Below are positions 1 to 64,000 of a stretch of DNA of 64,000 bases, one piece after another (the stretch's first letter is position 1; each line of letters starts with the position of its first letter). The notes under the pieces are model-generated. The model ran no database searches, was not told the origin of the DNA, and saw only the letters and a program-made list of their open reading frames with translations. The translations under genes were made by a program, and so were the position numbers. Source of the stretch: Xanthobacter aminoxidans (GTDB lineage Bacteria > Pseudomonadota > Alphaproteobacteria > Rhizobiales > Xanthobacteraceae); NCBI RefSeq assembly GCF_023571765.1, contig NZ_JAMJXC010000011.1:1-64000 (forward strand). The letters run 5' to 3'.

Positions 1-1
1 C

Positions 2-103
2 GCCGCAGGAAAACCACCAAAGCTCGCACTCGTCGCCATCGCCAGACGCATCGTCGTCACCGCAAACGCCCTCCTACGCGACAACGTCACCTTCCAAACC
101 TGA
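2..103 (+). mobile_element. IS110-family transposase, C-terminal 33 residues (gene enters from outside the window)
   Basis: Reading from base 2, an open frame gives a 33-residue tail that runs through KPPKLALVAIARR and a VTANALLRDN segment to a TGA at 101-103. This lysine/leucine/arginine-rich ending is typical of the last helix of IS110/IS1111-type DEDD transposases. The rest of the gene, including the RuvC-like and serine-containing regions, lies upstream of the window. The right end of the element should lie shortly after the stop, within about 20 bases, where the disrupted sensor gene on the other strand begins. The family call rests on the tail only. Confidence 0.7.
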
Positions 104-700
104 CCAGCCCTCAACACAGTTGCCGGCGATCATCCATCGCCCGTCGCTACCGGTCTTGGTGGCGAGGAGCACCCGGCCGCTGTCGCCCATCAGGCCGGCG
201 AATTCCTGCAGGCGGCTGAAGCCGGCGCTGCCGTCGGTGACGATGGCGAGGAGGGCCGCCTGCGGCTGCTGCGGCGCTTGCGGCGTCGCATCCAGCATCC
301 CCCGCGCCACGTCCGCATCGATGGATCGGGCCACCGCCTCGGTCATGAATTCGAGCTGCCCCCTGCGCTCGCCGAGCAGCGTGTCGGAGGCCGACCGGAA
401 GACCGCATAGCTGATGAGCCCCACCGGCAGCGTGAGCAGCGCGAGGAGCGCGAACAGCACCCAGCTCCGGAACGCGAGGACCGGCCGGGCCTCGTCCGTG
501 CCCTGGGCGGCAGCATGCAGCGCGAAATAGAGAAGGGCGGTCGTGACCGCGACGAACACGAACCCCTTGAGGGTGGAGAAAACGCCGAAGCCAATGGAGC
601 CGCCGACGCTCTCGATGAAGCGGTCGGACAAGTAGACCCACAACAGCGCGCCGACCGCGTAGGCGATCGTCACGGACGCGATGTACGAGCGGCGTTTCAT
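74..700 (-). pseudogene. Membrane sensor protein, N-terminal part only, cut off by the IS110 element
   Basis: The frame starts at the ATG at 700 (MKRRSYIASVTIAYAVG) and runs for about 195 native residues before entering the IS element, where it ends by chance at 74. It shows a first membrane segment near residues 7-25 containing LLWVYLSDRF, a second containing FVFVAVTTALLYFAL, and a third containing WVLFALLALLTLPVGL, followed by a presumably periplasmic stretch. The first two segments resemble the N-terminus of many PAS/GGDEF/EAL or histidine-kinase sensors (family knowledge), so the missing 3' part probably encoded a signalling output. No output domain is left here, so the gene is very likely non-functional unless a fusion is expressed. 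Confidence 0.65.
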
Positions 701-869
701 CGGCGCGCTTCTTTCCGAAGCCAGCATCCGTCCATAGCACATATCCGGAGCTGAAAGTGCGGCCGGGCTCGGGATTGCGTGTCCGCCCAGCAAAAAAATA
801 CGCCCCAGCAAGGGGGTACGGTACACCATCCATACGGTCGAGCCCCACGGCGCGGTGGGGCGGACCGGC

Positions 870-1364
870 TCAGGGGATGGGCGCGACCACGTTGTCGAAG
901 CTGATGACGACGTCGGTCTGCTGCTGCTTGGAGGTCATGCGGATCGGCAGGCCGCTGTCCACCGCGATCCACACCCGCTGGGGATCGAACGCGGGGGCTC
1001 CCGGCATGGGCGGCGGCGTGTAGTCGTAGGCCACCGCATTCTTGCCCTGCACCGTCTCCGGGCCGACGCGTCGGCAGTCCTTGAGGCTGGAAGCGCCGGG
1101 AATGACCTTCTTCTGCATCTCCACGCGTCCACCCGGTCCAAGCGGCATCTTGGTCCACTTGGCCCCATGCTTGACGTACATGACATCGCCGACGATCACG
1201 GCCTCCATCAAGGGCGCGCCGGCCATCGCGGCCACCTGCCGGTAGGCCGGAACCTTGCTGAGCCGATCATAGGCGTCCGCCACGCTTTGGCAGTCATCGG
1301 CCCGCGCCGACGAGAGCGGCGCGACGAGACAACCCAGCACCAGGACCGCTGTGGCGGCGCGCAT
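870..1364 (-). CDS. Secreted protein of unknown function, 164 aa
   Basis: The ATG at 1364 follows an AAAGGAAA ribosome site. Residues 1-22 form a signal peptide with a likely cut after SARA, so the mature protein begins near DDCQS and is periplasmic. The mature part has two cysteines (DDCQS and KDCRR) that could form a disulfide, a central VGDVMYVKHGAKWTKMPL stretch and a PPPMPGAPAFDP segment. The alternating beta-like pattern with a VWIAVDSGLPIRM strand faintly recalls LolA/LppX-type lipid-binding folds, but I do not recognise a family. It lies alone between the disrupted sensor gene and the autotransporter, both on the same strand. Confidence 0.7.
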   Translation of the reverse strand: MRAATAVLVLGCLVAPLSSARADDCQSVADAYDRLSKVPAYRQVAAMAGAPLMEAVIVGDVMYVKHGAKWTKMPLGPGGRVEMQKKVIPGASSLKDCRRVGPETVQGKNAVAYDYTPPPMPGAPAFDPQRVWIAVDSGLPIRMTSKQQQTDVVISFDNVVAPIP

Positions 1365-1456
1365 GACGTTTCCTTTCAGATTGGGCGCGCCAGCTTAGGC
1401 CTCACCATGCGGCTGCACAATCAACCGTCAGGAGGTGGGACATACCTGCCATGTCC

Positions 1457-4400
1457 CTACCACTGATAGCGCACCCCGCCCCGCGCGTTCGCCGCCGCGT
1501 AGCCTTCGCCGAACTTGAGACTGGCGGTGGTGAAGCCATTCCAGCCGTTGCCCTTGGCGAACACGTTGAAGCCGCCGCCGATCTCGCCGAAGGCGCCGTT
1601 GAAGTCGTCGGCGACGGTCAAAGGCAACCCGGGGTTGTAGATGGTCACCGTATTGTCCCCAAGGAACTCGTACCAGAGTCGCGCATTCAGATTGGCCTCG
1701 ATGCGCAGCGACGCGTTGTCATAGACCGGCCCGCCCACGCGGGCGCCCAGGCCCACCCTCAGGCTGTCATTGCTGCCGAAGTCCGCCGCCGTGCCGGCGA
1801 GGAGCGGCAGGTTGTTGATGCGGGTAGAGACATAACTCAGCGTTGCAATGGGCTCGAAGAAGCCGGTGGCGCCGAGCTTCGCCCGGTATCCGGTGTCCAG
1901 CGTGAAGCCGAGGCTGGTCGCCCGCACGCTCTGCCCGTAGGCCGCCGGGCCGCCGAGCGTCGGCGCGGTGTAATCCATGGAGAGGATGTCGGCCTTGAAC
2001 AGGCCGTCCACGAACCAGTTGCGGTTGAGGTAGGTGGCATAGGCCCCCACCGTGCCGCCGGAATAATTGGCGGAGGTCGGCGAGGCATCGAAGCCGAGCT
2101 GGGAGGTGACGTAGCCGCCCATGACGCCGAACATCACCGCATCCTTGCCGGACGCCGAGACATTGGTCTTGCCGAAGTCGGCGCCGGCGATGAAGCCGTA
2201 GGTGTCCTGCGCATAGCCCATGTCGTAGGTGTAGGCCGCGCCCGGCACCGTGGCGGTGGCGTTCGAGTCGCGCAGGCCCCAGCTACCCACGGCCTTGGCC
2301 CACACGCCCGGCGTCACGCTCTGCGATCCGGCGCCGGGGGCCTTGCCGACGACGCCGCCATTGCCCCCGTCGAGATAGGTGCGCAGGTCTGCCTGCCGGT
2401 CCAGCCAGCCGCCGCTGGTCTCGTACCAGATGCTCTGCGCGCCGGTGACGAGGCGCGGCAGCTCGTAGGCCTCCCGGTCGGGCACGCCGACGAGGTAGGT
2501 GTCGTTGCCGCGGGTCACGAGGTCGTAGAAGAACACGCCCTTGTCGATGACGCCGCCGAAGCGCGGATCGTAGCCGGCCGACTGGGAGGAGATGACGAAG
2601 CTCGCCTCCTGCGTGCCGTACTTCCCGTAGGAGACGGCATCGGGGTTCACCACCTCCACCACCATCATGCCCTTGGGATTGTAGCCCCCGGCGCTGCCGC
2701 TCACGTCGTTGATGACGATGGCCGTCTGCCCCTGCGTCGCCACCGTGCCGGCGGGCAACGGGTTGCCGTTGGCATCGAGGCCGCCCACCACCAGTCTGTC
2801 GGCGGTGGAGCCGGGGCCGCCCAGCCAGGCATCGATGCCGAGGCGGCTGTTGCCCTGCCCCACGAACACGCCGCTCACATAGGTCACGTCGCGGGCGCCG
2901 TTATAGGCGGTCTGGCCGGGCGTCTCGTCGATCATGGTGAGCAGCCCGGCATCCGTCGAAACGAGGCTGCCGTTGACGAAGGTTTCGAGGCCCGTGAACG
3001 TGGTGGTCTCCCCCTGCGCGCCGTTGAGGGCGGTGACGGTGAGGCCGACATTGTTCACCTGGTCGATGCCGCCGCCGAAGCTGTTGGCGCCCACCGTGAC
3101 CCAGGTGTTGGAGCTTCGATTGTTGAAGGTGTCGTTGCCGTCGGAAAAGCTCACCCGGCCCACCACGGTGCCGTTGTTGGTGACGGTGGTGGAACCCGCA
3201 TCTGCGCGCATCGCCACGCGCCCGGCGGCGCTGGCGAGGTCGCCATTGGCCGCGTAGGTCCAGGAGCTGACCAGCGAACCCGTGCCGACATCGATGGTGG
3301 TGCCGGTGCCGCTCGACACGCGGATCACCGCCTCGTCTTCCGATGCGCCCGAGCCGGACACCACGCTGAAGGCGCCGATGCCCACCGCGACGGTGCCCGT
3401 TCCGTCGGCGCGGATGCCGTTGCCGGTGCCCCCCTGCCCCGCATCCGCATAGACGCGCGCGCCGGTGCCGAGGGTGACGACGGTGGCGCCGCCGCCGCCC
3501 GCCAGCGTGCGGATGCCGGTGCCGCCGGAGAGGATGCGGACGCCGTCCGCGAGCGTCACCGTCACGTCGCCGGTGCCGCCCGTCTGTGCCGCGACGCCGG
3601 CGCCGGCGCTGGTGATGTCCGCGCCCACGTCGACCCGCGCCGCCCCCGCGCCGCCGGAGGTCGCTCCCACGCCGAAGCTGCCGCCCGCCGTGATCTTGCC
3701 GGCGACCGTGATCGTGGTCGCGCCGCCGGTGTTGAGGGCGAGGATGCCGGAGCCCGTCGCGTCGATCTCCGCCGTGTTCTTGACCGTCACCGTGCCCCCG
3801 GCGCCGGAGAGGCCGGCATCGATGCCGGTGGCGCCCGCCGTGACCTTGGCGTTGGTGGTGACGTTGACCGTTCCATTGTCGCCGGTGAGCGCGGCGAGGA
3901 TGCCGGCGCCGCCCGCCTTCACGATGCCGTCCGTGGTGACGGTGACGCTCATGCCGGTGCCGGTGGCGCTGGCGTCGATGCCCTGCGCGCCGGAGGTGAT
4001 GGCGCCGTTCGCCGTCGTCGTCACCGTGGCGGAGCCGCCGGCACCGGTGGAGACCGCGCGCACGCCGAAGCCCGAGACGGTGATGGCATTCTCCACCTTC
4101 ACCTCGGTGGTCGCCGTGCCCGCCGCGGTGGCCGAAGCGTCGGCACCGCTGGCGCTGTCGGTGATGGCGCCGCGCAGGGTGAAGCGGCTCACGGCGTCGC
4201 CCGTGGTCGAGGTGGCGAGCCCCTTCACCGCCGTGCCGGTGCCGCCCTTCACGGTGGCATCGGTGGTGATGAGGGTGGTGGCGTTGCCCTTGGTGCTGGT
4301 GGTGTCGGCGACGATGCCGCCGACATTGCCCGTCACCGCGCCGGTGACGCCGATCTTGGTCTGGGTCGTCCCCTCCACCGAGGAGACGGCCGCGATGGCG

Positions 4401-6433
4401 GCGCCGCCGCTGCTGGAGACGGTGCCGGCGGTCGTCACGTCCACATAGCCGGAGGTGCCGGTCTTGTCGATGCGGATGCCGCCCACCGCGCCGGAGACCG
4501 AGGTGCCGGCCGCCGTCTCCACCACGATGTCGCCGCTGCTGCCCGCATCCGACGACACGCGCAGGCCGACGCTGGAGCCCTTCACCTCGGTGGTGCCGCC
4601 GAAATTCACAGCGACCTTGCCGCCCATCTGCTTCAGGAACACGCCATCCTGCGTGCCTTCAATGGATGCGCTGCCGGACGTGGTAAGCGTGATGGTGCCG
4701 GTGGCCTCGCCATAGAGGCCGAACCCGCCCGCCGCCGTGGACTTCGCCGTGCCGGAGAAGGTCTGGATGGAGAGGTCGCCGCCGGTGGCGTTGAAGAAGG
4801 CGCCGTATTGCCCGCCCGAAGCGCTGCCGCTGAAAATGTCGGCGGTGACGCTGCCGCCCAGCGTGCGCGCGAACACGCCCGCCCCGGTGCCGCCCGTCGC
4901 CGTACCGGAGAAGCCGGAGACAGTGATGTCCCCGCTGGTGCCCGCCTGCGCGAAGATGCCGTACTGCCCGCCCGAGGCGCTGGCGGCGAAATTCTTCACG
5001 CTGATGCCGCCGGTGTCGGTGAGCAGCATCACGCCGTTGGCGCCGCCGACGATGTTGGGCGACCCGGCGGAGCCACCGGTGAAATTGTCGGCGGTGATGG
5101 CGCCGCTGGTGGTGCGGCCATAGATGCCGTAGTCGCTGGTGCCCGTCGCGGTTCCGGAGAAGCCGGAGAAATTGACGCTCCCCGCCCCGGTCTGGGCGAA
5201 GATGCCGTATTGCCCGCCTTGGGCGCTGGAGCCGAAATTCTGGATGCTGATGGCGCCCGACGTGGACAGCGCCTGAAGGCCGGCTGCGCCGCCGGTGAGG
5301 AACGGCCCGCTGCCCGCGCCGGCCGCGAAATTGTCGGCGGTGATGGCGCCTGTCGTGGTCGAGAGCAGAAGGCCGCTGCCAGCCGTGCCCTTGACCGTGC
5401 CGCTGAAGCCGGAGGCATCGATGGCACCGGTGGTGGCGAAGGCGACAATGCCATTCTGGCTGCCCGTCGCGCTGCCGCTGAAGGTCTTCAGCGAGATGTC
5501 CCCGGTGGTGACCACCTGGGCGAAGATGCCGTTGGCGCTGGTGCTGTCCGCCGTGCCGCTGAAACCCGAGAGATCGACGGTGCCGGCATTGGCCTGGGCG
5601 AAGATGGCGTTCTGGCCCGCCGTCGCGCTGCCGCTGAAGTTGCGGATGTTGATGTCGCCCGTTCCGGTCACCTGTGCGAACACGCCGTTGGCGCCGGTGC
5701 CATCGGCACTGCCGGTGAAGCGGTCGATGGCGATGGTGCCGTTGACCGACTGGGCGAACAGGCCATTCTGGCCGCCGGTGGCGCTGCCGGCGAAATCGTT
5801 CACCGTGATGTTGCCGACGGCGATGAGGGTGAGGCCGTCCGAAGTCGTGCCCTTGAAAGTGCCGCCTTCGGCCGCGATGTCGATATTTCCGGTGGTGGAA
5901 GCGAGCACGCCGCTCGCCCCGCCGCTGAGGCTCGCGCCCGCCAGCACCCGCACGCTGGCGTCGGTGGCGGGCAGAAGCGTGAGGGCATAGCTGTCCGCCG
6001 TCACCGTGGCGCCGATGCCGGTGCCGGCCGCCTGCGAGATGGCGCCGCTCGAAATCAGCGAGATGCCGTCGGTGGTCGCCGTGAAGCTGCCGCCGATATT
6101 GTTCAGGATGATATCGCCGCCGCCGAGGCCGGAGCCGACGACCACCGAGATGGGTGCGGCCGCCGTGATACTCGTGTCGTTGGCTGTGGTGATGGTTATG
6201 GTGTTGTCCGTGACCACCGCCGCGGCCGAACTCGCGCCCGAGCAATCGAGCGCCGTGGGGTTGCCCACCGGTCCGGAGGTGACGCAGGCGCCGTAGGCGA
6301 CCGTCGCCGGCATCAGGCCCGCGAGCACCGTGGCGAGCGCCGATCCCGAGAGAAGCGCGCGCATGAGGCGCGCGCGCCGATGGGTCCCGGTTACGACCCG
6401 GCCAGGTCTGTGCCCATGCGTGGCGCCGAACAT
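1457..6433 (-). CDS. Giant autotransporter (type Va secretion) with beta-helical passenger, 1658 aa
   Basis: The start chosen is the ATG at 6433, preceded by GGGAGGGAGGA. Residues 1-49 form an extended signal peptide: a basic stretch (GHRPGRVVTGTHRRAR), then a hydrophobic core ending AYGA. The passenger is a long Gly/Ser/Thr/Ala-rich right-handed beta-helix with roughly 35-45 residue repeats built around GSATGGQNGIFAQ and SGFSGTA motifs in the first half, and valine/threonine-rich repeats (TSAGAGVAAQTGG type) later. The last ~270 residues form the beta-barrel translocator, beginning near PGVWAKAVGSWG and ending in YQW, the aromatic C-terminus expected of a BAM substrate. It should be displayed on the outer membrane. 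Adhesion or biofilm roles are common for the family, but no ligand-binding motif is evident. Stop TAG at 1457-1459. Confidence 0.88.
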   Translation of the reverse strand: MFGATHGHRPGRVVTGTHRRARLMRALLSGSALATVLAGLMPATVAYGACVTSGPVGNPTALDCSGASSAAAVVTDNTITITTANDTSITAAAPISVVVGSGLGGGDIILNNIGGSFTATTDGISLISSGAISQAAGTGIGATVTADSYALTLLPATDASVRVLAGASLSGGASGVLASTTGNIDIAAEGGTFKGTTSDGLTLIAVGNITVNDFAGSATGGQNGLFAQSVNGTIAIDRFTGSADGTGANGVFAQVTGTGDINIRNFSGSATAGQNAIFAQANAGTVDLSGFSGTADSTSANGIFAQVVTTGDISLKTFSGSATGSQNGIVAFATTGAIDASGFSGTVKGTAGSGLLLSTTTGAITADNFAAGAGSGPFLTGGAAGLQALSTSGAISIQNFGSSAQGGQYGIFAQTGAGSVNFSGFSGTATGTSDYGIYGRTTSGAITADNFTGGSAGSPNIVGGANGVMLLTDTGGISVKNFAASASGGQYGIFAQAGTSGDITVSGFSGTATGGTGAGVFARTLGGSVTADIFSGSASGGQYGAFFNATGGDLSIQTFSGTAKSTAAGGFGLYGEATGTITLTTSGSASIEGTQDGVFLKQMGGKVAVNFGGTTEVKGSSVGLRVSSDAGSSGDIVVETAAGTSVSGAVGGIRIDKTGTSGYVDVTTAGTVSSSGGAAIAAVSSVEGTTQTKIGVTGAVTGNVGGIVADTTSTKGNATTLITTDATVKGGTGTAVKGLATSTTGDAVSRFTLRGAITDSASGADASATAAGTATTEVKVENAITVSGFGVRAVSTGAGGSATVTTTANGAITSGAQGIDASATGTGMSVTVTTDGIVKAGGAGILAALTGDNGTVNVTTNAKVTAGATGIDAGLSGAGGTVTVKNTAEIDATGSGILALNTGGATTITVAGKITAGGSFGVGATSGGAGAARVDVGADITSAGAGVAAQTGGTGDVTVTLADGVRILSGGTGIRTLAGGGGATVVTLGTGARVYADAGQGGTGNGIRADGTGTVAVGIGAFSVVSGSGASEDEAVIRVSSGTGTTIDVGTGSLVSSWTYAANGDLASAAGRVAMRADAGSTTVTNNGTVVGRVSFSDGNDTFNNRSSNTWVTVGANSFGGGIDQVNNVGLTVTALNGAQGETTTFTGLETFVNGSLVSTDAGLLTMIDETPGQTAYNGARDVTYVSGVFVGQGNSRLGIDAWLGGPGSTADRLVVGGLDANGNPLPAGTVATQGQTAIVINDVSGSAGGYNPKGMMVVEVVNPDAVSYGKYGTQEASFVISSQSAGYDPRFGGVIDKGVFFYDLVTRGNDTYLVGVPDREAYELPRLVTGAQSIWYETSGGWLDRQADLRTYLDGGNGGVVGKAPGAGSQSVTPGVWAKAVGSWGLRDSNATATVPGAAYTYDMGYAQDTYGFIAGADFGKTNVSASGKDAVMFGVMGGYVTSQLGFDASPTSANYSGGTVGAYATYLNRNWFVDGLFKADILSMDYTAPTLGGPAAYGQSVRATSLGFTLDTGYRAKLGATGFFEPIATLSYVSTRINNLPLLAGTAADFGSNDSLRVGLGARVGGPVYDNASLRIEANLNARLWYEFLGDNTVTIYNPGLPLTVADDFNGAFGEIGGGFNVFAKGNGWNGFTTASLKFGEGYAAANARGGVRYQW

Positions 6434-6585
6434 GCGCTTGTCCTCCCTCCCGGTCCCGGACGCGCCCCCTTTAGCGCGGCACAAGGACTCCGGCGCACGT
6501 CCGCGCACGCGACCGGCCCGCCAGAGGGGCGCCGGTCGGCGACAGCGAAGCAGCCGTTTCGGGTGGGGACAGAATTTCCTATCAT

Positions 6586-6607
6586 GGTTAACCTAGAGTT
6601 ACGTAAC
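6586..6607. promoter_or_regulatory. Two adjacent perfect palindromes upstream of the autotransporter gene
   Basis: GGTTAACC (6586-6593) and GTTACGTAAC (6598-6607) lie five bases apart in the only AT-rich patch of the gap between the autotransporter start (6433) and the exporter gene (ends 6698). They sit about 150 bases before the autotransporter start codon. They could be a regulator binding site in its promoter; no regulator can be named. Nothing else recognisable was seen in 6434-6660. Confidence 0.35.
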
Positions 6608-6660
6608 GCAACAAATGCTCGCAAGGTCTTCCCGAAGCTCTCGCCGGCATTCTTCGCGCC

Positions 6661-6705
6661 CTGAGGGCTACACCCCTGAGGGCTACCCCCCTGAGGGCTA
6701 CACCT
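6661..6705 (-). repeat. Three tandem copies of a 15-bp unit overlapping the exporter gene stop
   Basis: The unit CTGAGGGCTACACCC occurs at 6661-6675, 6676-6690 and 6691-6705 with one or two substitutions. Read on the minus strand it contains TAG, and because 15 is a multiple of three the exporter gene has in-frame TAG codons at 6698-6700, 6683-6685 and 6668-6670. The array therefore gives three stops in a row in the same frame. Each unit also contains an imperfect CCCT/AGGG dyad. Confidence 0.85.
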
Positions 6706-7882
6706 GCCGCCACAGCAACGCGAGCAGCACCGCCGCGCCGAGCCACAAGGCGATCAGCGCCGAGAGCACCGCGCCCGCCCCGCCGGCCGTCAGCAGCTGC
6801 GCTGCACCGAGCGGCGCCAGCGCCTGCGCCAGCAAGGCCGGCCGGGCGAGGCGGCCGGCGAGGATGGGATAGCGCTCCGCCCCCAGCACGGCCAAAGGCA
6901 CCGTGCCCTTGGAAATGGAGAAGATGCCGTTGCCGGCGCCGTAGGCCACCAGCGCCACCGCGACGATGGGAAAGCCCGCTGCCAGCAGCACCAGCCCCAG
7001 CCCCATGAGCGCCACCGCCCAGATCATCGTCCAGAGCGGATGGTGACGCCCGCCGGACGCCTGCTCGATGATGCGCGCGAAAACCTGCGCCGGGCCGATG
7101 AAGGCCCCGGCGGCCACCGCCTCGGCGAGGCTCAGGCCGCGCGACTGGAGCAGCGCCAGCACCTGAACCGACATGGCGGAGGCGATGGTGCCGATGAGGG
7201 TGACGATGCCGGCCATGAGCAGGAAGGAAATGCGCTCCCGCCCGCCCAGCACCACCGACCCGCCCCGCGCCGGCCGGCCGGTCTCCGCCCGCGGCGCGAT
7301 CGCCGGCATGAAGGCCAGCACCAGCGGGATCGACACGAAGAGATGGAGGCCGGCATAGACGAGGCAGGTCGCCCGCCAGCCCAGATGCGCATCGAGGAAG
7401 GCGGTGATGGGCCAGCACACCGTGCTGGCGAAGCCGCCCCACAGGGTGAGCATGGTGATTGCCCGCCGTGCCCCAGCGCCATAGAGCCGGCCGAGGGCGG
7501 CGAAGGCGGCGTCATAGAGGCTCGCCGCCATGCCCGCGCCGGCGATGCACCAGCCCAGCATGAACATCGCCGGCCCCGGCGCCAGCGCCAGCAAGGCGAG
7601 GCCGCAGGCCAGCAGCGCGCATCCGCCCGCCAGCACGGGCCGCCCACCGCGGGCATCGATCAGCGCGCCCACCTTCGGCGAGACGAGTCCCGCCACCAGA
7701 AGCCCGACGGAGAGGCTGCCGACGATCCATTGCAGCGGCCAGCCGGTATCCTTGGAAATCGGCCCGGCCAGCACCGTGAGCAGATAAAAAGACGAGCCCC
7801 AGGTGAGGATCTGCACCACGCCCAGCGCGGCGATGACCGAACGGCCGGCGCCCTCCGTCCCGGCGGGTGAGGCGGCGCTCAC
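6698..7882 (-). CDS. MFS exporter co-transcribed with arsH, 394 aa
   Basis: This is a 12-segment major facilitator. The GTG start at 7882 overlaps the arsH stop by four bases (GTGA), showing translational coupling. The first helix holds [14 protein letters not shown]. The loop 2-3 region has [16 protein letters not shown], a form of the MFS signature with the RGGRP motif. Helices continue to LLWRQV at the C-terminus. Such MFS proteins are often found beside arsH and some (ArsK type) export trivalent arsenic or antimony compounds; that assignment here is inference from context. The gene ends inside a 15-bp tandem repeat. An upstream in-frame extension exists but lies entirely within arsH and shows no protein-like composition. 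Confidence 0.85.
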
Positions 7883-8601
7883 CGCACGGCCGCGTCGAGG
7901 GCGAGCCGCGCCTCCAGCGCCTCGGCCGCTTCCTTGCGCTCGCTGTAGCGGTCGGTGAGATAGGGGGAGATGTCGCGCGTCAGCAGCGTGAACTTCACCA
8001 GCTCCTCCATCACGTCCACCACCCGGTCGTAAAAGGCGGAGGGCTTCATCCGGCCCGCCTCGTCGAACTCCTGATAGGCCTTGGCGACGGACGACTGGTT
8101 GGGAATGGTGAGCATGCGCATCCAGCGGCCGAGGATGCGCATCTGGTTCAAGGCGTTGAAGGATTGCGAGCCGCCGCACACCTGCATCACCGCCAGCGTG
8201 CGCCCCTGCGTGGGACGGATGGCGCCGAGGGCGAGGGGGATCCAGTCGATCTGCGCCTTCATCACCGCGCTCATGGCGCCGTGCCGCTCCGGGCTGCACC
8301 ACACCTGCCCTTCGGACCACAAAGTGAGTTCGCGCAGCTCCGCCACCTTGGGGTGCTCCACCGGGGCGCCATCGGGCAGAGGCAGGCCATCCGCGTGGTA
8401 GACCCGCGTTTCCGCGCCGAGCCGCTTCAGCAGCCGCTCCGCCTCCAGCGTCAGCAGGCGGGAATAGGAGCGCTCGCGCAGCGAGCCGTAGAGCAGCAGG
8501 ATGCGCGGCGGATGGCGCGACGGCACGGCGGGGAGCAGCCGGTCGAGGCTCGGGACGTGAAACAGGGCCTCGGTTACGTTGGGGAGGGTGTCGTCGGTCA
8601 C
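7879..8601 (-). CDS. arsH: ArsH, NADPH-dependent FMN oxidoreductase of organoarsenical resistance
   Basis: The flavodoxin-like protein carries the FMN phosphate-binding motif [10 protein letters not shown] near residue 40 and the conserved blocks [42 protein letters not shown] and [21 protein letters not shown], all typical of ArsH (shown here in pieces). ArsH enzymes oxidise trivalent methylated or aromatic arsenicals, or reduce quinones and iron in some hosts. The GTG at 8601, preceded by a GAGGA site, gives 240 residues, close to the usual length; an ATG at 8661 would add 20 residues. It forms a two-gene operon with the MFS exporter. No arsR, arsC or arsB is nearby, so the pair looks like a stand-alone detoxification module. 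Confidence 0.92.
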
Positions 8602-8823
8602 GGGGGCGTCCTCGCCTGGGCTGGCTCCGGCGCTCTCATAGCAGGCCCGCGCACGGCTCACAGCATCGATCCGCTCCCGGCGGCGTTGCGCCGCGCGGGA
8701 GTATGTGCACGCGACGTGAGCAGCGTGAAAGTCAAAATATCATCAAAAGTACAAATACTGCGCACCATTAGACGGATCGTAAAATCACGTTCCAATCATT
8801 CTGCCGCGATCCGGAATATTCGA

Positions 8824-8852
8824 TTGACGCCGCGCGCGGCCGCCCGAATATA
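8824..8852 (+). promoter_or_regulatory. Probable sigma-70 promoter of the cupin gene
   Basis: TTGACG (8824-8829), a 17-base spacer and AATATA (8847-8852) match -35 and -10 elements at ideal spacing. The start codon lies at 8902, about 40 bases after the expected transcription start, with a GGGAGA ribosome site at 8891. The surrounding 8735-8825 is unusually AT-rich for this genome. No operator is obvious, though GGAATATTCG (8813-8822) and CGAATATATCC flank the -35/-10 pair as an imperfect inverted repeat. Confidence 0.55.
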
Positions 8853-8901
8853 TCCCGAAGCCTTCACGGCCCCGCATCCGCTTCGCAACCGGGAGATTGC
8901 T

Positions 8902-10047
8902 ATGGGTCTTCAGTCCATGGGCGATTTCAAATGGCCCGGCCTCATGCAGCCGGATGGGGCGCCCATCGCCCTCAATCGCGACGCCTTCATCGCCATCGAT
9001 CGCTACAAGGACATCAGCTACGATCCGGTGTACCGGCCGCAGGCCCTCTATCACCGCGCGCTGGAAGGCCTTAACGCCAATAACGGCGCCTTCCTGCTGC
9101 AGGAGGTGGCGACCAATTTGCCCATCTACCGGGACGACACCGGGCCCACCGACTTCCACCTGCACCTGCCGCCCGGCGGCTTTCAGCTGGTGCTCGTCAC
9201 CTCCGGCATGTTCACCTTCGACTATGACGGCAAGGTCCATTACGTGGGGCCAGGCGCGGCGATGCTGCAGAGCGCCATCGTGCACCGCCAGCTCTTCTAC
9301 ACATGGTCCGGCCTCTCCACCGAAGAGAATTTGAAGACGCCGCAGACCGTGGTGCCGGACCCTTTGTGCATGGGCTATTCCGGCAAGTTCCTCGAAGCCT
9401 TCATCACCGATCCCTCCACCTTCCCGAACCCCACCGTGGTCCGGCCGGACAAGATCCGCGAGGACGAGACGCCCCGCACCGCCTGGAAGCATCCGCTGCA
9501 CAACCGGCCAAAGGGCGCGGGCTTCTGGGTTCAGGACCCGCTCGCCCTCGACGCGCTGTTCCGCCCCTACCCGGCCGATGCGCTGGGGCCGCTGGCCTCC
9601 CCCATGCCGGTGCATGTGCGTGACCTCGGCATCGAGGCGCCGAGCGGCCATCTCGTCATCGGCCACATCATCGCCACCGATCCGCGCGGCGGCGCGGTGC
9701 TGCCCAAGTCGGCGATGGCGGCCGATGCGGAAGGGCTCGCCAAGGGCGAAGTCGTGGTCTACCGCCTCATCCGCGGCACCGCAGGTTTCGCGGACGGCGC
9801 GGGCAAGACCATCGAACTGGCCACCGGCGATACCGTGACCGCCGGCAAGAGTGCCATCCGGCTTGCCGAGATCGGCGAGGACACGCAGATCCTGCGGCTC
9901 GGCCTCCTCAACGGCTTCGATGCCCTGAAGATGTGGACGCCCGGTCAGCGGGACGAGATCGACGCCCTCGCCGGCCGGATCATCACCCGCGCGGACCTGC
10001 GCAGCGACCGTCTCGCCGGCAGCCCGGTGGGCTATCTCTACGAATAG
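8902..10047 (+). CDS. Cupin-fold protein of unknown function, 381 aa
   Basis: The ATG at 8902 follows GGGAGA. The protein has a clear cupin core: a HLHLPPGGFQ strand followed by a TSGMFTFDYDGKVHYVGPGAAMLQ strand pair and an IVHRQLFYTW segment, which supplies the histidines of a metal site (FHLHLPP, IVHRQ). A second, degenerate cupin half may lie near GEVVVYRLIRGTAGF and LATGDTVTAGKSA. There is no signal peptide, so it is cytoplasmic. It stands alone between arsH (divergent) and soxF (convergent). Bicupins of this size include dioxygenases and isomerases, but I cannot assign a substrate. Confidence 0.75.
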   Translation: MGLQSMGDFKWPGLMQPDGAPIALNRDAFIAIDRYKDISYDPVYRPQALYHRALEGLNANNGAFLLQEVATNLPIYRDDTGPTDFHLHLPPGGFQLVLVTSGMFTFDYDGKVHYVGPGAAMLQSAIVHRQLFYTWSGLSTEENLKTPQTVVPDPLCMGYSGKFLEAFITDPSTFPNPTVVRPDKIREDETPRTAWKHPLHNRPKGAGFWVQDPLALDALFRPYPADALGPLASPMPVHVRDLGIEAPSGHLVIGHIIATDPRGGAVLPKSAMAADAEGLAKGEVVVYRLIRGTAGFADGAGKTIELATGDTVTAGKSAIRLAEIGEDTQILRLGLLNGFDALKMWTPGQRDEIDALAGRIITRADLRSDRLAGSPVGYLYE

Positions 10048-10059
10048 CGCAGGCGCCGC

Positions 10060-11346
10060 TCAGCCGAACATGCCGGCGACCATGGCGCGGTACCAGTCGG
10101 CATTTTCCTCAAGCTGGCGACGGCGCAGGGCCGGCGGCTCGCGGGCAGCTGAAACGGTGCCCTCCACCTCGCGGATGCGGCCGTCCTCCGGCCGGTAAAG
10201 CCCGCTCACCTTCACCGCGTCGTCGGCCGTGATGAGGCTCCAGCAGGTGCTGGCATAGCTGGCCGATGGGGCAGCCGCGCCGAACAGGCCGGCGAGCAGC
10301 GCCCGCGCCGCCACCTGCGCCTGGCTCCCGGCGGCGAACGCGGATTTCGGAATGTCGCCCCCAATGGCCGCATCGCCGATGACGAAGACGGCCGGGTCCA
10401 GCGCCGAGGCCATGGAGCCGGCGTCCACCGGGCACCAGCCCGATGCGTCCGCGAGCCCCGCCTGCCGCGCGATGGCGCCGGCCTTCTGCGCCGGGATCAC
10501 GTTCACCAGCGCCGCCTCTTTATAGGTCTCGAAGCCGGTGACGACCGTGCCTGTCGCCGGGTCCACCGAGACGAGGCCGTCGGAGATGTCAGGCGCCATC
10601 CATTCCACCATGCCGGGATAGTGCCCCTCCCAGCCCTCCTGAAAGAGACCCTGCATGGAGAATTTCGGCTTCGGATCGACGATGACGATGCGCGCCCCGC
10701 CACGCCCGGTGCTCTTCAGGCGATGCGCCATCATGGAAGCGCGCTCGTAAGGCGCCGGGGGGCAGCGGAAGGGGTTGGGCGGGGCGGTGATGACGATGAG
10801 GCCGCCGTCGGGCACCTGATCCAGCCGCTCCTTCAGGAGGCGCAGCTGGGCGCCGCCCTTCCAGGCGTGGGGCATCGCCGTCTCGGCGGCACGGCTCCAG
10901 CCGGGCACGCTGTCATAGTCGAGATCGATGCCGGGGGAGAGGATGAGGCGGTCGTAGGGAAGGCGCCCGCCATCGGCGAGCCGCACCTCGCGCCGCTCCC
11001 GGTCGATGGCGTCGGCCCGTTGCGGCACGACGCGGACGCCGGCCCGCGCGAGGCCCTCATAGCCGAATTCCAGCGCGGCGAAATCGATGAGGCCGCCGAG
11101 CCAGAGGTTGGAGTGGAACACCGCCACGTAACGCGGCTCCGGCTCCACCAGCGTGACCTCCACCCGGCCATCGCGCAGCAGCGCCCGTGCGGCATTCGCC
11201 CCGCCGGCGCCGCCGCCCACGATCACCACGCGCGGCTTGCCCTGCGCGGCGACGTGCGGCGCGCAGAGCAGCGCCGCCGCCAGCGCCGAACCGCCCAGCA
11301 GCGCCCGCCGCGAGACGCCCGCGCGCGTCAGGCCCTCAAGCCCCAT
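10060..11346 (-). CDS. soxF: SoxF, FCSD-type sulfide dehydrogenase flavoprotein, Tat-exported, 428 aa
   Basis: This is a FccB/SoxF-type flavoprotein. Residues 11-35 form a Tat signal (SRRALLGGSALAAALL). The FAD dinucleotide motif GGGAGG is at 44-49 and GDAA at 324-327. The redox disulfide cysteines of flavocytochrome c sulfide dehydrogenases are present in FRCPPAPYER (Cys195) and TCWS (Cys368). Such proteins take electrons from sulfide or stimulate the Sox system and pass them to cytochrome c. The start at 11346 lies four bases after the dsrE stop (11351), so the genes are coupled. It is the last gene of the soxYZBCD-cytochrome-dsrE-soxF operon and meets the cupin gene end to end. Confidence 0.9.
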   Translation of the reverse strand: MGLEGLTRAGVSRRALLGGSALAAALLCAPHVAAQGKPRVVIVGGGAGGANAARALLRDGRVEVTLVEPEPRYVAVFHSNLWLGGLIDFAALEFGYEGLARAGVRVVPQRADAIDRERREVRLADGGRLPYDRLILSPGIDLDYDSVPGWSRAAETAMPHAWKGGAQLRLLKERLDQVPDGGLIVITAPPNPFRCPPAPYERASMMAHRLKSTGRGGARIVIVDPKPKFSMQGLFQEGWEGHYPGMVEWMAPDISDGLVSVDPATGTVVTGFETYKEAALVNVIPAQKAGAIARQAGLADASGWCPVDAGSMASALDPAVFVIGDAAIGGDIPKSAFAAGSQAQVAARALLAGLFGAAAPSASYASTCWSLITADDAVKVSGLYRPEDGRIREVEGTVSAAREPPALRRRQLEENADWYRAMVAGMFG

Positions 11347-11350
11347 GTCG

Positions 11351-11872
11351 TCAGCCGACCTTGAGGTAGCCGAACCCCTTGCCCTGCAATGCGCCGGCGG
11401 TGGCGATGCCGGAGGGCACGAAGGCGATGAAGGCCTCATCGCGCGCCTTCTCCTTGGGCACATGGTTGCGCTCGAAGGTGTAGGCGCACAGGTAGACCTT
11501 CAGCCCGTTCTTGGCGAGGGCGGCAATCTTCTCGTTGAGCGTGGGATCGAGGGTTTCCTTCTCCCACATGGTGCCGTTGAGATTGTCGAGGAAGAATTTG
11601 ATGCCGCCCGCATGGGCCACCATCACGATCTGCAGCGCGAAGGGATCGGCGCCGTAGGAGGCGTAATGGTTGTTGATGTTGTTCAGCGTCTGGGCGAACC
11701 GGGCATGGTCGCCATAGTCCACGTGATAGACGCAGGCGGTGTCCGCTTCCTTCTTGATGTCGGCGAGCTGGAGCGACTGCACGGCGGCGTGGGCCGACGT
11801 TGAGGCCGCGATCGGCGCGGCGCCTGCAAGCGCCATGGTGCCGAGGAAGGCCCGGCGGTCGAACTGGGGCAT
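11351..11872 (-). CDS. DsrE-family protein with Tat signal, in the sox operon, 173 aa
   Basis: The ATG at 11872 follows GAGAGGAA. The N-terminus has a Tat signal (FDRRAFLGTMALAGAAP, likely cut at AHA), so the protein acts in the periplasm. The mature part is a single DsrE/F-like domain: VYHVDYGDHARFAQTLNNI, the strand LQIVMVAHAGGIKFF, and KNGLKVYLCAYTFERN. The cysteine in LCAYTF lies where active DsrE/TusD-type proteins carry the sulfur-binding cysteine; a second is at TACVYH. Family members move sulfane sulfur. Position between a cytochrome c and soxF suggests it works with these at the sulfide/polysulfide step, which is inference. Confidence 0.85.
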   Translation of the reverse strand: MPQFDRRAFLGTMALAGAAPIAASTSAHAAVQSLQLADIKKEADTACVYHVDYGDHARFAQTLNNINNHYASYGADPFALQIVMVAHAGGIKFFLDNLNGTMWEKETLDPTLNEKIAALAKNGLKVYLCAYTFERNHVPKEKARDEAFIAFVPSGIATAGALQGKGFGYLKVG

Positions 11873-11971
11873 GGTTTCCTCTCCCGTCATCGGCGTCTGG
11901 CGCGCCGTGTGCTTCGGACTGTGCCACCCGCCGCCCCCGCTCCGCAACGGCGCGGCGGGCCGGCGCGCGAA

Positions 11972-12367
11972 CTACTTCTTCGAGCCGTCCGGCTTGAACT
12001 GGGCGAGGAAGGCGATGAGATCGGCGCGCTCCTGCTCGTTCTTGACGCCGGCGAAGGCCATCTTGCCCTTGGGCGCGAGGTGCTTGGGATTCTCGATGTA
12101 GTCGCTGAGGGTCGCCTCGTCCCACACCTTGCCGGCGGCGGCGCCGTCCTTGATGTCCTGGGAATAGGAATAGCCCTCGAAATGCGCCCATTTGGCGCCG
12201 ACGATGCCATTGAGGGGCGGGCCGACCTTCACCTTCGCGTCAGGGCCGACCGCATGGCAAGCCATGCACTTCTTGAACACGGTCTCGCCCTTGGCGATGT
12301 CCGGGTCGGCGTGCGCCGGGGCAGCGGCGACGCCGAGCAGGAGGGCGACCATCACGGGGATGCGCAC
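11972..12367 (-). CDS. Class I monoheme cytochrome c in the sox operon, 131 aa
   Basis: The GTG at 12367, behind a GAGGA site, is the likely start. A signal peptide ends at AHA (residue ~20). The heme site is CMACH near residue 34-38; the distal methionine is probably in APKGKMAFAGV. Length and layout match c550/c2-type electron carriers. It follows soxD, whose product carries only one heme here, and precedes dsrE and soxF. It may accept electrons from SoxCD, SoxXA or the flavoprotein; which partner is not shown by the sequence. Confidence 0.92.
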   Translation of the reverse strand: MRIPVMVALLLGVAAAPAHADPDIAKGETVFKKCMACHAVGPDAKVKVGPPLNGIVGAKWAHFEGYSYSQDIKDGAAAGKVWDEATLSDYIENPKHLAPKGKMAFAGVKNEQERADLIAFLAQFKPDGSKK

Positions 12368-12402
12368 GATCCTCGTCCTTTCCGTTGGAGGGGCTGTGTG
12401 GT

Positions 12403-12422
12403 GTCCCGGCCGCGGCCGGGAC
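12403..12422. repeat. Perfect 20-bp palindrome between soxD and the cytochrome c gene
   Basis: GTCCCGGCCGCGGCCGGGAC is its own reverse complement and occupies most of the 81-base gap. It has no T-run, so a terminator is unlikely; it could set a stability boundary in the transcript or be a relic of the GTCCCGGC-type intergenic repeats also seen at 51898-52029. Confidence 0.8.
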
Positions 12423-12448
12423 CCTTCCTTGGTGTCACGACGGGCGGC

Positions 12449-13228
12449 TCACTCCAGATTCCCCTTGGGCTGATCGCCATCCGGCGTCACGTTGAGGATC
12501 TGGGCGCGGGCGGTGACATGGACCTCGCCGCTGCAGTCCTTCATGCAGGGGTTCTTCTTCCAGAAGGCCTTTTCCGAGGTCTCCCGGTCGTCGTCGTAGA
12601 AGTTGGCCTCGTTGGGCAAATCCACCTTTGGAAAGTTGTCCTTCGAGAGCACGTAGTCCTCGGCAACGAGATCGTTGAGGTTCAGAAGATACGCGACGAT
12701 GGCGTAGGTCTGGTCCGGCGAGAGCGACAGGTTGCTGCCGAAGGGCATGGCCCGGTGCACGTAGTCATAGACCGTGGAGGCGTAGGGCCAGAAGGAGCCG
12801 ATGGTCTTTTCCGGCCGCTCGGATTTCAGGGTGCCGCGCCCGCCGGCCAGCACCGGCCAGCGGCCGGCGCCCTCGCCGAACTCGCCGTGGCACTGGGCAC
12901 AGTTCTGCAGGAACAGCTCCTCTCCCTCCTTCACCGAGCCCTTGCCCGGCGGCAGGCCCTCGCCATCGGCGCGCACGTCGATGTTCCAGGCGGCGATCTC
13001 CTCGGGCAGCGCGGGGCGGCCGAGGGCGATGGTCTTGGCGGCGGTCGGCGCGGTCGCAGCGGGAGCCGCCACGTTCACCGCCTGCCGGGCCTTGTCCGCG
13101 CCTGCCTTATCCTTCTCCGCCTTCGCCGCGGGCTTTGCGGGCTGGGGATCGGCCACGGCCATGCCGGAGACGGCCAGAGCGCCGGCGAGCAAGGCGGAAG
13201 CGAGGAGCGTCTCAGCCGACTTCCACAT
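12449..13228 (-). CDS. soxD: SoxD, cytochrome c subunit of sulfane dehydrogenase, one-heme form, 259 aa
   Basis: The ATG at 13228 overlaps the end of soxC by 17 bases. A signal peptide ends near AVA (residue 26), followed by an Ala/Pro/Lys-rich linker to ~65. The single heme site is CAQCH at 110-114; the distal methionine is probably Met161 (HRAMPFGSN). A C-terminal CMKDC (228-232) could form a disulfide. Paracoccus SoxD is a longer diheme protein (~380 residues), so the second heme domain is absent; the adjacent small cytochrome may replace it. SoxCD removes six electrons from the sulfane sulfur on SoxY. Confidence 0.92.
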   Translation of the reverse strand: MWKSAETLLASALLAGALAVSGMAVADPQPAKPAAKAEKDKAGADKARQAVNVAAPAATAPTAAKTIALGRPALPEEIAAWNIDVRADGEGLPPGKGSVKEGEELFLQNCAQCHGEFGEGAGRWPVLAGGRGTLKSERPEKTIGSFWPYASTVYDYVHRAMPFGSNLSLSPDQTYAIVAYLLNLNDLVAEDYVLSKDNFPKVDLPNEANFYDDDRETSEKAFWKKNPCMKDCSGEVHVTARAQILNVTPDGDQPKGNLE

Positions 13229-14525
13229 TTTCCGTCTCCCCGTTGGAGCGCACCAGCCACGTCTGGATGCCGTTGTTGTGATAGATGGAATTGGTGCCGC
13301 GAATGGCCCGCAGCTCCTGCTTGGTGGGCTGGACATAGCCGGTGTCGTCCATGGCGCGGGACTGCACCATCAGCTCCTGCCCGGCCCAGTCGAAATCGAG
13401 ATAGAAGCGCGTCATGGACATGGGCGTGGCCGGCCCGTCGAGGCGCGCGGTGGTCCAGTTGCGCCCGCCGTCCAGCGACACATCCACCCGCGCGATGGTG
13501 CCGCGCCCGGACCAGGCGATGCCGGAGAGCACGTTCGGCCCCTTGTGCTTCAGGGGCGCCTGCGGGCTCGGGCTCGTCACCACGGATTTCGCATCCATCA
13601 CGAAGGTGAAGCGGCGGGAGCGGCCATCGGCGAGAAGGTCGGTGTATTTCGAGGTTTCCTCCCGCTGCTGCCAGGGCTGGTCGCCGATCTTGAGGCGGCG
13701 CAGCCACTTGACCCACATGTTGCCTTCCCAGCCCGGCACCACGAGCCGCACCGGATAGCCCTGCTCGGGCCGGAGCGCCTCGCCATTCATGCCGAAGGCG
13801 ACGAGGCAGTCGTTCATGGCTTTTTCGAGCGGGATGGAGCGCGTCATCACCGCCGCGTCGGCGCCTTCGGCGAGCACCCATTTGCCCTTGGGATTGACGC
13901 CGGCCATGTCCAGCAGCGTCTTCAAAGGCACGCCGGTGTAGAAGAGATTGTGGATCATGCCGTGGGTGAACTGGCAGCCATTGAGCTGCGCACCGCGCCA
14001 CTCCATGCCGGAATTCGCCGCGCATTCGAGGAAATAGGGGCGGTTCACCCGGCCCGGCATGCGCTTCAGGTCTTCCAGCGTGAAGACGAGCGGCTTGTCC
14101 ACCATGCCGTGGATCATCAGCCGATACTTGTCCGGGTCGATCTCCGCCTGCCCGCCATGGTGCCGCACGAAGCACAGGCCGTTGGGCGTGATGACGCTGT
14201 CGAGGGCGTAGAGCGGGGTGAAGCTGACCGAGCTTTGCGAGCTGGCGGTGAGCCATGTCACCTCCCGGCGCACCACGTCCTTCTCGAAGACGGACGGCTT
14301 GCCATAGGGGTTCTCGTTGACCGGCGCGCCCAGCGTCTTGGTCCAGTCGGGCACCGGCACGATGTTGGGATCGGGCGTGCCGGCGGCCGGGGCGGCAAGG
14401 GCGGAACCTCCGCCGGCGGCAACGGCGCCCGCGCCGATCCCGGCGAGGTTGAGGAAGCGCCTGCGGGAGAGCGACGGTTTCGCGCCGGTCGCGCGTTCCG
14501 TCGGGGGCAGACTGGTGTCGGACAT
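13212..14525 (-). CDS. soxC: SoxC, molybdenum subunit of sulfane dehydrogenase, 437 aa
   Basis: This is a sulfite-oxidase-family protein. A Tat signal (SRRRFLNLAG at 20-29) exports it folded with its cofactor. The molybdopterin-ligating cysteine is Cys168 in FLECAANSGMEWRG. The C-terminal dimerisation domain (from about KHKGPNVLSG) ends in FYLDFDWAGQEL. With SoxD it oxidises SoxY-bound sulfane sulfur, so thiosulfate can go fully to sulfate without sulfur globules. The start at 14525 follows GGGAGGA; an AT-rich inverted repeat precedes it, which may allow a separate promoter. Stop overlaps soxD. Confidence 0.95.
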   Translation of the reverse strand: MSDTSLPPTERATGAKPSLSRRRFLNLAGIGAGAVAAGGGSALAAPAAGTPDPNIVPVPDWTKTLGAPVNENPYGKPSVFEKDVVRREVTWLTASSQSSVSFTPLYALDSVITPNGLCFVRHHGGQAEIDPDKYRLMIHGMVDKPLVFTLEDLKRMPGRVNRPYFLECAANSGMEWRGAQLNGCQFTHGMIHNLFYTGVPLKTLLDMAGVNPKGKWVLAEGADAAVMTRSIPLEKAMNDCLVAFGMNGEALRPEQGYPVRLVVPGWEGNMWVKWLRRLKIGDQPWQQREETSKYTDLLADGRSRRFTFVMDAKSVVTSPSPQAPLKHKGPNVLSGIAWSGRGTIARVDVSLDGGRNWTTARLDGPATPMSMTRFYLDFDWAGQELMVQSRAMDDTGYVQPTKQELRAIRGTNSIYHNNGIQTWLVRSNGETENVEVG

Positions 14526-14538
14526 GGGCGTCCTCCCT

Positions 14539-14568
14539 GATATTCTTTTATTCGTAGATTTGAATATT
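14539..14568. promoter_or_regulatory. AT-rich inverted repeat ahead of soxC, possible SoxR operator or internal promoter
   Basis: GATATTC (14539-14545) and GAATATT (14562-14568) form an inverted repeat with a 16-base spacer in the 78-base soxB-soxC gap. It stands out sharply from the GC-rich surroundings and resembles the AT-rich patches between soxY/soxA and soxV/soxS. A regulatory role is inferred. Confidence 0.4.
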
Positions 14569-14603
14569 TTGATTGGAATCGTGTGCCGGAAGGGCGTTGC
14601 GCC

Positions 14604-16307
14604 TCACGCGCCCGTCACCTTCACCGAGGCGTTGGGGGCGATCTTCACGGCCTTGGTGTCGGTCACGTAGCGCTCCACCAGCTCCCACACCGGCGGGCCT
14701 TCCACATTCTGGGCGATGGAGGCCCAGCCGGCGACCGTATAGGCCTTGTCGGCCTCCAGCGGCTTGCCGGTCTTGAGGAAGGTGAGGTCGGAGATGCGCT
14801 GGCCAGACCCCTTCGACACGTCGATGGCATAGCCCACCCCGCCGACGCGCACCATGTCGCCGCCGCCCTGGAAGTAAGGATCGGGATTGAAGATGTTGTC
14901 GGCCACGTCTTCCAGCACGTCCTTCAGCTGCTTGCCGGTCATGGTGTTGCGGTAGCAGGCGGGATAGGTGATGGCGGTGGCGTTGGCCACGGCATCGAAG
15001 GTGATGGGATCACCCGGCAGCAGCGTGCCACCCCAGCGGAAGCCGGGGGAGAGGGCGATTTCCGCGTCGCGCTCCTTCATGATCGCATCGCAGATCATGT
15101 CGTCGAACGTGCCGTTGAAATTGCCGCGGCGGTAGAGAAGGCTGTCGGCGCGGCCGAGTTCGCGGGACAGATTCTTGGCATAGGGCGCGCGGATGTCCGT
15201 CACGAGCTTCGCCATCTCCGCGTCGGGCGTGATGACGTCCGAGAACACCGGGATGAGCTGGAAGCGATAGCCGGTGACCTTCTTGTCCTTCACGTCGAGA
15301 TCGAGGCGGGACACGAACTTGCCGTGGGAACCGGTGGCCACCAGCAGCGTCTTGCCCACCTCCACCGCGCGCGGCATGGCATCATGGGTGTGGGCGGTGA
15401 GGATCACGTCAATGCCGGAGACGCGGGACGCCATCTTGCGGTCCACGTCGAAGCCGTTGTGGGAGAGCACCACCACCGCATCGGCCCCGCCGGCGCGGGC
15501 GGCGTCCACCTGCTTCTGCATGTCCTCCTCGCGGATGCCGAACTCCCAGTCCGGGATCATCCAGCGCGGGTTGGAGATGGGAGTGCGGGGGAAGGCCTGG
15601 CCGATGACAGCTACCTTGGCGCCGCCCTTCTCGAAGGTCTTCGCCGCATCGAACACCGGCTCCTGCCACTCGGCCGAGCGCACGTTCTGGGCGAGGAAGG
15701 CGAAGGGCGCCTTCTCCTTGATCTCGGTCACGCGGTCGGCGCCGTAGGTGAATTCCCAGTGCCCGACCATGGCGTCCGTGCCGAGGGCGGAGAACACCTT
15801 CACCATGTCCTCGCCCTGCGTCTTCAGGGAGGACCAGGAGCCCTGGAGCCCGTCACCGCCATCCAGCAGCAGCACCTTGTCCGCGCCGCGCTCGGCCCGG
15901 ATCGCCTTCACCAACGTGGCGATGCGATCCACGCCGCCCATGCGTCCATAGGTATGGGCGAGCTGGGTGAAGTCTTCGGAGGTGAGGGAATAGGCGTCGC
16001 GGGTGCCGCCCTTCAGGCCGAAATACTTGAGGAAAGCTGCATCGGTAAGGTGCGGCGGCACGCCCCGCGCCTCACCCACGCCGAGATTGATGGAAGGCTC
16101 GCGGAAATAGAGCGGCACGAGCTGGGCGTGGATATCGGTGATGTGCAGGATGGTGAAGGTGCCGGCATTGCCGAACTTCAGCAAATCCGCCTGGCTCAGC
16201 GCCTGCGCGCCGACCGCCTGCGCCAGCCCGGTGCCGGAGGCGGCGAGCAGGCCGGCGAGGGCCGTTCCGGCGGACAGAAAATCGCGCCTTGAGATCATGA
16301 GGGCCAC
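14604..16307 (-). CDS. soxB: SoxB, dimanganese sulfate thiol hydrolase, 567 aa
   Basis: SoxB cleaves sulfate from the S-sulfonated SoxY carrier in the periplasm. It belongs to the 5'-nucleotidase/metallophosphoesterase family. The metal-site blocks are all visible: ITDIHAQ near the N-terminus, LLLDGGDGLQGS, the SoxB-specific VGHWEFTYG, VVLSHNGFDVD and LTAHTHDAMP with TGSHGKFV. A Tat signal (ISRRDFLSAGTALAG) is present. The GTG at 16307 has a GAGAAAG site; the ATG at 16298 is an alternative that removes three residues. Length matches the family. It follows soxZ and is separated from soxC by an AT-rich gap. Confidence 0.96.
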   Translation of the reverse strand: MALMISRRDFLSAGTALAGLLAASGTGLAQAVGAQALSQADLLKFGNAGTFTILHITDIHAQLVPLYFREPSINLGVGEARGVPPHLTDAAFLKYFGLKGGTRDAYSLTSEDFTQLAHTYGRMGGVDRIATLVKAIRAERGADKVLLLDGGDGLQGSWSSLKTQGEDMVKVFSALGTDAMVGHWEFTYGADRVTEIKEKAPFAFLAQNVRSAEWQEPVFDAAKTFEKGGAKVAVIGQAFPRTPISNPRWMIPDWEFGIREEDMQKQVDAARAGGADAVVVLSHNGFDVDRKMASRVSGIDVILTAHTHDAMPRAVEVGKTLLVATGSHGKFVSRLDLDVKDKKVTGYRFQLIPVFSDVITPDAEMAKLVTDIRAPYAKNLSRELGRADSLLYRRGNFNGTFDDMICDAIMKERDAEIALSPGFRWGGTLLPGDPITFDAVANATAITYPACYRNTMTGKQLKDVLEDVADNIFNPDPYFQGGGDMVRVGGVGYAIDVSKGSGQRISDLTFLKTGKPLEADKAYTVAGWASIAQNVEGPPVWELVERYVTDTKAVKIAPNASVKVTGA

Positions 16308-16399
16308 GCTTTCTCAGGTCATGGCGGGAGCGCCCACCGGATCGCGAGATCCGATGGCGCGTCCACCGACAACAACGGAACAATGCGAGGGGCGTCGCC

Positions 16400-16729
16400 T
16401 CAGGCGACGGTGAGCTTCGCGGTGGCCTTCTGCTCGGCGCCGCCGTCATCCTTCCAGGTGAAGGTGAACTCGCCGCTCTCCTTCGCCTTGAAGAAGAAGG
16501 ACTGGTAGGGGTTCGCCGAAATGGAGGTGAACCACTCCGCGGTGAAGAAGGGCTTGCCGTTGAAGGCGGCCTGGAAGGTGTTGATGATGTCGCGCGGCAC
16601 GGTCTTTCCGGCGGCATCCTTGCGCTGGCCGCTTTCCATCTCGTGCGAAATCAGGGTCTTGATCTCGATGATCTCGCCCGCCTTGGCCTGGGCAGGCACG
16701 CGCACGCGCGGCTGGGACTTGAGGGCCAT
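16400..16729 (-). CDS. soxZ: SoxZ, partner of the sulfur carrier SoxY, 109 aa
   Basis: The protein has no signal peptide, as usual for SoxZ, which is exported bound to SoxY. Recognisable blocks are RVRVPAQAKAGEIIEIKTLI, SHEMESGQRKD, IINTFQAAFNGKPFF and the C-terminal EFTFTWKDDGG, the beta-sandwich typical of the family. The ATG at 16729 follows GGAGGAAA. Downstream of soxY by 87 bases and upstream of soxB by 92 bases, in one operon. Confidence 0.96.
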   Translation of the reverse strand: MALKSQPRVRVPAQAKAGEIIEIKTLISHEMESGQRKDAAGKTVPRDIINTFQAAFNGKPFFTAEWFTSISANPYQSFFFKAKESGEFTFTWKDDGGAEQKATAKLTVA

Positions 16730-16816
16730 GGGTTTCCTCCGGTTTCTGCTCGGCGGCGCTCCGGCGCGCGCCTGTTCTGTTCTTTTGTGTGTTCGGGCCG
16801 TGATTCGACTGTCGTA

Positions 16817-17290
16817 TCAGCCGCCGCAACCACCGATGGTGACTTTCACCTGCACCTTGGCCGAATAAAGCTGTCCGTTGGACATCTCCGCCACGGCGAT
16901 GACGTTCTGCGTCTGCGCGAGTCGCATGCGGGTGGAGGCGGAGGCTTTTCCGCTCTCGGGGGTGAAGTGATAGGTCACCACCTGCGGCAGCGGATTGCCG
17001 TCGGCGAAGACGTGGACGGACTTCACGAAGTCCGTCTCGGTCATCGGGCTTTCCACATCGATGTTGATGGGCACGACGAGGCCGTTCTCGGCGATCTCGG
17101 GCATGTCGAGCTTGATCTTGCCCTCGCCCATGGTCTTGCCGGCGAACAGCTTCTTCATTTCGTCCGCCACCTGCGCCTCGGTGGCGAGCGCCATGCGCGG
17201 CGCCAGCACGGCGGCGAATGCGGCGAGGCCGGCGAGCTTCAGCGCGCGGCGTCGCGTAGAGACAAGGGTGACGTCGAGACGGGGCGGCAT
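16817..17290 (-). CDS. soxY: SoxY, covalent sulfur carrier, 157 aa
   Basis: SoxY holds pathway intermediates on a cysteine in the C-terminal GGCGG swinging arm, which is intact here. A twin-arginine-type signal (STRRRALKLAGLAAFAAVL) ends near ALA and would carry SoxZ along. The start at 17290 follows AGGAGG; an upstream open stretch to 17449 lacks a ribosome site and reads through the promoter region. First gene of the leftward sox operon, divergent from soxA. Confidence 0.96.
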   Translation of the reverse strand: MPPRLDVTLVSTRRRALKLAGLAAFAAVLAPRMALATEAQVADEMKKLFAGKTMGEGKIKLDMPEIAENGLVVPINIDVESPMTETDFVKSVHVFADGNPLPQVVTYHFTPESGKASASTRMRLAQTQNVIAVAEMSNGQLYSAKVQVKVTIGGCGG

Positions 17291-17390
17291 GCGTTTTCCT
17301 CCTGGCACGACCGGCGCTTGAGGGCCGGCTTTTGGCGTTGTTCTTGTTGAATCTCGTCCCCGTGACGGCGGTGGTCTCGGCGGATCAATT

Positions 17391-17430
17391 TCACATATTG
17401 TGATATCGAATTTTTTGAATGTAAAGTAGC
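17391..17430. promoter_or_regulatory. AT-rich divergent control region between soxY and soxA
   Basis: Within the 256-base gap, 17387-17430 is strongly AT-rich. It holds the short dyad CACA-TAT-TGTG at 17392-17402 and a nearby CGAATTTTTTGAATG stretch. It is the natural place for the divergent soxYZ and soxAX promoters and a SoxR site. In other sox loci SoxR binds such intergenic regions (family knowledge); binding here is inferred. Confidence 0.5.
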
Positions 17431-17546
17431 TCCTATCCGCCGATCGCATCCATCTATGAGGGATGGAGCGTCGCAGGTGGATCGCCGCGGCTCAAGGGCT
17501 TCAACGAGAAGGCCCCAGGCCCCGGACGTCTCGCTGGGGAGGATAC

Positions 17547-18377
17547 ATGCGACCCAAAGCCACGATTCTCACATGCCTGTGCGCCCTCGCTCTGGCGCTC
17601 TTGCCCTTCGTCACGGCCCGCGCGCAGGAGGACGCGAGCGAAAAGGAGATCGAGCGCTACCGCGCCATGATCAACGATCCCATGGCCAATCCCGGCTATC
17701 TCGCCGTGGACCGCGGCGAGGCCATCTGGGCCGATCCGCGCGGCACCAAGAACGTCTCGCTGGAGGCCTGCGACCTCGGCCAGGGGCCGGGCAAGCTGGA
17801 AGGCGCCTACGCCGCTTTGCCGCGCTATTTCGCCGACGCCGGCAAGGTCATGGACCTCGAACAGCGCCTCTTGTGGTGCATGGACAAGATCCAGGGCGTC
17901 GACATCAAGCCCATCATGGCCAAGCCCTTCTCCGGCCCCGGCCGCGGCTCGGACATGGAGGACCTCGTCGCCTTCATCGCCAACAAATCCAACGGCATGA
18001 AGATCAACATTCCCCTGGCTGATCCGAAGGAGAAGGAGGCCTATGCCATTGGCGAGGCGCTGTTCTACCGGCGCTCGTCCATCAACGACTTCTCCTGCTC
18101 CACCTGCCACGGCGACCCCGGCAAGCGCATCCGGCTCCAGGGGCTGCCGCAGCTCGACAAGCCGGGAAAGGATGCCCAGCTCACCATGGCCTCCTGGCCC
18201 ACCTACCGCGTCTCCCAGAGCTCGCTGCGAACCATGCAGCACCGGCTGTGGGACTGCTATCGCCAGATGCGGATGCCCCCGCCGGGCTATGCCTCGGAAG
18301 CCGTCACCGCGCTCACCGTCTTCCTGCAGGCGCAGGCGGCCGGGGGCGAGCTGAACGTGCCGTCCATCAAGCGCTGA
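17547..18377 (+). CDS. soxA: SoxA, cytochrome subunit of the SoxXA thiosulfate-binding complex, one-heme type, 276 aa
   Basis: SoxXA attaches thiosulfate to SoxY with release of two electrons. The signal peptide ends at ARA (residue 26). Only one heme site is present, CSTCH at 184-188; its axial cysteine is Cys237 in [11 protein letters not shown], the residue that carries the persulfide in active enzymes. The site of the first heme of diheme SoxA is replaced by isolated Cys75 and Cys111, likely a disulfide, as in Starkeya-type SoxA. Start at 17547 behind GGGGAGGA. SoxX follows 14 bases later. Confidence 0.95.
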
Positions 18378-18391
18378 GGGGAGGAAGAGCC

Positions 18392-19018
18392 ATGAAGACA
18401 ATCATCATCGCCGCGGCGCTTCTTCTTCCGCAGGTCGCCCCCGGAATCGCGTTCGCCCAGCAGATCCCCCCTGCCCCGCCTGCCGTGGTGGACAGGGTGG
18501 TGAAGGAGAGCTTCACCAAGCTGCCCGACGGCTGGGCCGCGCGGCTCGTGCCCGACGAGACCATGGAAATCTGCTCGGTCACGCGCAACCAGCCCTCCGC
18601 CAAGCAGGCCGAGGCCATCATGGCCCGCGAGGCCAAGACGGTGAAGTATCCGCAAGGCAGCGTGCTCGGCGACTGGAAGAAGGGCGCGGAAGTCGCGCAG
18701 AACGGACGCGGCGGCCAGTTCTCCGATCCGCCCGGCACGGTGAGCGGCGGCAATTGCTACGCCTGCCACCAGATGGACCCGAAGGAAGTCAGCTACGGCA
18801 CCCTCGGCCCGAGCCTCGTCAACTACGGCGCGGAGCGGAAATTCTCAGCCGAGGATGCCAAGGCCGCCTATGCCAAGGTCTATAACGCGCAGGCCGTGTT
18901 CGCCTGCTCGCCCATGCCGCGCTTCGGGCATAACGGGGTGCTCAGCGAGGAGCAGATGAAGGACGTGGTGGCCTATCTGTTCGATCCGAACTCGCCGGTG
19001 AACAAGCCGGCGAAATGA
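18392..19018 (+). CDS. soxX: SoxX, monoheme cytochrome c of SoxXA, 208 aa
   Basis: A signal peptide ends at AFA (residue 22). The heme motif is CYACH at 122-126 and the distal ligand is probably Met175 in CSPMPRFGH. Residues 30-115 form the extended N-terminal region seen in larger SoxX proteins. Cys61 (EICSVTRN) and Cys172 may form a disulfide. It is the second gene of the soxAX operon and is followed by a strong terminator hairpin. Confidence 0.95.
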   Translation: MKTIIIAAALLLPQVAPGIAFAQQIPPAPPAVVDRVVKESFTKLPDGWAARLVPDETMEICSVTRNQPSAKQAEAIMAREAKTVKYPQGSVLGDWKKGAEVAQNGRGGQFSDPPGTVSGGNCYACHQMDPKEVSYGTLGPSLVNYGAERKFSAEDAKAAYAKVYNAQAVFACSPMPRFGHNGVLSEEQMKDVVAYLFDPNSPVNKPAK

Positions 19019-19025
19019 GGTGACC

Positions 19026-19060
19026 GGCGGGGGCGCTCCGGTGCCCCCGCCTTTTCCTTT
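19026..19060 (+). terminator. Rho-independent terminator after soxX
   Basis: GGCGGGGGC (19026-19034) pairs perfectly with GCCCCCGCC (19043-19051) across an eight-base loop and is followed by TTTTCCTTTT. It lies between the convergent soxX and soxW stops. Confidence 0.85.
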
Positions 19061-19624
19061 TCAGCCCTTGCCCTGCTTGCCGAGCCACGCATCGAACGGC
19101 TCGCGCGCATAGGCGCCTTCGGCCACATAGCGGAACAGCGCGGAGAATTCCGGCCGTGGCAGCAGGCCCGGCATGCGCGCCACCTCCTTGGGCTTTCCAT
19201 CCACCTCGGCGAAGAACTGGAAGGTGGGCGTGGCGCGGATGCGTTCGCGCTGGCCGAGCGCCTTTTCCGTGAGCTTCGCGCCGTCGAGGAAGGTCACCTC
19301 CCGCGCGCCGAACAGATCCAGATGCACGATGTCGAACGCCTCCTTGATGGGCGTCTCGATGGCCGGATCGGCGAAATAGGCGGTGTGCAGCTCCTTGCAA
19401 TAGATGCAGCCGCGCTGGCTCCACTGCAGCGCGAAGCCCCGCCCCTTCCCGCGCGCAGCGGCGAAGTCTTCCGGCAGGTCGAGGAAGCTGTCCACGTACC
19501 AGTCTTCGGTATAGAGCCCGTCGTCGCCGAGGTGCGCCTTGGCCTGCGCGGCGGCGGGCACGAGCGCCGCGAGCCCCGCCGAGGCCTTCAGGAGGCGCCG
19601 GCGGCTGAGCGTGGGGTCTGCCAT
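19061..19624 (-). CDS. soxW: SoxW, periplasmic thioredoxin-like protein, 187 aa
   Basis: The ATG at 19624 follows AGGAGG. A Tat-like signal (SRRRLLKASAGLAAL) ends at AQA. The thioredoxin fold carries the active site CIYC within WSQRGCIYCKELH and the cis-proline strand RATPTFQFF. SoxW receives reducing equivalents from the membrane protein SoxV and keeps Sox proteins such as SoxY reduced (family knowledge). It lies 17 bases downstream of soxV in the same operon. Confidence 0.88.
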   Translation of the reverse strand: MADPTLSRRRLLKASAGLAALVPAAAQAKAHLGDDGLYTEDWYVDSFLDLPEDFAAARGKGRGFALQWSQRGCIYCKELHTAYFADPAIETPIKEAFDIVHLDLFGAREVTFLDGAKLTEKALGQRERIRATPTFQFFAEVDGKPKEVARMPGLLPRPEFSALFRYVAEGAYAREPFDAWLGKQGKG

Positions 19625-19641
19625 GGGGAGGTCCTCCTGTC

Positions 19642-20370
19642 CTATCCGATGGTGCCGAGGCCGGGCGCGGCATCGAGCAGCCATTGGGCGATCTCGGGCA
19701 TGAAGCCGGTCATGAAGGCGATGCCGGTGAGGATGAGCAGCCCGCCGGCGATCTTCTCCACGAGGCCGAGCCGGCTGCGCGCCGCCCGCGTCCAGGCGAG
19801 GAACCGCTCGGTGAAGGCCGCGGCGATGAGAAAGGGAATGCCGATGCCGGCGGCATAGATAGCGAGCAGCAGCATGCCCCGCCCCACCGATGCCTCGGCG
19901 CCCGCAACAAGCAGGATCGCCGCCAGCACCGGCCCGACACAGGGCGACCAGCCGAAGCCGAAGGCGAGCCCCACCACGTAAGGCCCGATCAGTCCCGCCG
20001 GCCGCGCCATGGGCTCCAGCCGCGCCTGCCGGTAGAGCAGCGGAATGCGGATGAGCCCCGTCATGTGCAGCCCGAACACCACCAGCAACGCTCCGGAGAG
20101 CAGCGTCAGGGTCTCGATATGATCCATCAGCACCCGCCCCAGCGAAGAGGCGGTGGCCCCGAGCAGGATGAAGACGGAGGCGAAGCCGAGGACGAACAGC
20201 AAGGCCGCGCCGAGGATGCTGCGCCGTGCGGGCACGGGGTCCTCCCCGTCCTCCGCAGCCGCGCCCGCGAGGAAGCCGAGATAGGCCGGCACCAGCGGCA
20301 GCACGCAGGGCGAGGCGAAGGAGAGGAGGCCGGCAAGGAACGCCCCTGCGAGGCTGACATCGAGAGACAT
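19642..20370 (-). CDS. soxV: SoxV, CcdA-family transmembrane thiol-disulfide transporter, 242 aa
   Basis: Six hydrophobic segments and the paired redox cysteines of CcdA proteins are visible: FASPCVLPLVPAY in the first helix and GFGWSPCVGPVLA in the fourth. It passes electrons from cytoplasmic thioredoxin across the inner membrane to SoxW. Start ATG at 20370 behind GGGGAGGAG; an upstream in-frame ATG at 20406 lacks a site. Divergent from soxS across a 117-base promoter region with an inverted repeat. Confidence 0.92.
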   Translation of the reverse strand: MSLDVSLAGAFLAGLLSFASPCVLPLVPAYLGFLAGAAAEDGEDPVPARRSILGAALLFVLGFASVFILLGATASSLGRVLMDHIETLTLLSGALLVVFGLHMTGLIRIPLLYRQARLEPMARPAGLIGPYVVGLAFGFGWSPCVGPVLAAILLVAGAEASVGRGMLLLAIYAAGIGIPFLIAAAFTERFLAWTRAARSRLGLVEKIAGGLLILTGIAFMTGFMPEIAQWLLDAAPGLGTIG

Positions 20371-20429
20371 GCTCCTCCCCGATCGTTGGAAACCGCGTCG
20401 GTTCAAGGTGCGCGGATTAGTCCTTGCCC

Positions 20430-20459
20430 AAGATATATGCGAATGCGATAATATGTCTT
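20430..20459. promoter_or_regulatory. Inverted repeat in the soxV-soxS promoter region, probable SoxR operator
   Basis: AAGATATAT (20430-20438) and ATATGTCTT (20451-20459) are inverted copies matching at eight of nine positions with a 12-base spacer. The location equals the soxS-soxV intergenic region bound by SoxR in other sox systems (family knowledge). The arms lie 28 bases before the soxS start and 60 before soxV, so one bound repressor could block both. Confidence 0.6.
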
Positions 20460-20487
20460 GTGAAATCCACGTCTGGATTGTGAATTC

Positions 20488-20877
20488 ATGCGCCCTTCAG
20501 CGGTCCTGATGCTCGCGGCCGGTCTTTCGGTGTTTCTCGCGCCTGCTGCCTCGGCGCGGGAGCTGCTGATGTTCGAGCGCAAGGGCTGCGCCTATTGCCT
20601 GAAGTTCGACCATGACGTGGCGCCCATCTACGAGAAGACCGACGAGGGGCAGCGCGCGCCGCTCCGCCGGGTGGACCTCTCCAGCGGTGCGCCGGGCGAC
20701 GTGGTGCTGGCCGCGCCGGTGCGCTTCACGCCCACCTTCGTGCTGGTGGACGAGGGGCGCGAAGTCGGGCGCATTACCGGCTATGCTTCAGATGAAGCAT
20801 TCTGGGGCCTGCTCGGCTCGATGCAGAACACGATGCGGGACACGATACAGGACAGGATGGCAGGCGCGCGGCCGTGA
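20488..20877 (+). CDS. soxS: SoxS, periplasmic thioredoxin-like protein, 129 aa
   Basis: A signal peptide ends at ASA (residue 23). The active site CAYC sits in ERKGCAYCLKFDHDV, and the cis-proline strand is RFTPTFVLVDEGREVGRITGY. In Paracoccus SoxS is a periplasmic disulfide reductase needed to keep SoxY active. It precedes soxR by 32 bases, so reductant supply and regulation are co-expressed. The ribosome site is weak. Confidence 0.88.
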   Translation: MRPSAVLMLAAGLSVFLAPAASARELLMFERKGCAYCLKFDHDVAPIYEKTDEGQRAPLRRVDLSSGAPGDVVLAAPVRFTPTFVLVDEGREVGRITGYASDEAFWGLLGSMQNTMRDTIQDRMAGARP

Positions 20878-20909
20878 GGTCGCCCCGCCAGGATTGAGAA
20901 GGCAGGCAC

Positions 20910-21281
20910 ATGTCGATCGTTTCCAGGCGCCTTGAGGACGAGCTGCGGGAAGGCCCGGAGATTTCGCCCGAGCTCGACCGCCTCATGCGCAACGCCCGCA
21001 AGGCGAGCGACTTCCTCAAGGCGCTCTCCCACGAGAACCGCCTGCTGCTCCTGTGCCTGCTGGCGGAGGGCGAGCGCTCGGTGACGGAGCTGGAGAACAT
21101 CCTCTCCCTGCGCCAGCCTACGGTCTCCCAGCAGCTGGCGCGCCTGCGCCTCGACGATCTCGTCACCACGCGGCGCGACGGCAAGACCATCTATTACAGC
21201 CTCGCCAACGATGATGTGCGCCGGGTGATCTCGGTCATCTACGACATGTATTGCGGCACGCCCGCATCGGACGCAAAGTAA
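20910..21281 (+). CDS. soxR: SoxR, ArsR-family repressor of the sox genes, 123 aa
   Basis: A winged helix-turn-helix covers residues ~30-110, with ALSHENRLLLLCLLAEGERS, the recognition helix RQPTVSQQLARLRLD and the wing RRDGKTIYYSL. Cysteines in LLLLCLLAE and in MYCGTPAS near the C-terminus correspond to the redox pair used by SoxR to sense sulfur intermediates and leave DNA. It probably represses the soxY/A, soxV/S and perhaps soxC promoters. Upstream is soxS, downstream a hairpin and soxT. Confidence 0.92.
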   Translation: MSIVSRRLEDELREGPEISPELDRLMRNARKASDFLKALSHENRLLLLCLLAEGERSVTELENILSLRQPTVSQQLARLRLDDLVTTRRDGKTIYYSLANDDVRRVISVIYDMYCGTPASDAK

Positions 21282-21300
21282 GCTCAGTAAAAATGCGCCG

Positions 21301-21338
21301 GGCCGGCGACGGGACGCTTCATAAGTCCCGCTCCGGCC
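21301..21338 (+). promoter_or_regulatory. Long hairpin between soxR and soxT
   Basis: GGCCGG (21301-21306) pairs with CCGGCC (21333-21338) and CGGGAC (21310-21315) with GTCCCG (21325-21330), giving a two-part 12-bp stem around a nine-base loop. There is no T-run; the soxT ribosome site (GGGAGGAAGG) follows five bases later. It may act as an mRNA processing or partial termination signal tuning soxT. Confidence 0.6.
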
Positions 21339-21360
21339 ATCTCAGGGAGGAAGGCGCGCA

Positions 21361-22467
21361 ATGGATGTTTCAAGCCCCTGGTGGACCGCGCTGGCCGGTC
21401 TCGCCGTGGGCGGGGTGGTCGGCTTCGCCGTGTTCCGCGCCCGCCTGTGCACCTTCGGCGCGCTGGAAGACGCCATGGTGGGCCACGACTGGCGCCGCAT
21501 GAAGGTGTTCGCGCTCGCCCTCGGCCTCGCCGTGCTCGGCACGCAGGCCCTCACCATGGCCGGCATTCTCAGCCCCGACCGCACGAACTACGTCACGACC
21601 GCGCTACCCTGGCTCGGCATCCTCACCGGGGGCGTGCTGTTCGGCCTCGGCATGGCGCTGGTGGGCACCTGCGCCTTCGGCTCGCTGGTGCGCCTGGGCT
21701 CGGGCGACCTGCGCAGCCTCGTCGTGCTGCTGGTGTTCGGCGCGGTCGCCTACGCGACCTTGCGCGGCATCTTCGCCGGCATCCGGGTGGACGGGCTGGA
21801 GCGCGTCGCCCTTCTGCTGCCGGCCGGTACCGCCAGCGACCTGCCCTCCATCATGGGGCGGCTCACCGGGCATGATTTCAGGGGCATCCTCACCGCCGTC
21901 GCGGGCGTCGCGCTGGTGGCGCCGGCCTTCGCCGACCGCAGGCTGCGCCGCGCCGGGCGGCTGATGACGGCGGGGGTGATGCTGGGCCTCGGCGTGGTCG
22001 CCGGCTGGCTCGCCACCACCTGGCTGGTGGACGAGTTCGCCCACCCCATGGCGCCGCAGAGCCTCACCTTCGTCTCGCCGGTGGCCCGCGCTTTGTTCGG
22101 CGTCCTGTTCGAGCCCACGAGCCTCGCCGAGTTCGGCGCCGGCAGCGTCTTCGGCGTCGCCCTCGGCGCCTTCGCCGCCGCCCGGCTCGCGGACGAATTC
22201 CGCTGGGAAGCCTTCGACGACCCGCGCGAGATGAAGCGCCATCTGCTCGGCGCGGTGCTCATGGGCTCCGGCGGCATCCTCTGCGGCGGCTGCACCATCG
22301 GGCAGGGCCTGACGGCCGGTTCCCTCTTCGCCTTGTCCTGGCCGCTCGCGGTGGCGGGCATGGCGGTGGGCGCGCGGCTCGGCATCGCGCTGCTGATGGA
22401 AGGCTCGCTGACCGGCTTCGTGCGCCAGAGCGTGGCTGGCCGCTTCGGCTTCCACAACAAGCCCTGA
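21361..22467 (+). CDS. soxT: SoxT-like YeeE/YedE sulfur-compound permease, 368 aa
   Basis: This membrane protein has about nine to ten helices and the conserved cysteine blocks of the YeeE/YedE (sulf_transp) family: FRARLCTFGALED, GTCAFGSLVRLGSGDLRS and GGILCGGCTIGQGLTAGS. The E. coli-like member imports thiosulfate through such cysteines; in sox loci SoxT is thought to bring a sulfur inducer to cytoplasmic SoxR. Start at 21361 with GGGAGGAAGG. It ends ten bases from the convergent kinase gene. Confidence 0.88.
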   Translation: MDVSSPWWTALAGLAVGGVVGFAVFRARLCTFGALEDAMVGHDWRRMKVFALALGLAVLGTQALTMAGILSPDRTNYVTTALPWLGILTGGVLFGLGMALVGTCAFGSLVRLGSGDLRSLVVLLVFGAVAYATLRGIFAGIRVDGLERVALLLPAGTASDLPSIMGRLTGHDFRGILTAVAGVALVAPAFADRRLRRAGRLMTAGVMLGLGVVAGWLATTWLVDEFAHPMAPQSLTFVSPVARALFGVLFEPTSLAEFGAGSVFGVALGAFAAARLADEFRWEAFDDPREMKRHLLGAVLMGSGGILCGGCTIGQGLTAGSLFALSWPLAVAGMAVGARLGIALLMEGSLTGFVRQSVAGRFGFHNKP

Positions 22468-22476
22468 CGGCGCGCC

Positions 22477-23820
22477 TCAGGCGGCGGCGCGCGGCCACAC
22501 GATGGTCGCCCTCAGGCCGGCGCCATCGCAGCGGTTCTCCAGCGTCAGCCGGGCACCGGCGCGGGCGGCGGCCATGGTGGCGATGGTGAGCCCGAGTCCG
22601 CTCCCCGCCCCGCTGCGGCTGCGGCCCCGGTAGAAGCGGCGCGTCACCAGCGGCAGCTCGTCCTCGGGAATGCCCGGCCCCTCATCCTCCACGCACAGCC
22701 CGCCGGCGCAGGGACGCCAGGCGATGGTGCCGCCGGCCGCATGTTCGACGGTGTGCTCCACCGCGTTCTCGTGCAGGTTCCGCAGCATCAGGTGCAGCGC
22801 CTCGCGGTCGCCCTTCAGCTTCACAGCGTCGAGAGCGTCGTCCACCACCACATGCGCCGTCCCGGGCTTCGCCGTCTGGCGCACGATGTCGCGCAGCAGC
22901 GCCCCGGCCTCCGTCTCGCCGGAAGCTTCCAGCGGCGGGGACGGTGTGCCTTCGAGCTTGGCCAGCGCCAGCAGCTGCCGCACGAGGCGGGTGGTGCGGT
23001 CCACCGAGACGAGGATCTGCCGGAGCGCGCCTTCCCGCGTCGGCGCGTCGTGCGCCGCCAGCGCGATCTGGGCCTGCGTCTTCAGGCCGGCGAGGGGCGT
23101 GCGGAGTTCGTGCGCGGCGAACGCGGTCACGTCGCGCTCCTGCCGCCGTGCGGCCTCCACCTTGGCGAACAGGCCGTTGATGGCCTCCAGCAGCGGGCGG
23201 ATCTCGGCCGGGGCCGCGGCGGGCGCCACGGGGCGCATGTCCTCGCCATCGCGGGCGGCGATGTCGCCGGCCACCGCATGAAGCGGCGCGAGCCCCCGGC
23301 CGACGCTGATCCAGATCAGCAGGCCCAGCAAGGGCACGATGAAGATCACCGGCGCCAGCAGGCCCGCCACCAGATCGCGCACCAGCCGGTCGCGCAGGCC
23401 GATGCGGTCGCCCACCATCACCCGCACGCCCTTGTCCGGATCGAGGATGGTGTAGACCCGCCACGGCTCGCCATTCACCGTGCGCTCGGAGAAGCCTTCC
23501 GCCGGTCCCGCCAGCGCCTCCTCGGGCGCGCCGCCGGACTTCGCCACGAGGCGCCCGTCCAGCGACCAGATCTGGCACGAGAGCTGGCGCTCGTAGCCGG
23601 CCTCCGGCGGGACTGTCGCCTGCGCCACGGCCTCGGCGGCCGCGATGTTGCCGCCGGCCACCAGCGAATGAACCATGCGCGCCGCCTCCTGCAGGCGGGT
23701 GTCCAGCACATGCTCCAGCTCGCTGCGGCTGGAGGCGTAGATCCAGCCGGTGGCGCACAGCCAGATGACGCCGGTTGCCGCCAGCAGGATCAGCACCAGC
23801 CTGCGCTTGAGCGAGCTCAT
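22477..23820 (-). CDS. Sensor histidine kinase, QseC/PmrB-like, 447 aa
   Basis: Membrane segments near residues 8-29 and 150-175 flank a periplasmic sensor region. A HAMP-like linker leads to the HisKA box TAFAAHELRTPLAGLKTQ with the phosphorylated histidine. The ATPase domain has NLHENAVEHT (N box), EDEGPGIPEDE (G1) and GAGSGLGLTIA (G2). The start overlaps the regulator stop by four bases. The periplasmic part has one cysteine (QLSCQIW). Its signal is unknown; the divergent dsbD operon suggests envelope thiol or metal stress. Confidence 0.92.
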   Translation of the reverse strand: MSSLKRRLVLILLAATGVIWLCATGWIYASSRSELEHVLDTRLQEAARMVHSLVAGGNIAAAEAVAQATVPPEAGYERQLSCQIWSLDGRLVAKSGGAPEEALAGPAEGFSERTVNGEPWRVYTILDPDKGVRVMVGDRIGLRDRLVRDLVAGLLAPVIFIVPLLGLLIWISVGRGLAPLHAVAGDIAARDGEDMRPVAPAAAPAEIRPLLEAINGLFAKVEAARRQERDVTAFAAHELRTPLAGLKTQAQIALAAHDAPTREGALRQILVSVDRTTRLVRQLLALAKLEGTPSPPLEASGETEAGALLRDIVRQTAKPGTAHVVVDDALDAVKLKGDREALHLMLRNLHENAVEHTVEHAAGGTIAWRPCAGGLCVEDEGPGIPEDELPLVTRRFYRGRSRSGAGSGLGLTIATMAAARAGARLTLENRCDGAGLRATIVWPRAAA

Positions 23821-24479
23821 GCCGGCCCCCTGACGCGATAGCCGAGGCCGCGCACGGTCTCGATGGTCTCGCGGCCGACTTTGGCCCGAAGGTTGTGGAT
23901 ATGCACCTCCACGGCATTGCTCTCCACCTCCTCCTGCCAGCCGTAGAGCCGCTCCTCGATCTCCATGCGGGAGCGGATCACGCCGGGCCGCTCCATGAGC
24001 GTGGAGAGCACCGCGAATTCCCGGCGCGACAGGGCGATGGACTGTCCATCCAGCGTCGCCGCGAGGGTGGCGGGATCGAGCACCAGCGCGCCCACCTTGA
24101 GCAACGGGCCGGCCCGGCCGTGGCCGCGGCGGGCGATGGCGCGCACGCGGGCGTTCAGCTCGTCGAGGTCGAACGGCTTGCCGAGATAGTCGTCGGCGCC
24201 GCCATCGAGCCCGCGCACCCGGTCCGGCGCCTCATCGAGGGCGGTGAGCAGCAGGACGGGCGTCGCGTCACCTTGCGCGCGCAGGCTGGCGAGCACGTCG
24301 AGGCCGGAACCGTCGGGGAGCATCACGTCGAGCACCACCGCATCGAAGCGCGCGGCCGCGAGCGCCGCCCGCGCATCGGCGCAGGTCGTCGCATCGTCCA
24401 CTGTCGCCCCGGCGAGGCCGAGCCCCACCTTGAGGCCGTCCATCAGGATCGGATCGTCCTCGACGACCAGTATGCGCAT
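23817..24479 (-). CDS. OmpR-family response regulator, QseB/PmrA-like, 220 aa
   Basis: The receiver domain has the acidic pocket VVEDDPI, the phospho-acceptor aspartate in VVLDVMLPDGSGL and the lysine in YLGKPFDLDEL. The winged-helix output has SRREFAVLSTLMERPGVIRSR and VEVHIHNLRAKVG, ending TVRGLGYRVRG. The ATG at 24479 has a GGAGAG site; a GTG one codon earlier is also possible. A PmrA-type tandem site lies just upstream, so it likely regulates itself and dsbD. Confidence 0.92.
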   Translation of the reverse strand: MRILVVEDDPILMDGLKVGLGLAGATVDDATTCADARAALAAARFDAVVLDVMLPDGSGLDVLASLRAQGDATPVLLLTALDEAPDRVRGLDGGADDYLGKPFDLDELNARVRAIARRGHGRAGPLLKVGALVLDPATLAATLDGQSIALSRREFAVLSTLMERPGVIRSRMEIEERLYGWQEEVESNAVEVHIHNLRAKVGRETIETVRGLGYRVRGPA

Positions 24480-24516
24480 CACACCGCTCTCCTTGCCCCT
24501 TCCCTTCTACCCCGAC

Positions 24517-24533
24517 CTTAAGGCCCGCTTAAG
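24517..24533. promoter_or_regulatory. PmrA/QseB-type operator, CTTAAG-N5-CTTAAG
   Basis: Two identical CTTAAG hexamers with a five-base spacer lie in the 76-base gap between the regulator start (24479) and dsbD (24556). This matches the direct-repeat box, YTTAAK-N5-YTTAAK, bound by PmrA/QseB/TctD-type regulators (family knowledge). It is 22 bases from the dsbD start, so it may sit at or near the core promoter. Confidence 0.7.
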
Positions 24534-24555
24534 GTGGGCATCCGAGGGAGCGGTC

Positions 24556-26376
24556 ATGGTCGCGAACACGCCCCGCTCCCCCCTCTCCCCCCTCCGCCAC
24601 GCGCTCGCCGTGCTGGCGCTGGCCGTGTTGTCGGCCACTGGCGGCGTCCCCGCGCTGGCGCAGGGCCGCATCCTGAAGGCGGACGAGGCCTTCACCGTCT
24701 CGGCGACACGGGGGGCGGACGGCACCCTCTCCCTGAGCTGGCGCATCGCGCCGGGCACCTATCTCTATCGCGAGAGCCTGAAGGCCGGGATGGAGGGCGC
24801 CGCCGTGCCCCTCGCCTTGCCGCCGGGCGAGGAGAAGGATGATCCGAATTTCGGGCCGGTGGAGATCTATCACCGGTCCGTCGCCGCGCAGGCCACCGGC
24901 CTGCCGGCGACGGGGGCGCTGGACATCTCCTTCCAGGGCTGCGCCGAGCAGGGGGTCTGCTACCCCGCCGTGACACGGCGGGTGGATCTGGCGACGCTCG
25001 CCATCACCGCCGCTCCTCCGCGCGCCGAAGCCGCGCCCGTGGAGCAACCGGCCTCCCCGGCCGCAGCGCCCGAGGCCCCGGCGCCCGAGGCCCCAGCGCA
25101 GCCCGGCGCCATGGATGCGCTGTTCCACAGGGGCCTGCTGCCCCTGCTCGGCGCCTTCTTCGGCCTCGGCCTGCTGCTCGCCTTCACACCCTGCGTCTTC
25201 CCCATGCTGCCGATCCTCTCCGGCATCCTCGCCGGGGGCGGAAGGAAGCCGACACCGACCCGCGGCCTCGCATTGTCCGGGGCCTATGGTCTTGCCATGG
25301 CCGCCGCCTATGGCGTGCTCGGCATGGGCGCAGCCTGGACCGGCGCGAACCTTCAGGCGGCGTTGCAGACGCCATGGGCCATCGGCCTGATGACCGCCGT
25401 GTTCGTCGGGCTGGCCGGCGCCATGTTCGGCCTTTTCAATCTCGCCGTCCCCTCCGCGCTGGCGGCGCGGCTGCCATCGGGCGGGCGCGGCTCCGTCGCG
25501 GGCGCGGCCGGGCTGGGCTTCGCCTCCGCGCTGGTGGTGGGGCCGTGCGTGACGCCGCCGCTCGCCGCCGCCATGCTCTATGCGGCGCAGACGGGCGATG
25601 CCGCGCGCGGCGCCTCCGCCTTGTTCATGCTCGGCCTCGGCATGGCGGCGCCGCTGGTGGCGGTGGGCGCGTTCGGCGCGCAGATCCTGCCCCGCTCGGG
25701 ACGCTGGCTTGTCGCCATCAAGCAGAGCTGCGGCGTGCTCTTCCTCGCCATCGCCGTCTGGCTCGCGGCGCGCGTGCTGCCCGATGCCGCCGGCCTTGCC
25801 CTCTACGGCCTGCTCGCCATCGGCCTCGGTGTGTTCGCCGGCGGCTTCGATGCGCTGGCCTGCGACGCCGATGCCGGTCGCCGGATCGGCAAGACGGCAG
25901 GCATCGCCGCCGTGGCGTGCGGGCTCTTGCTGTTGGTCGGCGCGGCCGGCGGGGCCAATGATCCCCTGCGGCCCCTCGCCTTCCTCGCCGCACCGGTCCG
26001 TCCGGCCACTGCGGAGGCACGGGAGGTGCGGGTGTCGTCCCCCGCGGCGTTGACGCAGGCGCTCGCCGCCGCCGGTCAGGACGGCCGCCCCACCCTCGTC
26101 TCCTTCACCGCCGACTGGTGCACGGTCTGCAAGTCCAACGAGGCGGCGATGGCGGAGCCGGCCGCCGCCGCGCGCCTGTCGAGGCTCGATCGCATCGCCG
26201 TCGACGTGACCCGGTATGGCGACGGCGCGCAGGCCCTCATGGGCCGCTACGCGGTGATCGGCCCGCCGACCCTGTTCCTCCTCGATCCCACCGGCCGCGA
26301 GGTGCCGGGCTCGCGCCGCGTGGGCGCGCTCACCCTCGCCGACATCGACCGCCTCGCCCTTGAGGCAGGGCTCTGA
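24556..26376 (+). CDS. dsbD: DsbD, transmembrane thiol:disulfide interchange protein, 606 aa
   Basis: All three DsbD parts are present: a signal peptide ending ALA, an N-terminal periplasmic domain with the CAEQGVC pair, an eight-helix core with FTPCVFPMLPIL and VGPCVTPPLAAA, and a C-terminal thioredoxin domain with ADWCTVCK. It moves electrons from cytoplasmic thioredoxin to periplasmic substrates. The start at 24556 has GAGGGAG. It heads an operon with a DsbA-like gene and an L,D-transpeptidase, and adds to the separate SoxV system. Confidence 0.93.
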   Translation: MVANTPRSPLSPLRHALAVLALAVLSATGGVPALAQGRILKADEAFTVSATRGADGTLSLSWRIAPGTYLYRESLKAGMEGAAVPLALPPGEEKDDPNFGPVEIYHRSVAAQATGLPATGALDISFQGCAEQGVCYPAVTRRVDLATLAITAAPPRAEAAPVEQPASPAAAPEAPAPEAPAQPGAMDALFHRGLLPLLGAFFGLGLLLAFTPCVFPMLPILSGILAGGGRKPTPTRGLALSGAYGLAMAAAYGVLGMGAAWTGANLQAALQTPWAIGLMTAVFVGLAGAMFGLFNLAVPSALAARLPSGGRGSVAGAAGLGFASALVVGPCVTPPLAAAMLYAAQTGDAARGASALFMLGLGMAAPLVAVGAFGAQILPRSGRWLVAIKQSCGVLFLAIAVWLAARVLPDAAGLALYGLLAIGLGVFAGGFDALACDADAGRRIGKTAGIAAVACGLLLLVGAAGGANDPLRPLAFLAAPVRPATAEAREVRVSSPAALTQALAAAGQDGRPTLVSFTADWCTVCKSNEAAMAEPAAAARLSRLDRIAVDVTRYGDGAQALMGRYAVIGPPTLFLLDPTGREVPGSRRVGALTLADIDRLALEAGL

Positions 26377-26398
26377 CCCCATGACCGAAGGACACCCC

Positions 26399-27028
26399 AT
26401 GCAACGCAGGGACTTCATCCGCATCGCCGCGCTCGCGCCCCTGATGCCGGCCGTGCTGACGGCAGCAGGCACCGCATGGGCGGAAGGCGTGGACGTCAAC
26501 GCCATCCTGCGCGACCCGGCCGCGCCGACGTTCGGCAATGCGGAGGGCGATGTCACCATCGTCGCCTTCCTCGACTACAACTGCCCCTTCTGCAAGAAAT
26601 CGGCGCCGGACCTCGCCCGCGTGGTGAAGGAGGACGGGCACATCCGCCTCGTCTACAAGGATTGGCCGGTGCTCACCGAGGCTTCGGTCTACGGCGCGCA
26701 GCTGGCGCTGGCGGCCACCTATCAGGACCGCTACGAGAGCGTCCACAATGCGCTGATGGCCATCCCCGGCCGCCGCATCGACGAGCCGACCATGCTGAAG
26801 GCGGTGGCCGGTTCGGGCGTCGACCTCGACCGGCTGATGGCGGATCTCAAAGCCCACATCGCCGACATCGGCGCGCTCCTGAAGCGCAACGCCGCGCAGG
26901 CGGATTCCCTCGGCCTCAGCGGCACGCCCACCTATCTGGTCGGCCCCCTGCTCGCCTCCACCCTTGACTACTCAAGCTTCAAGCGCGCCGTGGCCGAAGC
27001 CCGCCGCCGCCAGACCGCAGGGGAGTGA
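26399..27028 (+). CDS. DsbA/DsbG-family periplasmic thiol oxidoreductase, 209 aa
   Basis: The ATG at 26399 with GAAGGA gives a signal with a Tat-like start (MQRRDFIRIAALAPL) cut near AWA. The thioredoxin-fold domain with helical insert has CPFC in FLDYNCPFCKKSAPDL and the cis-proline loop GLSGTPTYLVG. This is the DSBA-like subfamily often called thioredoxin_4 or ScsC-like. Being behind dsbD, it is probably kept reduced and acts as isomerase/reductase. An ATG at 26381 is a weaker start option. Confidence 0.9.
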   Translation: MQRRDFIRIAALAPLMPAVLTAAGTAWAEGVDVNAILRDPAAPTFGNAEGDVTIVAFLDYNCPFCKKSAPDLARVVKEDGHIRLVYKDWPVLTEASVYGAQLALAATYQDRYESVHNALMAIPGRRIDEPTMLKAVAGSGVDLDRLMADLKAHIADIGALLKRNAAQADSLGLSGTPTYLVGPLLASTLDYSSFKRAVAEARRRQTAGE

Positions 27029-27035
27029 GCCGGCC

Positions 27036-27713
27036 TTGGATTCCCTTCCCGCGTCCCCCCTGCTGTCCCGTCGCGGTCTCTTCACCACCCTCGTCCTGCC
27101 GCTGGCCCTCGGGGCCTGCGTGACCACACAGGACGAGATGCCGGTGAAGGCACCGCGCGTCGCCCCGGCTGATGCCGCGCGCTATGGCGCGCTGGAGGAC
27201 GGCGGCTTCCGCATTCCCGCCGCCGATCCCGACGACATCAAGCCGCGCAACGTCCGCCAGCTGGTGAACAACCCCACCGGACAGGAGCCGGGCACGCTGG
27301 TGGTCGATCCGAAAAACCGCTTCCTCTACCTCGTGCAGGAGAACGGCAAGGCGCTGCGCTATGGCGTGGGTGTGGGCCGCGAAGGGCTCGAATTCTCCGG
27401 CACGGCGAACGTGGGCAACAAGCGCGAATGGCCGAGCTGGCGGCCCACCGACGCCATGATCGCGCGCGAGCCCGCCAAGTATCGGCCCTGGGCCGGCGGC
27501 ATGGCCGGGGGCGAGACCAATCCCCTCGGCGCCCGTGCGCTGTATCTCTTCAAGGACGGCAGGGACACGCTCTACCGCATCCACGGCACCAACGAGCCCT
27601 GGACCATCGGCGAGGCGGTCTCCTCCGGCTGCATCCGCATGATGAACCAGGACGTGATCGACCTGTACCGCCGCGTGCCCAACGGCACGAAGGTGGTGGT
27701 GCTTCCCGTCTGA
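27036..27713 (+). CDS. L,D-transpeptidase (YkuD) lipoprotein, 225 aa
   Basis: The catalytic motif is intact: RIHGTNEPWTIGEAVSSG followed by CIRMMNQDV, with the nucleophilic cysteine after SSG. These enzymes cross-link peptidoglycan or attach proteins to it. A lipobox (LALGAC) follows an N-terminal hydrophobic stretch. The TTG at 27036, eight bases after the dsbA-like stop with GGGGAG upstream, is the preferred start; an ATG at 26964 would overlap that gene by 65 bases. The catalytic cysteine needs a reduced state, which may explain the link with dsbD. Confidence 0.88.
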   Translation: MDSLPASPLLSRRGLFTTLVLPLALGACVTTQDEMPVKAPRVAPADAARYGALEDGGFRIPAADPDDIKPRNVRQLVNNPTGQEPGTLVVDPKNRFLYLVQENGKALRYGVGVGREGLEFSGTANVGNKREWPSWRPTDAMIAREPAKYRPWAGGMAGGETNPLGARALYLFKDGRDTLYRIHGTNEPWTIGEAVSSGCIRMMNQDVIDLYRRVPNGTKVVVLPV

Positions 27714-27720
27714 GTTCTCC

Positions 27721-27790
27721 AAGCCCGCGCGGCGTTTGAGCGAGGGCAACGCAAAGAAGCCCGCGCGGCGTTTGAGCGTAGGCAACGCAA
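27721..27790. repeat. Two direct copies of a 34-bp sequence after the L,D-transpeptidase gene
   Basis: 27721-27754 and 27757-27790 are the same 34-base unit (AAGCCCGCGCGGCGTTTGAG and 14 more) with two mismatches and a 36-base period. It starts eight bases after the stop. Tandem placement in non-coding DNA suggests a dispersed repeat family or slippage duplication. Confidence 0.85.
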
Positions 27791-27832
27791 CACCCTTTCC
27801 ACCCGTCCAATGTCCCGCGACGGGGGGATGCG

Positions 27833-27866
27833 CGAGCGCCCGGACCCTGCACGGTCCGGGCGCTCG
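27833..27866. terminator. 14-bp perfect hairpin between convergent genes
   Basis: The stem CGAGCGCCCGGACC/GGTCCGGGCGCTCG with loop CTGCAC lies between the L,D-transpeptidase end (27713) and the cytochrome gene end (27880). TTGTTTC follows on the plus strand. It likely ends rightward transcripts and stabilises the leftward mRNA end. Confidence 0.75.
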
Positions 27867-27879
27867 TTGTTTCAAGGGG

Positions 27880-29982
27880 TCAGTAGCGGGCGTCCGCCGG
27901 CTTCTTGTCCTTCGGCCAGTCGTTCACCTTGGGGGCGAAGTCCGGCCGCGGCATGTGGCTGAAGTATTCGGCCACATCCACCGCCTCCTGATCGGTGAGG
28001 CCGCCCTGGCCCAGCGGGAAGCCGCCGTGGAAGCCGATGGGCATGTTGCGCTTCACGAACGCCGCTGCCGTGTACGTGCGCGCCATGCCCGCGCCGATGT
28101 TGAAGGACTGGTCGCCCCAGAGCGGGGGATAGACGAAGGCGCCGGCGGCGTCCTTGATGCCCTCGCCGTTGCCGCCGTGGCAGACGGCGCACTGGGCGGC
28201 GTAGACCTTGGCGCCGTTCTCGGTGTCCGGCTTGATCTGCTGGCTGATCTTGCCGACGCCGCGGCCCTCCACCTTGTCCTCGGGCTTGGTCTCCCGCTTC
28301 ATCCAGTCGAAATAGGCGACCATGGCCTTCATGTCGTCGCCGTCCTTGGCGAGCGGCTTGCCGTTCATGGAGCGCAGGAAGCAGCCGTTGATGCGGTCCT
28401 CCAGCGTGATCTCCCGTCCGGCCCGCGGCGCATAGCTGGGGAAGAAGGCGGAGACGCCCACATAGGGCGAGCCGTCGGCCACCGTGCCGGCATTGAGGTG
28501 GCAGCTGGAGCAGTTCAGCACGTTGCCGACATTCTTCGGCAGCAACGTGTGCGTCTCGGTGTTGAGGCGCATGCCGCGCACCAGCTGGGTGGCGTTGGGC
28601 TCATTGAGCACGTCGGCGATGCGCGGCGTGTCGAAAGGCCGGGTGTCCACCTTCGGGTCGAGCGTTGCGCGCGCCGCCTTCACCGCGCCGGCCGTCACCG
28701 GCGCTGCCCCGCCGCCCCAGCTGGCGCGGACGAAGGAGAGGATGTCGGCGATCTCGTCGTCCCCCAGCCGGGCGAAGCCGGGCATGGTGAAGACGCGGGC
28801 ATGGGCCTGCGTCTGCGCCGTCGCCCAGCCGGTCAGGGTGATGTGGACGAGCGTCGAGGGGTCCTTGGCCGCGACGGTCGGATTGCCGGCAAGCGGCGGG
28901 AACACCTTGGCGACGCCGGCGCCGTTGAGGCGATGGCAATCGGCGCAGAACTGGGCATAGGCGAGCCCGCCCCGGCTGGTGAACATGGCGGCGGGAACCG
29001 CCGAGGCCATGCCCGTGTCCGGCGTCGCCGGGCGCGGGGCGCGCGGCTGGTCGGTGGGCAGACCGCCGAGATAGGTGGCGATGGCCACGAGATCAGCGTC
29101 GGTGAAGTTCTGGGTGGAGTTGTGGATCACCTCGGTCATGGAGCCGGAGACGGTGCCGAAGCGGTTCTGGCCGGTCTTCAGCAACTCGACCGTGTCATCC
29201 ACGTCGCCGAGGCCGCGCAGATTGACCGCGTTCCACTCCTCCACCTTGGAGCCGGAGAGGAACTTGTCGCCGCCGCCACCCGTATCGCCCATGGCGAGCT
29301 CCTGGAAGCCAATGCCCCGCGGCGTGTGGCAGGCGCCGCAATGGCCGAGGCCCTGCACCAGATAGGCGCCGCGGTTCCACACCTCACCCTTGCCCGCGTC
29401 GGCGACGAAGGGGTGGCTGTCGAGGAACATCTGGTTCCAGAACGCCAGCGTCCAGCGCTGGTTGAAGGGGAAGCCGATGCCGGACGGCCTGTTGAGGCTG
29501 TCCACCGGGGTCACGCCCTTCATGAGGTAGACGTAGAGCGCATACATGTCGTCCGGCGACATCTTCGCGTAGGACGGGTACGGCATGGCCGGGTACATGT
29601 GGGTGCCGTCGGCGGTCACGCCCTTGCGCATGGCGCGGTCGAAGGCACCGAAGCTGTAGCGGCCGATGCCGGTCTTGGGATCGGGCGTGATGTTGGTGGA
29701 ATAGAGCATGCCGAACGGCGTCTCCAGCCCGCGCCCGCCGGCCATGGGCTTGCCGTCCGCCGTGGTGTGGCAGGCGACGCAGTCGCCCAGCTCTGCGATG
29801 TACTTGCCGCGCGCGACCAGCTCCGCGTCCGCCACCTGCGGCAGCGCGCGGCCGCCATCCTCAATGCGCGGCGGGGTGACGACCCACCAGAACACGGCCG
29901 CGCCAACCACCGCGACGCCGGCTGCGGCCGCCGCGATTTTCTTCAATCGCGGCCTGCGCCGGATTGTCCCTTCGTCGTTCAT
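27880..29982 (-). CDS. Five-heme cytochrome: triheme dehydrogenase-type cytochrome fused to a TsdA-like thiosulfate dehydrogenase, 700 aa
   Basis: Start at 29982 with AGGAGGT. Residues ~16-37 form an N-terminal membrane anchor. Residues 55-430 resemble the triheme cytochrome subunit of membrane alcohol/gluconate dehydrogenases, with CVACH (68-72), CGACH (215-219) and CADCH (346-350). Residues ~450-700 match TsdA: CSSCH (491-495), RINGCFLRSMNGKPL with Cys534, CAVCH (598-602), PPLWGDQSFNIGAGMARTY and NMPIG. Cys534 fits the heme-1 axial cysteine; Met647, 45 residues after His602, fits a heme-2 ligand. TsdA oxidises thiosulfate to tetrathionate or the reverse. The fused module could wire it to the quinone pool or oxidases. 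Divergent from trxC. Confidence 0.85.
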   Translation of the reverse strand: MNDEGTIRRRPRLKKIAAAAAGVAVVGAAVFWWVVTPPRIEDGGRALPQVADAELVARGKYIAELGDCVACHTTADGKPMAGGRGLETPFGMLYSTNITPDPKTGIGRYSFGAFDRAMRKGVTADGTHMYPAMPYPSYAKMSPDDMYALYVYLMKGVTPVDSLNRPSGIGFPFNQRWTLAFWNQMFLDSHPFVADAGKGEVWNRGAYLVQGLGHCGACHTPRGIGFQELAMGDTGGGGDKFLSGSKVEEWNAVNLRGLGDVDDTVELLKTGQNRFGTVSGSMTEVIHNSTQNFTDADLVAIATYLGGLPTDQPRAPRPATPDTGMASAVPAAMFTSRGGLAYAQFCADCHRLNGAGVAKVFPPLAGNPTVAAKDPSTLVHITLTGWATAQTQAHARVFTMPGFARLGDDEIADILSFVRASWGGGAAPVTAGAVKAARATLDPKVDTRPFDTPRIADVLNEPNATQLVRGMRLNTETHTLLPKNVGNVLNCSSCHLNAGTVADGSPYVGVSAFFPSYAPRAGREITLEDRINGCFLRSMNGKPLAKDGDDMKAMVAYFDWMKRETKPEDKVEGRGVGKISQQIKPDTENGAKVYAAQCAVCHGGNGEGIKDAAGAFVYPPLWGDQSFNIGAGMARTYTAAAFVKRNMPIGFHGGFPLGQGGLTDQEAVDVAEYFSHMPRPDFAPKVNDWPKDKKPADARY

Positions 29983-30259
29983 GGAACGACCTCCTGTCAT
30001 GGCCGGCGCCCCGAACGCGCGCACGAACCCCTCCGGAGAAACGGCATCCCGTCCCTCCGGCGATTCGCGGCTGCTTTCGCACCGCCTTCCAAGTCCCGCG
30101 CGACGACACTACAGCCGCACCGCAACAGGGCATTGACGCACCGCAACTGTGAAATTCCCGCCCTTGCCTTGCGGCGCCGCCACGGCCGCCTATCTGGACG
30201 GGAGAAAGGAGCGGCCGCAGGCGAACCGGATCCGGCGCCCGGCGGCCGTCATCGACATC

Positions 30260-30706
30260 ATGTCCGACAAGATCATCATCCCCTGCCCCCATTGCGGGCA
30301 GCTGAACCGCCTGCCCGCCGAGCGGCGCGGCGGCGGACGGTGCGGTTCGTGCGGGCAGGCCCTGTTCACGGGCCATCCCGTGGCGCTCACCACGGCGGCG
30401 TTCGACCGGCAGATCGGCTCGGACGACCTGCCGGTGCTGGTGGACTTCTGGGCCGGCTGGTGCGGCCCCTGCCGCGCCATGGCGCCGGCATTCGAGGCCG
30501 CCGCAGCGGCGCTGGAGCCCCGCGTGCGGCTGGCCAAGGTGGACACGGAGGCCGAACCGCAGCTTGCCGCCCGCTTCCAGATCCGCTCGATCCCGACGCT
30601 GATCCTGTTCCGCGGCGGCCGGGAAATCGCCCGCCAGAGCGGTGCCCTCTCCGGCGGGCAGATCCGCGCCTTCGTGGAGCAGCACGCCGTCAGCACGGCA
30701 CGCTGA
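30260..30706 (+). CDS. trxC: Thioredoxin 2 (zinc-binding), 148 aa
   Basis: The N-terminus carries two CxxC pairs, CPHC and CGSC, which bind zinc in TrxC. The thioredoxin domain follows with FWAGWCGPCRAMAP as active site and the SIPTLILFRGG cis-proline strand. It is a cytoplasmic reductase usually tied to oxidative stress. The ATG at 30260 (MSDKIIIPCPHCG) matches the family start although its ribosome site is weak. It is divergent from the TsdA fusion across 277 bases in which I see no clear site. Confidence 0.93.
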   Translation: MSDKIIIPCPHCGQLNRLPAERRGGGRCGSCGQALFTGHPVALTTAAFDRQIGSDDLPVLVDFWAGWCGPCRAMAPAFEAAAAALEPRVRLAKVDTEAEPQLAARFQIRSIPTLILFRGGREIARQSGALSGGQIRAFVEQHAVSTAR

Positions 30707-30740
30707 GCCACGGCGGAGCCCGCGCGCGATCGAACCGCGC

Positions 30741-31658
30741 TCAGTGGCAGGTTCCGGCCTGATCGCTGGCGGCCGACCGCGCCACACGAACGATGGCCTC
30801 CACCACCACGCGGTGGAGGCTCGCCGGCACATGGTGGCCCATGCCGTCGACCAGCAGGAATTCAGCGCTAGGGATCGAAGCCGCGGTGTCGGCGCCGCAG
30901 GCCGGCGGGATCAGGGGATCGCACGCGCCGTGGATGACCAGCGCGGGCACGGCGATGGTCGCGAGCCGGGCGCGGCGGTCCCCCGCCACGGCCATGGCGG
31001 CGAGCTGCCGGCCCGCGCCGCCGGGATCATGGGCGCGGCGCGCCTCCTCCAGCACAAGGCGGCCATGCGCGCCTTCGTCCGCCGGATGCGCCGGACCGGC
31101 GATGCGGCGGGCGAAGGCGAGGCTGTGGGCCAGAAAGCCGGCTTCGTCGCGGGCCGGATCGGGCGCGGGGCGCATCATCATGGCCAGAACGTCCGGCTCG
31201 GCCTGGGGCAGCGCCGGATTGCCGGTGCCCGACATGATCGAGGTGAGGGACAGCACCCGTCCGGGGTGCTCGCTCGCCATGATCTGCGCGATCATACCGC
31301 CCATGGACTGGCCGACCACATGCGCCCGCGGAATGGCCAGGGCATCGAGCAGGCCCACCGCGTCGGCCGCCATGTCGGCGAGGGTATAGGGAACCTCCGG
31401 CCGCCGCCCGGCCATCAGCGCGGCGACGAGGGCGCCGAGGTCCGGCGGCGTGTGCTGGCCGAGATGGGTCGAGCCGCCGGCATCGCGATTGTCGAAGCGG
31501 ATCACACGAAAGCCGTGCCCCGCGAGGGCGGCGCAGAACGGCTCGGCCCAGCGGATCCTCTGAACGCCGAGACCGGCGACCAGCAGGATCGCCTCGCCAT
31601 CCTGCGGGCCGAAGCTGTCGAAGGCGATGTCGAGACCGTTGGCTTTCACGAGGGGCAT
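30741..31658 (-). CDS. Alpha/beta hydrolase, 305 aa
   Basis: A classical alpha/beta-hydrolase fold: oxyanion region LLVAGLGVQRIRW, FDNRDAGGST, nucleophile elbow VGQSMGGMIAQ, acid HGACDPLIP and histidine GMGHHVP. Esterase, lactonase and RdmC/aclacinomycin methylesterase-type enzymes look like this; the substrate is unknown. The family-typical start MPLVKANGLDI is the ATG at 31658; an ATG at 31685 would add nine residues. It lies downstream of the TetR gene on the same strand, separated by a direct repeat. Confidence 0.88.
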   Translation of the reverse strand: MPLVKANGLDIAFDSFGPQDGEAILLVAGLGVQRIRWAEPFCAALAGHGFRVIRFDNRDAGGSTHLGQHTPPDLGALVAALMAGRRPEVPYTLADMAADAVGLLDALAIPRAHVVGQSMGGMIAQIMASEHPGRVLSLTSIMSGTGNPALPQAEPDVLAMMMRPAPDPARDEAGFLAHSLAFARRIAGPAHPADEGAHGRLVLEEARRAHDPGGAGRQLAAMAVAGDRRARLATIAVPALVIHGACDPLIPPACGADTAASIPSAEFLLVDGMGHHVPASLHRVVVEAIVRVARSAASDQAGTCH

Positions 31659-31688
31659 GGCGACGTCCGGAAGAGGGCCCACCATTAA

Positions 31689-31731
31689 TACCCGGACAAA
31701 ATTATAGTCAATATTACCCGGATCAAATTTT
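31689..31731. promoter_or_regulatory. AT-rich direct repeat between tetR and the hydrolase gene
   Basis: TACCCGGACAAAATT (31689-31703) and TACCCGGATCAAATTTT (31715-31731) repeat with a 26-base period; the second copy covers the tetR stop codon (31723-31725). The whole 50 bases are AT-rich. It may be a separate promoter/operator for the hydrolase. Confidence 0.5.
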
Positions 31732-32298
31732 CGGACCGGCCTGTCCCAGCACCATCGCCAGCGTATCGGCGACACTGCGCTCAAGGGTGCCGCCCGGTCC
31801 TTCCGAGAGGGCCGGCAGCTCCAGCACGTCGCGCAGGATTCCGACCCCCATCAGCAGCGCCGCCGCCAGCGCCGCACGCTGGGTGGCGTTGGTGTCGAGA
31901 TGCGCGCCCAGCGGCGTCACGAACTCCTCCATCACCGCCGTGCGCAGCACCGCCGCCGCCTTCGGGCTGGTCAGGGACCGGATCAGGATGTCCATGGGCC
32001 GGACCGTCGCGTCCGGCTCGTCCTCAGCCAGCAGATGGGCCGCCAGCATCCGGGCCGGGTCGGAACCGAGCGCGTCGAAGATCTTGTCCATCTGCACGGC
32101 GCACTTCAGCGCTTCGTGAAACAGCTGCTCCTTGGAGCCGAAGGCGCGGTGCACGTAGGCGACGTCCACGCCCGCGTCGGCGGCGATCTCGCGCAGTCCG
32201 GTCTCGTCGTAGGACTGCCGCGAGAAGCGCGCGACAGCCGCCGCCAGAATGCGCTCCCGCCCGGAGGCGGGCGCCGAGCTGTCACGGGTCTTGGTCAT
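31723..32298 (-). CDS. TetR-family repressor, 191 aa
   Basis: The N-terminal DNA-binding domain reads GRERILAAAVARFSRQSY, TGLREIAADAGVDVAYVHRAFGSKEQLF, a textbook TetR helix-turn-helix. The C-terminal ligand domain is all-helical with no known signature. The ATG at 32298 is preferred; 32313 is possible. It is divergent from a two-adaptor RND pump and a 16-base inverted repeat lies in between, so it probably represses the pump in response to an exported compound. Confidence 0.9.
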   Translation of the reverse strand: MTKTRDSSAPASGRERILAAAVARFSRQSYDETGLREIAADAGVDVAYVHRAFGSKEQLFHEALKCAVQMDKIFDALGSDPARMLAAHLLAEDEPDATVRPMDILIRSLTSPKAAAVLRTAVMEEFVTPLGAHLDTNATQRAALAAALLMGVGILRDVLELPALSEGPGGTLERSVADTLAMVLGQAGPKI

Positions 32299-32347
32299 CA
32301 CATCCGTCCTCATCCGGCCTCAAGGCGTAGGGGGTCGCGGGCATCTG

Positions 32348-32388
32348 GTCAACACCCGTTGACTTTCACCCGCGGCTCGCGCTACAGG
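32348..32388 (+). promoter_or_regulatory. Pump promoter with overlapping TetR-type operator
   Basis: GTCAAC-ACCC-GTTGAC (32348-32363) is a perfect inverted repeat. Its right arm overlaps a -35 hexamer TTGACT (32359-32364), which is 18 bases from TACAGG (32383-32388) as a -10. A repressor bound here would block the pump promoter directly. The 213-base leader to the first adaptor holds a 30-bp tandem repeat. Confidence 0.6.
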
Positions 32389-32459
32389 GATAGCAGAACC
32401 GAGGGGCGCGAGGTTCCGGAGCGGAGATTTTCATGCCTGTGCACCGGTGCGCGCCCCCC

Positions 32460-32534
32460 GGACATACGTCCCCTCGAGATGAACCCCCAGGACATCGGTC
32501 CCTTGGAGATCCGTACCCAGGACACTTGCCACCC
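32460..32534. repeat. 30-bp tandem repeat, about 2.5 copies, in the leader of the pump operon
   Basis: Units begin with GGACA at 32460, 32490 and 32520. Copies one and two share about two thirds of their bases; the third is partial. On the plus strand one frame would give a repeated PxDIxPLE decapeptide, but this frame has no good start signal and runs in from the tetR side, so coding is doubtful. Confidence 0.6.
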
Positions 32535-32600
32535 GATTGCGCCGCAGGGCGCGGCGGCGGCGCGGTGCGCCGGGTCTTGAACAGAACGGCCTGATTTCTC

Positions 32601-33767
32601 ATGCAATTCCCGTATCGCGCGCCGGCGGCGAACACCGGAGCGGGCGTTCGTTCGCCTGCGCGACGGCCGACGGCCGCGCTGATCTGCATCTTCGCCCTCT
32701 CGGGCCTGCTCGCCGCCTGCGACGGACAGGGAACCCCGAAGGATGCGGCCCACCCCACGCCGGACGCAGGGCGGCCCGCATTCGTGGTCCGGGCCACCAC
32801 CGTCGCGGTCACGAACCGCACCACCTCCGTCTCGCTGACGGGAGATGTCGAGGCCAAGGTCCTCACCCAGCTGTCCTTCCGGGTCGGCGGGCGGGTCACG
32901 GAACGTTTGGTGGACGTGGGCGCGCACGTCGCCGCCGGCGATCTCCTGGCGCGGATCGATCCCACCGAGCAGCAGGCCGAACTCGACGCCGCCACGGCCG
33001 CCGTCTCCGCCGCCGAATCCCGGCTGCGCGTCGCCAATGCCAATTTCCAGCGGCAGTCGACGCTGCTCGCCAAGGGCTACACCACCCGCGCCGCCTACGA
33101 TCAGGCGACGGAGACGGCCGGTGCGGCCGAAAGCGCGCTGGAGACCGCGCGCGCCCAGCTGGGAACGGCGCGGGATGCGCTGGGCTATGCCGAGCTGCGG
33201 GCCCGCGCGGCCGGCGTCATCACCGCCCGCACCATCGAGGTGGGGCAGGTGGTGCAGCCCGCCCAGCCGGCGTTCACGCTGGCCGAGGACGACACGCGCG
33301 ACGCGGTGTTCGACGTCTACGAGACCTTCTTCCACAACAGCGACACCGACCGCATCAGGGTCTCGCTCGTCTCCGATCCCAAGGTCGTCGCGGACGGGCG
33401 CGTGCGGGAAGTGTCGCCGGTCATCGATGCGACCACCGGCACCGTGCGGGTGAAGGTGGCCATCGACGCGCCGCCCGAAGCCATGCCCCTCGGCAGTCCG
33501 GTGACCGGAACCGTGATGTGGAAGGCGAAGCCGCGCATCGTCCTGCCCTGGAGCGCGCTGGCCTCCGATGGCGGAGACCCCGCGGTCTGGCGGATCGATC
33601 CGAAGACCCATGCGGTATCGCTCGCCAAGGTCGTCGTGGACGCCTTCGAGACCGGCTCCATCGTGATCTCCTCCGGCCTCGCGCCGGGCGACCTCGTGGT
33701 CGTGGACGGCGCCAAGCGCCTCAGCACCGGCCAGACCGTCGATTACACACTGGAGAGCGGCTCGTGA
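32601..33767 (+). CDS. RND efflux periplasmic adaptor lipoprotein (first), 388 aa
   Basis: The lipobox LLAAC near residue 40 makes this an inner-membrane lipoprotein. The lipoyl half-motifs are FRVGGRVTERLVDVGAHVAAGDLLARID and GYAELRARAAGVITARTIEVGQVV, flanking an alpha-helical hairpin (residues ~115-195) and followed by the beta-barrel and membrane-proximal domains. It bridges the RND pump to an outer-membrane channel. The start ATG has no strong ribosome site. The stop overlaps the second adaptor by four bases. Confidence 0.88.
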   Translation: MQFPYRAPAANTGAGVRSPARRPTAALICIFALSGLLAACDGQGTPKDAAHPTPDAGRPAFVVRATTVAVTNRTTSVSLTGDVEAKVLTQLSFRVGGRVTERLVDVGAHVAAGDLLARIDPTEQQAELDAATAAVSAAESRLRVANANFQRQSTLLAKGYTTRAAYDQATETAGAAESALETARAQLGTARDALGYAELRARAAGVITARTIEVGQVVQPAQPAFTLAEDDTRDAVFDVYETFFHNSDTDRIRVSLVSDPKVVADGRVREVSPVIDATTGTVRVKVAIDAPPEAMPLGSPVTGTVMWKAKPRIVLPWSALASDGGDPAVWRIDPKTHAVSLAKVVVDAFETGSIVISSGLAPGDLVVVDGAKRLSTGQTVDYTLESGS

Positions 33768-34840
33768 GACACGCTTATCTGATGCTGGTGCTCGCCGCGA
33801 CGGCCGCCCTCACCGGCTGCGGCGAGCAGGCGGCCGCTCCCGCCGTTCCGCCGCGTCCGGTGCTGACGGCGGTGGTGCAGCCCATGTCCCGCGAGGTGCT
33901 CGAAGTGGCGGGCACCATCGAGCCGCAGGTGCAGACGGACCTCAGCTTCCGCGTGCTGGGGCGGCTGCTCGTGCGGTCGGTGAACGTGGGCGATGTGGTC
34001 GCGAAGGACCAGGTCGTCGCCGCCATCGACGACACCGCCCTGAAGCTCTCGGTGCGGTCCGCCCTCGCGGAGGTCGCCAACGCCCAGGCCCAGCTCACCA
34101 ACGCCTCCGGCACGGAGGACCGCCAGCGGACCCTTCTGGAGACCGCGGCCACCAGCCGGGCGACGTTCGAGACCGCCGAGCAGGGCCGCTCGGCGGCCGA
34201 GGCGTCGCTGGCCCGCGCCCGGGCGAACCTCGTCAAGGCGCGCGAGCAGTTGGGCTACGCGCAGCTCAAGGCCGAGTTCGCCGGGGTCGTCACGGCGGTC
34301 GGCGCGGAGCTGGGACAGGTGGTTTCCCCCGGGCGCAGCGTTGTCACCATCGCGCGGCCCGACATCCGCGAGGCGGTGGTGGATATCGGCGAGGACTTCA
34401 TCGGCGATATCAAGATCGGATCGCCGTTCCAGGTCAGCCTCCAGCTCGACGGGGCACCCGTCGTGACCGGCCGGGTGCGCGAGATCGCGCCCCAGGCCGA
34501 CAGCGTGACCCGCACCCGCCGCGTGCGCATCACCCTCGACCATCCGCCCGCGGTGTACCGGCTCGGCTCAACCGTCGCGGCGCGTCCCGCCGACACTCTT
34601 GCGGCCGACCTGTTGATTCCGGGCTCTGCGGTGTTCACCCGCGACGGCAAGTCCTTCGTCTGGTGCGTCGCGGCGGACGGCCGGACGGTGCACGCGCAGC
34701 AGGTCACCGTGTCCGCCGCCTCCGGCGACAAGGCGCGCGTGACCTCGGGATTGGCAGCAGGAACGCGCCTCGTGACAGCGGGCGTGCACAGCCTGTCCGA
34801 GGGCCAGAAGATCCGTCTAGAGCAGGATGTCCAGCCGTGA
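33764..34840 (+). CDS. RND efflux periplasmic adaptor lipoprotein (second), 358 aa
   Basis: The GTG at 33764 overlaps the first adaptor stop (GTGA). A lipobox (LTGC) follows a short hydrophobic stretch. Lipoyl halves FRVLGRLLVRSVNVGDVVAKDQVV and YAQLKAEFAGVVTAVGAELGQVV are clear. It is related to but clearly different from the first adaptor, so a mixed adaptor ring is plausible. Its stop overlaps the pump gene in the same GTGA manner. Confidence 0.88.
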   Translation: MRHAYLMLVLAATAALTGCGEQAAAPAVPPRPVLTAVVQPMSREVLEVAGTIEPQVQTDLSFRVLGRLLVRSVNVGDVVAKDQVVAAIDDTALKLSVRSALAEVANAQAQLTNASGTEDRQRTLLETAATSRATFETAEQGRSAAEASLARARANLVKAREQLGYAQLKAEFAGVVTAVGAELGQVVSPGRSVVTIARPDIREAVVDIGEDFIGDIKIGSPFQVSLQLDGAPVVTGRVREIAPQADSVTRTRRVRITLDHPPAVYRLGSTVAARPADTLAADLLIPGSAVFTRDGKSFVWCVAADGRTVHAQQVTVSAASGDKARVTSGLAAGTRLVTAGVHSLSEGQKIRLEQDVQP

Positions 34841-37800
34841 AGTCGTTCAACCTGTCCGACTGGGCGCTCGAGCATCGCTCGCTCGTCTGGTACTTCATGC
34901 TCGCCTTCGTGCTCGCGGGCTTCCTGTCCTACCTGCAGCTCGGCCGCGAGGAGGATCCCGCCTTCACCATCAAGACCATGGTGATCCAGGCGCAATGGCC
35001 CGGCGCCTCGGCTCAGGAGATGACGCGGCAGGTCACGGACCGCATCGAGAAGAAGCTCGAGGAGCTGGAGGCGCTGGACTACACCCGCAGCCTCACCGTG
35101 CCGGGCGAGACGACGATCTTCGTCAACCTGCGCGACACCACCAAGGCCCGCGATGTGGTGCCCACCTGGCTGCAGGTGCGCAACATGGTCAACGACATCC
35201 GCGGCACCTTCCCCCAGGGGGTGACGGGGCCGCAGTTCAACGACCGGTTCGGCGACGTCTACGGCAACATCTACGCCTTCACCAGTGACGGGCTGACCCA
35301 GCGCCAGCTGCGCGACCGGGTGGAGGAGGTGCGCGCGCAGGTGCTCACGGTGCCCAATGTGGGCCGCGTGGACATCATCGGCGCGCAGGACGAGGTGATC
35401 TTCCTCGAATTCTCCACCCGCAAGATGGCCGCCCTCGGCATCGACCAGCGCGCCGTCCTCACCTCGCTCCAGGCGCAGAACGCGCTGGTGCCCTCGGGCG
35501 TGCTGCAGGCCGGGCCGGAACGCATCGCCGTGCGCGTCAACGGGCAATTCACCTCCGAGGAGAGCCTCAAGGCCATCAACCTCCGGATCAACGGCCGCTT
35601 CTTCCCCTTGACCGACGTCGCCACCATCCGGCGCGGCTATGTGGACCCGCCGCAGGCGCTGTTCCGCTTCAACGGCGAGCCGGCCATCGGCCTCGCCATC
35701 GGCATGAAGGCCGGCGCCAACCTGCTCGAGTTCGGCGAGGCCCTGAAGGCGGAGATGGCGCGCATCGAGGCCGACCTGCCGGTGGGCGTCGGCGTGCATC
35801 TCGTCTCCGACCAGCCGCAGATCGTGGAGGAGGCCGTGGGCGGCTTCACCCGCGCCCTTGTGGAGGCGGTGGTGATCGTGCTCGCCATCAGCTTCGTCAG
35901 CCTCGGGTTTCGGGCGGGGCTGGTGGTGGCGATCTCGATCCCGCTGGTGCTCGCCATCACCTTCATGGTGATGGCCTATTCCGGCATCTCGCTCCAGCGC
36001 ATCTCGCTCGGCGCGCTCATCATCGCCCTCGGCCTGCTGGTGGACGACGCCATGATCGCGGTGGAGATGATGGTGGCGCGGCTGGAGGCCGGCGACACGC
36101 TCAGGAAAGCCGCCACCCACGTCTACACCTCGACGGCGTTCCCCATGCTGTCGGGCACGCTGGTGACGGTGGCCGGCTTCATCCCCATCGGCCTCAACAG
36201 CTCCAACGCCGGCGAATTCACCTTCACCCTGTTCGTGGTCATCGCGGTGTCGCTTCTGGTGTCGTGGCTGGTGGCGGTGCTGTTCACACCGCTCCTGGGC
36301 GTGGCCATCCTGCCGAAGAGCCTGCCGCATCATCAGGAAGGCGGCGGCCGCTTCGCCCGTGCGTTCGCCTGGATCCTGAAGCGCGCCATGCTGTGGCGCT
36401 GGACCACCATCGGCGTGACGCTGCTCGTCTTCATCCTCTCCATCGCCGGCATGGGCCTCGTCCAGCAGCAGTTCTTCCCGTCCTCCGACCGCCGCGAGCT
36501 GATCGTCGACTGGAACCTGCCGCAGAATGCCTCCATCGCCGAGACCAACGCCCAGATGGCGCGCTTCGAGCAGGAGGCGCTGAAGGGCAATCCCGACATC
36601 GACCACTGGTCCACCTATGTGGGCACGGGCGCCCCGCGCTTCGTGCTGCCGGTGGACGTGCAGCCGGCGGACGTGGCGTTCGGCCAAACCATCATCGTCA
36701 CCAAGGGGCTGGAGGAGCGCGACCGGCTGAGGGGGCAGTTCCAGGCCTATCTCGACAAGACCATGCCCGGCACCGACGCCTTCGTGCACTTCCTCGACAT
36801 CGGTCCGCCGGTCGGCCGCCCGGTGCAGTATCGGGTGAGCGGGCCGGACATCCAGAAGGTGCGCACCATCGCCCTCGACTTCGCCAGCGTCATGCGCGGC
36901 AATCCGCACCTCGGCAACGTGGTGTTCGACTGGATGGAGCCCGCCCGCGTCATCAAGGTGGACGTGCTCCAGGACAAGGCGCGCCAGCTCGGCGTGACCT
37001 CAGAGGACATCGCCGGTGCGCTCAACGGCGTGCTCGACGGCACGGCCATCACCCAGGTGCGGGACGACATCTATCTCGTGACCGTGCTCGGCCGCGCCAA
37101 TGCGCAGGAACGCCAGTCCATCGAGACCCTGCGCGACCTTCAGCTGCCCGGCTCGGGCGGGCGCTCCGTGCCGCTCGCGGCGGTGGCGACCCTGCGCTAC
37201 GAGATCGAGCAGCCCACCATCTGGCGGCGCTCGCGGCTGCCGACCATCACGGCGAAGGCCGGCATCATCGATGCGGTCCAGCCGAACACGGTGGTGGAGC
37301 AGCTGACGCCCGCCGTCGCGGCCTTCAACACGAAGCTGCCGCCCGGCTATAGTGTCGTCATCGGCGGCGCGGTGGAGGAGAGCCAGAAGAGCCAGGCCCC
37401 CATCCTCGCGGTGATGCCGCTGATGCTGTTCATCATGGCCACCATCCTGATGATCCAGCTCCAGAGCTTCCAGCGGCTGGTGCTGGTGTTCGCCGTCGCC
37501 CCGCTGGCGCTCATCGGCGTGGTCGCCGCGCTGGTACCGAGCGGCGCGCCACTGGGCTTCGTCGCCATCCTCGGCGTGCTGGCGCTCATCGGCATCCTCA
37601 TCCGCAACTCGGTGATCCTGATCGTCCAGATCGAGCATCTGCGGGCCGAGGGCCACCCGCCGTGGGAGGCGGTGCGGGAGGCGACGGAGCACCGCATGCG
37701 GCCCATCATGCTCACGGCGGCGGCGGCGAGCCTCGGCCTCATTCCCATCGCCCGCGAGGTGTTCTGGGGACCCATGGCCTACGCCATGATGGGCGGCATC

Positions 37801-37926
37801 ATCGTGGGAACGGTGCTGACGCTCCTGTTCCTGCCGGCGCTCTATGTGGCCTGGTTCCGCATTCCCGCGCCGAAGCCCGGGGATGGCCCGCAAGGCCCCG
37901 ACCCGACCGGCGCGCACACCGGGTGA
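34837..37926 (+). CDS. RND-family inner-membrane efflux pump, 1029 aa
   Basis: A full-length HAE1/AcrB-type proton antiporter: first helix after LEHRSLVWYFMLAF, two large periplasmic loops, and twelve helices. The proton-relay aspartates are in LGLLVDDAMIAVEMM of helix 4; repeated-half signatures include IGILIRNSVILIVQIEHL and ATEHRMRPIMLTAAAASLGLIP. The GTG start at 34837 is coupled to adaptor two. No outer-membrane channel gene is adjacent, so a genomic TolC homologue must serve. Substrate unknown; TetR control suggests a drug, solvent or metabolite. Confidence 0.93.
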   Translation: MKSFNLSDWALEHRSLVWYFMLAFVLAGFLSYLQLGREEDPAFTIKTMVIQAQWPGASAQEMTRQVTDRIEKKLEELEALDYTRSLTVPGETTIFVNLRDTTKARDVVPTWLQVRNMVNDIRGTFPQGVTGPQFNDRFGDVYGNIYAFTSDGLTQRQLRDRVEEVRAQVLTVPNVGRVDIIGAQDEVIFLEFSTRKMAALGIDQRAVLTSLQAQNALVPSGVLQAGPERIAVRVNGQFTSEESLKAINLRINGRFFPLTDVATIRRGYVDPPQALFRFNGEPAIGLAIGMKAGANLLEFGEALKAEMARIEADLPVGVGVHLVSDQPQIVEEAVGGFTRALVEAVVIVLAISFVSLGFRAGLVVAISIPLVLAITFMVMAYSGISLQRISLGALIIALGLLVDDAMIAVEMMVARLEAGDTLRKAATHVYTSTAFPMLSGTLVTVAGFIPIGLNSSNAGEFTFTLFVVIAVSLLVSWLVAVLFTPLLGVAILPKSLPHHQEGGGRFARAFAWILKRAMLWRWTTIGVTLLVFILSIAGMGLVQQQFFPSSDRRELIVDWNLPQNASIAETNAQMARFEQEALKGNPDIDHWSTYVGTGAPRFVLPVDVQPADVAFGQTIIVTKGLEERDRLRGQFQAYLDKTMPGTDAFVHFLDIGPPVGRPVQYRVSGPDIQKVRTIALDFASVMRGNPHLGNVVFDWMEPARVIKVDVLQDKARQLGVTSEDIAGALNGVLDGTAITQVRDDIYLVTVLGRANAQERQSIETLRDLQLPGSGGRSVPLAAVATLRYEIEQPTIWRRSRLPTITAKAGIIDAVQPNTVVEQLTPAVAAFNTKLPPGYSVVIGGAVEESQKSQAPILAVMPLMLFIMATILMIQLQSFQRLVLVFAVAPLALIGVVAALVPSGAPLGFVAILGVLALIGILIRNSVILIVQIEHLRAEGHPPWEAVREATEHRMRPIMLTAAAASLGLIPIAREVFWGPMAYAMMGGIIVGTVLTLLFLPALYVAWFRIPAPKPGDGPQGPDPTGAHTG

Positions 37927-37942
37927 GCCGGGGGGCGGCGCA

Positions 37943-39010
37943 TCATCGGGCCGCCGGACCGGCCGGCCCGATGCGCTGCCCCGAACCCGGATCGAACAGG
38001 TGCAGCCGCTGTGCCGGGCAATGGAAATCGAGGCGGGACCCCAGCGCGAAACTCGCCGGCAGCGTGCGCACCGAGAATGCGGCGCCGGTCTCGAGGCGCC
38101 CCACCAGAAGCACCTCGGCGCCCATCGGCTCCACCGTGTCCGGGGTGAAGCCCAGGGCCAGCCCGTCGCCGTCGGGGCGCCCGCCCGCCACATCCTCGGG
38201 ACGGATGCCAACGAGCACCGACCGGCCGTTCCCCGCGTCGCCAGTCTCCAGTCGCACCCGGCCATTGGCGTCGAGCCATCCGGGAAGCAGGTTCATGGGC
38301 GGATCGCCGATCAGCTCCGCGACAGCGGTGTCGGCCGGGCGGGCGTAGATCTCCATGGGCGGTCCGAGCTGGGCCGGACGGCCCTCGTTCAGCACCAGAA
38401 TGCGATCGCCGAGGCTCATCGCCTCATGCTGGTCGTGGGTCACATAGAGGCTGGTGACGCCAAGGCGGCGTTGCAGGCGCTTGATCTCGGCACGCATGGA
38501 GGTGCGCAGCCGCGCGTCGAGGCTGGACAGGGGCTCGTCGAACAGGAACAGGCGCGGCTTGCGCACCACCGCCCGGCCGATGGCCACGCGCTGGCGCTGG
38601 CCACCGGACAGCTCGCGCGGCTTGCGGCCCAGCAGCGGCGAAATGTGCAGCATCTGGGCGGCCTCCTCCACGCGCGCGGCGATCTCGGCGCGCGGCAGGC
38701 GGCGCACCTTCAGCCCATAGGCCATGTTGTCGAACACGCTCATGTGCGGATAGAGCGCATAGTGCTGGAACACCATGGCGATGTCCCGCGCGGCGGGATC
38801 GCGCGCGGTGATGTCCTCGCCATCCAGCATAATCCGGCCGGAACTCGGCTGCTCCAGACCGGCGACGAGCCGCAGAAGCGTGGACTTGCCGCAGCCCGAC
38901 GCCCCGACGACCACCACCATTTCGCCCGGCGCCACATCGAGGTCGATGCCCCGCAGCACCTCGGTGCGGCCGAAGCTCTTGCGCACCTGATCGAGGACCA
39001 GCCCGGCCAT
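37943..39010 (-). CDS. ugpC: UgpC, ABC transporter ATPase for glycerol-3-phosphate, 355 aa
   Basis: Walker A VGASGCGKST, Q-loop MVFQHYALYPHMSV, signature LSGGQRQRVAIGRA, Walker B LFLFDEPLSSLD and the H-loop THDQHEAM are all present, followed by a C-terminal TOBE/MalK-like regulatory domain (VGIRPEDV). The ATG at 39010 overlaps the ugpE stop by one base (TGATG). Such ATPases may serve other sugar importers. Last gene of ugpBAEC and convergent with the RND pump. Confidence 0.9.
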   Translation of the reverse strand: MAGLVLDQVRKSFGRTEVLRGIDLDVAPGEMVVVVGASGCGKSTLLRLVAGLEQPSSGRIMLDGEDITARDPAARDIAMVFQHYALYPHMSVFDNMAYGLKVRRLPRAEIAARVEEAAQMLHISPLLGRKPRELSGGQRQRVAIGRAVVRKPRLFLFDEPLSSLDARLRTSMRAEIKRLQRRLGVTSLYVTHDQHEAMSLGDRILVLNEGRPAQLGPPMEIYARPADTAVAELIGDPPMNLLPGWLDANGRVRLETGDAGNGRSVLVGIRPEDVAGGRPDGDGLALGFTPDTVEPMGAEVLLVGRLETGAAFSVRTLPASFALGSRLDFHCPAQRLHLFDPGSGQRIGPAGPAAR

Positions 39011-39873
39011 CAGCGTTCGCTCTCCGTAAGGCCCTTCACGAACCACCGGAGCATGGCCAGAACCACCAGCGTGGGCGGCAGCATGGCGAGGATGGCGGTC
39101 GCCATCACCTCGTTCCAGGCGGTGCGGGATTCCGGGCCGATCATGCGCACGATCCCCACCGTGATGGTGTCGAGCCGCGGGTCGGTGGCCACCACCAGCG
39201 GCCACAGATACTGGTTCCAACCGTAGACGAACAGGATGACGAACAGCGCCGCCATGTTGGTCCGCGACAGCGGGATCAGCACGTCCCGGAGAAACCGCCA
39301 GGGACCGGCTCCGTCCATGCGGGCGGCCTCCACGAGTTCGTCGGGCACCAGCACGAAAGCCTGCCGGAACAGCAGGGTCGCCGTCGCCGAGGCGGTGAGC
39401 GGCAGGACGAGGCCGGCGAAGGTGTTCACCATGCCGAAATCCGCCACCACCGCGAAGGTGGGGATGATGCGCACCTCCACCGGCAGCATGAGGGTGATGA
39501 ACAGCAGCCAGAAGCACAGCATGCGGCCGGGAAAGCGGAAGAAGGCCACCGCATAGGCCGAGAGCAGCGAGACCGCGATCTTGCCGGCGGCGATGGCGAG
39601 CGCCATGGCAAAGGAAAGGGCCAGCATGCGCCACACGGGCACCCCGCCGGGCGCGGGCGAAAGCAGGCGCGGGTAGATCGCAAGGCCTTCGAGGCGCGGC
39701 AGGAGGCCGATATCGCCCCGGTTGATGGCGCCGCTGTCCAGCGTCGACCCCACGAACACCAGCCAGATGGGCAGCAGGAACAGGGCCGTGCCCATGAGCA
39801 GCACCGCGTGGGCCACCAGATTTCCGGCCACGAGATTTCCCCGCAGCCGGGCGCGCAGATCCGCCCCCGTCAT
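39010..39873 (-). CDS. ugpE: UgpE, glycerol-3-phosphate ABC permease, 287 aa
   Basis: A MalG-type permease with six membrane helices. The EAA loop reads DELVEAARMDGAGPWRFLRDVLIPL, which docks with the ATPase (shown in the C-terminal half). The ATG at 39873 overlaps the ugpA stop by four bases (ATGA). Confidence 0.9.
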   Translation of the reverse strand: MTGADLRARLRGNLVAGNLVAHAVLLMGTALFLLPIWLVFVGSTLDSGAINRGDIGLLPRLEGLAIYPRLLSPAPGGVPVWRMLALSFAMALAIAAGKIAVSLLSAYAVAFFRFPGRMLCFWLLFITLMLPVEVRIIPTFAVVADFGMVNTFAGLVLPLTASATATLLFRQAFVLVPDELVEAARMDGAGPWRFLRDVLIPLSRTNMAALFVILFVYGWNQYLWPLVVATDPRLDTITVGIVRMIGPESRTAWNEVMATAILAMLPPTLVVLAMLRWFVKGLTESER

Positions 39874-40751
39874 CGCCCGCCCCGCCGCCGGAGGAAGTGG
39901 AATTGCAACGCCGTCAGCCCCATGACGAGGGCCATCAGCACCACCGACTGGGCGGCGGAGGCTCCGAGGTCCAGATTGACCACACCGTCGCGATAGACCT
40001 TCACCATCAGGGTCTGCGTCGCCCGGCCCGGCCCGCCCTGCGTCAGGGCCTCGATGGTGCCGAAGGTCTCGAAGGCGGAATAGACGAGGTTCACCACCAC
40101 CAGGAATGCGAGCGTCGGCGCGAGCATGGGCAGGAGGATGGTGCGGAACCGCCGCCACCCGCGCGCCCCGTCCATCCGCGCGGCATCGATGATGGTGCGC
40201 GGGATGGATTGGAGGCCCGCGAGGACGAAGATGAAATTGTAGCTCACCTGCCGCCACGCGGAGGCGCCGACCACGGCGATCATGGCCTGCGTGTCGTTCA
40301 GCTTGTAGTTCCAGGCGATGCCGAGATGCTTCAGGAGGCCGGCGACGCCGCCGATCTGCGGATGGAGCAGCAGCGCCCAGATCACGCCCGCGGCCGCCGG
40401 CGCGACCGCATAGGGCCAGACCAGCGCCGCCCGGTAGGCACCCCGCCCGCGGATGTCCGCGTCGGCGAACACCGCCAGCAGGACCGCGAGGCCGAGCGCC
40501 AGCCCCGTCACCGCCCCACAGAACACCAGCGTGCGCCCGATGGCGGCGAGATAGAGCGGATCAGTGAAGAGCGCGGTGAAATTGTCGAGGCCCGCGAAGG
40601 TCTCGCTGAGGCCGAACGGATCGGCGCGCATGACGCTCGCGCGCACCGCCACCGCCGTCGGCCACAGGAACAGCAGCACGGTCAGCGCCATCTGCGGCAC
40701 CAGCAGCAGCGCGGGCGTCGCCCAGCCCGGAAAGATCGTTCGCCGCTCCAT
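39870..40751 (-). CDS. ugpA: UgpA, glycerol-3-phosphate ABC permease, 293 aa
   Basis: A MalF-type permease with about six helices; the EAA loop is RTIIDAARMDGARGWRRFRTILLPM. N-terminal helix from ATPALLLVPQMALTVLLFLW, and the family block YNFIFVLAGLQSIP precedes the EAA loop. Starts 23 bases after ugpB. Confidence 0.9.
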   Translation of the reverse strand: MERRTIFPGWATPALLLVPQMALTVLLFLWPTAVAVRASVMRADPFGLSETFAGLDNFTALFTDPLYLAAIGRTLVFCGAVTGLALGLAVLLAVFADADIRGRGAYRAALVWPYAVAPAAAGVIWALLLHPQIGGVAGLLKHLGIAWNYKLNDTQAMIAVVGASAWRQVSYNFIFVLAGLQSIPRTIIDAARMDGARGWRRFRTILLPMLAPTLAFLVVVNLVYSAFETFGTIEALTQGGPGRATQTLMVKVYRDGVVNLDLGASAAQSVVLMALVMGLTALQFHFLRRRGGR

Positions 40752-40774
40752 GACCGGGCCGTGCTCCGCAGGAC

Positions 40775-42115
40775 CTATCTGGATACGGACTTCTCGAACT
40801 CGCGCAACACCTTGTTGCCGCGTGCCACGGCCGTGTCGAGGGCGGCCCCGGCGTTCTGCTTGCCCTGCAGGGCGGTCTCGAACTCTTCCTCGACGATGGC
40901 CCGGATCTCGGTCAGCCGCCCGAGGCGCAAGCCCTTGGAATTGACCGTGACCTCGCCGCGGTTGAGCTGGCGGATGGGAATGTCCGCGCCCGGATTGCGG
41001 GCATAGTAGCCCTGGGCGAGCGAGAGGCCCGCGCCGCCCAGCGTGACCGGGACATAACCCGTGCGCTGGTGCCAGGACGCATCGGTGTCGGGCCGGGCGA
41101 GAAAGGCGAGGAAGCTGGCGACGGCCTTGTATTCCGCCGCCGACCGGTCGGGCGCCGTCATGGTCCACAGGCTCGCGCCGCCGATGATCGAATTGTTCGG
41201 TGTGGCCCGCACCGCCGGATCATAGGGCAGTTGCGCCGCCATGGGACGGAAGCGGGCGTCGCGCACCACGGCAGCGCGGATCCCGGACGAGTTGAAGGAG
41301 ATGCCGGTCTCGCCGGCCGGGTAGAGGCTGTCGCCGGCGGCGCCGCGGCCGGCATAGGTGAAGGTGCCCGCCTTCGCCATTTCCAGAAGGCGGGTGATGT
41401 GGCTGCGCATGGGCGGGGAATTGAACACCAGCTCGGCGTCGAGCCCCTCGAAGCCGTTGGCCCTGGTGGCGAACGGGACGTCATGGATGGCGCCGAAGCA
41501 TTCCAGATGCACCCAGGTCGGCCACGCTGTGGTCATGCCCACCTTGGCGCCGCCCTTGGACCGCAGCGCCTCGGCCGCCGTCATCACCTGCTCCCAGGTC
41601 TCCGGCGGCCGCTCGGGATCAAGGCCGGCGCGCTCGAACAGGTCCTTGTTGCACCACATGATGGGGGTCGACGAATTGAACGGCATGGAGGCCATGCGGC
41701 CATCCGGCAGGCTGTAGTAGCTGCGCACCGCCGGCATGTAGATGGCCGGATCGAGCCGGACGCCGGTCTCCTCGGCGAGCTGCCAGACCTGCTTCACCGC
41801 CGCGCCGGCGGCCAGCATGGAGCCGGTGCCGACCTCGTACATCTGCACCAGATGCGGCGCCTTGCCGGCGCGAAAGGCGGCGATGGCGGCGGTCATGGTC
41901 TCGGGATAGGTGCCCTTGAACACCGGTTCCACCACCACCGCCTTCTGGACGGCGTTGAAGGCGTCGCAGAGCCGCTTCAGTTCGTCGCCGAGAGGGCCGG
42001 CCATGGCGTGCCAGAACGTGATCTGCACGGGTGCGCCTTGCGCAAGGGCGAGGCCCGGCACCAGCGCGAGGCCGGCAGAAGCGGCGGTTCCGGCGAGCAG
42101 TTCGCGGCGATTCAT
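40775..42115 (-). CDS. ugpB: UgpB, glycerol-3-phosphate-binding periplasmic protein, 446 aa
   Basis: Closely follows E. coli UgpB: ITFWHAMAGPLGDEL, FKGTYPETMTAAIAAFRAG, VQMYEVGTGSMLAAGA, MPFNSSTPIMWCNKDLF and GLDPERPPETWEQ. A signal peptide ends at ALA (residue 25). It captures sn-glycerol-3-phosphate or glycerophosphodiesters as carbon or phosphate source. Start at 42115 with AGGAGGT. No Pho box is visible in the 117-base gap to the upstream gene, so control may differ from the PhoB rule. Confidence 0.92.
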   Translation of the reverse strand: MNRRELLAGTAASAGLALVPGLALAQGAPVQITFWHAMAGPLGDELKRLCDAFNAVQKAVVVEPVFKGTYPETMTAAIAAFRAGKAPHLVQMYEVGTGSMLAAGAAVKQVWQLAEETGVRLDPAIYMPAVRSYYSLPDGRMASMPFNSSTPIMWCNKDLFERAGLDPERPPETWEQVMTAAEALRSKGGAKVGMTTAWPTWVHLECFGAIHDVPFATRANGFEGLDAELVFNSPPMRSHITRLLEMAKAGTFTYAGRGAAGDSLYPAGETGISFNSSGIRAAVVRDARFRPMAAQLPYDPAVRATPNNSIIGGASLWTMTAPDRSAAEYKAVASFLAFLARPDTDASWHQRTGYVPVTLGGAGLSLAQGYYARNPGADIPIRQLNRGEVTVNSKGLRLGRLTEIRAIVEEEFETALQGKQNAGAALDTAVARGNKVLREFEKSVSR

Positions 42116-42232
42116 CGACACCTCCTGGACGCGGACGGGCGCAAGCGCGGCGCGGTTCAATTGTGGAAAAAGGCGCGCGACCTTGCCAAGGGGGGATGAC
42201 GCCCGCGTGACCTTCCGGCGAAGCAGCCACCC

Positions 42233-44014
42233 TCAGACGGCATGCTGTACCTCCGTGCAGTTCCGCCCCGCGCTTTTGGCCCTGTAGAGCGCCTCGTCGG
42301 CGATGCGGATCAGCCCGGCCATGCTGGCCCCCTGCGGGGCCCGCGCGATGCAGAGGCCGATGCTGACAGTCACCGCGTCGAGGCCCGGCGCCACCGCCGA
42401 CCACGGCTCCCGCTTGAGATCGTTGTGGATGCGCTCGCAAAGCGCCTGCCCCTGCCCTCCGGAGGCATTGGGAAGCAGAAGCACGAACTCTTCCCCGCCA
42501 TAGCGGGCCGCCAGCCCGGCTCCGGGCGGGAGATTGGCCTTGATGACCATCGCCACCCGCTTGAGACATTCGTCCCCGGCGAGATGCCCGAAGGTGTCGT
42601 TGACCGCCTTGAAGCGATCGATATCCACCATCGCAAGGCACAGCGCCAGCCGCTCGCGTCCCGCCCGGTGCCATTCCTCATCGAAGATGGCCTCGAAGCG
42701 GCGCCGGTTCGCAAGGCCGGTCAACGGATCGCTGCCGGCGATGAGCGCCAGCTCCTCGTGCGCCCGCTTGAGCGCCCGCTCCGCGAGCACCCGTTCGCGG
42801 GCATCGCGCAGCGAGCAGATGAAGGCGATGTCGGCTCCGTCGAGCGTCGTCTCCTGAACCGCTCCGATGGAGGCTTCCATCCACACCCAGTCGTCATGGC
42901 GGGCACGGACCCGGCACACGAAAGCGGCGCTGCGGCCAAGACCGCTTCCCTCGCCGGCGCAGAGCGCCGCCAGGAACATGGGCTGCTCATCGGGGTGGAG
43001 GAAATCGATCACGTCGCGATCGAGCATCTCAGAAGGCCCCCAGCCGAGAATGCGGCTGCAGGCCGGCGACATGAAGCGGATCGTCCGGTCGCCGGAGATC
43101 GCGGCGATCACGTCGGTCGAGTTCTCCGCCAGCAGGCGATAGCGCCGCTCCCCCTCCCACGCCCGACGTTCCGCCACCAGCAGGTCGGCCTGCTGGCGCT
43201 TGAGGAGGGAAATGTCCGAATGGGTGAAATATCCGATGCCGTCGCTGGTGCGACGGGCGATGACACGGCGCCATTGATCGCGCGGCAGCTCGATCTCGAA
43301 CGGCGATCCGGCGAAGCGCATGTTGTCGAGAAGCCCGGGCTCCAGCTGCTCGTCGGGCCGGCCGGCCGCCGCCCAGGCCCGGCGGACCACGGCGGCGAAC
43401 GGCTGGCCGACCACGGTCTCGCTCGGACGCACGCCATAGAGCCGGCGGAATTCGTCGTTGGCGGCGATGATGAGGTCGTTCTGGTCGAGCACCATGGCCC
43501 CGTCGGGAATATGGTCGAGCAGGTCGATGGAGAAGCCGCGCTGCGCGTCGCTCCGTTCGGACTCCGCCGGCTCCTGCACGAGCGCCTGCCAGATGCGGAC
43601 GCGATTACCATCGGAGTCCGTCAGGGCATTCACGCGCAGGCGCCGGCCGCGATGGTCGAAGACGAAGGCGCGCGATTGCGTGCGATGCCGCAGGACCCCG
43701 TCGCGGATGTAGCGCTCGATGTTGGCCAGCTCCGAAGGGTCGAGCCGGGCGGCGTAGAAGCGCCGGAGGTTCGCCTCATAGGGCTCGCCCACATGGACGT
43801 GGCCGTCATGCTCCGGAAAAAATTTCAGGAATGTGTTGTTCCACAACAGGCAGCGGTCGTCCGCATCGAAGAGGCATAGCCCCATGTCCATGCCGTCGAG
43901 CAGGTCGGCGAAGAAATCATAATGCCGGCCGGTCACCGCAACACTCCGCTGGAGCTCATGGCGGATCGAGCCGCCCCTAAGCTTCGACGCGAATCTTTTC
44001 CTCCGCGCAACCAC
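42233..44014 (-). CDS. PAS-domain diguanylate cyclase, 593 aa
   Basis: Three PAS-type sensor modules precede a GGDEF domain. PAS1 is near residues 35-100 (MGLCLFDADDRCLLWN), PAS2 near 165-280 (PDGAMVLDQNDLIIAANDEF) and PAS3 near 290-410 (VIAAISGDRTIRFMSPACSRILG). The catalytic motif is intact (RYGGEEFVLLLPN), with DPLTGLANRR at the domain start, so it should make cyclic di-GMP. There is no membrane segment or HAMP, so sensing is cytoplasmic. The GTG at 44014 has a weak ribosome site and the true start may lie further in. No EAL domain is fused. Confidence 0.9.
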   Translation of the reverse strand: MVARRKRFASKLRGGSIRHELQRSVAVTGRHYDFFADLLDGMDMGLCLFDADDRCLLWNNTFLKFFPEHDGHVHVGEPYEANLRRFYAARLDPSELANIERYIRDGVLRHRTQSRAFVFDHRGRRLRVNALTDSDGNRVRIWQALVQEPAESERSDAQRGFSIDLLDHIPDGAMVLDQNDLIIAANDEFRRLYGVRPSETVVGQPFAAVVRRAWAAAGRPDEQLEPGLLDNMRFAGSPFEIELPRDQWRRVIARRTSDGIGYFTHSDISLLKRQQADLLVAERRAWEGERRYRLLAENSTDVIAAISGDRTIRFMSPACSRILGWGPSEMLDRDVIDFLHPDEQPMFLAALCAGEGSGLGRSAAFVCRVRARHDDWVWMEASIGAVQETTLDGADIAFICSLRDARERVLAERALKRAHEELALIAGSDPLTGLANRRRFEAIFDEEWHRAGRERLALCLAMVDIDRFKAVNDTFGHLAGDECLKRVAMVIKANLPPGAGLAARYGGEEFVLLLPNASGGQGQALCERIHNDLKREPWSAVAPGLDAVTVSIGLCIARAPQGASMAGLIRIADEALYRAKSAGRNCTEVQHAV

Positions 44015-44019
44015 CTTAA

Positions 44020-44324
44020 AGGGAAAGATCGAAATCGCCTATGGTCAGCCACGCGGGGCTGCGGCGGCGCGGAATGACAAGTCTAAGCTTGCTAATTACC
44101 CCTCATGATACCACCGACAGGGATCAGGAAAAGGGCGCGGCCGCCGGATGGCGGGAGGTCGTCACGCCGGGATCTTCACGCTCCCCTGCGGGGAGGAGCG
44201 CCGGCGGGCCGCGCCAGTTGCCCACCATCCATCGGAGGATTGCCCGGCGTGGTCGCGCCATCGCCTAGCTGGTGGGATTCCATTGAAAGCCGGGCGGGCG
44301 CCCGGCAGGGGCCAGAGGCCCGCG
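44020..44324. other. Intergenic region between the diguanylate cyclase and lipocalin-like genes
   Basis: The 300 bases hold a short AT-rich patch near 44077-44110, the small dyad CTCCCC-TGC-GGGGAG at 44181-44195, and the terminator-like hairpin annotated separately. I see no credible gene. Confidence 0.6.
44289..44306 (-). terminator. Hairpin terminator of the lipocalin-like gene
   Basis: GCCGGGCG and CGCCCGGC pair perfectly 19-36 bases beyond the stop; on the minus strand the stem is followed by TTTCAAT. The tail is short, so termination may be partial. Confidence 0.6.
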
Positions 44325-44819
44325 TCATTTCACGCGATCGAGCTCCAGATGCGGCACGAACTGCCGGCCGGTGGCATCGGTGATGGGCGCCGCCCTGACC
44401 TTCAGGTGGTCCCCGTCGAGCGCCTCGATGGTGCGCAGCAGAGTCTGGCCCTGCCATTGGGGAAACGTCGATTGCCAGACCGTGTTGGAGAAGGTGTGCG
44501 CCGCTTCGTCGACGCTGTAGGCGCCGGCATAGGCCATGGCAGGCCCCACCGGCTCGGAGGGCACGCCGCCGGTCCGTGGCGTCCGGTCCCGGCCGACGAT
44601 GATGGCGCTGAACTGGCCGCCGGGGGTGAAGACGACGAGGCCCTGCGCGCCCGGCCCCCAGGTGTCGCGCCGCGACCCGTCGGTGAACGCGTCGTACACG
44701 CTCACGATCTTCCACGCGCCCACCAGCCGGGCGCCGAGCGTATCCGCGGCCAGGGCCGTGCCGGCGTTGCACGCGGCGAGCGCCACAACGACAGCGGGAA
44801 TGAAGGTCCTCATGCGCAT
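44325..44819 (-). CDS. Lipocalin-like secreted protein, 164 aa
   Basis: A signal peptide ends near ALA (residue 24). The mature protein starts LGARLVGAWKIVSVYDAF, the typical first strand (G-x-W) of the lipocalin-like domain found in many bacterial secreted proteins, and continues with GLVVFTPGGQFSAIIVGRDR and TVWQSTFPQWQGQ. Function is unknown. ATG at 44819 with GGAG. It lies downstream of the diheme cytochrome gene by 27 bases, so the two probably share a transcript. Confidence 0.78.
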   Translation of the reverse strand: MRMRTFIPAVVVALAACNAGTALAADTLGARLVGAWKIVSVYDAFTDGSRRDTWGPGAQGLVVFTPGGQFSAIIVGRDRTPRTGGVPSEPVGPAMAYAGAYSVDEAAHTFSNTVWQSTFPQWQGQTLLRTIEALDGDHLKVRAAPITDATGRQFVPHLELDRVK

Positions 44820-44845
44820 GGCTGTTCTCCAGTCTTTCGGGGCAA

Positions 44846-45817
44846 TCAGGGCTTCAGGGACGCCGCATAGGCGGCGAGCGCCACCATCTCCGGCTCGCTC
44901 ATCTCTTCGGTGTTCGCGCGCATGGGCGCGGCCAAGGGGCCATTGCGAAGGCCATGCTTGAACTCGTAGAGCTGCCGTACGAGATAGGACGGCGAGCGGC
45001 CGGCGAGCGGCGGGATGTCGCCGATGCCCTTCAGTCCCTCGCCATGGCAGGCGACGCAGGCCGGGATGCGCGCGCCGAGCCCCTCATTCGCAATGCGCTC
45101 GCCCAGCGCGACGCTGCCGCGCGGGACATAGGCGGTGAAGGTCACGTGGTAATCGCGGTTGACGAAATTCTCTTCGTCGTCCGGCATCTCGATGATGCGA
45201 CCGGCGAGCGGCTCGGATGTCCCGTCCTTTTTCGGCGTGTAGTACCAGGAGGGGACCGTGCTCGCGGGAACCGTGTCGGCCTCCACCACATTGATGCGCG
45301 GCGGCAGCTTCAGCGCGGCGTAATAGGTGACGGCCTCGGCGATCTCCTGCTCGCTCAGGCTCCTGAGGGCGGCGATCATGCGGAAGACGTGGGTTCGCGC
45401 CTTGACCCCGGTGGAGCGGGCGCCACTGCGGAAGTCGTCGATCTGCCGCAGCATGTAGTCGGCCGGCAGGCCTGCGAGGCTCGCATTCTCCGGCCCGCCG
45501 ACGCCCTCGGGCCGGTGGCACACGCCGCAGGGCCGGGTATCGGGGTGGCGCCCCTCAGCCACCACGGCGGGCATGGGCGGATGGGCGTCGGGAAACCAGT
45601 CGCGAGCCACGAAGAGATCGCGGATCTCGGTCAGCGTATAGCCCCGGCTGCTGCCCGGCACATGGCGCACCGTGCCGTCGTCCTTGGGCGGCACCGTGTC
45701 CGGCGGCGCGATGGGATAGGCCCAGACGGGCGGCGCCTCGTCGGCCCCGGCGGCCGAGGCGAGGAGGCAGGCTGCGGCGACGATAACGCCCCGCGCCAGC
45801 CGGCACGGAAAAAACAT
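44846..45817 (-). CDS. Diheme cytochrome c (c4-like), periplasmic, 323 aa
   Basis: The signal peptide ends near AGA. Two class I cytochrome domains carry CGVCH (around residue 97) and CVACH (around residue 253), each followed by a LAGLPADYMLRQIDDFRSGAR or LAGRSPSYLVRQLYEFKHGLR block typical of cytochrome c4-type halves. Between them is a ~70-residue insert without heme. It would shuttle electrons in the periplasm. The start codon abuts one arm of a 13-bp inverted repeat and no clear Shine-Dalgarno sequence is visible, suggesting special control. Confidence 0.88.
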   Translation of the reverse strand: MFFPCRLARGVIVAAACLLASAAGADEAPPVWAYPIAPPDTVPPKDDGTVRHVPGSSRGYTLTEIRDLFVARDWFPDAHPPMPAVVAEGRHPDTRPCGVCHRPEGVGGPENASLAGLPADYMLRQIDDFRSGARSTGVKARTHVFRMIAALRSLSEQEIAEAVTYYAALKLPPRINVVEADTVPASTVPSWYYTPKKDGTSEPLAGRIIEMPDDEENFVNRDYHVTFTAYVPRGSVALGERIANEGLGARIPACVACHGEGLKGIGDIPPLAGRSPSYLVRQLYEFKHGLRNGPLAAPMRANTEEMSEPEMVALAAYAASLKP

Positions 45818-45892
45818 CTGCGGCCCCGATGAGTGCGAGATCGGCAGCCACCCCCTGATGCGGCGCCGCGCAGATTATTATCGGGGCCGCAG
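45818..45892. promoter_or_regulatory. 13-bp perfect inverted repeat abutting the cytochrome start codon
   Basis: CTGCGGCCCCGAT (45818-45830) and ATCGGGGCCGCAG (45880-45892) are exact inverted copies separated by 49 bases. The first arm touches the start codon (45815-45817). In the mRNA the arms would pair and bury the initiation region; in DNA it could be a two-site operator. A divergently unrelated but adjacent regulator gene ends at 45955. Confidence 0.75.
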
Positions 45893-45954
45893 GCGTGATG
45901 GATGGCAAAGTTTGCGTCTATTGACGGGCGGATGCGTCCGCCCGGCGCGCACGA

Positions 45955-46893
45955 TCACGCCTGCTTCACCCATACCGTATCGGCAGGTTCCGCCGGGTCG
46001 CCTGCCTGTGCCGCCAGCTCTGCCGAGGCGCGCAGAAAGGCGATGTCGCGCAGCCGGGCGCCGACGCCGTGGCCGATGGCATCGCTGCGCCAGAGCCGGG
46101 GCAGGATCTCCACCGCCCGCCCGCCGCGGCCATGCAGGCGGATGAAGCCGGCCGCCTCCGCATCCTGCATCACCCCGCGCACGTGGGAGCGCGACAGGCC
46201 GAAGCGATGGGCCACGTCGCCGAAGACGAACGGGCACTCCCGGCCATCGGGGGAGGACAAGGCGGCCTCGAACAGGGCCTCCAGCACCATGAGCCCGCCG
46301 GGCCGGCTGAAGAACAGGAGGAAATCCGTCTGCTCGCAGAGCAGGCGCGCACCTTCGGGCAGCAAGGCGAGGGACTGGCGCCGGATGGCGGCGTGGACCG
46401 CCGGGTCCCGGTTGCGCACGCCGGCATAGCCGTTCCTGGGGCACAGGGTGTCGAGGATGATGTAGTCCGTGGCCATCCACTCCCGGTCGTGGGCCAGCAT
46501 CCTCTCCGTGAGGCGGAGCAGCTTCACCCGGCGATCCCGCGGGGCGTGGCTGATCTCGACGAAGCCCACCGCCTGCATCCGCTCGATGAGGTGGTCCACA
46601 TGGCGCGGGCTCGTCATGCCGAAGGCGGCCATCTGCTGCTTCAGCCGCCCCACCGAGAACCAGGTCTCCCGCCGGTCCCCATCGTGATTGGCGTTGAGGA
46701 TCACCGAGAGGGTGAACAGGAGGTAGCGGCTGGAATCCGTCAGCAGGCGGATGAGGAACGGGTTGCGGTCGAACAGAGCGAGGAAGCTGTCGCAATAGAG
46801 CTTCCGCGCCCGCAGATAATCGGGATGATCGGCGACCTCCTCCACCGTCACCGGTACCCGCCCCAGCATTTCCATACCGCCACCCTGCAACAT
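45955..46893 (-). CDS. Transcription regulator with two winged-helix domains, 312 aa
   Basis: Two MarR/winged-helix-like modules are visible: residues ~70-145 with FSVGRLKQQMAAFGMTSPRHVDHLIERMQ and the wing SHAPRDRRVKLLRLTERM, and residues ~225-275 with FGDVAHRFGLSRSHVRGVMQDAEAAGFIRLH. The ATG at 46893 has GGGAGAGA; one at 46875 is possible. I do not recognise a named family. It is upstream of, and on the same strand as, the diheme cytochrome gene and may control it. Confidence 0.7.
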   Translation of the reverse strand: MLQGGGMEMLGRVPVTVEEVADHPDYLRARKLYCDSFLALFDRNPFLIRLLTDSSRYLLFTLSVILNANHDGDRRETWFSVGRLKQQMAAFGMTSPRHVDHLIERMQAVGFVEISHAPRDRRVKLLRLTERMLAHDREWMATDYIILDTLCPRNGYAGVRNRDPAVHAAIRRQSLALLPEGARLLCEQTDFLLFFSRPGGLMVLEALFEAALSSPDGRECPFVFGDVAHRFGLSRSHVRGVMQDAEAAGFIRLHGRGGRAVEILPRLWRSDAIGHGVGARLRDIAFLRASAELAAQAGDPAEPADTVWVKQA

Positions 46894-47209
46894 GTCTCTC
46901 CCGACGCCACCTTGACGCAGCGACAACCGCAATTCGACTGCGCGGAAACGTGAGGAGGGCAGCGGCGGAATCGCGAAAACAGGCGACTATACCATTGCGA
47001 ACCATCATCCGCAGCGCGGAGCGCAGCACGATTACCTGCCGCAACGGCATCGCCGATGGCGCCGCGACGAGAGGGAGCTTGAGCGTCTCCGTGTTGCCTT
47101 CGTCTTCCCGCGCATGTACGCCCCCGCCACGCCGCGCCACATGCGTCACGCGGAGGAGGTCGCGGCCCGGCGACGACATCGGGCGGGCCGCAACAGGGGG
47201 AGAGCGGGC
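46894..47209. other. Divergent intergenic region, nothing recognised
   Basis: 316 bases separate the two-winged-helix regulator and the small membrane protein. A TTGACG occurs at 46912 on the plus strand but has no good -10 partner. No inverted repeat or small gene stands out. Confidence 0.5.
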
Positions 47210-47758
47210 ATGAGCGAGCGGAATCCGAAGGCCGAGGGGACCGCCAGCCGGGCCGCGGCGCTGAAGGGGATGGCCATCCGGCAGGCCCGCAGCTTCGTGG
47301 TGTTGTTCCTGTATCTGTGGGTTCTGCTCGGCCTGTTCGTGCTCAATCAGGCGCTGGTGGAGCGCGCGCACGGCGATACCGTCACCTTCCAGGGCTTCGC
47401 CTTCCTCAACGCGCTGGTGCTCGCCAAGGTGATGCTGGTGATCGAGGAGCTGGAGGTCGCCCGCTGGCTCAGGGGCCGGCCTCTCATCCTCGTCATCTTC
47501 TACGAGGCGGCGATCTGCACGCTGTTCTTTCTCGTCTTCCATGTCATCGAACGCTCGGTGATCGCCAAGTTCAGCGGCCATGCCATCACCGCCAACGAGA
47601 TCGAGATCGGTGGCGGCGGGCTGGTGGGCGCGCTGATCGTGTCCGTCATCCTGTTCGTGTCGCTGTTACCGTTCTTCGCCTTCAAGAACGTCACGCGGGC
47701 CATCGGCGCCGACCGGATGCGGCACATCCTGTTTAGCCGCCACGCCGCCGCCGACTGA
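47210..47758 (+). CDS. Small membrane protein of unknown function, 182 aa
   Basis: Four hydrophobic segments are visible: FVVLFLYLWVLLGLFVL, FAFLNALVLAKVMLVI, LILVIFYEAAICTLFFLVF and ALIVSVILFVSLLPFF. The N- and C-termini are hydrophilic and basic. Start at 47210 with GGGGGAGAG. I do not recognise a family. Confidence 0.75.
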   Translation: MSERNPKAEGTASRAAALKGMAIRQARSFVVLFLYLWVLLGLFVLNQALVERAHGDTVTFQGFAFLNALVLAKVMLVIEELEVARWLRGRPLILVIFYEAAICTLFFLVFHVIERSVIAKFSGHAITANEIEIGGGGLVGALIVSVILFVSLLPFFAFKNVTRAIGADRMRHILFSRHAAAD

Positions 47759-47773
47759 GGCGGCGGGCGCCGC

Positions 47774-48607
47774 CTAGCTGTGCGAGCGCTCCACGCTGCT
47801 GAGGGTCGCCGCCACGTCCTGGTCGAGGTTCGCCTTCAGGAAGTGCTCGGTCTCGGGCAGGATGAGGTGGAAGTCGGTCAAATTCTCCACCGCGATCCTC
47901 AAGGGCCCCGCCTCCACCTCCAGCACGTGACCGCCCTGGCTGCGGTCGTCGGAGAGGAAGTGGAAGTGGTAGCCTTCCACGCTGAACTCGGCGGAATAAG
48001 CCGGCGACCAGATGCCCACCAGCGTGCCATCCACATCCTCGAAGGTGAATTCGCTCTGGGTCTTCGCCGCATCGGCCAGCAAGGTGCCGGGCTTGGGCGG
48101 GCACACGGCGCGGGCCTTCACGCGCTTGAAGCGCCCGTCGAGCCGCACGGCGTGGAAGATGTTGTTGGAGGAGCGGAAGCAGTCGCAGGCGGCACCGAGG
48201 CCGTCGAAGCTGGTAACGCCCTCCGTCTCCCCCACCTGATCGGCGGAAAAGCGCGTCACCACGGCGAAGGGCGAGCCCGCCTCCGCCGGCGCCTCATGCA
48301 CCTCGCCGCCGGCCCGCGCCTGGAAGGCCTTGCCGTCCAGCACCACCATCTCACCATCGAGCCCGGCGAAGGTGCCGAGGCCGAAGTCCCCATGCTCCAG
48401 GAGCGCGCCGACGCTGACCTCCCGGTCGTAGACCCCCGCCACCAGCGCGCCTGATGTGGAGATCTGGAACACCGTGTGCACCTCGGCCTTCAGGTGGTCG
48501 GCGAGGATGGCGCGGATATGCGCGCCGAGGTCCTTTCCCGACCGGGCCGCCTCCTGCTCCAGCGCGGTCTTGAGGGAGAGCGGAAGATCGATCTCGATGC
48601 GGGGCAT
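47774..48607 (-). CDS. budA: Acetolactate decarboxylase with a ribbon-helix-helix-like N-terminal extension, 277 aa
   Basis: The catalytic domain begins around residue 45 with VFQISTSGALVAGVYDREVS and GALLEHGDFGLGTFAGLDGEMV, and has the zinc-ligand block YHFHFLSDDRSQGGH; these define alpha-acetolactate decarboxylase, which makes acetoin. Residues 1-42 (MPRIEIDLPLSLKTALEQEA and onwards to ILADHLK) look like a CopG/MetJ-type ribbon-helix-helix module, which the family normally lacks. The ATG at 48607 is preferred over 48628. No acetolactate synthase gene is adjacent. Confidence 0.88.
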   Translation of the reverse strand: MPRIEIDLPLSLKTALEQEAARSGKDLGAHIRAILADHLKAEVHTVFQISTSGALVAGVYDREVSVGALLEHGDFGLGTFAGLDGEMVVLDGKAFQARAGGEVHEAPAEAGSPFAVVTRFSADQVGETEGVTSFDGLGAACDCFRSSNNIFHAVRLDGRFKRVKARAVCPPKPGTLLADAAKTQSEFTFEDVDGTLVGIWSPAYSAEFSVEGYHFHFLSDDRSQGGHVLEVEAGPLRIAVENLTDFHLILPETEHFLKANLDQDVAATLSSVERSHS

Positions 48608-48779
48608 GGGGTCCGTCTCTCCGGCCATCTCAGAGGCAATCGCCCTCCAAGAGCAGATTCAGGAGGCCGAGGCAAACGGGGGCGCGCCGGCAGAACGCCA
48701 GCTCGGGCGGGGCCATTCTTGATTCGGCGGACGGGCGAACCCATACTGGCGGCATTGCCATCGCCAGCGGATTTTTGCC

Positions 48780-48968
48780 ATGCCTTTGAAGGAAGAGGAT
48801 ATTCAGCCCGGCAAGTGCTACAAGACGAAGGGCCTCGACAATTACAAGGTCATCTCCATGACCCGGGGCATCGTCACCTACCAGACCTGGACCTCGCCTT
48901 TGCGCATCAACGTGGGCGTGAAGCAGTTCGCCGATGCGGTCTACAAGGAAGTGCCCTGCCCGAAATAG
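48780..48968 (+). CDS. Small conserved-looking protein, 62 aa
   Basis: The 62-residue frame has natural composition, codon use like its neighbours and two cysteines (GKCYKTK, VPCPK). No membrane segment or signal peptide. Ribosome site weak. A beta-rich pattern (YKVISMTRGIVTYQTW) suggests a small barrel. Function unknown. Confidence 0.65.
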   Translation: MPLKEEDIQPGKCYKTKGLDNYKVISMTRGIVTYQTWTSPLRINVGVKQFADAVYKEVPCPK

Positions 48969-49062
48969 CGCGGCCGCCGGGTTCGGATGACGCATCCGTC
49001 AGGAATGTTGCATTGCGGCATCGACGCGGCACGTCGGTAGAGGTATAGCTGGGAAACGCCCT

Positions 49063-49689
49063 GTGAGAACGTTTCCCGTGCTGTCCGCCGTCATCGCAAC
49101 GCACAATTCCGAGCGCCGGCTCGTCCCGGTGCTGTCCGCGCTCGTGCAGGGCGTGACGGCCGGCGTGCTGAGCGACGTGACGCTGGCGGATTCCGGCTCC
49201 ACCGATGGCACGGCCACCATCGCCGATGCCGCCGGCTGCAATTTCTTCAAAGGCGCGCAGGATCTCGGCCTCCGGCTGAAGCAGGGCGCGGCGCAGGGCC
49301 GGGGCTCCTGGCTCCTCTTCCTCACCGATGGCTCCATGCTGGAGGAAGGCTGGCCGCGCGAGGTGCTGGCCTTCATCGAGACCGCCCAGCGGCGCGGACA
49401 GGCGGACCGGCTCGCCGCCACCTTCCGCCTCGCCGTGGATGGCTACGGCCTGCGTCCCCGCCTCGGAGAAGCCATGGCCGCCGCTCGCCTCGCCGTCATC
49501 GGCCTGCCGGCGCCGGGACAGGGCCTGCTGATCTCCCGCCGCTACTACGACAGGCTCGGCGGCCATCCCCAGGGATCCAAGGCCGAGCGCCGCCTCGTCG
49601 CCCGCATCGGCCGCCGCCACATCCACGTGCTGCGCCCCCGCGTGCTGCTGCCCGAGACCGGCAAGGCGCCCGAGCTCATCCCGGCCTGA
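49063..49689 (+). CDS. Glycosyltransferase family 2-like protein, 208 aa
   Basis: The N-terminus (LSAVIATHNSERRLVPVLSAL) and the block VTLADSGSTDGT resemble the nucleotide-sugar-binding fold of GT2 enzymes. Only about 200 residues long and without a clear DxD or QxxRW motif, so a transferase reaction is uncertain. Start GTG at 49063. It ends two bases from the convergent bicupin gene. Confidence 0.7.
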   Translation: MRTFPVLSAVIATHNSERRLVPVLSALVQGVTAGVLSDVTLADSGSTDGTATIADAAGCNFFKGAQDLGLRLKQGAAQGRGSWLLFLTDGSMLEEGWPREVLAFIETAQRRGQADRLAATFRLAVDGYGLRPRLGEAMAAARLAVIGLPAPGQGLLISRRYYDRLGGHPQGSKAERRLVARIGRRHIHVLRPRVLLPETGKAPELIPA

Positions 49690-49691
49690 TC

Positions 49692-50641
49692 TCACTCCAG
49701 GAAGCTGAAGCCCATGGTGCGGGCGTGATAGTGCAGCCCGCCATCCTGCACGATGAGGAACAGCGCGCGTTCGCTGCCGTCATTGTGGTGCGAGTGCGGG
49801 GCGCCGGGCGGCGTCACCAGCGTCGCCCATTGGCGCCACGGGCAGCGCGCGCCATCCACCATGGAGTGGCAGGTCTCGCCCTGGAGCACGAGGGTGATGG
49901 CCGCGGAATTGTGCCGGTGTGCCCGCTGGTGCTCGCCGGGCGGCAGCGTGTTCAGCGACAAGGTGAGGCTCGGCAGGATATTGCGCGCCGCCGCCTGCGG
50001 CTCCGACGAGAAGATGAGGGCGATGCCTGAGGTCTGATTGTTCTGGGCGTGGTCGTAGATGATGTCGACCTGCCGGGCGATCTCCGCGGCCGGATAATGC
50101 ACCACCGCCACGGGGCGGCGCGCCTCGTCCGGCGGCAGGTCGCCATTGAGGGCGAGCTGCGGCTCGTTAGAGACCACCCACAGCACGAGCTTTTCCGTCC
50201 CGGCGGTGATGCGCGCGGGCGAGCCCGGCAGCAGGAACACGTCGCCTGGCGCAACCGCAAGGCTCTCGCCGAGGCAGTCCACCTGCCCCCGCCCCGCGAT
50301 CACGTACCAGATGGAGCCGGTGGCCCTGAGGTCGACGGTGAAGCGCGCGCCCGCCGCCACCACCGCATAGCGCGCCAGCATCAACGGCGTGGTGGCGGGG
50401 AAGGCGCACGCCAGCGCGTCCGACTGGTCGCAGGGGATGAAGCCGGTGGTCGCGCCATCCGCCAGCGCGCGCGCCGGCTCGTCGGTGAACAGGCGGCTCG
50501 GCACCGGCGGCAGCTTGATGTTGAAGGCGTTGCCGGAATTGAAGTAGCGCGCCCGCGCCTCCGCCGGGCTGTGGGGCGCGGCGGGCATCTGGGCCGGCAG
50601 ATCGGCCATATCGGGTTTTTCACGCACGGCGGCTTGCTGGC

Positions 50642-50645
<4 letters not shown>
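49692..50645 (-). CDS. Bicupin protein, last gene of the catabolic operon, 317 aa
   Basis: Two cupin domains: the first has GSIWYVIAGRGQVDCLGESLAVAPGDVFLLPG pieces without a full histidine set; the second has GEHQRAHRHNSAAITLVLQGE and TPPGAPHSHHNDG, which supplies a plausible metal site. The C-terminal YHARTMGFSF resembles gentisate-dioxygenase-like bicupins. It may be a ring-cleaving dioxygenase or an aminohydrolase. Its start overlaps the upstream hydrolase stop (ATGA). Confidence 0.8.
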
Positions 50646-51889
<1,244 letters not shown>

Positions 51890-51897
51890 GCCATGCC

Positions 51898-52029
51898 TCG
51901 TGTCCCGGCCGACTGGAGCGCAGCGCAAGGAGAGCCGGGACCCAGCGCAAGAACGCGCCGAAGGCGCGACACCCCTGCCGCCGCAGGGGTCTTGACCGCT
52001 GCGCGGACGTCTCTCCTGGGTCCCGGCTC
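51898..52029. repeat. Palindromic intergenic element with nested hairpins
   Basis: GAGCCGGGACCCAG (51932-51945) and CTGGGTCCCGGCTC (52016-52029) are exact inverted copies. Nested inside is ACCCCTGC-CGCC-GCAGGGGT (51971-51990). The flank at 51900 starts TGTCCCGGCC. The structure fits a dispersed rhizobial-type intergenic repeat. Confidence 0.75.
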
Positions 52030-52090
52030 GGCGCTCCGGCTATGCCGTCGCTGGTCCGGGAGGCGTGTGCGCGCACCGTCCATCATCGCC

Positions 52091-52996
52091 TCACGCGGTG
52101 CGCATGATCTGACCGGGGATGGCGCGCGGGTCACGCGGCAGCCATTTGCCGGCTTCCACCTGCGCGATGAACTCGGCGAGCTGGGCGTTGAACAGCGCCG
52201 GCTCCTCGAGATTCAGCGTGTGCCCGGCCTTGGGGAAGACGCTGAGGCCGCAGGCGGGGATCATCTTCTTGAGGTAGATGCCCGGCTGGAGGCAGTGGTC
52301 GTCCTCGTCGCCCACCATGACGAGGGTGGGCACCATCATCTTCTTCAGCCCCTCTTCCAGATCCCAGAAGGAGGGTCGGCGCGCCTGCACGCCGCGCATG
52401 GTCATCGCCGCGCCGATGTCCGAATGGGTGGCGAGGCGGTCGGCGAACTCCCGCCAGCCGCGCGGGTCCTTCACCTCGAACTGCACGCGGCTCGCGCCAA
52501 GCGCGTAGATCTTGGAGAATTCCTTCGCGCCCAGCTTCTCGAAGTTTTCCGCGACCGCGAGGGAGACGCCGCGGAAATACTCCTCATGCGCCTTCTCACA
52601 GCCGTATCCCGCGCCGGCCACGGTGAGGGAGAGCGCCCGCTCGGGCGTGCGCAGGCCGAAATGGACGGTGCAGAAGCCGCCCATGGAGAGGCCGACGATG
52701 TGCGCCTTCTCGATGCCGAGGCCGTCCAGCACCGCCACCGCATCATCCGCCGCGATGGCCTGCGAATAGGCCTCCACGTCGGTGGGGATGTCGGAAGGGG
52801 CATAGCCGCGCGCGGCATAGGTGATGCAGCGGTGGCGGCGGGCGAAGAACCGCATCTGCGGCTCCCAGCTCATGTGATTGCCGCCGAATTCGTGGATGAA
52901 GAGGATGGGCGTGCCCTGCCCCGCCTCCTCCACATGGAGTTTCACGCCGTCCTTGGCGGGGATTTTGTGGGTCGCGGTGAGGTCTGCGTAGGTCAT
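52091..52996 (-). CDS. Alpha/beta hydrolase of the catabolic operon, 301 aa
   Basis: HEFGGNHMSWEPQ oxyanion region, nucleophile elbow VGLSMGGFCTVHFG, acid in VGDEDDHC and histidine in AGHTLNLEEP define a 3-oxoadipate enol-lactonase/carbon-carbon hydrolase-like fold. It could open a ring lactone or hydrolyse an ester or imide. Between two palindromic repeats. Confidence 0.88.
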   Translation of the reverse strand: MTYADLTATHKIPAKDGVKLHVEEAGQGTPILFIHEFGGNHMSWEPQMRFFARRHRCITYAARGYAPSDIPTDVEAYSQAIAADDAVAVLDGLGIEKAHIVGLSMGGFCTVHFGLRTPERALSLTVAGAGYGCEKAHEEYFRGVSLAVAENFEKLGAKEFSKIYALGASRVQFEVKDPRGWREFADRLATHSDIGAAMTMRGVQARRPSFWDLEEGLKKMMVPTLVMVGDEDDHCLQPGIYLKKMIPACGLSVFPKAGHTLNLEEPALFNAQLAEFIAQVEAGKWLPRDPRAIPGQIMRTA

Positions 52997-53036
52997 GGCA
53001 ATGGTCCCTTGAGGGGGAATGGTCTCAAACTAGATG

Positions 53037-53143
53037 CCGTCATGCCCCGGCTTGTCCGGGGCATCCACTCCGCCGCTGGTGCGCTGTCCGCGAATCCAAA
53101 CAAGCCATTCCGTGGATCCCCCGGACAAGCCGGGGGATGACGG
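53037..53143. repeat. Palindromic intergenic repeat, long form (copy A)
   Basis: Two inverted arms, CGTCATGCCCCGGCTTGTCC onward (53037-53068) and its near mirror image ending GGGGGATGACGG (53112-53143), each a small palindrome centred on CGGCTTGTCCG/CGGACAAGCCG. The same core recurs at 57859 and 60568. Confidence 0.85.
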
Positions 53144-53160
53144 TCCTGAATAACCCGTCC

Positions 53161-54294
53161 TCAGAACTGCGCCGGCACGTCATTCAACGTGCGGGCCTCG
53201 GCCACCAGCGACGGCAGCAGCTCCACGAAGCGGTCGGCCCAGTCTTCCGGCACCGAGGTGGACACCTTGATGAAGCGGTCGCCGAAGCGGGCGGTGTGGT
53301 AGGTGCCCTGGCGGATCATCAGATCCTTGCGGCGGGCCGCCTCCACCAGGGCCTCGGGGCGGATGCCCGCCGCCTCGGTCTCGATGACGAGGAAGTTGCC
53401 GTGGGAAGGATAGACCGGCACGCTCAGGCCCTCGATGGCGAGGGCCGCGTCGTGGATCTTCGCCTTGTTGGCGCGGTCGATGCGGCGCACCGTCTGCATC
53501 CACTCGCCCTTCACCTTCAGCCCCGCCTCCGCCGCGCGCTGGGCGAGGACGCTCGCGCCGAGCACGGACGTGGTGCGGGCCGAGCAGGCGTCGAGCAGCT
53601 CCGGCGCGCCCACCAGCGCGCCGATGCGCATGCCGGCGAGGCCCAGCCACTTGGAGAAGGAGAGCGAGACCAGCGCGCGATCCGGCGCCGCCAGCAGCGC
53701 GGGATAATGGCCATCGGCGAAGTCGCGGTAGGTGCAGTCGTGCACCAGCAGCGCACCGCACTCCTTGGCGATCTCGCAGAACGCCTCGATCTCCTCGCGG
53801 GTGTAGCGGATGCCCAGCGGATTGTTGGGGTCCACCAGATAGATGATGGCGGTGCGCTCATCCACGTTGGCGCGCAGCGCCTCGGGGGTGAGTTTGTAGT
53901 TCACGGCCGGGTCGTAGATCGGGATCTCGATCACCTCGGCGCCCATCTGGGTGGCGAACAGGCACGGCCACTTCCAGGTGGGATCGGTGGTGACGAAGGT
54001 GGTGCCCGGCCGGCAGTGGGCGCGGCACACGAGGGCCAGCGCATTCACGCCGCCCTCGGTGATGAGGGCTTCGGCCCCCGGCGTGCCGAGGTCGTCCACG
54101 ATGGCGGCGCGCAGCGCCTCGAAGCCCAGCGGGGGCGCGTAGGCATTGTATTCCTGCGCGCGGATGGAGGCGATCATGGCCTCTTCCACGGCGGGATGGG
54201 CGGCGATGTGGTTGGTGTTCTGGCCCATCCACATGAGGCCGGGGGTGGAGAACAGGGTATCGAAATAGCGGTTGCGCAGCCGGGCGGAGGACAT
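53161..54294 (-). CDS. Fold-type I aminotransferase (class I/II), 377 aa
   Basis: The PLP lysine is in SLSFSKWLGLAGMRIG, with the phosphate-site GGVNALALV, the NPLG block in YLVDPNNPLGIRYT and an arginine near the C-terminus (RFGDRFIKVS). It moves an amino group from an intermediate of the catabolic pathway or belongs to C-S/decarboxylating relatives. 65 bases downstream of the SDR gene. Confidence 0.9.
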   Translation of the reverse strand: MSSARLRNRYFDTLFSTPGLMWMGQNTNHIAAHPAVEEAMIASIRAQEYNAYAPPLGFEALRAAIVDDLGTPGAEALITEGGVNALALVCRAHCRPGTTFVTTDPTWKWPCLFATQMGAEVIEIPIYDPAVNYKLTPEALRANVDERTAIIYLVDPNNPLGIRYTREEIEAFCEIAKECGALLVHDCTYRDFADGHYPALLAAPDRALVSLSFSKWLGLAGMRIGALVGAPELLDACSARTTSVLGASVLAQRAAEAGLKVKGEWMQTVRRIDRANKAKIHDAALAIEGLSVPVYPSHGNFLVIETEAAGIRPEALVEAARRKDLMIRQGTYHTARFGDRFIKVSTSVPEDWADRFVELLPSLVAEARTLNDVPAQF

Positions 54295-54359
54295 GAAGGC
54301 AGTTTCCTCGAAAGGGGGGCCGGCGCCCGCCGTCGCGGCGGCGCCGGCAAACGGATGCG

Positions 54360-55139
54360 TCAGATGACCGAGCCGCGGGCGGAGATGCCACCGTCGATGG
54401 TCACGTTGGTGCCGGTGATGTAGCCGGCGCGCGGGGAGGCGAGGAAGGCGACGAGATCGGCCACTTCCTCGGCGGTCGCGGGGCGCTTGCCGGGATACTT
54501 GTCGAACAGCTCTTCCCAGCGCTCCTCGGCGCCGAGCATGTCGATGGCCTTGCGCTTCATGATCTTGAGCATGCGGTCGGTGGCGACGGGGCCGGGGTTC
54601 ACGCCCACCACGCGCACGCCGTCATTCAGGCTCGCGCCGCCCAGCGCCTTGGTGAAGCTCATGAGCGCGGCATTGCCGGTGGAGCCGGCGATGTAGCTCG
54701 CATCCCAGTTCTCGCCGGAATTGCCGATGACGTTGACGATCACGCCATCCTTGCCGCGCATGCGGGCGTAATAGGCGCGCGAGAGGGTGATGTAGCCGAA
54801 CACCTTGAGGTCGAAACCCCGCCGCCAGGACGCATCGTCCACCACGTCCAGCGAGCCGGCCGGGATGTCGCCGGCATTGTTGACGAGGATGTCCACGTCA
54901 CCCACGTCCGCCGCCAGCTTCTCCATGGCTTCCGTGGAGCCGAGGTCCACCGGATAGATCCACACCTTCACGCCGTGGGCGGCCTCGATCTCGGCCTTGG
55001 CCTCGGCGAGGGCCTCGCCGTTGCGGGCGGCGAGATGGAGATGGCAGCCTTCAGCCGCGAACACGCGGGCCGTCGCAAGGCCGATGCCCTTGGACGCGCC
55101 GGTGATGAGGGCGGTCTTGTCGGTGAGGTCGAGCTTCAA
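54360..55139 (-). CDS. SDR-family protein with altered catalytic residues, 259 aa
   Basis: The Rossmann cofactor motif TGASKGIG is at 13-20, and NNAG at 87-90. Ser141 and Tyr149 of the usual catalytic set are present, but the Tyr+4 position is Ser153 in place of lysine (YIAGSTGNAAL), and the usual Asn at about 112 is lysine (DLKVFGY). The TTG start at 55139 has GGAGA. First gene of the leftward operon after the GntR regulator. Confidence 0.85.
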   Translation of the reverse strand: MKLDLTDKTALITGASKGIGLATARVFAAEGCHLHLAARNGEALAEAKAEIEAAHGVKVWIYPVDLGSTEAMEKLAADVGDVDILVNNAGDIPAGSLDVVDDASWRRGFDLKVFGYITLSRAYYARMRGKDGVIVNVIGNSGENWDASYIAGSTGNAALMSFTKALGGASLNDGVRVVGVNPGPVATDRMLKIMKRKAIDMLGAEERWEELFDKYPGKRPATAEEVADLVAFLASPRAGYITGTNVTIDGGISARGSVI

Positions 55140-55185
55140 GTTTGCATCTCCGATGGGCAGGTGGCGCCGAAGGGGTCGCCAAATT

Positions 55186-55197
55186 GGATATACAAAC
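55186..55197. promoter_or_regulatory. GntR-type half-site ahead of the SDR gene
   Basis: GGATATACAAAC lies in the AT-rich gap between the regulator stop (55245) and the SDR start (55139). On the minus strand it reads GTTTGTATATCC, similar to the TGTATAC element near the regulator's own start. Confidence 0.35.
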
Positions 55198-55244
55198 TCT
55201 AGCAATATGCATACCAAGAAATTCAAAAAACGCTCAGAAGTGGG

Positions 55245-55964
55245 TCACCCATAGGCGGCGAGGAAGTCCAGAAGATCGTCCCCCAGCAGGTTCACATGGT
55301 CCCGCATGGCGCGCTGGGCGGCCTCGTCATCGTGCACGCGGATGGCCGCGATGACCTCGCCATGTTCTTTCAATGTCTTGGGAATCCGGCTCGGGCGGTG
55401 GGTCACGCGGCGGCGATAGGCGGCCACCTGGTTGCGCAGGCGACGCGTCTGGTCGGCGAGGAAGCCGTTACAGGAGGCCTCGTAGACCGCCTCGTGGAAC
55501 TCCTGATTCACATCATAGAAGAGATCCACGTCGCCTGACGCACTAACCTCCTCCAGACGCTTGTGAATTGCCTCGATTCGGCCGAGCTGCGCGGGACTCG
55601 CCCGCCGCGCCGCCAGGCGCGCGCACAGGCCCTCCAGCTCGGCCATCACCTGGAACATCTCGATCAGGATCTGCGCGGAAATGGTGCGCACGACGGCGCC
55701 CTGCCGGCCGCGCAATTCCACCAGATGGCTGGCGGCAAGCAGCCGAAAGGCCTCGCGCACGGGGGTGCGGGACACGCCGAACTGCTCGGCAAGCTCTTGT
55801 TCGTCCAGCTTCGAGCCCGGCTCCAGCCGGCCGGAGGAAATATCCGCCTCCAGCGTGCGGCGGATGCGATCAGCCAGGGTCTCGCCGGGCAGGCCGGAGC
55901 GACCATTCTGATCAAGCGGCAGGCAGGTGCTGCCTTCTTGTGCACTCATGATAGCCATTTGCAT
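55245..55964 (-). CDS. GntR-family (FCD/FadR-type) regulator, 239 aa
   Basis: The N-terminal winged helix has LADRIRRTLEADISSGRLEPG and ELAEQFGVSRTPVREAFRLL. The C-terminal all-helical FCD domain has DVNQEFHEAVYEASCNGFL and EHGEVIAAIRVHDDEAAQRAMRDHV, with the aspartate and histidines that bind a metal-linked carboxylate ligand. It sits between both operon arms and is expected to repress them until a pathway acid binds. Start uncertain among ATGs at 55964, 55958 and 55949. Confidence 0.92.
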   Translation of the reverse strand: MQMAIMSAQEGSTCLPLDQNGRSGLPGETLADRIRRTLEADISSGRLEPGSKLDEQELAEQFGVSRTPVREAFRLLAASHLVELRGRQGAVVRTISAQILIEMFQVMAELEGLCARLAARRASPAQLGRIEAIHKRLEEVSASGDVDLFYDVNQEFHEAVYEASCNGFLADQTRRLRNQVAAYRRRVTHRPSRIPKTLKEHGEVIAAIRVHDDEAAQRAMRDHVNLLGDDLLDFLAAYG

Positions 55965-55981
55965 TCTCGAAATTGCAGTTC

Positions 55982-55990
55982 AGTATACAT
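55982..55990. promoter_or_regulatory. Palindromic GntR-type site in the divergent promoter
   Basis: AGTATACAT contains GTATAC and matches the TNGTATACNA-like boxes bound by GntR/FCD proteins (family knowledge). It lies 18 bases before the regulator's first start codon and 137 before the ABC ATPase gene. Confidence 0.45.
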
Positions 55991-56126
55991 CAACGCAACC
56001 GCGGCATCCATCCAAGGGCCTCCGGAACGCGCAATGTCCCGTTACCTTCAGTGGTTGACGCCCGGCGTGCGGTCCATAGAGTGTCCTTGCAAGAAGTGTG
56101 GCATGTCGATTGCTAGCAGGGAAGGC

Positions 56127-57041
56127 ATGACCACCGTTCTTTCGCATGCGCCGATGGGCGCTCATTATACAAAGAAGAAAGAGGCAGGCTTGCCGGTTTC
56201 CATCCAAGGTTCCGGCGAGGCCGCCCTCGCCGCCAAGGCGGCGGGCGCGTCCGACGCCGCGCAGATTCTCTCCCTCACCGGCGTCACCAAGACGTTCGGG
56301 GCCACCCGCGCCCTCGACGGCTTCACGGCGACCATCGACAAGGGCGAGTTCGTCACCGTGGTCGGCCCCTCCGGCTGCGGAAAGAGCACGCTCTTCAACA
56401 TCGTCGCCGGCCTCGAGGAGCCGGACCCCGGCTGCGCCATGCGCTTCGAGGGCAACAGCGTGATCGCCGCCGACCTGCTCGGCCGCGTCTCCTTCATGCC
56501 CCAGCGCGACCTGCTGCTGCCATGGCGCACGGTGATCGACAACGCCATCCTGGCGCTGGAGGTGGAAGGCGCCCCCCGCAAGGAGGCCCGCGCCCTCGCG
56601 GAAAAGATGCTGCCCGAGTTCGGCCTCACCGGCTTCGGCCAGCAGTATCCGCACCAGCTCTCCGGGGGCATGCGCCAGCGCGTGGCGCTGATGCGCACCT
56701 TCCTGTTCAAGCGCGACCTGATGCTGCTGGACGAGCCGTTCGGCGCGCTGGACGCCCTCACCCGCACCATGATGCAGCGCTGGCTGCTGGACGTGTGGCA
56801 GAAGCACCAGCGCACCATCCTGTTCATCACCCACGACGTGGACGAGGCCCTGTTCCTCGGCGACCGCGTGCTGGTGATGAGCGCCCGTCCGGGCAAGGTG
56901 AAGCTGGAGCAGAAGGTGGACCTGCCCCGCCCGCGCCCGGCGGAGATCGTCATCTCCCCCGAATTCATCCGCCTCAAGCGCACGCTTCTGGAGGCCATCG
57001 AGGAGGAAGCCATGAAGTCCTTCACCGCGGAGGGCAAGTGA
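56127..57041 (+). CDS. ABC transporter ATPase (SsuB/TauB/ThiZ type), 304 aa
   Basis: Walker A GPSGCGKST, Q-loop FMPQRDLLLPWRTV, signature QLSGGMRQRVALMRT, Walker B LMLLDEPFGALD and THDVDEAL are intact. The PWRTV and FGALDALTR blocks are typical of nitrate/sulfonate/THI5-type importers. The ATG at 56127 has AGGGAAGG; the ATG at 56103 is possible. Its partners are the binding protein and permeases three to five genes on. Confidence 0.92.
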   Translation: MTTVLSHAPMGAHYTKKKEAGLPVSIQGSGEAALAAKAAGASDAAQILSLTGVTKTFGATRALDGFTATIDKGEFVTVVGPSGCGKSTLFNIVAGLEEPDPGCAMRFEGNSVIAADLLGRVSFMPQRDLLLPWRTVIDNAILALEVEGAPRKEARALAEKMLPEFGLTGFGQQYPHQLSGGMRQRVALMRTFLFKRDLMLLDEPFGALDALTRTMMQRWLLDVWQKHQRTILFITHDVDEALFLGDRVLVMSARPGKVKLEQKVDLPRPRPAEIVISPEFIRLKRTLLEAIEEEAMKSFTAEGK

Positions 57042-57832
57042 TGACCACTCAAGTGATGGCTGCTCTCGCCGAAAAGCCCGGCTCCATGGAGGCCTCCGAG
57101 TGGGAGGCCCGCGTCGCCCTCGCCGCCTGCTACCGCATGGTGGCGAAGCTCGGCATGGACGACCTGATCTACAACCATATCTCCATGCGGGTGCCGGGGC
57201 ATGAAGAGCAGTTCCTGCTCAACCCCTACGGCCTTCTCTTCGACGAGATCACCGCATCGAGCCTGGTGAAGATCGACATCGACGGGCGCAAGATCGACAA
57301 CACGCCCTACGAGATCAATCTCGCCGCCTTCGTCATCCATGCGGCGATCCACAAGACCGGCTCGGATGCCGCCTGCGTGCTGCACACCCATTCGGACGCG
57401 AGCGTCGCCGTCTCGGGGCAGGAAGAGGGCCTTCTGCCGCTCTCCCAGTTCGCCATGCGCTTCTACAACCGGCAGGCGTTCCACGATTACGAGGGCGTCG
57501 CCATCGACATGGACGAGCAGGCCCGCCTCGTGGCGGACCTCGGCACGAACAAGGTGATGCTGATGCGCAACCACGGCATCCTCACCGTGGGCCGCACGCC
57601 GGGCGAAGCCTTCATGCTGCTCTATTATTTCGAGCGCGCCGCGCGCATTCAGCTCGCCATGCAGGCGGCCTGCGCCTCCGGCGTGAAGCTGGTCATGCCG
57701 CCCCCCGAGGTGTGCGAGAAGGCCGCGCGCCAGTTCTGGGAGATGCAGGGCGACATCCTTGTTCCCGGCGAGCGCGAATGGCCGGCCCTCATGCGCCAGC
57801 TCGACCGCGCCGACCCGAGCTACCGGAGCTGA
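57041..57832 (+). CDS. Class II aldolase/adducin-family protein, 263 aa
   Basis: The zinc site is complete: HTHSDASVAV supplies two histidines and MRNHGILTVGRTPGEAF the third, with LIYNHISMRV near the start. The family includes fuculose-phosphate aldolase, decarboxylases and dehydratases. It starts on the ATPase stop (TGATG). Inserted inside the transporter operon, it probably acts on the imported compound. Confidence 0.9.
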   Translation: MTTQVMAALAEKPGSMEASEWEARVALAACYRMVAKLGMDDLIYNHISMRVPGHEEQFLLNPYGLLFDEITASSLVKIDIDGRKIDNTPYEINLAAFVIHAAIHKTGSDAACVLHTHSDASVAVSGQEEGLLPLSQFAMRFYNRQAFHDYEGVAIDMDEQARLVADLGTNKVMLMRNHGILTVGRTPGEAFMLLYYFERAARIQLAMQAACASGVKLVMPPPEVCEKAARQFWEMQGDILVPGEREWPALMRQLDRADPSYRS

Positions 57833-57858
57833 GCGGCATGGCCGGTTCCTGCCGCGCT

Positions 57859-57889
57859 GTCATGCCCCGGACAAGCCGGGGGATGACGA
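57859..57889. repeat. Palindromic intergenic repeat, short form (copy B)
   Basis: GTCATGCCCCGGACAAGCCG and the following GGGGATGACGA form one palindromic arm of the element seen at 53037 and 60568, placed between the aldolase and binding-protein genes. Confidence 0.85.
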
Positions 57890-57954
57890 GCGGATAGAGC
57901 CAAACGACCCTTACAAAAACACCAAGAACGCACCCTTCCAGCGGAGACCACCTG

Positions 57955-58977
57955 ATGATCCCTCGCCGAACCTTCCTCTCCACCCTCGCGGCCGGCGCCG
58001 CGCTTCTCTCCACGGCCGTCGGCGCCCTGCCGGCCCTCGCGGCTGACCCGGTCCCCGCCACGCTGCGGCTCAAGTGGCTGCCGCAGGCGCAGTTCGCCGG
58101 CTTCTACGTCGCGGTGGCCAAGGGCTACTACAAGGCCGAGGGCATCGACCTTACCATCAATCCGGGCGGCCCGAACATCCTCGCGGAAAACCTCGTCGCC
58201 ACCGGCGCCGACACGTTCGGCCTCTCCGGCGGCCTCGACAGCGTATTCGCCGCCCGCGACAAGGGCCTGCCGGTGGTGTGCGTCGGCATCTCCCACCAGC
58301 TGACGCCCTTCGTCTTCGTGGTGCGCGCCGACGGTCCCATCAAGACCATCCAGGACTTCAAGGGCAAGAAGGTCACCACCTGGTTCACCGGCGCGAACCA
58401 CGTGCTCAAGGCCATGCTGACGAAGAACGGCGTCGATCCCGCGCTGGTGGACATCCAGCCCCAGCAGGTCAGCGTGACGCCGTTCGTGGACGGGCAGGTC
58501 GATGTCATCACCGCCACCCGCTACAACGAGTACTACACCATCAAGACCCGCATGGGCGAAGAGAAGCTCCGCACCTTCGTGGCGGAAGATTCCGGCATCA
58601 CCTTCCCGCGTGACACGCTGATCGTCTCGGAGACGACCGCCAAGGAGAAGCCGGAGCTGGTGAAGGCCTTCCTGCGCGCCTCCATCAAGGGCTGGAAGGA
58701 TGCCTTCTCCGATCCCAAGGGCGCGGTGGACACCATCATGAAGGCCGCCCCCACGCTGGACCGCGCCCATCAGGAATTCCAGCTCGCCGAGGTGCAGAAG
58801 CTGATGACGGCCGGCAAGGTGAAGGAGGACGGCCTGTTCTGGATCGACATGGACGCGGTGAAGATCACCCAGCAGCTCTTCCTCGACGCCAAGGTCATTT
58901 CCAAGCCCGTCGACCTCGCGGCCACCTTCAACCGCTCCTTCCTTGAAGCCATCCCGGTGGCGGACCGCCGTCCGTGA
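57955..58977 (+). CDS. THI5/NMT1-type ABC substrate-binding protein, 340 aa
   Basis: The signal (PRRTFLSTLAAGAALLS, cut near ALA) leads to LRLKWLPQAQFAGFYVAVAKG and YYKAEGIDLTINPGGPN, the hallmark of the NMT1/THI5-like family that binds pyrimidines, riboflavin and related ring compounds. The ligand is unknown. ATG at 57955 with GGAGA. Overlaps the next permease by four bases. Confidence 0.92.
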   Translation: MIPRRTFLSTLAAGAALLSTAVGALPALAADPVPATLRLKWLPQAQFAGFYVAVAKGYYKAEGIDLTINPGGPNILAENLVATGADTFGLSGGLDSVFAARDKGLPVVCVGISHQLTPFVFVVRADGPIKTIQDFKGKKVTTWFTGANHVLKAMLTKNGVDPALVDIQPQQVSVTPFVDGQVDVITATRYNEYYTIKTRMGEEKLRTFVAEDSGITFPRDTLIVSETTAKEKPELVKAFLRASIKGWKDAFSDPKGAVDTIMKAAPTLDRAHQEFQLAEVQKLMTAGKVKEDGLFWIDMDAVKITQQLFLDAKVISKPVDLAATFNRSFLEAIPVADRRP

Positions 58978-59780
58978 GCGCGACAACCCTCCAGTCCCCG
59001 GCCACACGGCCGGGGACTTCCCCGCTCGTCACGGCGCTCTTCCGCGCCGTGCGCGGGCTCGCCATCCTCCTCGCCGTGCTGGCGGCGGTGGAGGGACTTG
59101 TCATCGTCCTCAATGTGAAGCCCTGGTACGTGCCGCGGCCGACCCTGGTGCTGAACGCCATCCTCGCCACGCCCGAGCCCTATGTGCAGGGCTTCCTGCG
59201 CACCCTCACCGAGACGCTGATGGGCTTCACCTCGGGTGCCATTTTCGGCGTGGGCATCGCCATCGTCTTCTTCCGCGCGCGGGTGCTGCGCGAGCTGATC
59301 TTCCCGGTGTTCGTGGTCTCGCAGACCATCCCGGTCATCGCCTTCGGCGCGCTGGTGGTGCTGTGGTTCGGCAACACGCTCATCGCCAAGGCCGCCATCT
59401 CCTTCTACCTCACCTTCTTCCCGGTGACGGTGAACGCCTTGCTGGGCCTTGAAAGCGTGGACCCGCGCCAAGAGGCGCTGATGCGCTCCTTCGGCGCCAG
59501 CCGCTTCCAGATCCTCACCCGGCTCCAGCTTCCGGCGGCGCTGCCGCAGATCTTCGTGGCGCTGCGCCTCGCCTCGGCGCTGTCGCTGGTGGGCGCCATC
59601 GTCGGCGAATGGTTCGGCGACACGGTGGGCCTCGGCGTGCTGCTGCTGCAAGGCATGTACAACGAGAACGTCGTCGCCATCTGGGCCGCCATCGCCATGT
59701 GCGCGCTGCTGGGCACCGGCTTCTATGCCGTGGTGGCCGCCGCCGAGCGCGCCCTCGTCTTCTGGGGGGCCGAGCAATGA
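58974..59780 (+). CDS. ABC transporter permease (SsuC-like), first, 268 aa
   Basis: Six helices with the EAA loop RQEALMRSFGASRFQILTRLQLPAALP (in parts). VIAFGALVVLWFGN is typical of the nitrate/sulfonate/thiamine-precursor permeases. GTG start at 58974 overlaps the binding-protein stop. Confidence 0.9.
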   Translation: MSATTLQSPATRPGTSPLVTALFRAVRGLAILLAVLAAVEGLVIVLNVKPWYVPRPTLVLNAILATPEPYVQGFLRTLTETLMGFTSGAIFGVGIAIVFFRARVLRELIFPVFVVSQTIPVIAFGALVVLWFGNTLIAKAAISFYLTFFPVTVNALLGLESVDPRQEALMRSFGASRFQILTRLQLPAALPQIFVALRLASALSLVGAIVGEWFGDTVGLGVLLLQGMYNENVVAIWAAIAMCALLGTGFYAVVAAAERALVFWGAEQ

Positions 59781-60529
59781 GCGCGCCTCAATCCTCCCGC
59801 GCGCTCCAGCGCGGCGCCCTCGGCATGGTGCTGCTGGTCCTCGCCTGGGAAGGCGTCGCCCGCGGCTTCAATCTGCCGGCCTATACGCTGCCCTCGGTCA
59901 GCGCCATCCTCGGCAGCATCTTCGACCACCGCACGACGCTGTTCCTCGCCGGGGCCTACACCTTCGCGGAAGCGTTCTCCGGCTATGTCATCGGCGCCGT
60001 CATCGGCATCGCGCTGGCGGTGGTCATCACCCTCATCCCGATGACGCGCAACGCCATCGTGCCGGTGGCCACCTCCATCAATTCGGTGCCGGTGGTGGCG
60101 TGGTCGCCGCTGATCCTCCTGTGGTTCGGCATCGGCATGCCGTCGAAGGTGGTGATGGTGGCGCTTGCCGTCTCCTTCACCGTCTTTCTCTCGGCCCTCG
60201 CCGGCCTCGACCGGGTGGATCGCCGCTCGGTGGACCTCATGCGCTCGTTCGGGGCGGGGCGGCTCGCCATCCTGTTCCGCCTGCGCCTTCCCACCGCGCT
60301 GCCGCTGATCGCCGCGGGCCTGCGCGTCTCCACCGTGCGCGCGGTCATCGTCGCCATCGTCACCGAGATGCTCGGCGCCTATGACGGCCTCGGCTGGGTG
60401 ATCTATCAGGCGGTGCTGCAGGTGGATTTCGTGAAGGTGTGGTCGGCCATCTTCATCGCCTCGGCCGCAAGCCTCGCCTTCTTCGGCCTCGTCGGCCTTG
60501 CCGAGCGACGGCTGGTGTTCTGGAAGTAG
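59777..60529 (+). CDS. ABC transporter permease (SsuC-like), second, 250 aa
   Basis: Six helices; VVAWSPLILLWFGIGMPSK and the EAA loop RRSVDLMRSFGAGRLAILF confirm the family. ATG at 59777 overlaps the first permease. Two permease genes suggest a heterodimeric channel. Confidence 0.9.
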   Translation: MSAPQSSRALQRGALGMVLLVLAWEGVARGFNLPAYTLPSVSAILGSIFDHRTTLFLAGAYTFAEAFSGYVIGAVIGIALAVVITLIPMTRNAIVPVATSINSVPVVAWSPLILLWFGIGMPSKVVMVALAVSFTVFLSALAGLDRVDRRSVDLMRSFGAGRLAILFRLRLPTALPLIAAGLRVSTVRAVIVAIVTEMLGAYDGLGWVIYQAVLQVDFVKVWSAIFIASAASLAFFGLVGLAERRLVFWK

Positions 60530-60567
60530 AGCGGTCGCGGTGACCGCCTCCACTTCACCGCCCTGAC

Positions 60568-60682
60568 CGTCGTGCCCGGGCTTGTCCCGGGCATCCACGT
60601 CGTGCCGATCGCGCCACCGTCGGCGTACGGAGCGCCCGGCCGCGCCACATGGATGGCCGGGACGAGCCCGGCCATGACAGCC
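60568..60682. repeat. Palindromic intergenic repeat, long form (copy C)
   Basis: Left arm CGTCGTGCCCGGGCTTGTCC onward and right arm ATGGATGGCCGGGACGAGCC onward mirror each other, as in copy A, in the gap between the second permease and the monooxygenase gene. Confidence 0.85.
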
Positions 60683-60731
60683 CCAGATGTCTGCCCCGAG
60701 CGCTTCCACGACCTTTCACAATGGACCGCCC

Positions 60732-62030
60732 ATGACCCGCAAGATGCATTTCGGACTGTTCCTGCTCGGAACGGGGAGCCACATCGCCGGCTGGCGCGTG
60801 CCGGGGGCCGTCGACACCTTCGAGGACATCGAGGCGGTGCGGCAGATCGCGGCCACCGCCGAGCGCGGGCTGTTCGACCTCATCTTCATGGGCGACAACC
60901 TCAATGCCGACCCCGCTGCGCACCCCTCCTACACGGCGCGCCTCGAGCCGCTGACGCTGCTTTCCGCCGTTGCCGGCGCGACGAAGCACATCGGCCTCGG
61001 CGGCACGGTCTCCACCACCTATTCCGACCCCTACACGGTCGCCCGCGCCTTCGCCTCGCTGGACCACATCTCCGGCGGCCGCGCCGTGTGGAATGCGGTG
61101 ACCACCGCCGCCCCGGCCGCCGCCGCGAACTTCGGCACCCAGCACCCCGACCACTCCAAGCGCTACGAGATCGCCGGCGAGTTCCTCGACGTGGTGAAGG
61201 GCCTGTGGGACTGCTGGGCAGACGACGCCATCGTCGCCAACCGGGAGACCGGCCTCTACATCGACCCCGCCAGGGTGAAGGCGCTGGACCATGAAGGCGC
61301 GTTCTTCAAGGTGAAGGGGCCGCTCAACATTTCCCGGTCCCCGCAGGGCCATCCCATCATCTCGCAGGCCGGCGGCTCCGAGCCGGGGCAGCAGCTCGCC
61401 GCGCGGACGGCGGACATCGTGTTCGCCGTGGTGCAGGACATGGCGGAGGCGCAGGCCGGCTACAAGTCGCTGAAGGATCGCCTGCCCGCCCACGGCCGCA
61501 AGCCGGAAGATGTCTGCGTGCTGCCGGGCGTCATGCCGGTGGTGGGCCGCACGGCGCAGGAGGCGCGGGAAAAGCTCGCCGAGCTGATGCGCTTCGTGGA
61601 CGCGAAGAACGCGCTGGGCATGCTCTCCGAGCGTTTCGGCACGGACATGAGCGCCTACGACCTCGACGGCCCCATCCCGGACCTGCCCGAGGCGGACACC
61701 TACAAGTCCTTCACCGGCGTGATGCTGGCCAAGGCCAAGCGCGAGGGCGGCACCCTGCGCGACGTCTACAACATGGTCGCCGCCGCCCGTGGCCACTGGG
61801 TGCTGGTGGGCTCGGCGGAGGAAGTCGCCGACACGCTCCAGCTCTGGTTCGAGAGCGGCGCGGCGGACGGCTTCAACGTGATGCCGCCCTATTTCCCCGG
61901 CGCGTTCGACGATTTCGTCGATCTCGTCATCCCGATCCTTCAGGAGCGCGGCCTGTTCCGCACCGCCTACGAGGGGCCGACCCTGCGGCACCTTCTGGGG
62001 CTGGAACGGCCGGTCAACCCGAACTTCTGA
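60732..62030 (+). CDS. FMN-dependent monooxygenase, NtaA/SnaA/DszA family, 432 aa
   Basis: A bacterial luciferase-like barrel with MHFGLFLLGTGSHIAGWR, the FMN region IFMGDNLNADPAAHP, LSAVAGATKHIGLGGTVSTT and ISQAGGSEPGQQLAAR. The family oxidises NTA, EDTA, dibenzothiophene sulfone and similar compounds with a separate flavin reductase, none of which is adjacent. It likely attacks the ring or C-N bond of the imported compound. Start ATG at 60732, ribosome site weak. Confidence 0.92.
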   Translation: MTRKMHFGLFLLGTGSHIAGWRVPGAVDTFEDIEAVRQIAATAERGLFDLIFMGDNLNADPAAHPSYTARLEPLTLLSAVAGATKHIGLGGTVSTTYSDPYTVARAFASLDHISGGRAVWNAVTTAAPAAAANFGTQHPDHSKRYEIAGEFLDVVKGLWDCWADDAIVANRETGLYIDPARVKALDHEGAFFKVKGPLNISRSPQGHPIISQAGGSEPGQQLAARTADIVFAVVQDMAEAQAGYKSLKDRLPAHGRKPEDVCVLPGVMPVVGRTAQEAREKLAELMRFVDAKNALGMLSERFGTDMSAYDLDGPIPDLPEADTYKSFTGVMLAKAKREGGTLRDVYNMVAAARGHWVLVGSAEEVADTLQLWFESGAADGFNVMPPYFPGAFDDFVDLVIPILQERGLFRTAYEGPTLRHLLGLERPVNPNF

Positions 62031-62108
62031 ACGGCAGGCAGACGACTGCCTTTCCTTCGCCGCGGCGATCGGCCAAACAGGCCCATTGCCGCGCCGCAGG
62101 GTTGCCCC

Positions 62109-62510
62109 ATGTCCTTCGTTCCTCCCCGCGCGGTCCTCGACCGGCTCCGGCCGGAAGGCCCGCTGCTGAAAGCGCTCGCCGCCGCCTGCTGCCTCGTCAT
62201 CACCGTGCTGTCACTGCTGCCGGGGAACGAGCGGCCGCACACCGGCTTCTCCGGCAACATCGAGCATGTGGTCGCCTATGCCGGAACAGCCTGCTTCGTC
62301 GCGCTGGCGCTGCGGCGTCCGTCACTGCCGGTGCTGGTGATCGCCTTCTCGGCGGCCTCCGCTTTCTTCGAGATCTGCCAGATCTGGATTCCCGGCCGCT
62401 CCGCCGGGTTCGACAACTGGTTCGCGAGCACGCTCGGGGCGCTGATCGGGGTCTCCGCCGCCCGCTACATCGTGCTGCCGCGCCTTTCGGCGTGGCTCGC
62501 CCGCCGCTGA
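62109..62510 (+). CDS. VanZ-like membrane protein, 133 aa
   Basis: Three to four helices with LSLLPGNERPH, NIEHVVAYAGTACFVALA and FEICQIWIPGRSAGFDNWFASTLGALIG, the pattern of VanZ-like proteins. Function unknown; not evidence of glycopeptide resistance. Confidence 0.82.
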   Translation: MSFVPPRAVLDRLRPEGPLLKALAAACCLVITVLSLLPGNERPHTGFSGNIEHVVAYAGTACFVALALRRPSLPVLVIAFSAASAFFEICQIWIPGRSAGFDNWFASTLGALIGVSAARYIVLPRLSAWLARR

Positions 62511-62525
62511 CGGCGGGCGCGCACC

Positions 62526-63071
62526 TCACTGCCCCAGCGGGTGGTGCATCTTGTCGATGGCGGTCGCGCCGATGGCCTCGATCTTGTACTGGATCTTGAC
62601 CTTGCCCGCCTTCTCGAAGGTGAGCGTCGCGTCCATCATCTCGCCCTCCTTGAGTTGCTCCTTCAGATCGACGAAGACGAGGTGATGGCTGCTCGGCTCA
62701 AGCACGAGGGTGCCGCCGGCCGGGATCTCCAGCCCGCCCTTGATGGGCATCATGCGCATCAGGCCATCCTTCATGGTCATCTCCTGCAGTTCGACGCGCC
62801 GGGCGAAGGGCGCGAAGGCGGAGATCAGGCGGTCGGGCGTCGCGCCGGAATTGTGGATCGCGACATAGCCGGCGCCCATATCCGATCCGAGCGGGGTCGC
62901 CCGCGCCCAGGGATGGTCGATGAGCAGGTCGCCGGCCTTGTATTCATGGGCCAGAAGTTGCTGCGCCGAGACGAGCAGCAAGCAGAGCGCGAAGAGCGTC
63001 GCGGCAAGGATTTCCTCGCCATAGAAGCGGCCAGCCAAGCGGCTGCGCCGCAGGTGCGGACGTTGGGTCAT
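62526..63071 (-). CDS. PCu(A)C-type periplasmic copper chaperone, 181 aa
   Basis: A single N-terminal hydrophobic segment, ending at LLAHEYKAGDL, exports it. The copper ligands of the family are present in LQEMTMKDGLMRMMP and PSSHHLVFVDL. It delivers Cu(I) to the CuA site of cytochrome oxidase. ATG at 63071 with GGAGGAAA. The C-terminal IDKMHH may add binding capacity. It follows the small membrane protein gene in one operon. Confidence 0.9.
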   Translation of the reverse strand: MTQRPHLRRSRLAGRFYGEEILAATLFALCLLLVSAQQLLAHEYKAGDLLIDHPWARATPLGSDMGAGYVAIHNSGATPDRLISAFAPFARRVELQEMTMKDGLMRMMPIKGGLEIPAGGTLVLEPSSHHLVFVDLKEQLKEGEMMDATLTFEKAGKVKIQYKIEAIGATAIDKMHHPLGQ

Positions 63072-63140
63072 GTTTCCTCCGGAGATGCGATCCGCCTTGG
63101 CGGACGTTTGCGTCTGGTCAGCGACCGAGCGGTGGACGCA

Positions 63141-63500
63141 TCAGACCGGGGGCGCACGCGCCGGCGGGAGCGATCGCCCCGGAGCCAGACGAACGGCGAC
63201 GCCATCGGCGCTCCGACGGACCGGTGCAGCCTGCCCTTCAGGCAGGTGCGGCACAGGCGGCAGCGGGCCTTCCAGCGCATCGAGGATGAGGCAGGCGCCG
63301 ATGCAGCAATCGTCGCCGGAAACCGCGTGGCCAGACGCCGCGCCGCTGCCCGGGCCGGCGGCCGAGACAGCGCACAGGGCCCCATCGCCCGTGCCGGCGA
63401 ACGCGCCGCCCGCCAGCCCCACCAGCAGAAGCTGAAGGACCAGCACATAGGCGCTCAGGATCGCAATCGTCTCGCGCGCGGCGAGACGCGGGGCAGCCAT
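63141..63500 (-). CDS. Small exported protein of copper-gene type (DUF2946-like), 119 aa
   Basis: A hydrophobic N-terminal segment (IAILSAYVLVLQLLLVGLAGG) precedes a stretch with a GDDCCIGACL cysteine cluster and a Pro/Arg-rich tail. Such proteins sit beside copper chaperone and TonB-receptor genes. Start at 63500; an upstream open frame has no ribosome site. Upstream of the PCu(A)C gene by 69 bases. Confidence 0.7.
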   Translation of the reverse strand: MAAPRLAARETIAILSAYVLVLQLLLVGLAGGAFAGTGDGALCAVSAAGPGSGAASGHAVSGDDCCIGACLILDALEGPLPPVPHLPEGQAAPVRRSADGVAVRLAPGRSLPPARAPPV

Positions 63501-63638
63501 GATGGAGGCCTCAGGCGGCGCTGATCGCGCGCAGGGAACTCGCGCGCCTGTCGAGCTTGCCACCGCCTGGGGCCGACGAAAAGCGCCGTCGTTACGGCAT
63601 CTTGCTGCGCGCCTTGACGCACGCCCCAATCGTTCTAT

Positions 63639-63653
63639 TGATACATTATATCA
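63639..63653 (+). promoter_or_regulatory. Possible metal-responsive (Zur-like) operator
   Basis: TGATACATTATATCA is a near-perfect palindrome (six of seven pairs) 42 bases before the CobW start and 138 before the divergent copper-gene start. TATCGTTCTATTGATA-type AT content is rare here. Zur and Fur sites are AT-rich dyads of this kind; which metal is unclear. Confidence 0.4.
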
Positions 63654-63695
63654 GTTCATGCGCCGCACCTGCGCGCGCTCGTCCGGAGCCTGCCC

Positions 63696-64000
63696 ATGAT
63701 CCCAATCCGCCGCGACGTCACCGACGCCCGCACCGACGCCCGACTGCCCACCACCGTGCTCTCCGGCTTCCTCGGCGCCGGCAAGACGACGCTGCTCAAC
63801 CACATCCTCGCCAATCGCGAGGGGCTGCGCGTTGCCGTCATCGTCAACGACATGAGCGAGGTGAACATCGACGCCGAACTGGTGCGCTCCGGCGGCGCCA
63901 ACCTCTCCCATACCGAGGAGAAGCTGGTGGAGATGACCAACGGCTGCATCTGCTGCACGCTGCGCGACGACCTCCTCACCGAGGTGCGCCGCCTCGCGCA
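63696..64000 (+). CDS. CobW/COG0523 metal-chaperone GTPase, 5' part (runs off the window)
   Basis: The P-loop [15 protein letters not shown], the [13 protein letters not shown] segment and the metal-binding [12 protein letters not shown] (CxCC) motif are clear. COG0523 GTPases deliver zinc, cobalt or other metals; those behind Zur-type sites serve zinc starvation. Only 101 codons are in the window. Confidence 0.92.

Follow-up and report, generated by a model that had tools for sequence, protein, structure and literature searches.

In the 64,000-nucleotide stretch of Xanthobacter aminoxidans DNA analyzed here (hereafter, the window), a minus-strand gene was found to start with an ATG at 29982 and to end with a stop codon at 27880. 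Its translation yielded 700 residues with zero internal stops and CxxCH motifs at residues 68, 215, 346, 491, and 598. This agrees with an earlier sequence-only reading, which had proposed one 700-residue frame with five CxxCH sites and had given no strand. AGGAGG is located 7 nt 5′ of the ATG, and AGGAGGTCGTTC, also 5′ of the ATG, is kept in five of six aligned Xanthobacter-group loci. A frameshift, or two separate genes in place of a fusion, was ruled out because the frame was intact in all 92 loci compared (12 from the first search, including the window copy, and the best 80 of 140 from a genome scan, with some genomes represented twice); each of the 92 contained one frame, five CxxCH motifs, and RINGC. 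Residues 10–35 of the window protein are hydrophobic and form a single helix in an AlphaFold model of modest quality (pLDDT 68.6, pTM 0.49). The features of the locus are listed in Table 1.

Table 1. Features of the fusion gene and its surroundings in the window.
Feature	Position	Strand	Basis
Pentaheme fusion gene (triheme relay + TsdA), 700 aa	27880..29982	-	Translation; single frame in 92/92 loci
N-terminal hydrophobic helix, residues 10–35, anchor-like here	29878..29955	-	Translation and structure model
Triheme relay module, residues 44–442	28657..29853	-	phmmer and Foldseek
CxxCH 1, residues 68–72	29767..29781	-	Invariant in 36-row alignment
CxxCH 2, residues 215–219	29326..29340	-	Invariant in 36-row alignment
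CxxCH 3, residues 346–350	28933..28947	-	Invariant in 36-row alignment
TsdA catalytic module, residues 465–688	27919..28590	-	phmmer, Foldseek, PF21342
CxxCH 4 = TsdA Heme 1, active site, residues 491–495	28498..28512	-	Invariant in 36-row alignment
Cys534, predicted Heme 1 axial ligand and nucleophile (AvTsdA Cys123)	28381..28383	-	Invariant in 36-row alignment
CxxCH 5 = TsdA Heme 2, residues 598–602	28177..28191	-	Invariant in 36-row alignment
Met647, predicted Heme 2 axial ligand	28042..28044	-	Invariant in 36-row alignment; aligned with AvTsdA methionine
TTGCGGTGCGTCAA, conserved upstream element, TTG-N8-CAA core, 150 nt 5′ of ATG	30133..30146	-	11/12 loci
Sox cluster (context, outside the enzyme)	10060..22467	.	
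SoxY	16817-17449	-	
SoxZ	16400-16729	-	
SoxB	14604-16307	-	
SoxC	13212-14525	-	
SoxA	17463-18377	+	
SoxX	18248-19018	+	
Cytochrome c at SoxD position	12449-13336	-	Assigned to SoxD from position and cytochrome c domain alone

In phmmer searches, residues 44–442 matched the cytochrome subunits of the quinone-dependent alcohol (8gy2_B), glucose (8hdd_B), and fructose (7w2j_C) dehydrogenases and of aldehyde dehydrogenase (8gy3_A) with E values of 1.9e-94, 1.5e-84, 2.8e-68, and 2e-53, respectively, and a Foldseek search with the fusion model retrieved 8gy2_B (E 2.2e-26; 40% identity in the structural match). Both searches bear out the proposed dehydrogenase-type triheme module. Like the triheme dehydrogenase subunits, it has three CxxCH motifs over about 400 residues and conserved candidate methionines: M133, M282, and M400 are invariant in the 36-row alignment and are putative heme ligands.

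The C-terminal module was identified as TsdA. The Allochromatium vinosum TsdA (AvTsdA) structure 4wqc was matched with an E value of 2.6e-51 by the whole fusion protein and 3.1e-52 by its C-terminal 260 residues searched separately, far above SoxA (1h31, E 6.6e-8), and Foldseek aligned the model with TsdA 4wq7 (E 9.8e-12). Pfam returned cytochrome c domains, with PF21342 (SoxA/TsdA) at residues 490–558. The sequence-only reading had likewise assigned this part to TsdA, and all hallmarks it had named were found: Cys534 within EDRINGCF, PPLWGDQSFNIGAGMARTY, and Met647 located 45 residues past His602. Cys534 is conserved in 97% or more of 86 sequences (those among the 92 loci that differ from one another in the last 600 residues) and its spacing is as in AvTsdA (PMC4423706, in excerpt). 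The excerpt gives R109, R119, C123, S127, and R224 as the active-site residues of AvTsdA and describes S127 as conserved in TsdAs only. In the fusion, these correspond to R520, R530, C534, S538, and R635, respectively, with unchanged spacing and without variation in the 36 rows. In TsdA, thiosulfate is bound on the cysteine and Heme 2 acts as a relay, and characterized TsdAs work in both directions (PMC5146829, in excerpt). This mechanism is the natural expectation for the fusion, whose activity is predicted from these residues.

The fusion is present in alpha-, beta-, and gammaproteobacteria. The genome scan yielded 140 confirmed stretches; the best 80 of these, which were analyzed, were from Xanthobacter, Rhodopseudomonas, Bradyrhizobium, Zoogloea, Azospira, Ideonella, Delftia, Ralstonia, Cupriavidus, Rhodoferax, Rubrivivax, Gallionella, and many Pseudomonas, with 63–95% identity. 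Within Xanthobacter, 11 of 14 genomes carried the fusion (E<=1e-150). A second TsdA match was not found in the genome of the window, and several other Xanthobacter genomes carry a solo TsdA besides. Among 398 evenly drawn Pseudomonadota genomes, a TsdA domain was detected in 38 (E<=1e-20) and the fusion in 5, and five hemes were confirmed in the four fusions other than that of the window. On plasmids, the query was covered to 80% or more in 11 of 752 matching records, which include pMOL30 twice; records H10 and H11 matched in two pieces, and one of these two, Paracoccus versutus pBEN, carries an unfused pair. In each of the four annotated plasmid records examined, the label of the gene was no more specific than "c-type cytochrome" or "cytochrome C", and with such generic naming, surveys built on diheme TsdA or TtrA may overlook it.

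Unfused pairs, in which a three-heme gene is followed by an adjacent or overlapping TsdA gene, were found at six loci (L104, L097, L125, L127, L128, and L129). In a tree of 93 TsdA domains, obtained by a quick search with long-branch warnings, a branch with an SH-aLRT of 87 separated the 53 fused rows from the rest, the six unfused pairs grouped together (98), and pairs and fused rows formed a joint group (99) apart from the TsdB-linked TsdAs and 18 solo TsdAs of the window's family. A seventh pair, L144, was placed elsewhere. This pattern, one fused clade with the unfused pairs as its sister, is compatible with a single fusion event in a cotranscribed pair. The sister group of gene pairs also backs the functional link between the triheme relay and TsdA suggested earlier. 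No description of a triheme–TsdA fusion was found in the open-licence literature, among the matches listed, in line with the statement in the sequence-only reading that no characterized fusion of this kind was known to it. The gene represents a conserved TsdA-family architecture with five hemes in one gene, undescribed as far as found in that literature.

The Sox cluster region of the window contains SoxXA, SoxYZ, SoxB, SoxC, the cytochrome at the SoxD position, and an FCSD flavoprotein, together with DsbD-type and thioredoxin-like proteins, an ArsR regulator, and a TsuA/YeeE-type transporter. The Sox set is present as SoxXA, SoxYZ, SoxB, and SoxCD, with SoxD assigned by position and a cytochrome c domain only. 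The fusion had been described as lying beside a complete Sox system; the Sox set was found, but "beside" is loose, since the two are about 5–18 kb apart with a sensor kinase, DsbD, a DsbA-like protein, and an L,D-transpeptidase between them. SoxB was detected in 19 of 40 fusion genomes and in 60 of the 398 background genomes (Fisher P 5e-6, with five fusion holders removed and kinship ignored); it is absent from the other 21 fusion genomes, and the Sox link is not a family trait. No partner gene common to 14 loci from Pseudomonas, Rhodopseudomonas, Ralstonia, Delftia, Xanthobacter, and others was seen with crude gene calls, which missed genes on some loci. A fusion copy lies near czc on pMOL30, and sulfur-transport genes occur at L130.

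Of 85 loci, 84 with the fusion and one with an unfused pair, 21 have a PhnD-domain sensor kinase within 10 kb; three of the 21 had supplied the queries. Three arrangements were observed, with the kinase upstream on the same strand in 12 loci, downstream on the same strand in 8, and on the opposite strand in 1, and a response regulator accompanies it wherever the contig continues. In L028 and L039 the contig ends within the kinase gene, and in L042 and L031 the kinase has one in-frame stop. TtrS was the best NCBIfam model for all five kinases tested, over the full length (E 3e-87 to 6e-97); with 293–325 bits against the NF040750 cut-off of 750, they are TtrS-like only. For the three regulators tested, the FixJ score was above the TtrR score.

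The TtrS-like kinase was found in 19 of the 40 fusion genomes and 10 of the 398 phylum genomes (Fisher P 8e-16, with five fusion holders removed from the background and kinship ignored), where the fusion genomes were hand-picked, one per locus for 40 of the 80 loci, and up to 33 candidates per genome were scored in them versus 3 in the background. It was not found in the other 21 fusion genomes. For Xanthobacter, such a kinase was rejected, as 14 genomes of the genus gave kinase-domain matches only (E<=1e-40). TtrA was detected in 7 of the 40 fusion genomes, never above the curated cut-off, whereas the other 33 gave no TtrA match at E<=1e-150. Among the 19 genomes with the kinase, 11 were without SoxB and 13 without TtrA (E<=1e-150). 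In the six that have TtrA, it lies 0.6–2.3 kb from the TtrS-like kinase, which ties this kinase family to tetrathionate and to the service of ttr operons and helps the tetrathionate reading slightly. In Salmonella, ttr requires TtrSR and FNR (PMC5408782, in excerpt). TtrRS of Vibrio parahaemolyticus activates tsdBA, which encodes a thiosulfate oxidizer (PMC11293645, in excerpt), and regulator linkage therefore leaves the direction unfixed. In a Rhodoferax locus (L045), the fusion and ttrBCA are divergently oriented and ttrSR lies on the far side of ttrBCA, these genes being named by their best models, below the curated cut-offs.

Conserved elements were found in the promoter regions of the fusion. 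TTGCGN5TCAA, the pattern of the upstream element of the window (Table 1), precedes the fusion in 11 of the 12 loci L001–L012, window included, with 45 matches in the 1.9 Mb of all loci on both strands. Its TTG-N8-CAA core resembles Crp/Fnr-family sites; a classical FNR box was not found in the window, where the best candidate had 3 mismatches. At the fusion promoter, GGYTA-N6-TARCC was present in 9 of the 12 loci with upstream TtrS/TtrR-like genes and CCCGGG-based palindromes in 6 of the 8 with downstream ones. Both palindromes are scarce elsewhere, since 9 and 11 of the 11 and 14 matches in 1.6 Mb, respectively, lie upstream of the fusion (overlaps counted). Of 31 Pseudomonas loci, 27 carry an FNR/ANR-type box that resembles TTGAT-N4-ATCAA, variants allowed, and is always placed 22 nt ahead of a -10-like hexamer. 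The FNR consensus with at most one mismatch was found in 25 of 83 upstream regions, 20 of them from Pseudomonas, versus 1.8% of 1902 control segments. The palindromes and the Pseudomonas box were derived from the same loci in which they were counted, so that their presence there is partly by construction; the informative observations are the scarcity of the palindromes elsewhere and the constant spacer in Pseudomonas.

Coupling of the fusion to quinone, one of the options in the sequence-only reading, is possible. Members of the triheme cytochrome family reduce quinone, and the aldehyde dehydrogenase cytochrome subunit 8gy3_A was aligned by phmmer from fusion residue 13, including the N-terminal hydrophobic segment, which helps the quinone idea slightly. 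The ADH, GDH, and FDH subunits have 40–56 extra unaligned C-terminal residues, whereas 8gy3_A has only 8; this segment is therefore not family-defining, and its absence from the fusion is weakened as an argument against quinone. The N-terminal anchor proposed in the sequence-only reading was retained for the window protein as an anchor-like helix and discarded as a family trait. By eye, the N-terminus is anchor-like (uncleaved) in Xanthobacter, Rhodopseudomonas, Ideonella, Siculibacillus, and Rubrivivax and resembles a cleavable signal peptide in Pseudomonas, Delftia, Zoogloea, and others, a scripted AxA flag having failed to separate the two classes. The signal-peptide-like N-termini of these many relatives count against quinone coupling. 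The potential of ubiquinone is near +100 mV. With the S4O6/S2O3 couple at +198 mV (PMC5146829, in excerpt), quinone reduction by thiosulfate would be uphill.

We consider that a single gene here encodes a TsdA-type enzyme with five hemes and that, across the fusions as a whole, the likelier main direction is tetrathionate reduction at low oxygen, with a probability of about 0.52. Its activity, direction, and redox partner are predicted here from sequence and gene context. Tetrathionate and thiosulfate would be interconverted at the Cys534/His-ligated heme via a cysteine S-thiosulfonate, a chemistry that is established for TsdA and is expected for the fusion by analogy. Electrons would pass along Heme 1, Heme 2 (Met647), the triheme relay, and a periplasmic or membrane partner, with the relay in the place that TsdB occupies in TsdBA enzymes, and during tetrathionate reduction the triheme module would be fed from the quinol/cytochrome c side. 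The regulatory links tilt the family toward tetrathionate reduction, which the sequence-only reading had given in brackets as an alternative. For the Xanthobacter of the window, with no TtrS-like kinase found and the Sox set near, either direction may apply. More tentatively, and at somewhat less than even odds, the fusion may be a widespread molybdenum-free single-gene enzyme of tetrathionate respiration, which would be under a TtrS/TtrR-like switch in some lineages and FNR/ANR-type promoters in others and would take the role of TtrABC in bacteria for which tetrathionate respiration is not known.

The protein could instead act mainly as a thiosulfate dehydrogenase that converts thiosulfate to tetrathionate, relays electrons to a periplasmic cytochrome c, an oxidase, or quinone, and drains thiosulfate beside Sox in Xanthobacter; we regard this as doubtful, though as a serious contender. 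The bidirectionality of TsdAs (PMC5146829, in excerpt), the Sox set in the window, the higher frequency of SoxB in fusion genomes, and the TtrBCA genes adjoining the Rhodoferax fusion are in its favor, and the TtrRS-driven TsdBA that oxidizes thiosulfate (PMC11293645, in excerpt) is a precedent. Oxidation is also suggested by the gene order in G014, where CcoN-, CcoO-, and three-heme CcoP-like genes of a cbb3-type oxidase and a second TsdA come after the unfused pair; COX1 and FixO scored above the Pfam cut-offs there and the NCBIfam models below theirs. However, 13 of the 40 fusion genomes have the TtrS-like kinase without TtrA, the Pseudomonas promoters carry FNR/ANR-type boxes, and transfer from thiosulfate to ubiquinone would be uphill by the potentials given above. 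In Azospira (L027 and L030), the fusion is immediately followed by a diheme gene, whose position is that of a TsdB, and by a separate gene of TsdA type; this arrangement suggests a division of labor and would make a second oxidase redundant. Another substrate, such as organic thiosulfonates, other polythionates, or protein-bound sulfur, or a role mainly as an electron shuttle would accord with the position of the fused and paired clade apart from the TsdB-linked and solo TsdAs and with the varied gene contexts (no common partner in 14 loci, czc on pMOL30, and sulfur transport at L130). This is improbable, as the five AvTsdA active-site residues, including the TsdA-specific serine (PMC4423706, in excerpt), are invariant in 36 rows. 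If the fusion reduces tetrathionate, pseudomonads, Rhodocyclales, and others would gain a perhaps unsought route of tetrathionate respiration; if it oxidizes thiosulfate, it would by itself connect thiosulfate with the respiratory chain.

Among known systems, the TsdAs of Allochromatium vinosum (4wq7) and Campylobacter jejuni share with the fusion the Cys/His-ligated heme, the active-site Arg and Ser residues, and the Heme 2 methionine, but they are diheme proteins with separate partners. The Heme 2 motif is KHKM in AvTsdA and KRNM in the fusion, and the reductive C. jejuni TsdA carries K252-x-N254-M255 (PMC5146829, in excerpt). KxNM was rejected as a reductase sign and dropped as evidence of direction because it is frequent in TsdB-linked TsdAs; the oxidation-biased MpTsdBA has AANM. 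Marichromatium purpuratum TsdBA (5lo9) likewise joins an N-terminal heme transfer module and a C-terminal TsdA in one chain, and fusion residues 426–681 matched it by phmmer with an E value of 1.1e-37. Its partner module is a diheme TsdB, whereas the N-terminal module of the fusion has three CxxCH motifs and matches ADH/FDH-type subunits. The triheme subunits of ADH (8gy2_B), GDH (8hdd_B), FDH (7w2j_C), and aldehyde dehydrogenase (8gy3_A) can be aligned with the fusion over the entire triheme module; they are separate subunits, while in the fusion the enzyme, TsdA, is joined after the third heme domain. With TtrSR-controlled TtrBCA respiration, the gene has in common the TtrS/TtrR-like regulators nearby in 21 of 85 loci, but TtrA is a molybdopterin protein and the fusion a cytochrome. 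The tsdBA genes of V. parahaemolyticus keep the same company, ttrBCA and ttrSR, as the Rhodoferax fusion.

The motif TTGCGN5TCAA was kept 5′ of the gene encoding the triheme–TsdA fusion in 11 of the 12 loci L001–L012, which include the window's own copy, and the conserved element TTGCGGTGCGTCAA in the window is possibly a Crp/Fnr-family site. In the Pseudomonas locus L071 and 26 further Pseudomonas loci, an FNR/ANR-type box preceded the fusion gene at a fixed 22-nt gap from a −10-like hexamer. The conserved islands 5′ of the fusion in L022, L026, L029, L031, L034, and other loci were two distinct palindromes, which are candidate response-regulator operators.

Upstream elements and loci described here
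Feature	Locus	Position	Strand	Location
TTGCGGTGCGTCAA	window	30133-30146	minus	150 nt 5′ of fusion ATG
Palindrome 1, GGYTA-N6-TARCC				5′ of fusion
Palindrome 2, CCCGGG-N4-CCCGGG				5′ of fusion
Unfused pair and following genes	L104	1166-8009
TsdA with three-heme gene	L144	123-2375
Divergent fusion	L130	5955-8235
Plasmid-borne fusion	L093	8749-11001
Fusion with ttr genes	L045	1881-11965

Downstream of an unfused triheme and TsdA gene pair in L104, from a same-family relative, lay genes resembling CcoN, CcoO, and a three-heme CcoP, which may encode a dedicated oxidase, together with a second TsdA gene. A three-heme gene also adjoined the TsdA gene of L144, whose product fell outside the clade of fused and paired TsdA domains, perhaps representing a second, independent pairing.

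The divergent fusion of L130 (61% in the TsdA part) neighbored two PF04143 sulfur-transport genes and a solute-binding protein gene. Plasmid pMOL30 of Cupriavidus metallidurans (L093) carried a fusion approximately 5 kb from czc metal-efflux genes. In a Rhodoferax locus (L045), the fusion was grouped with ttrSR, ttrA, ttrC, and ttrB.
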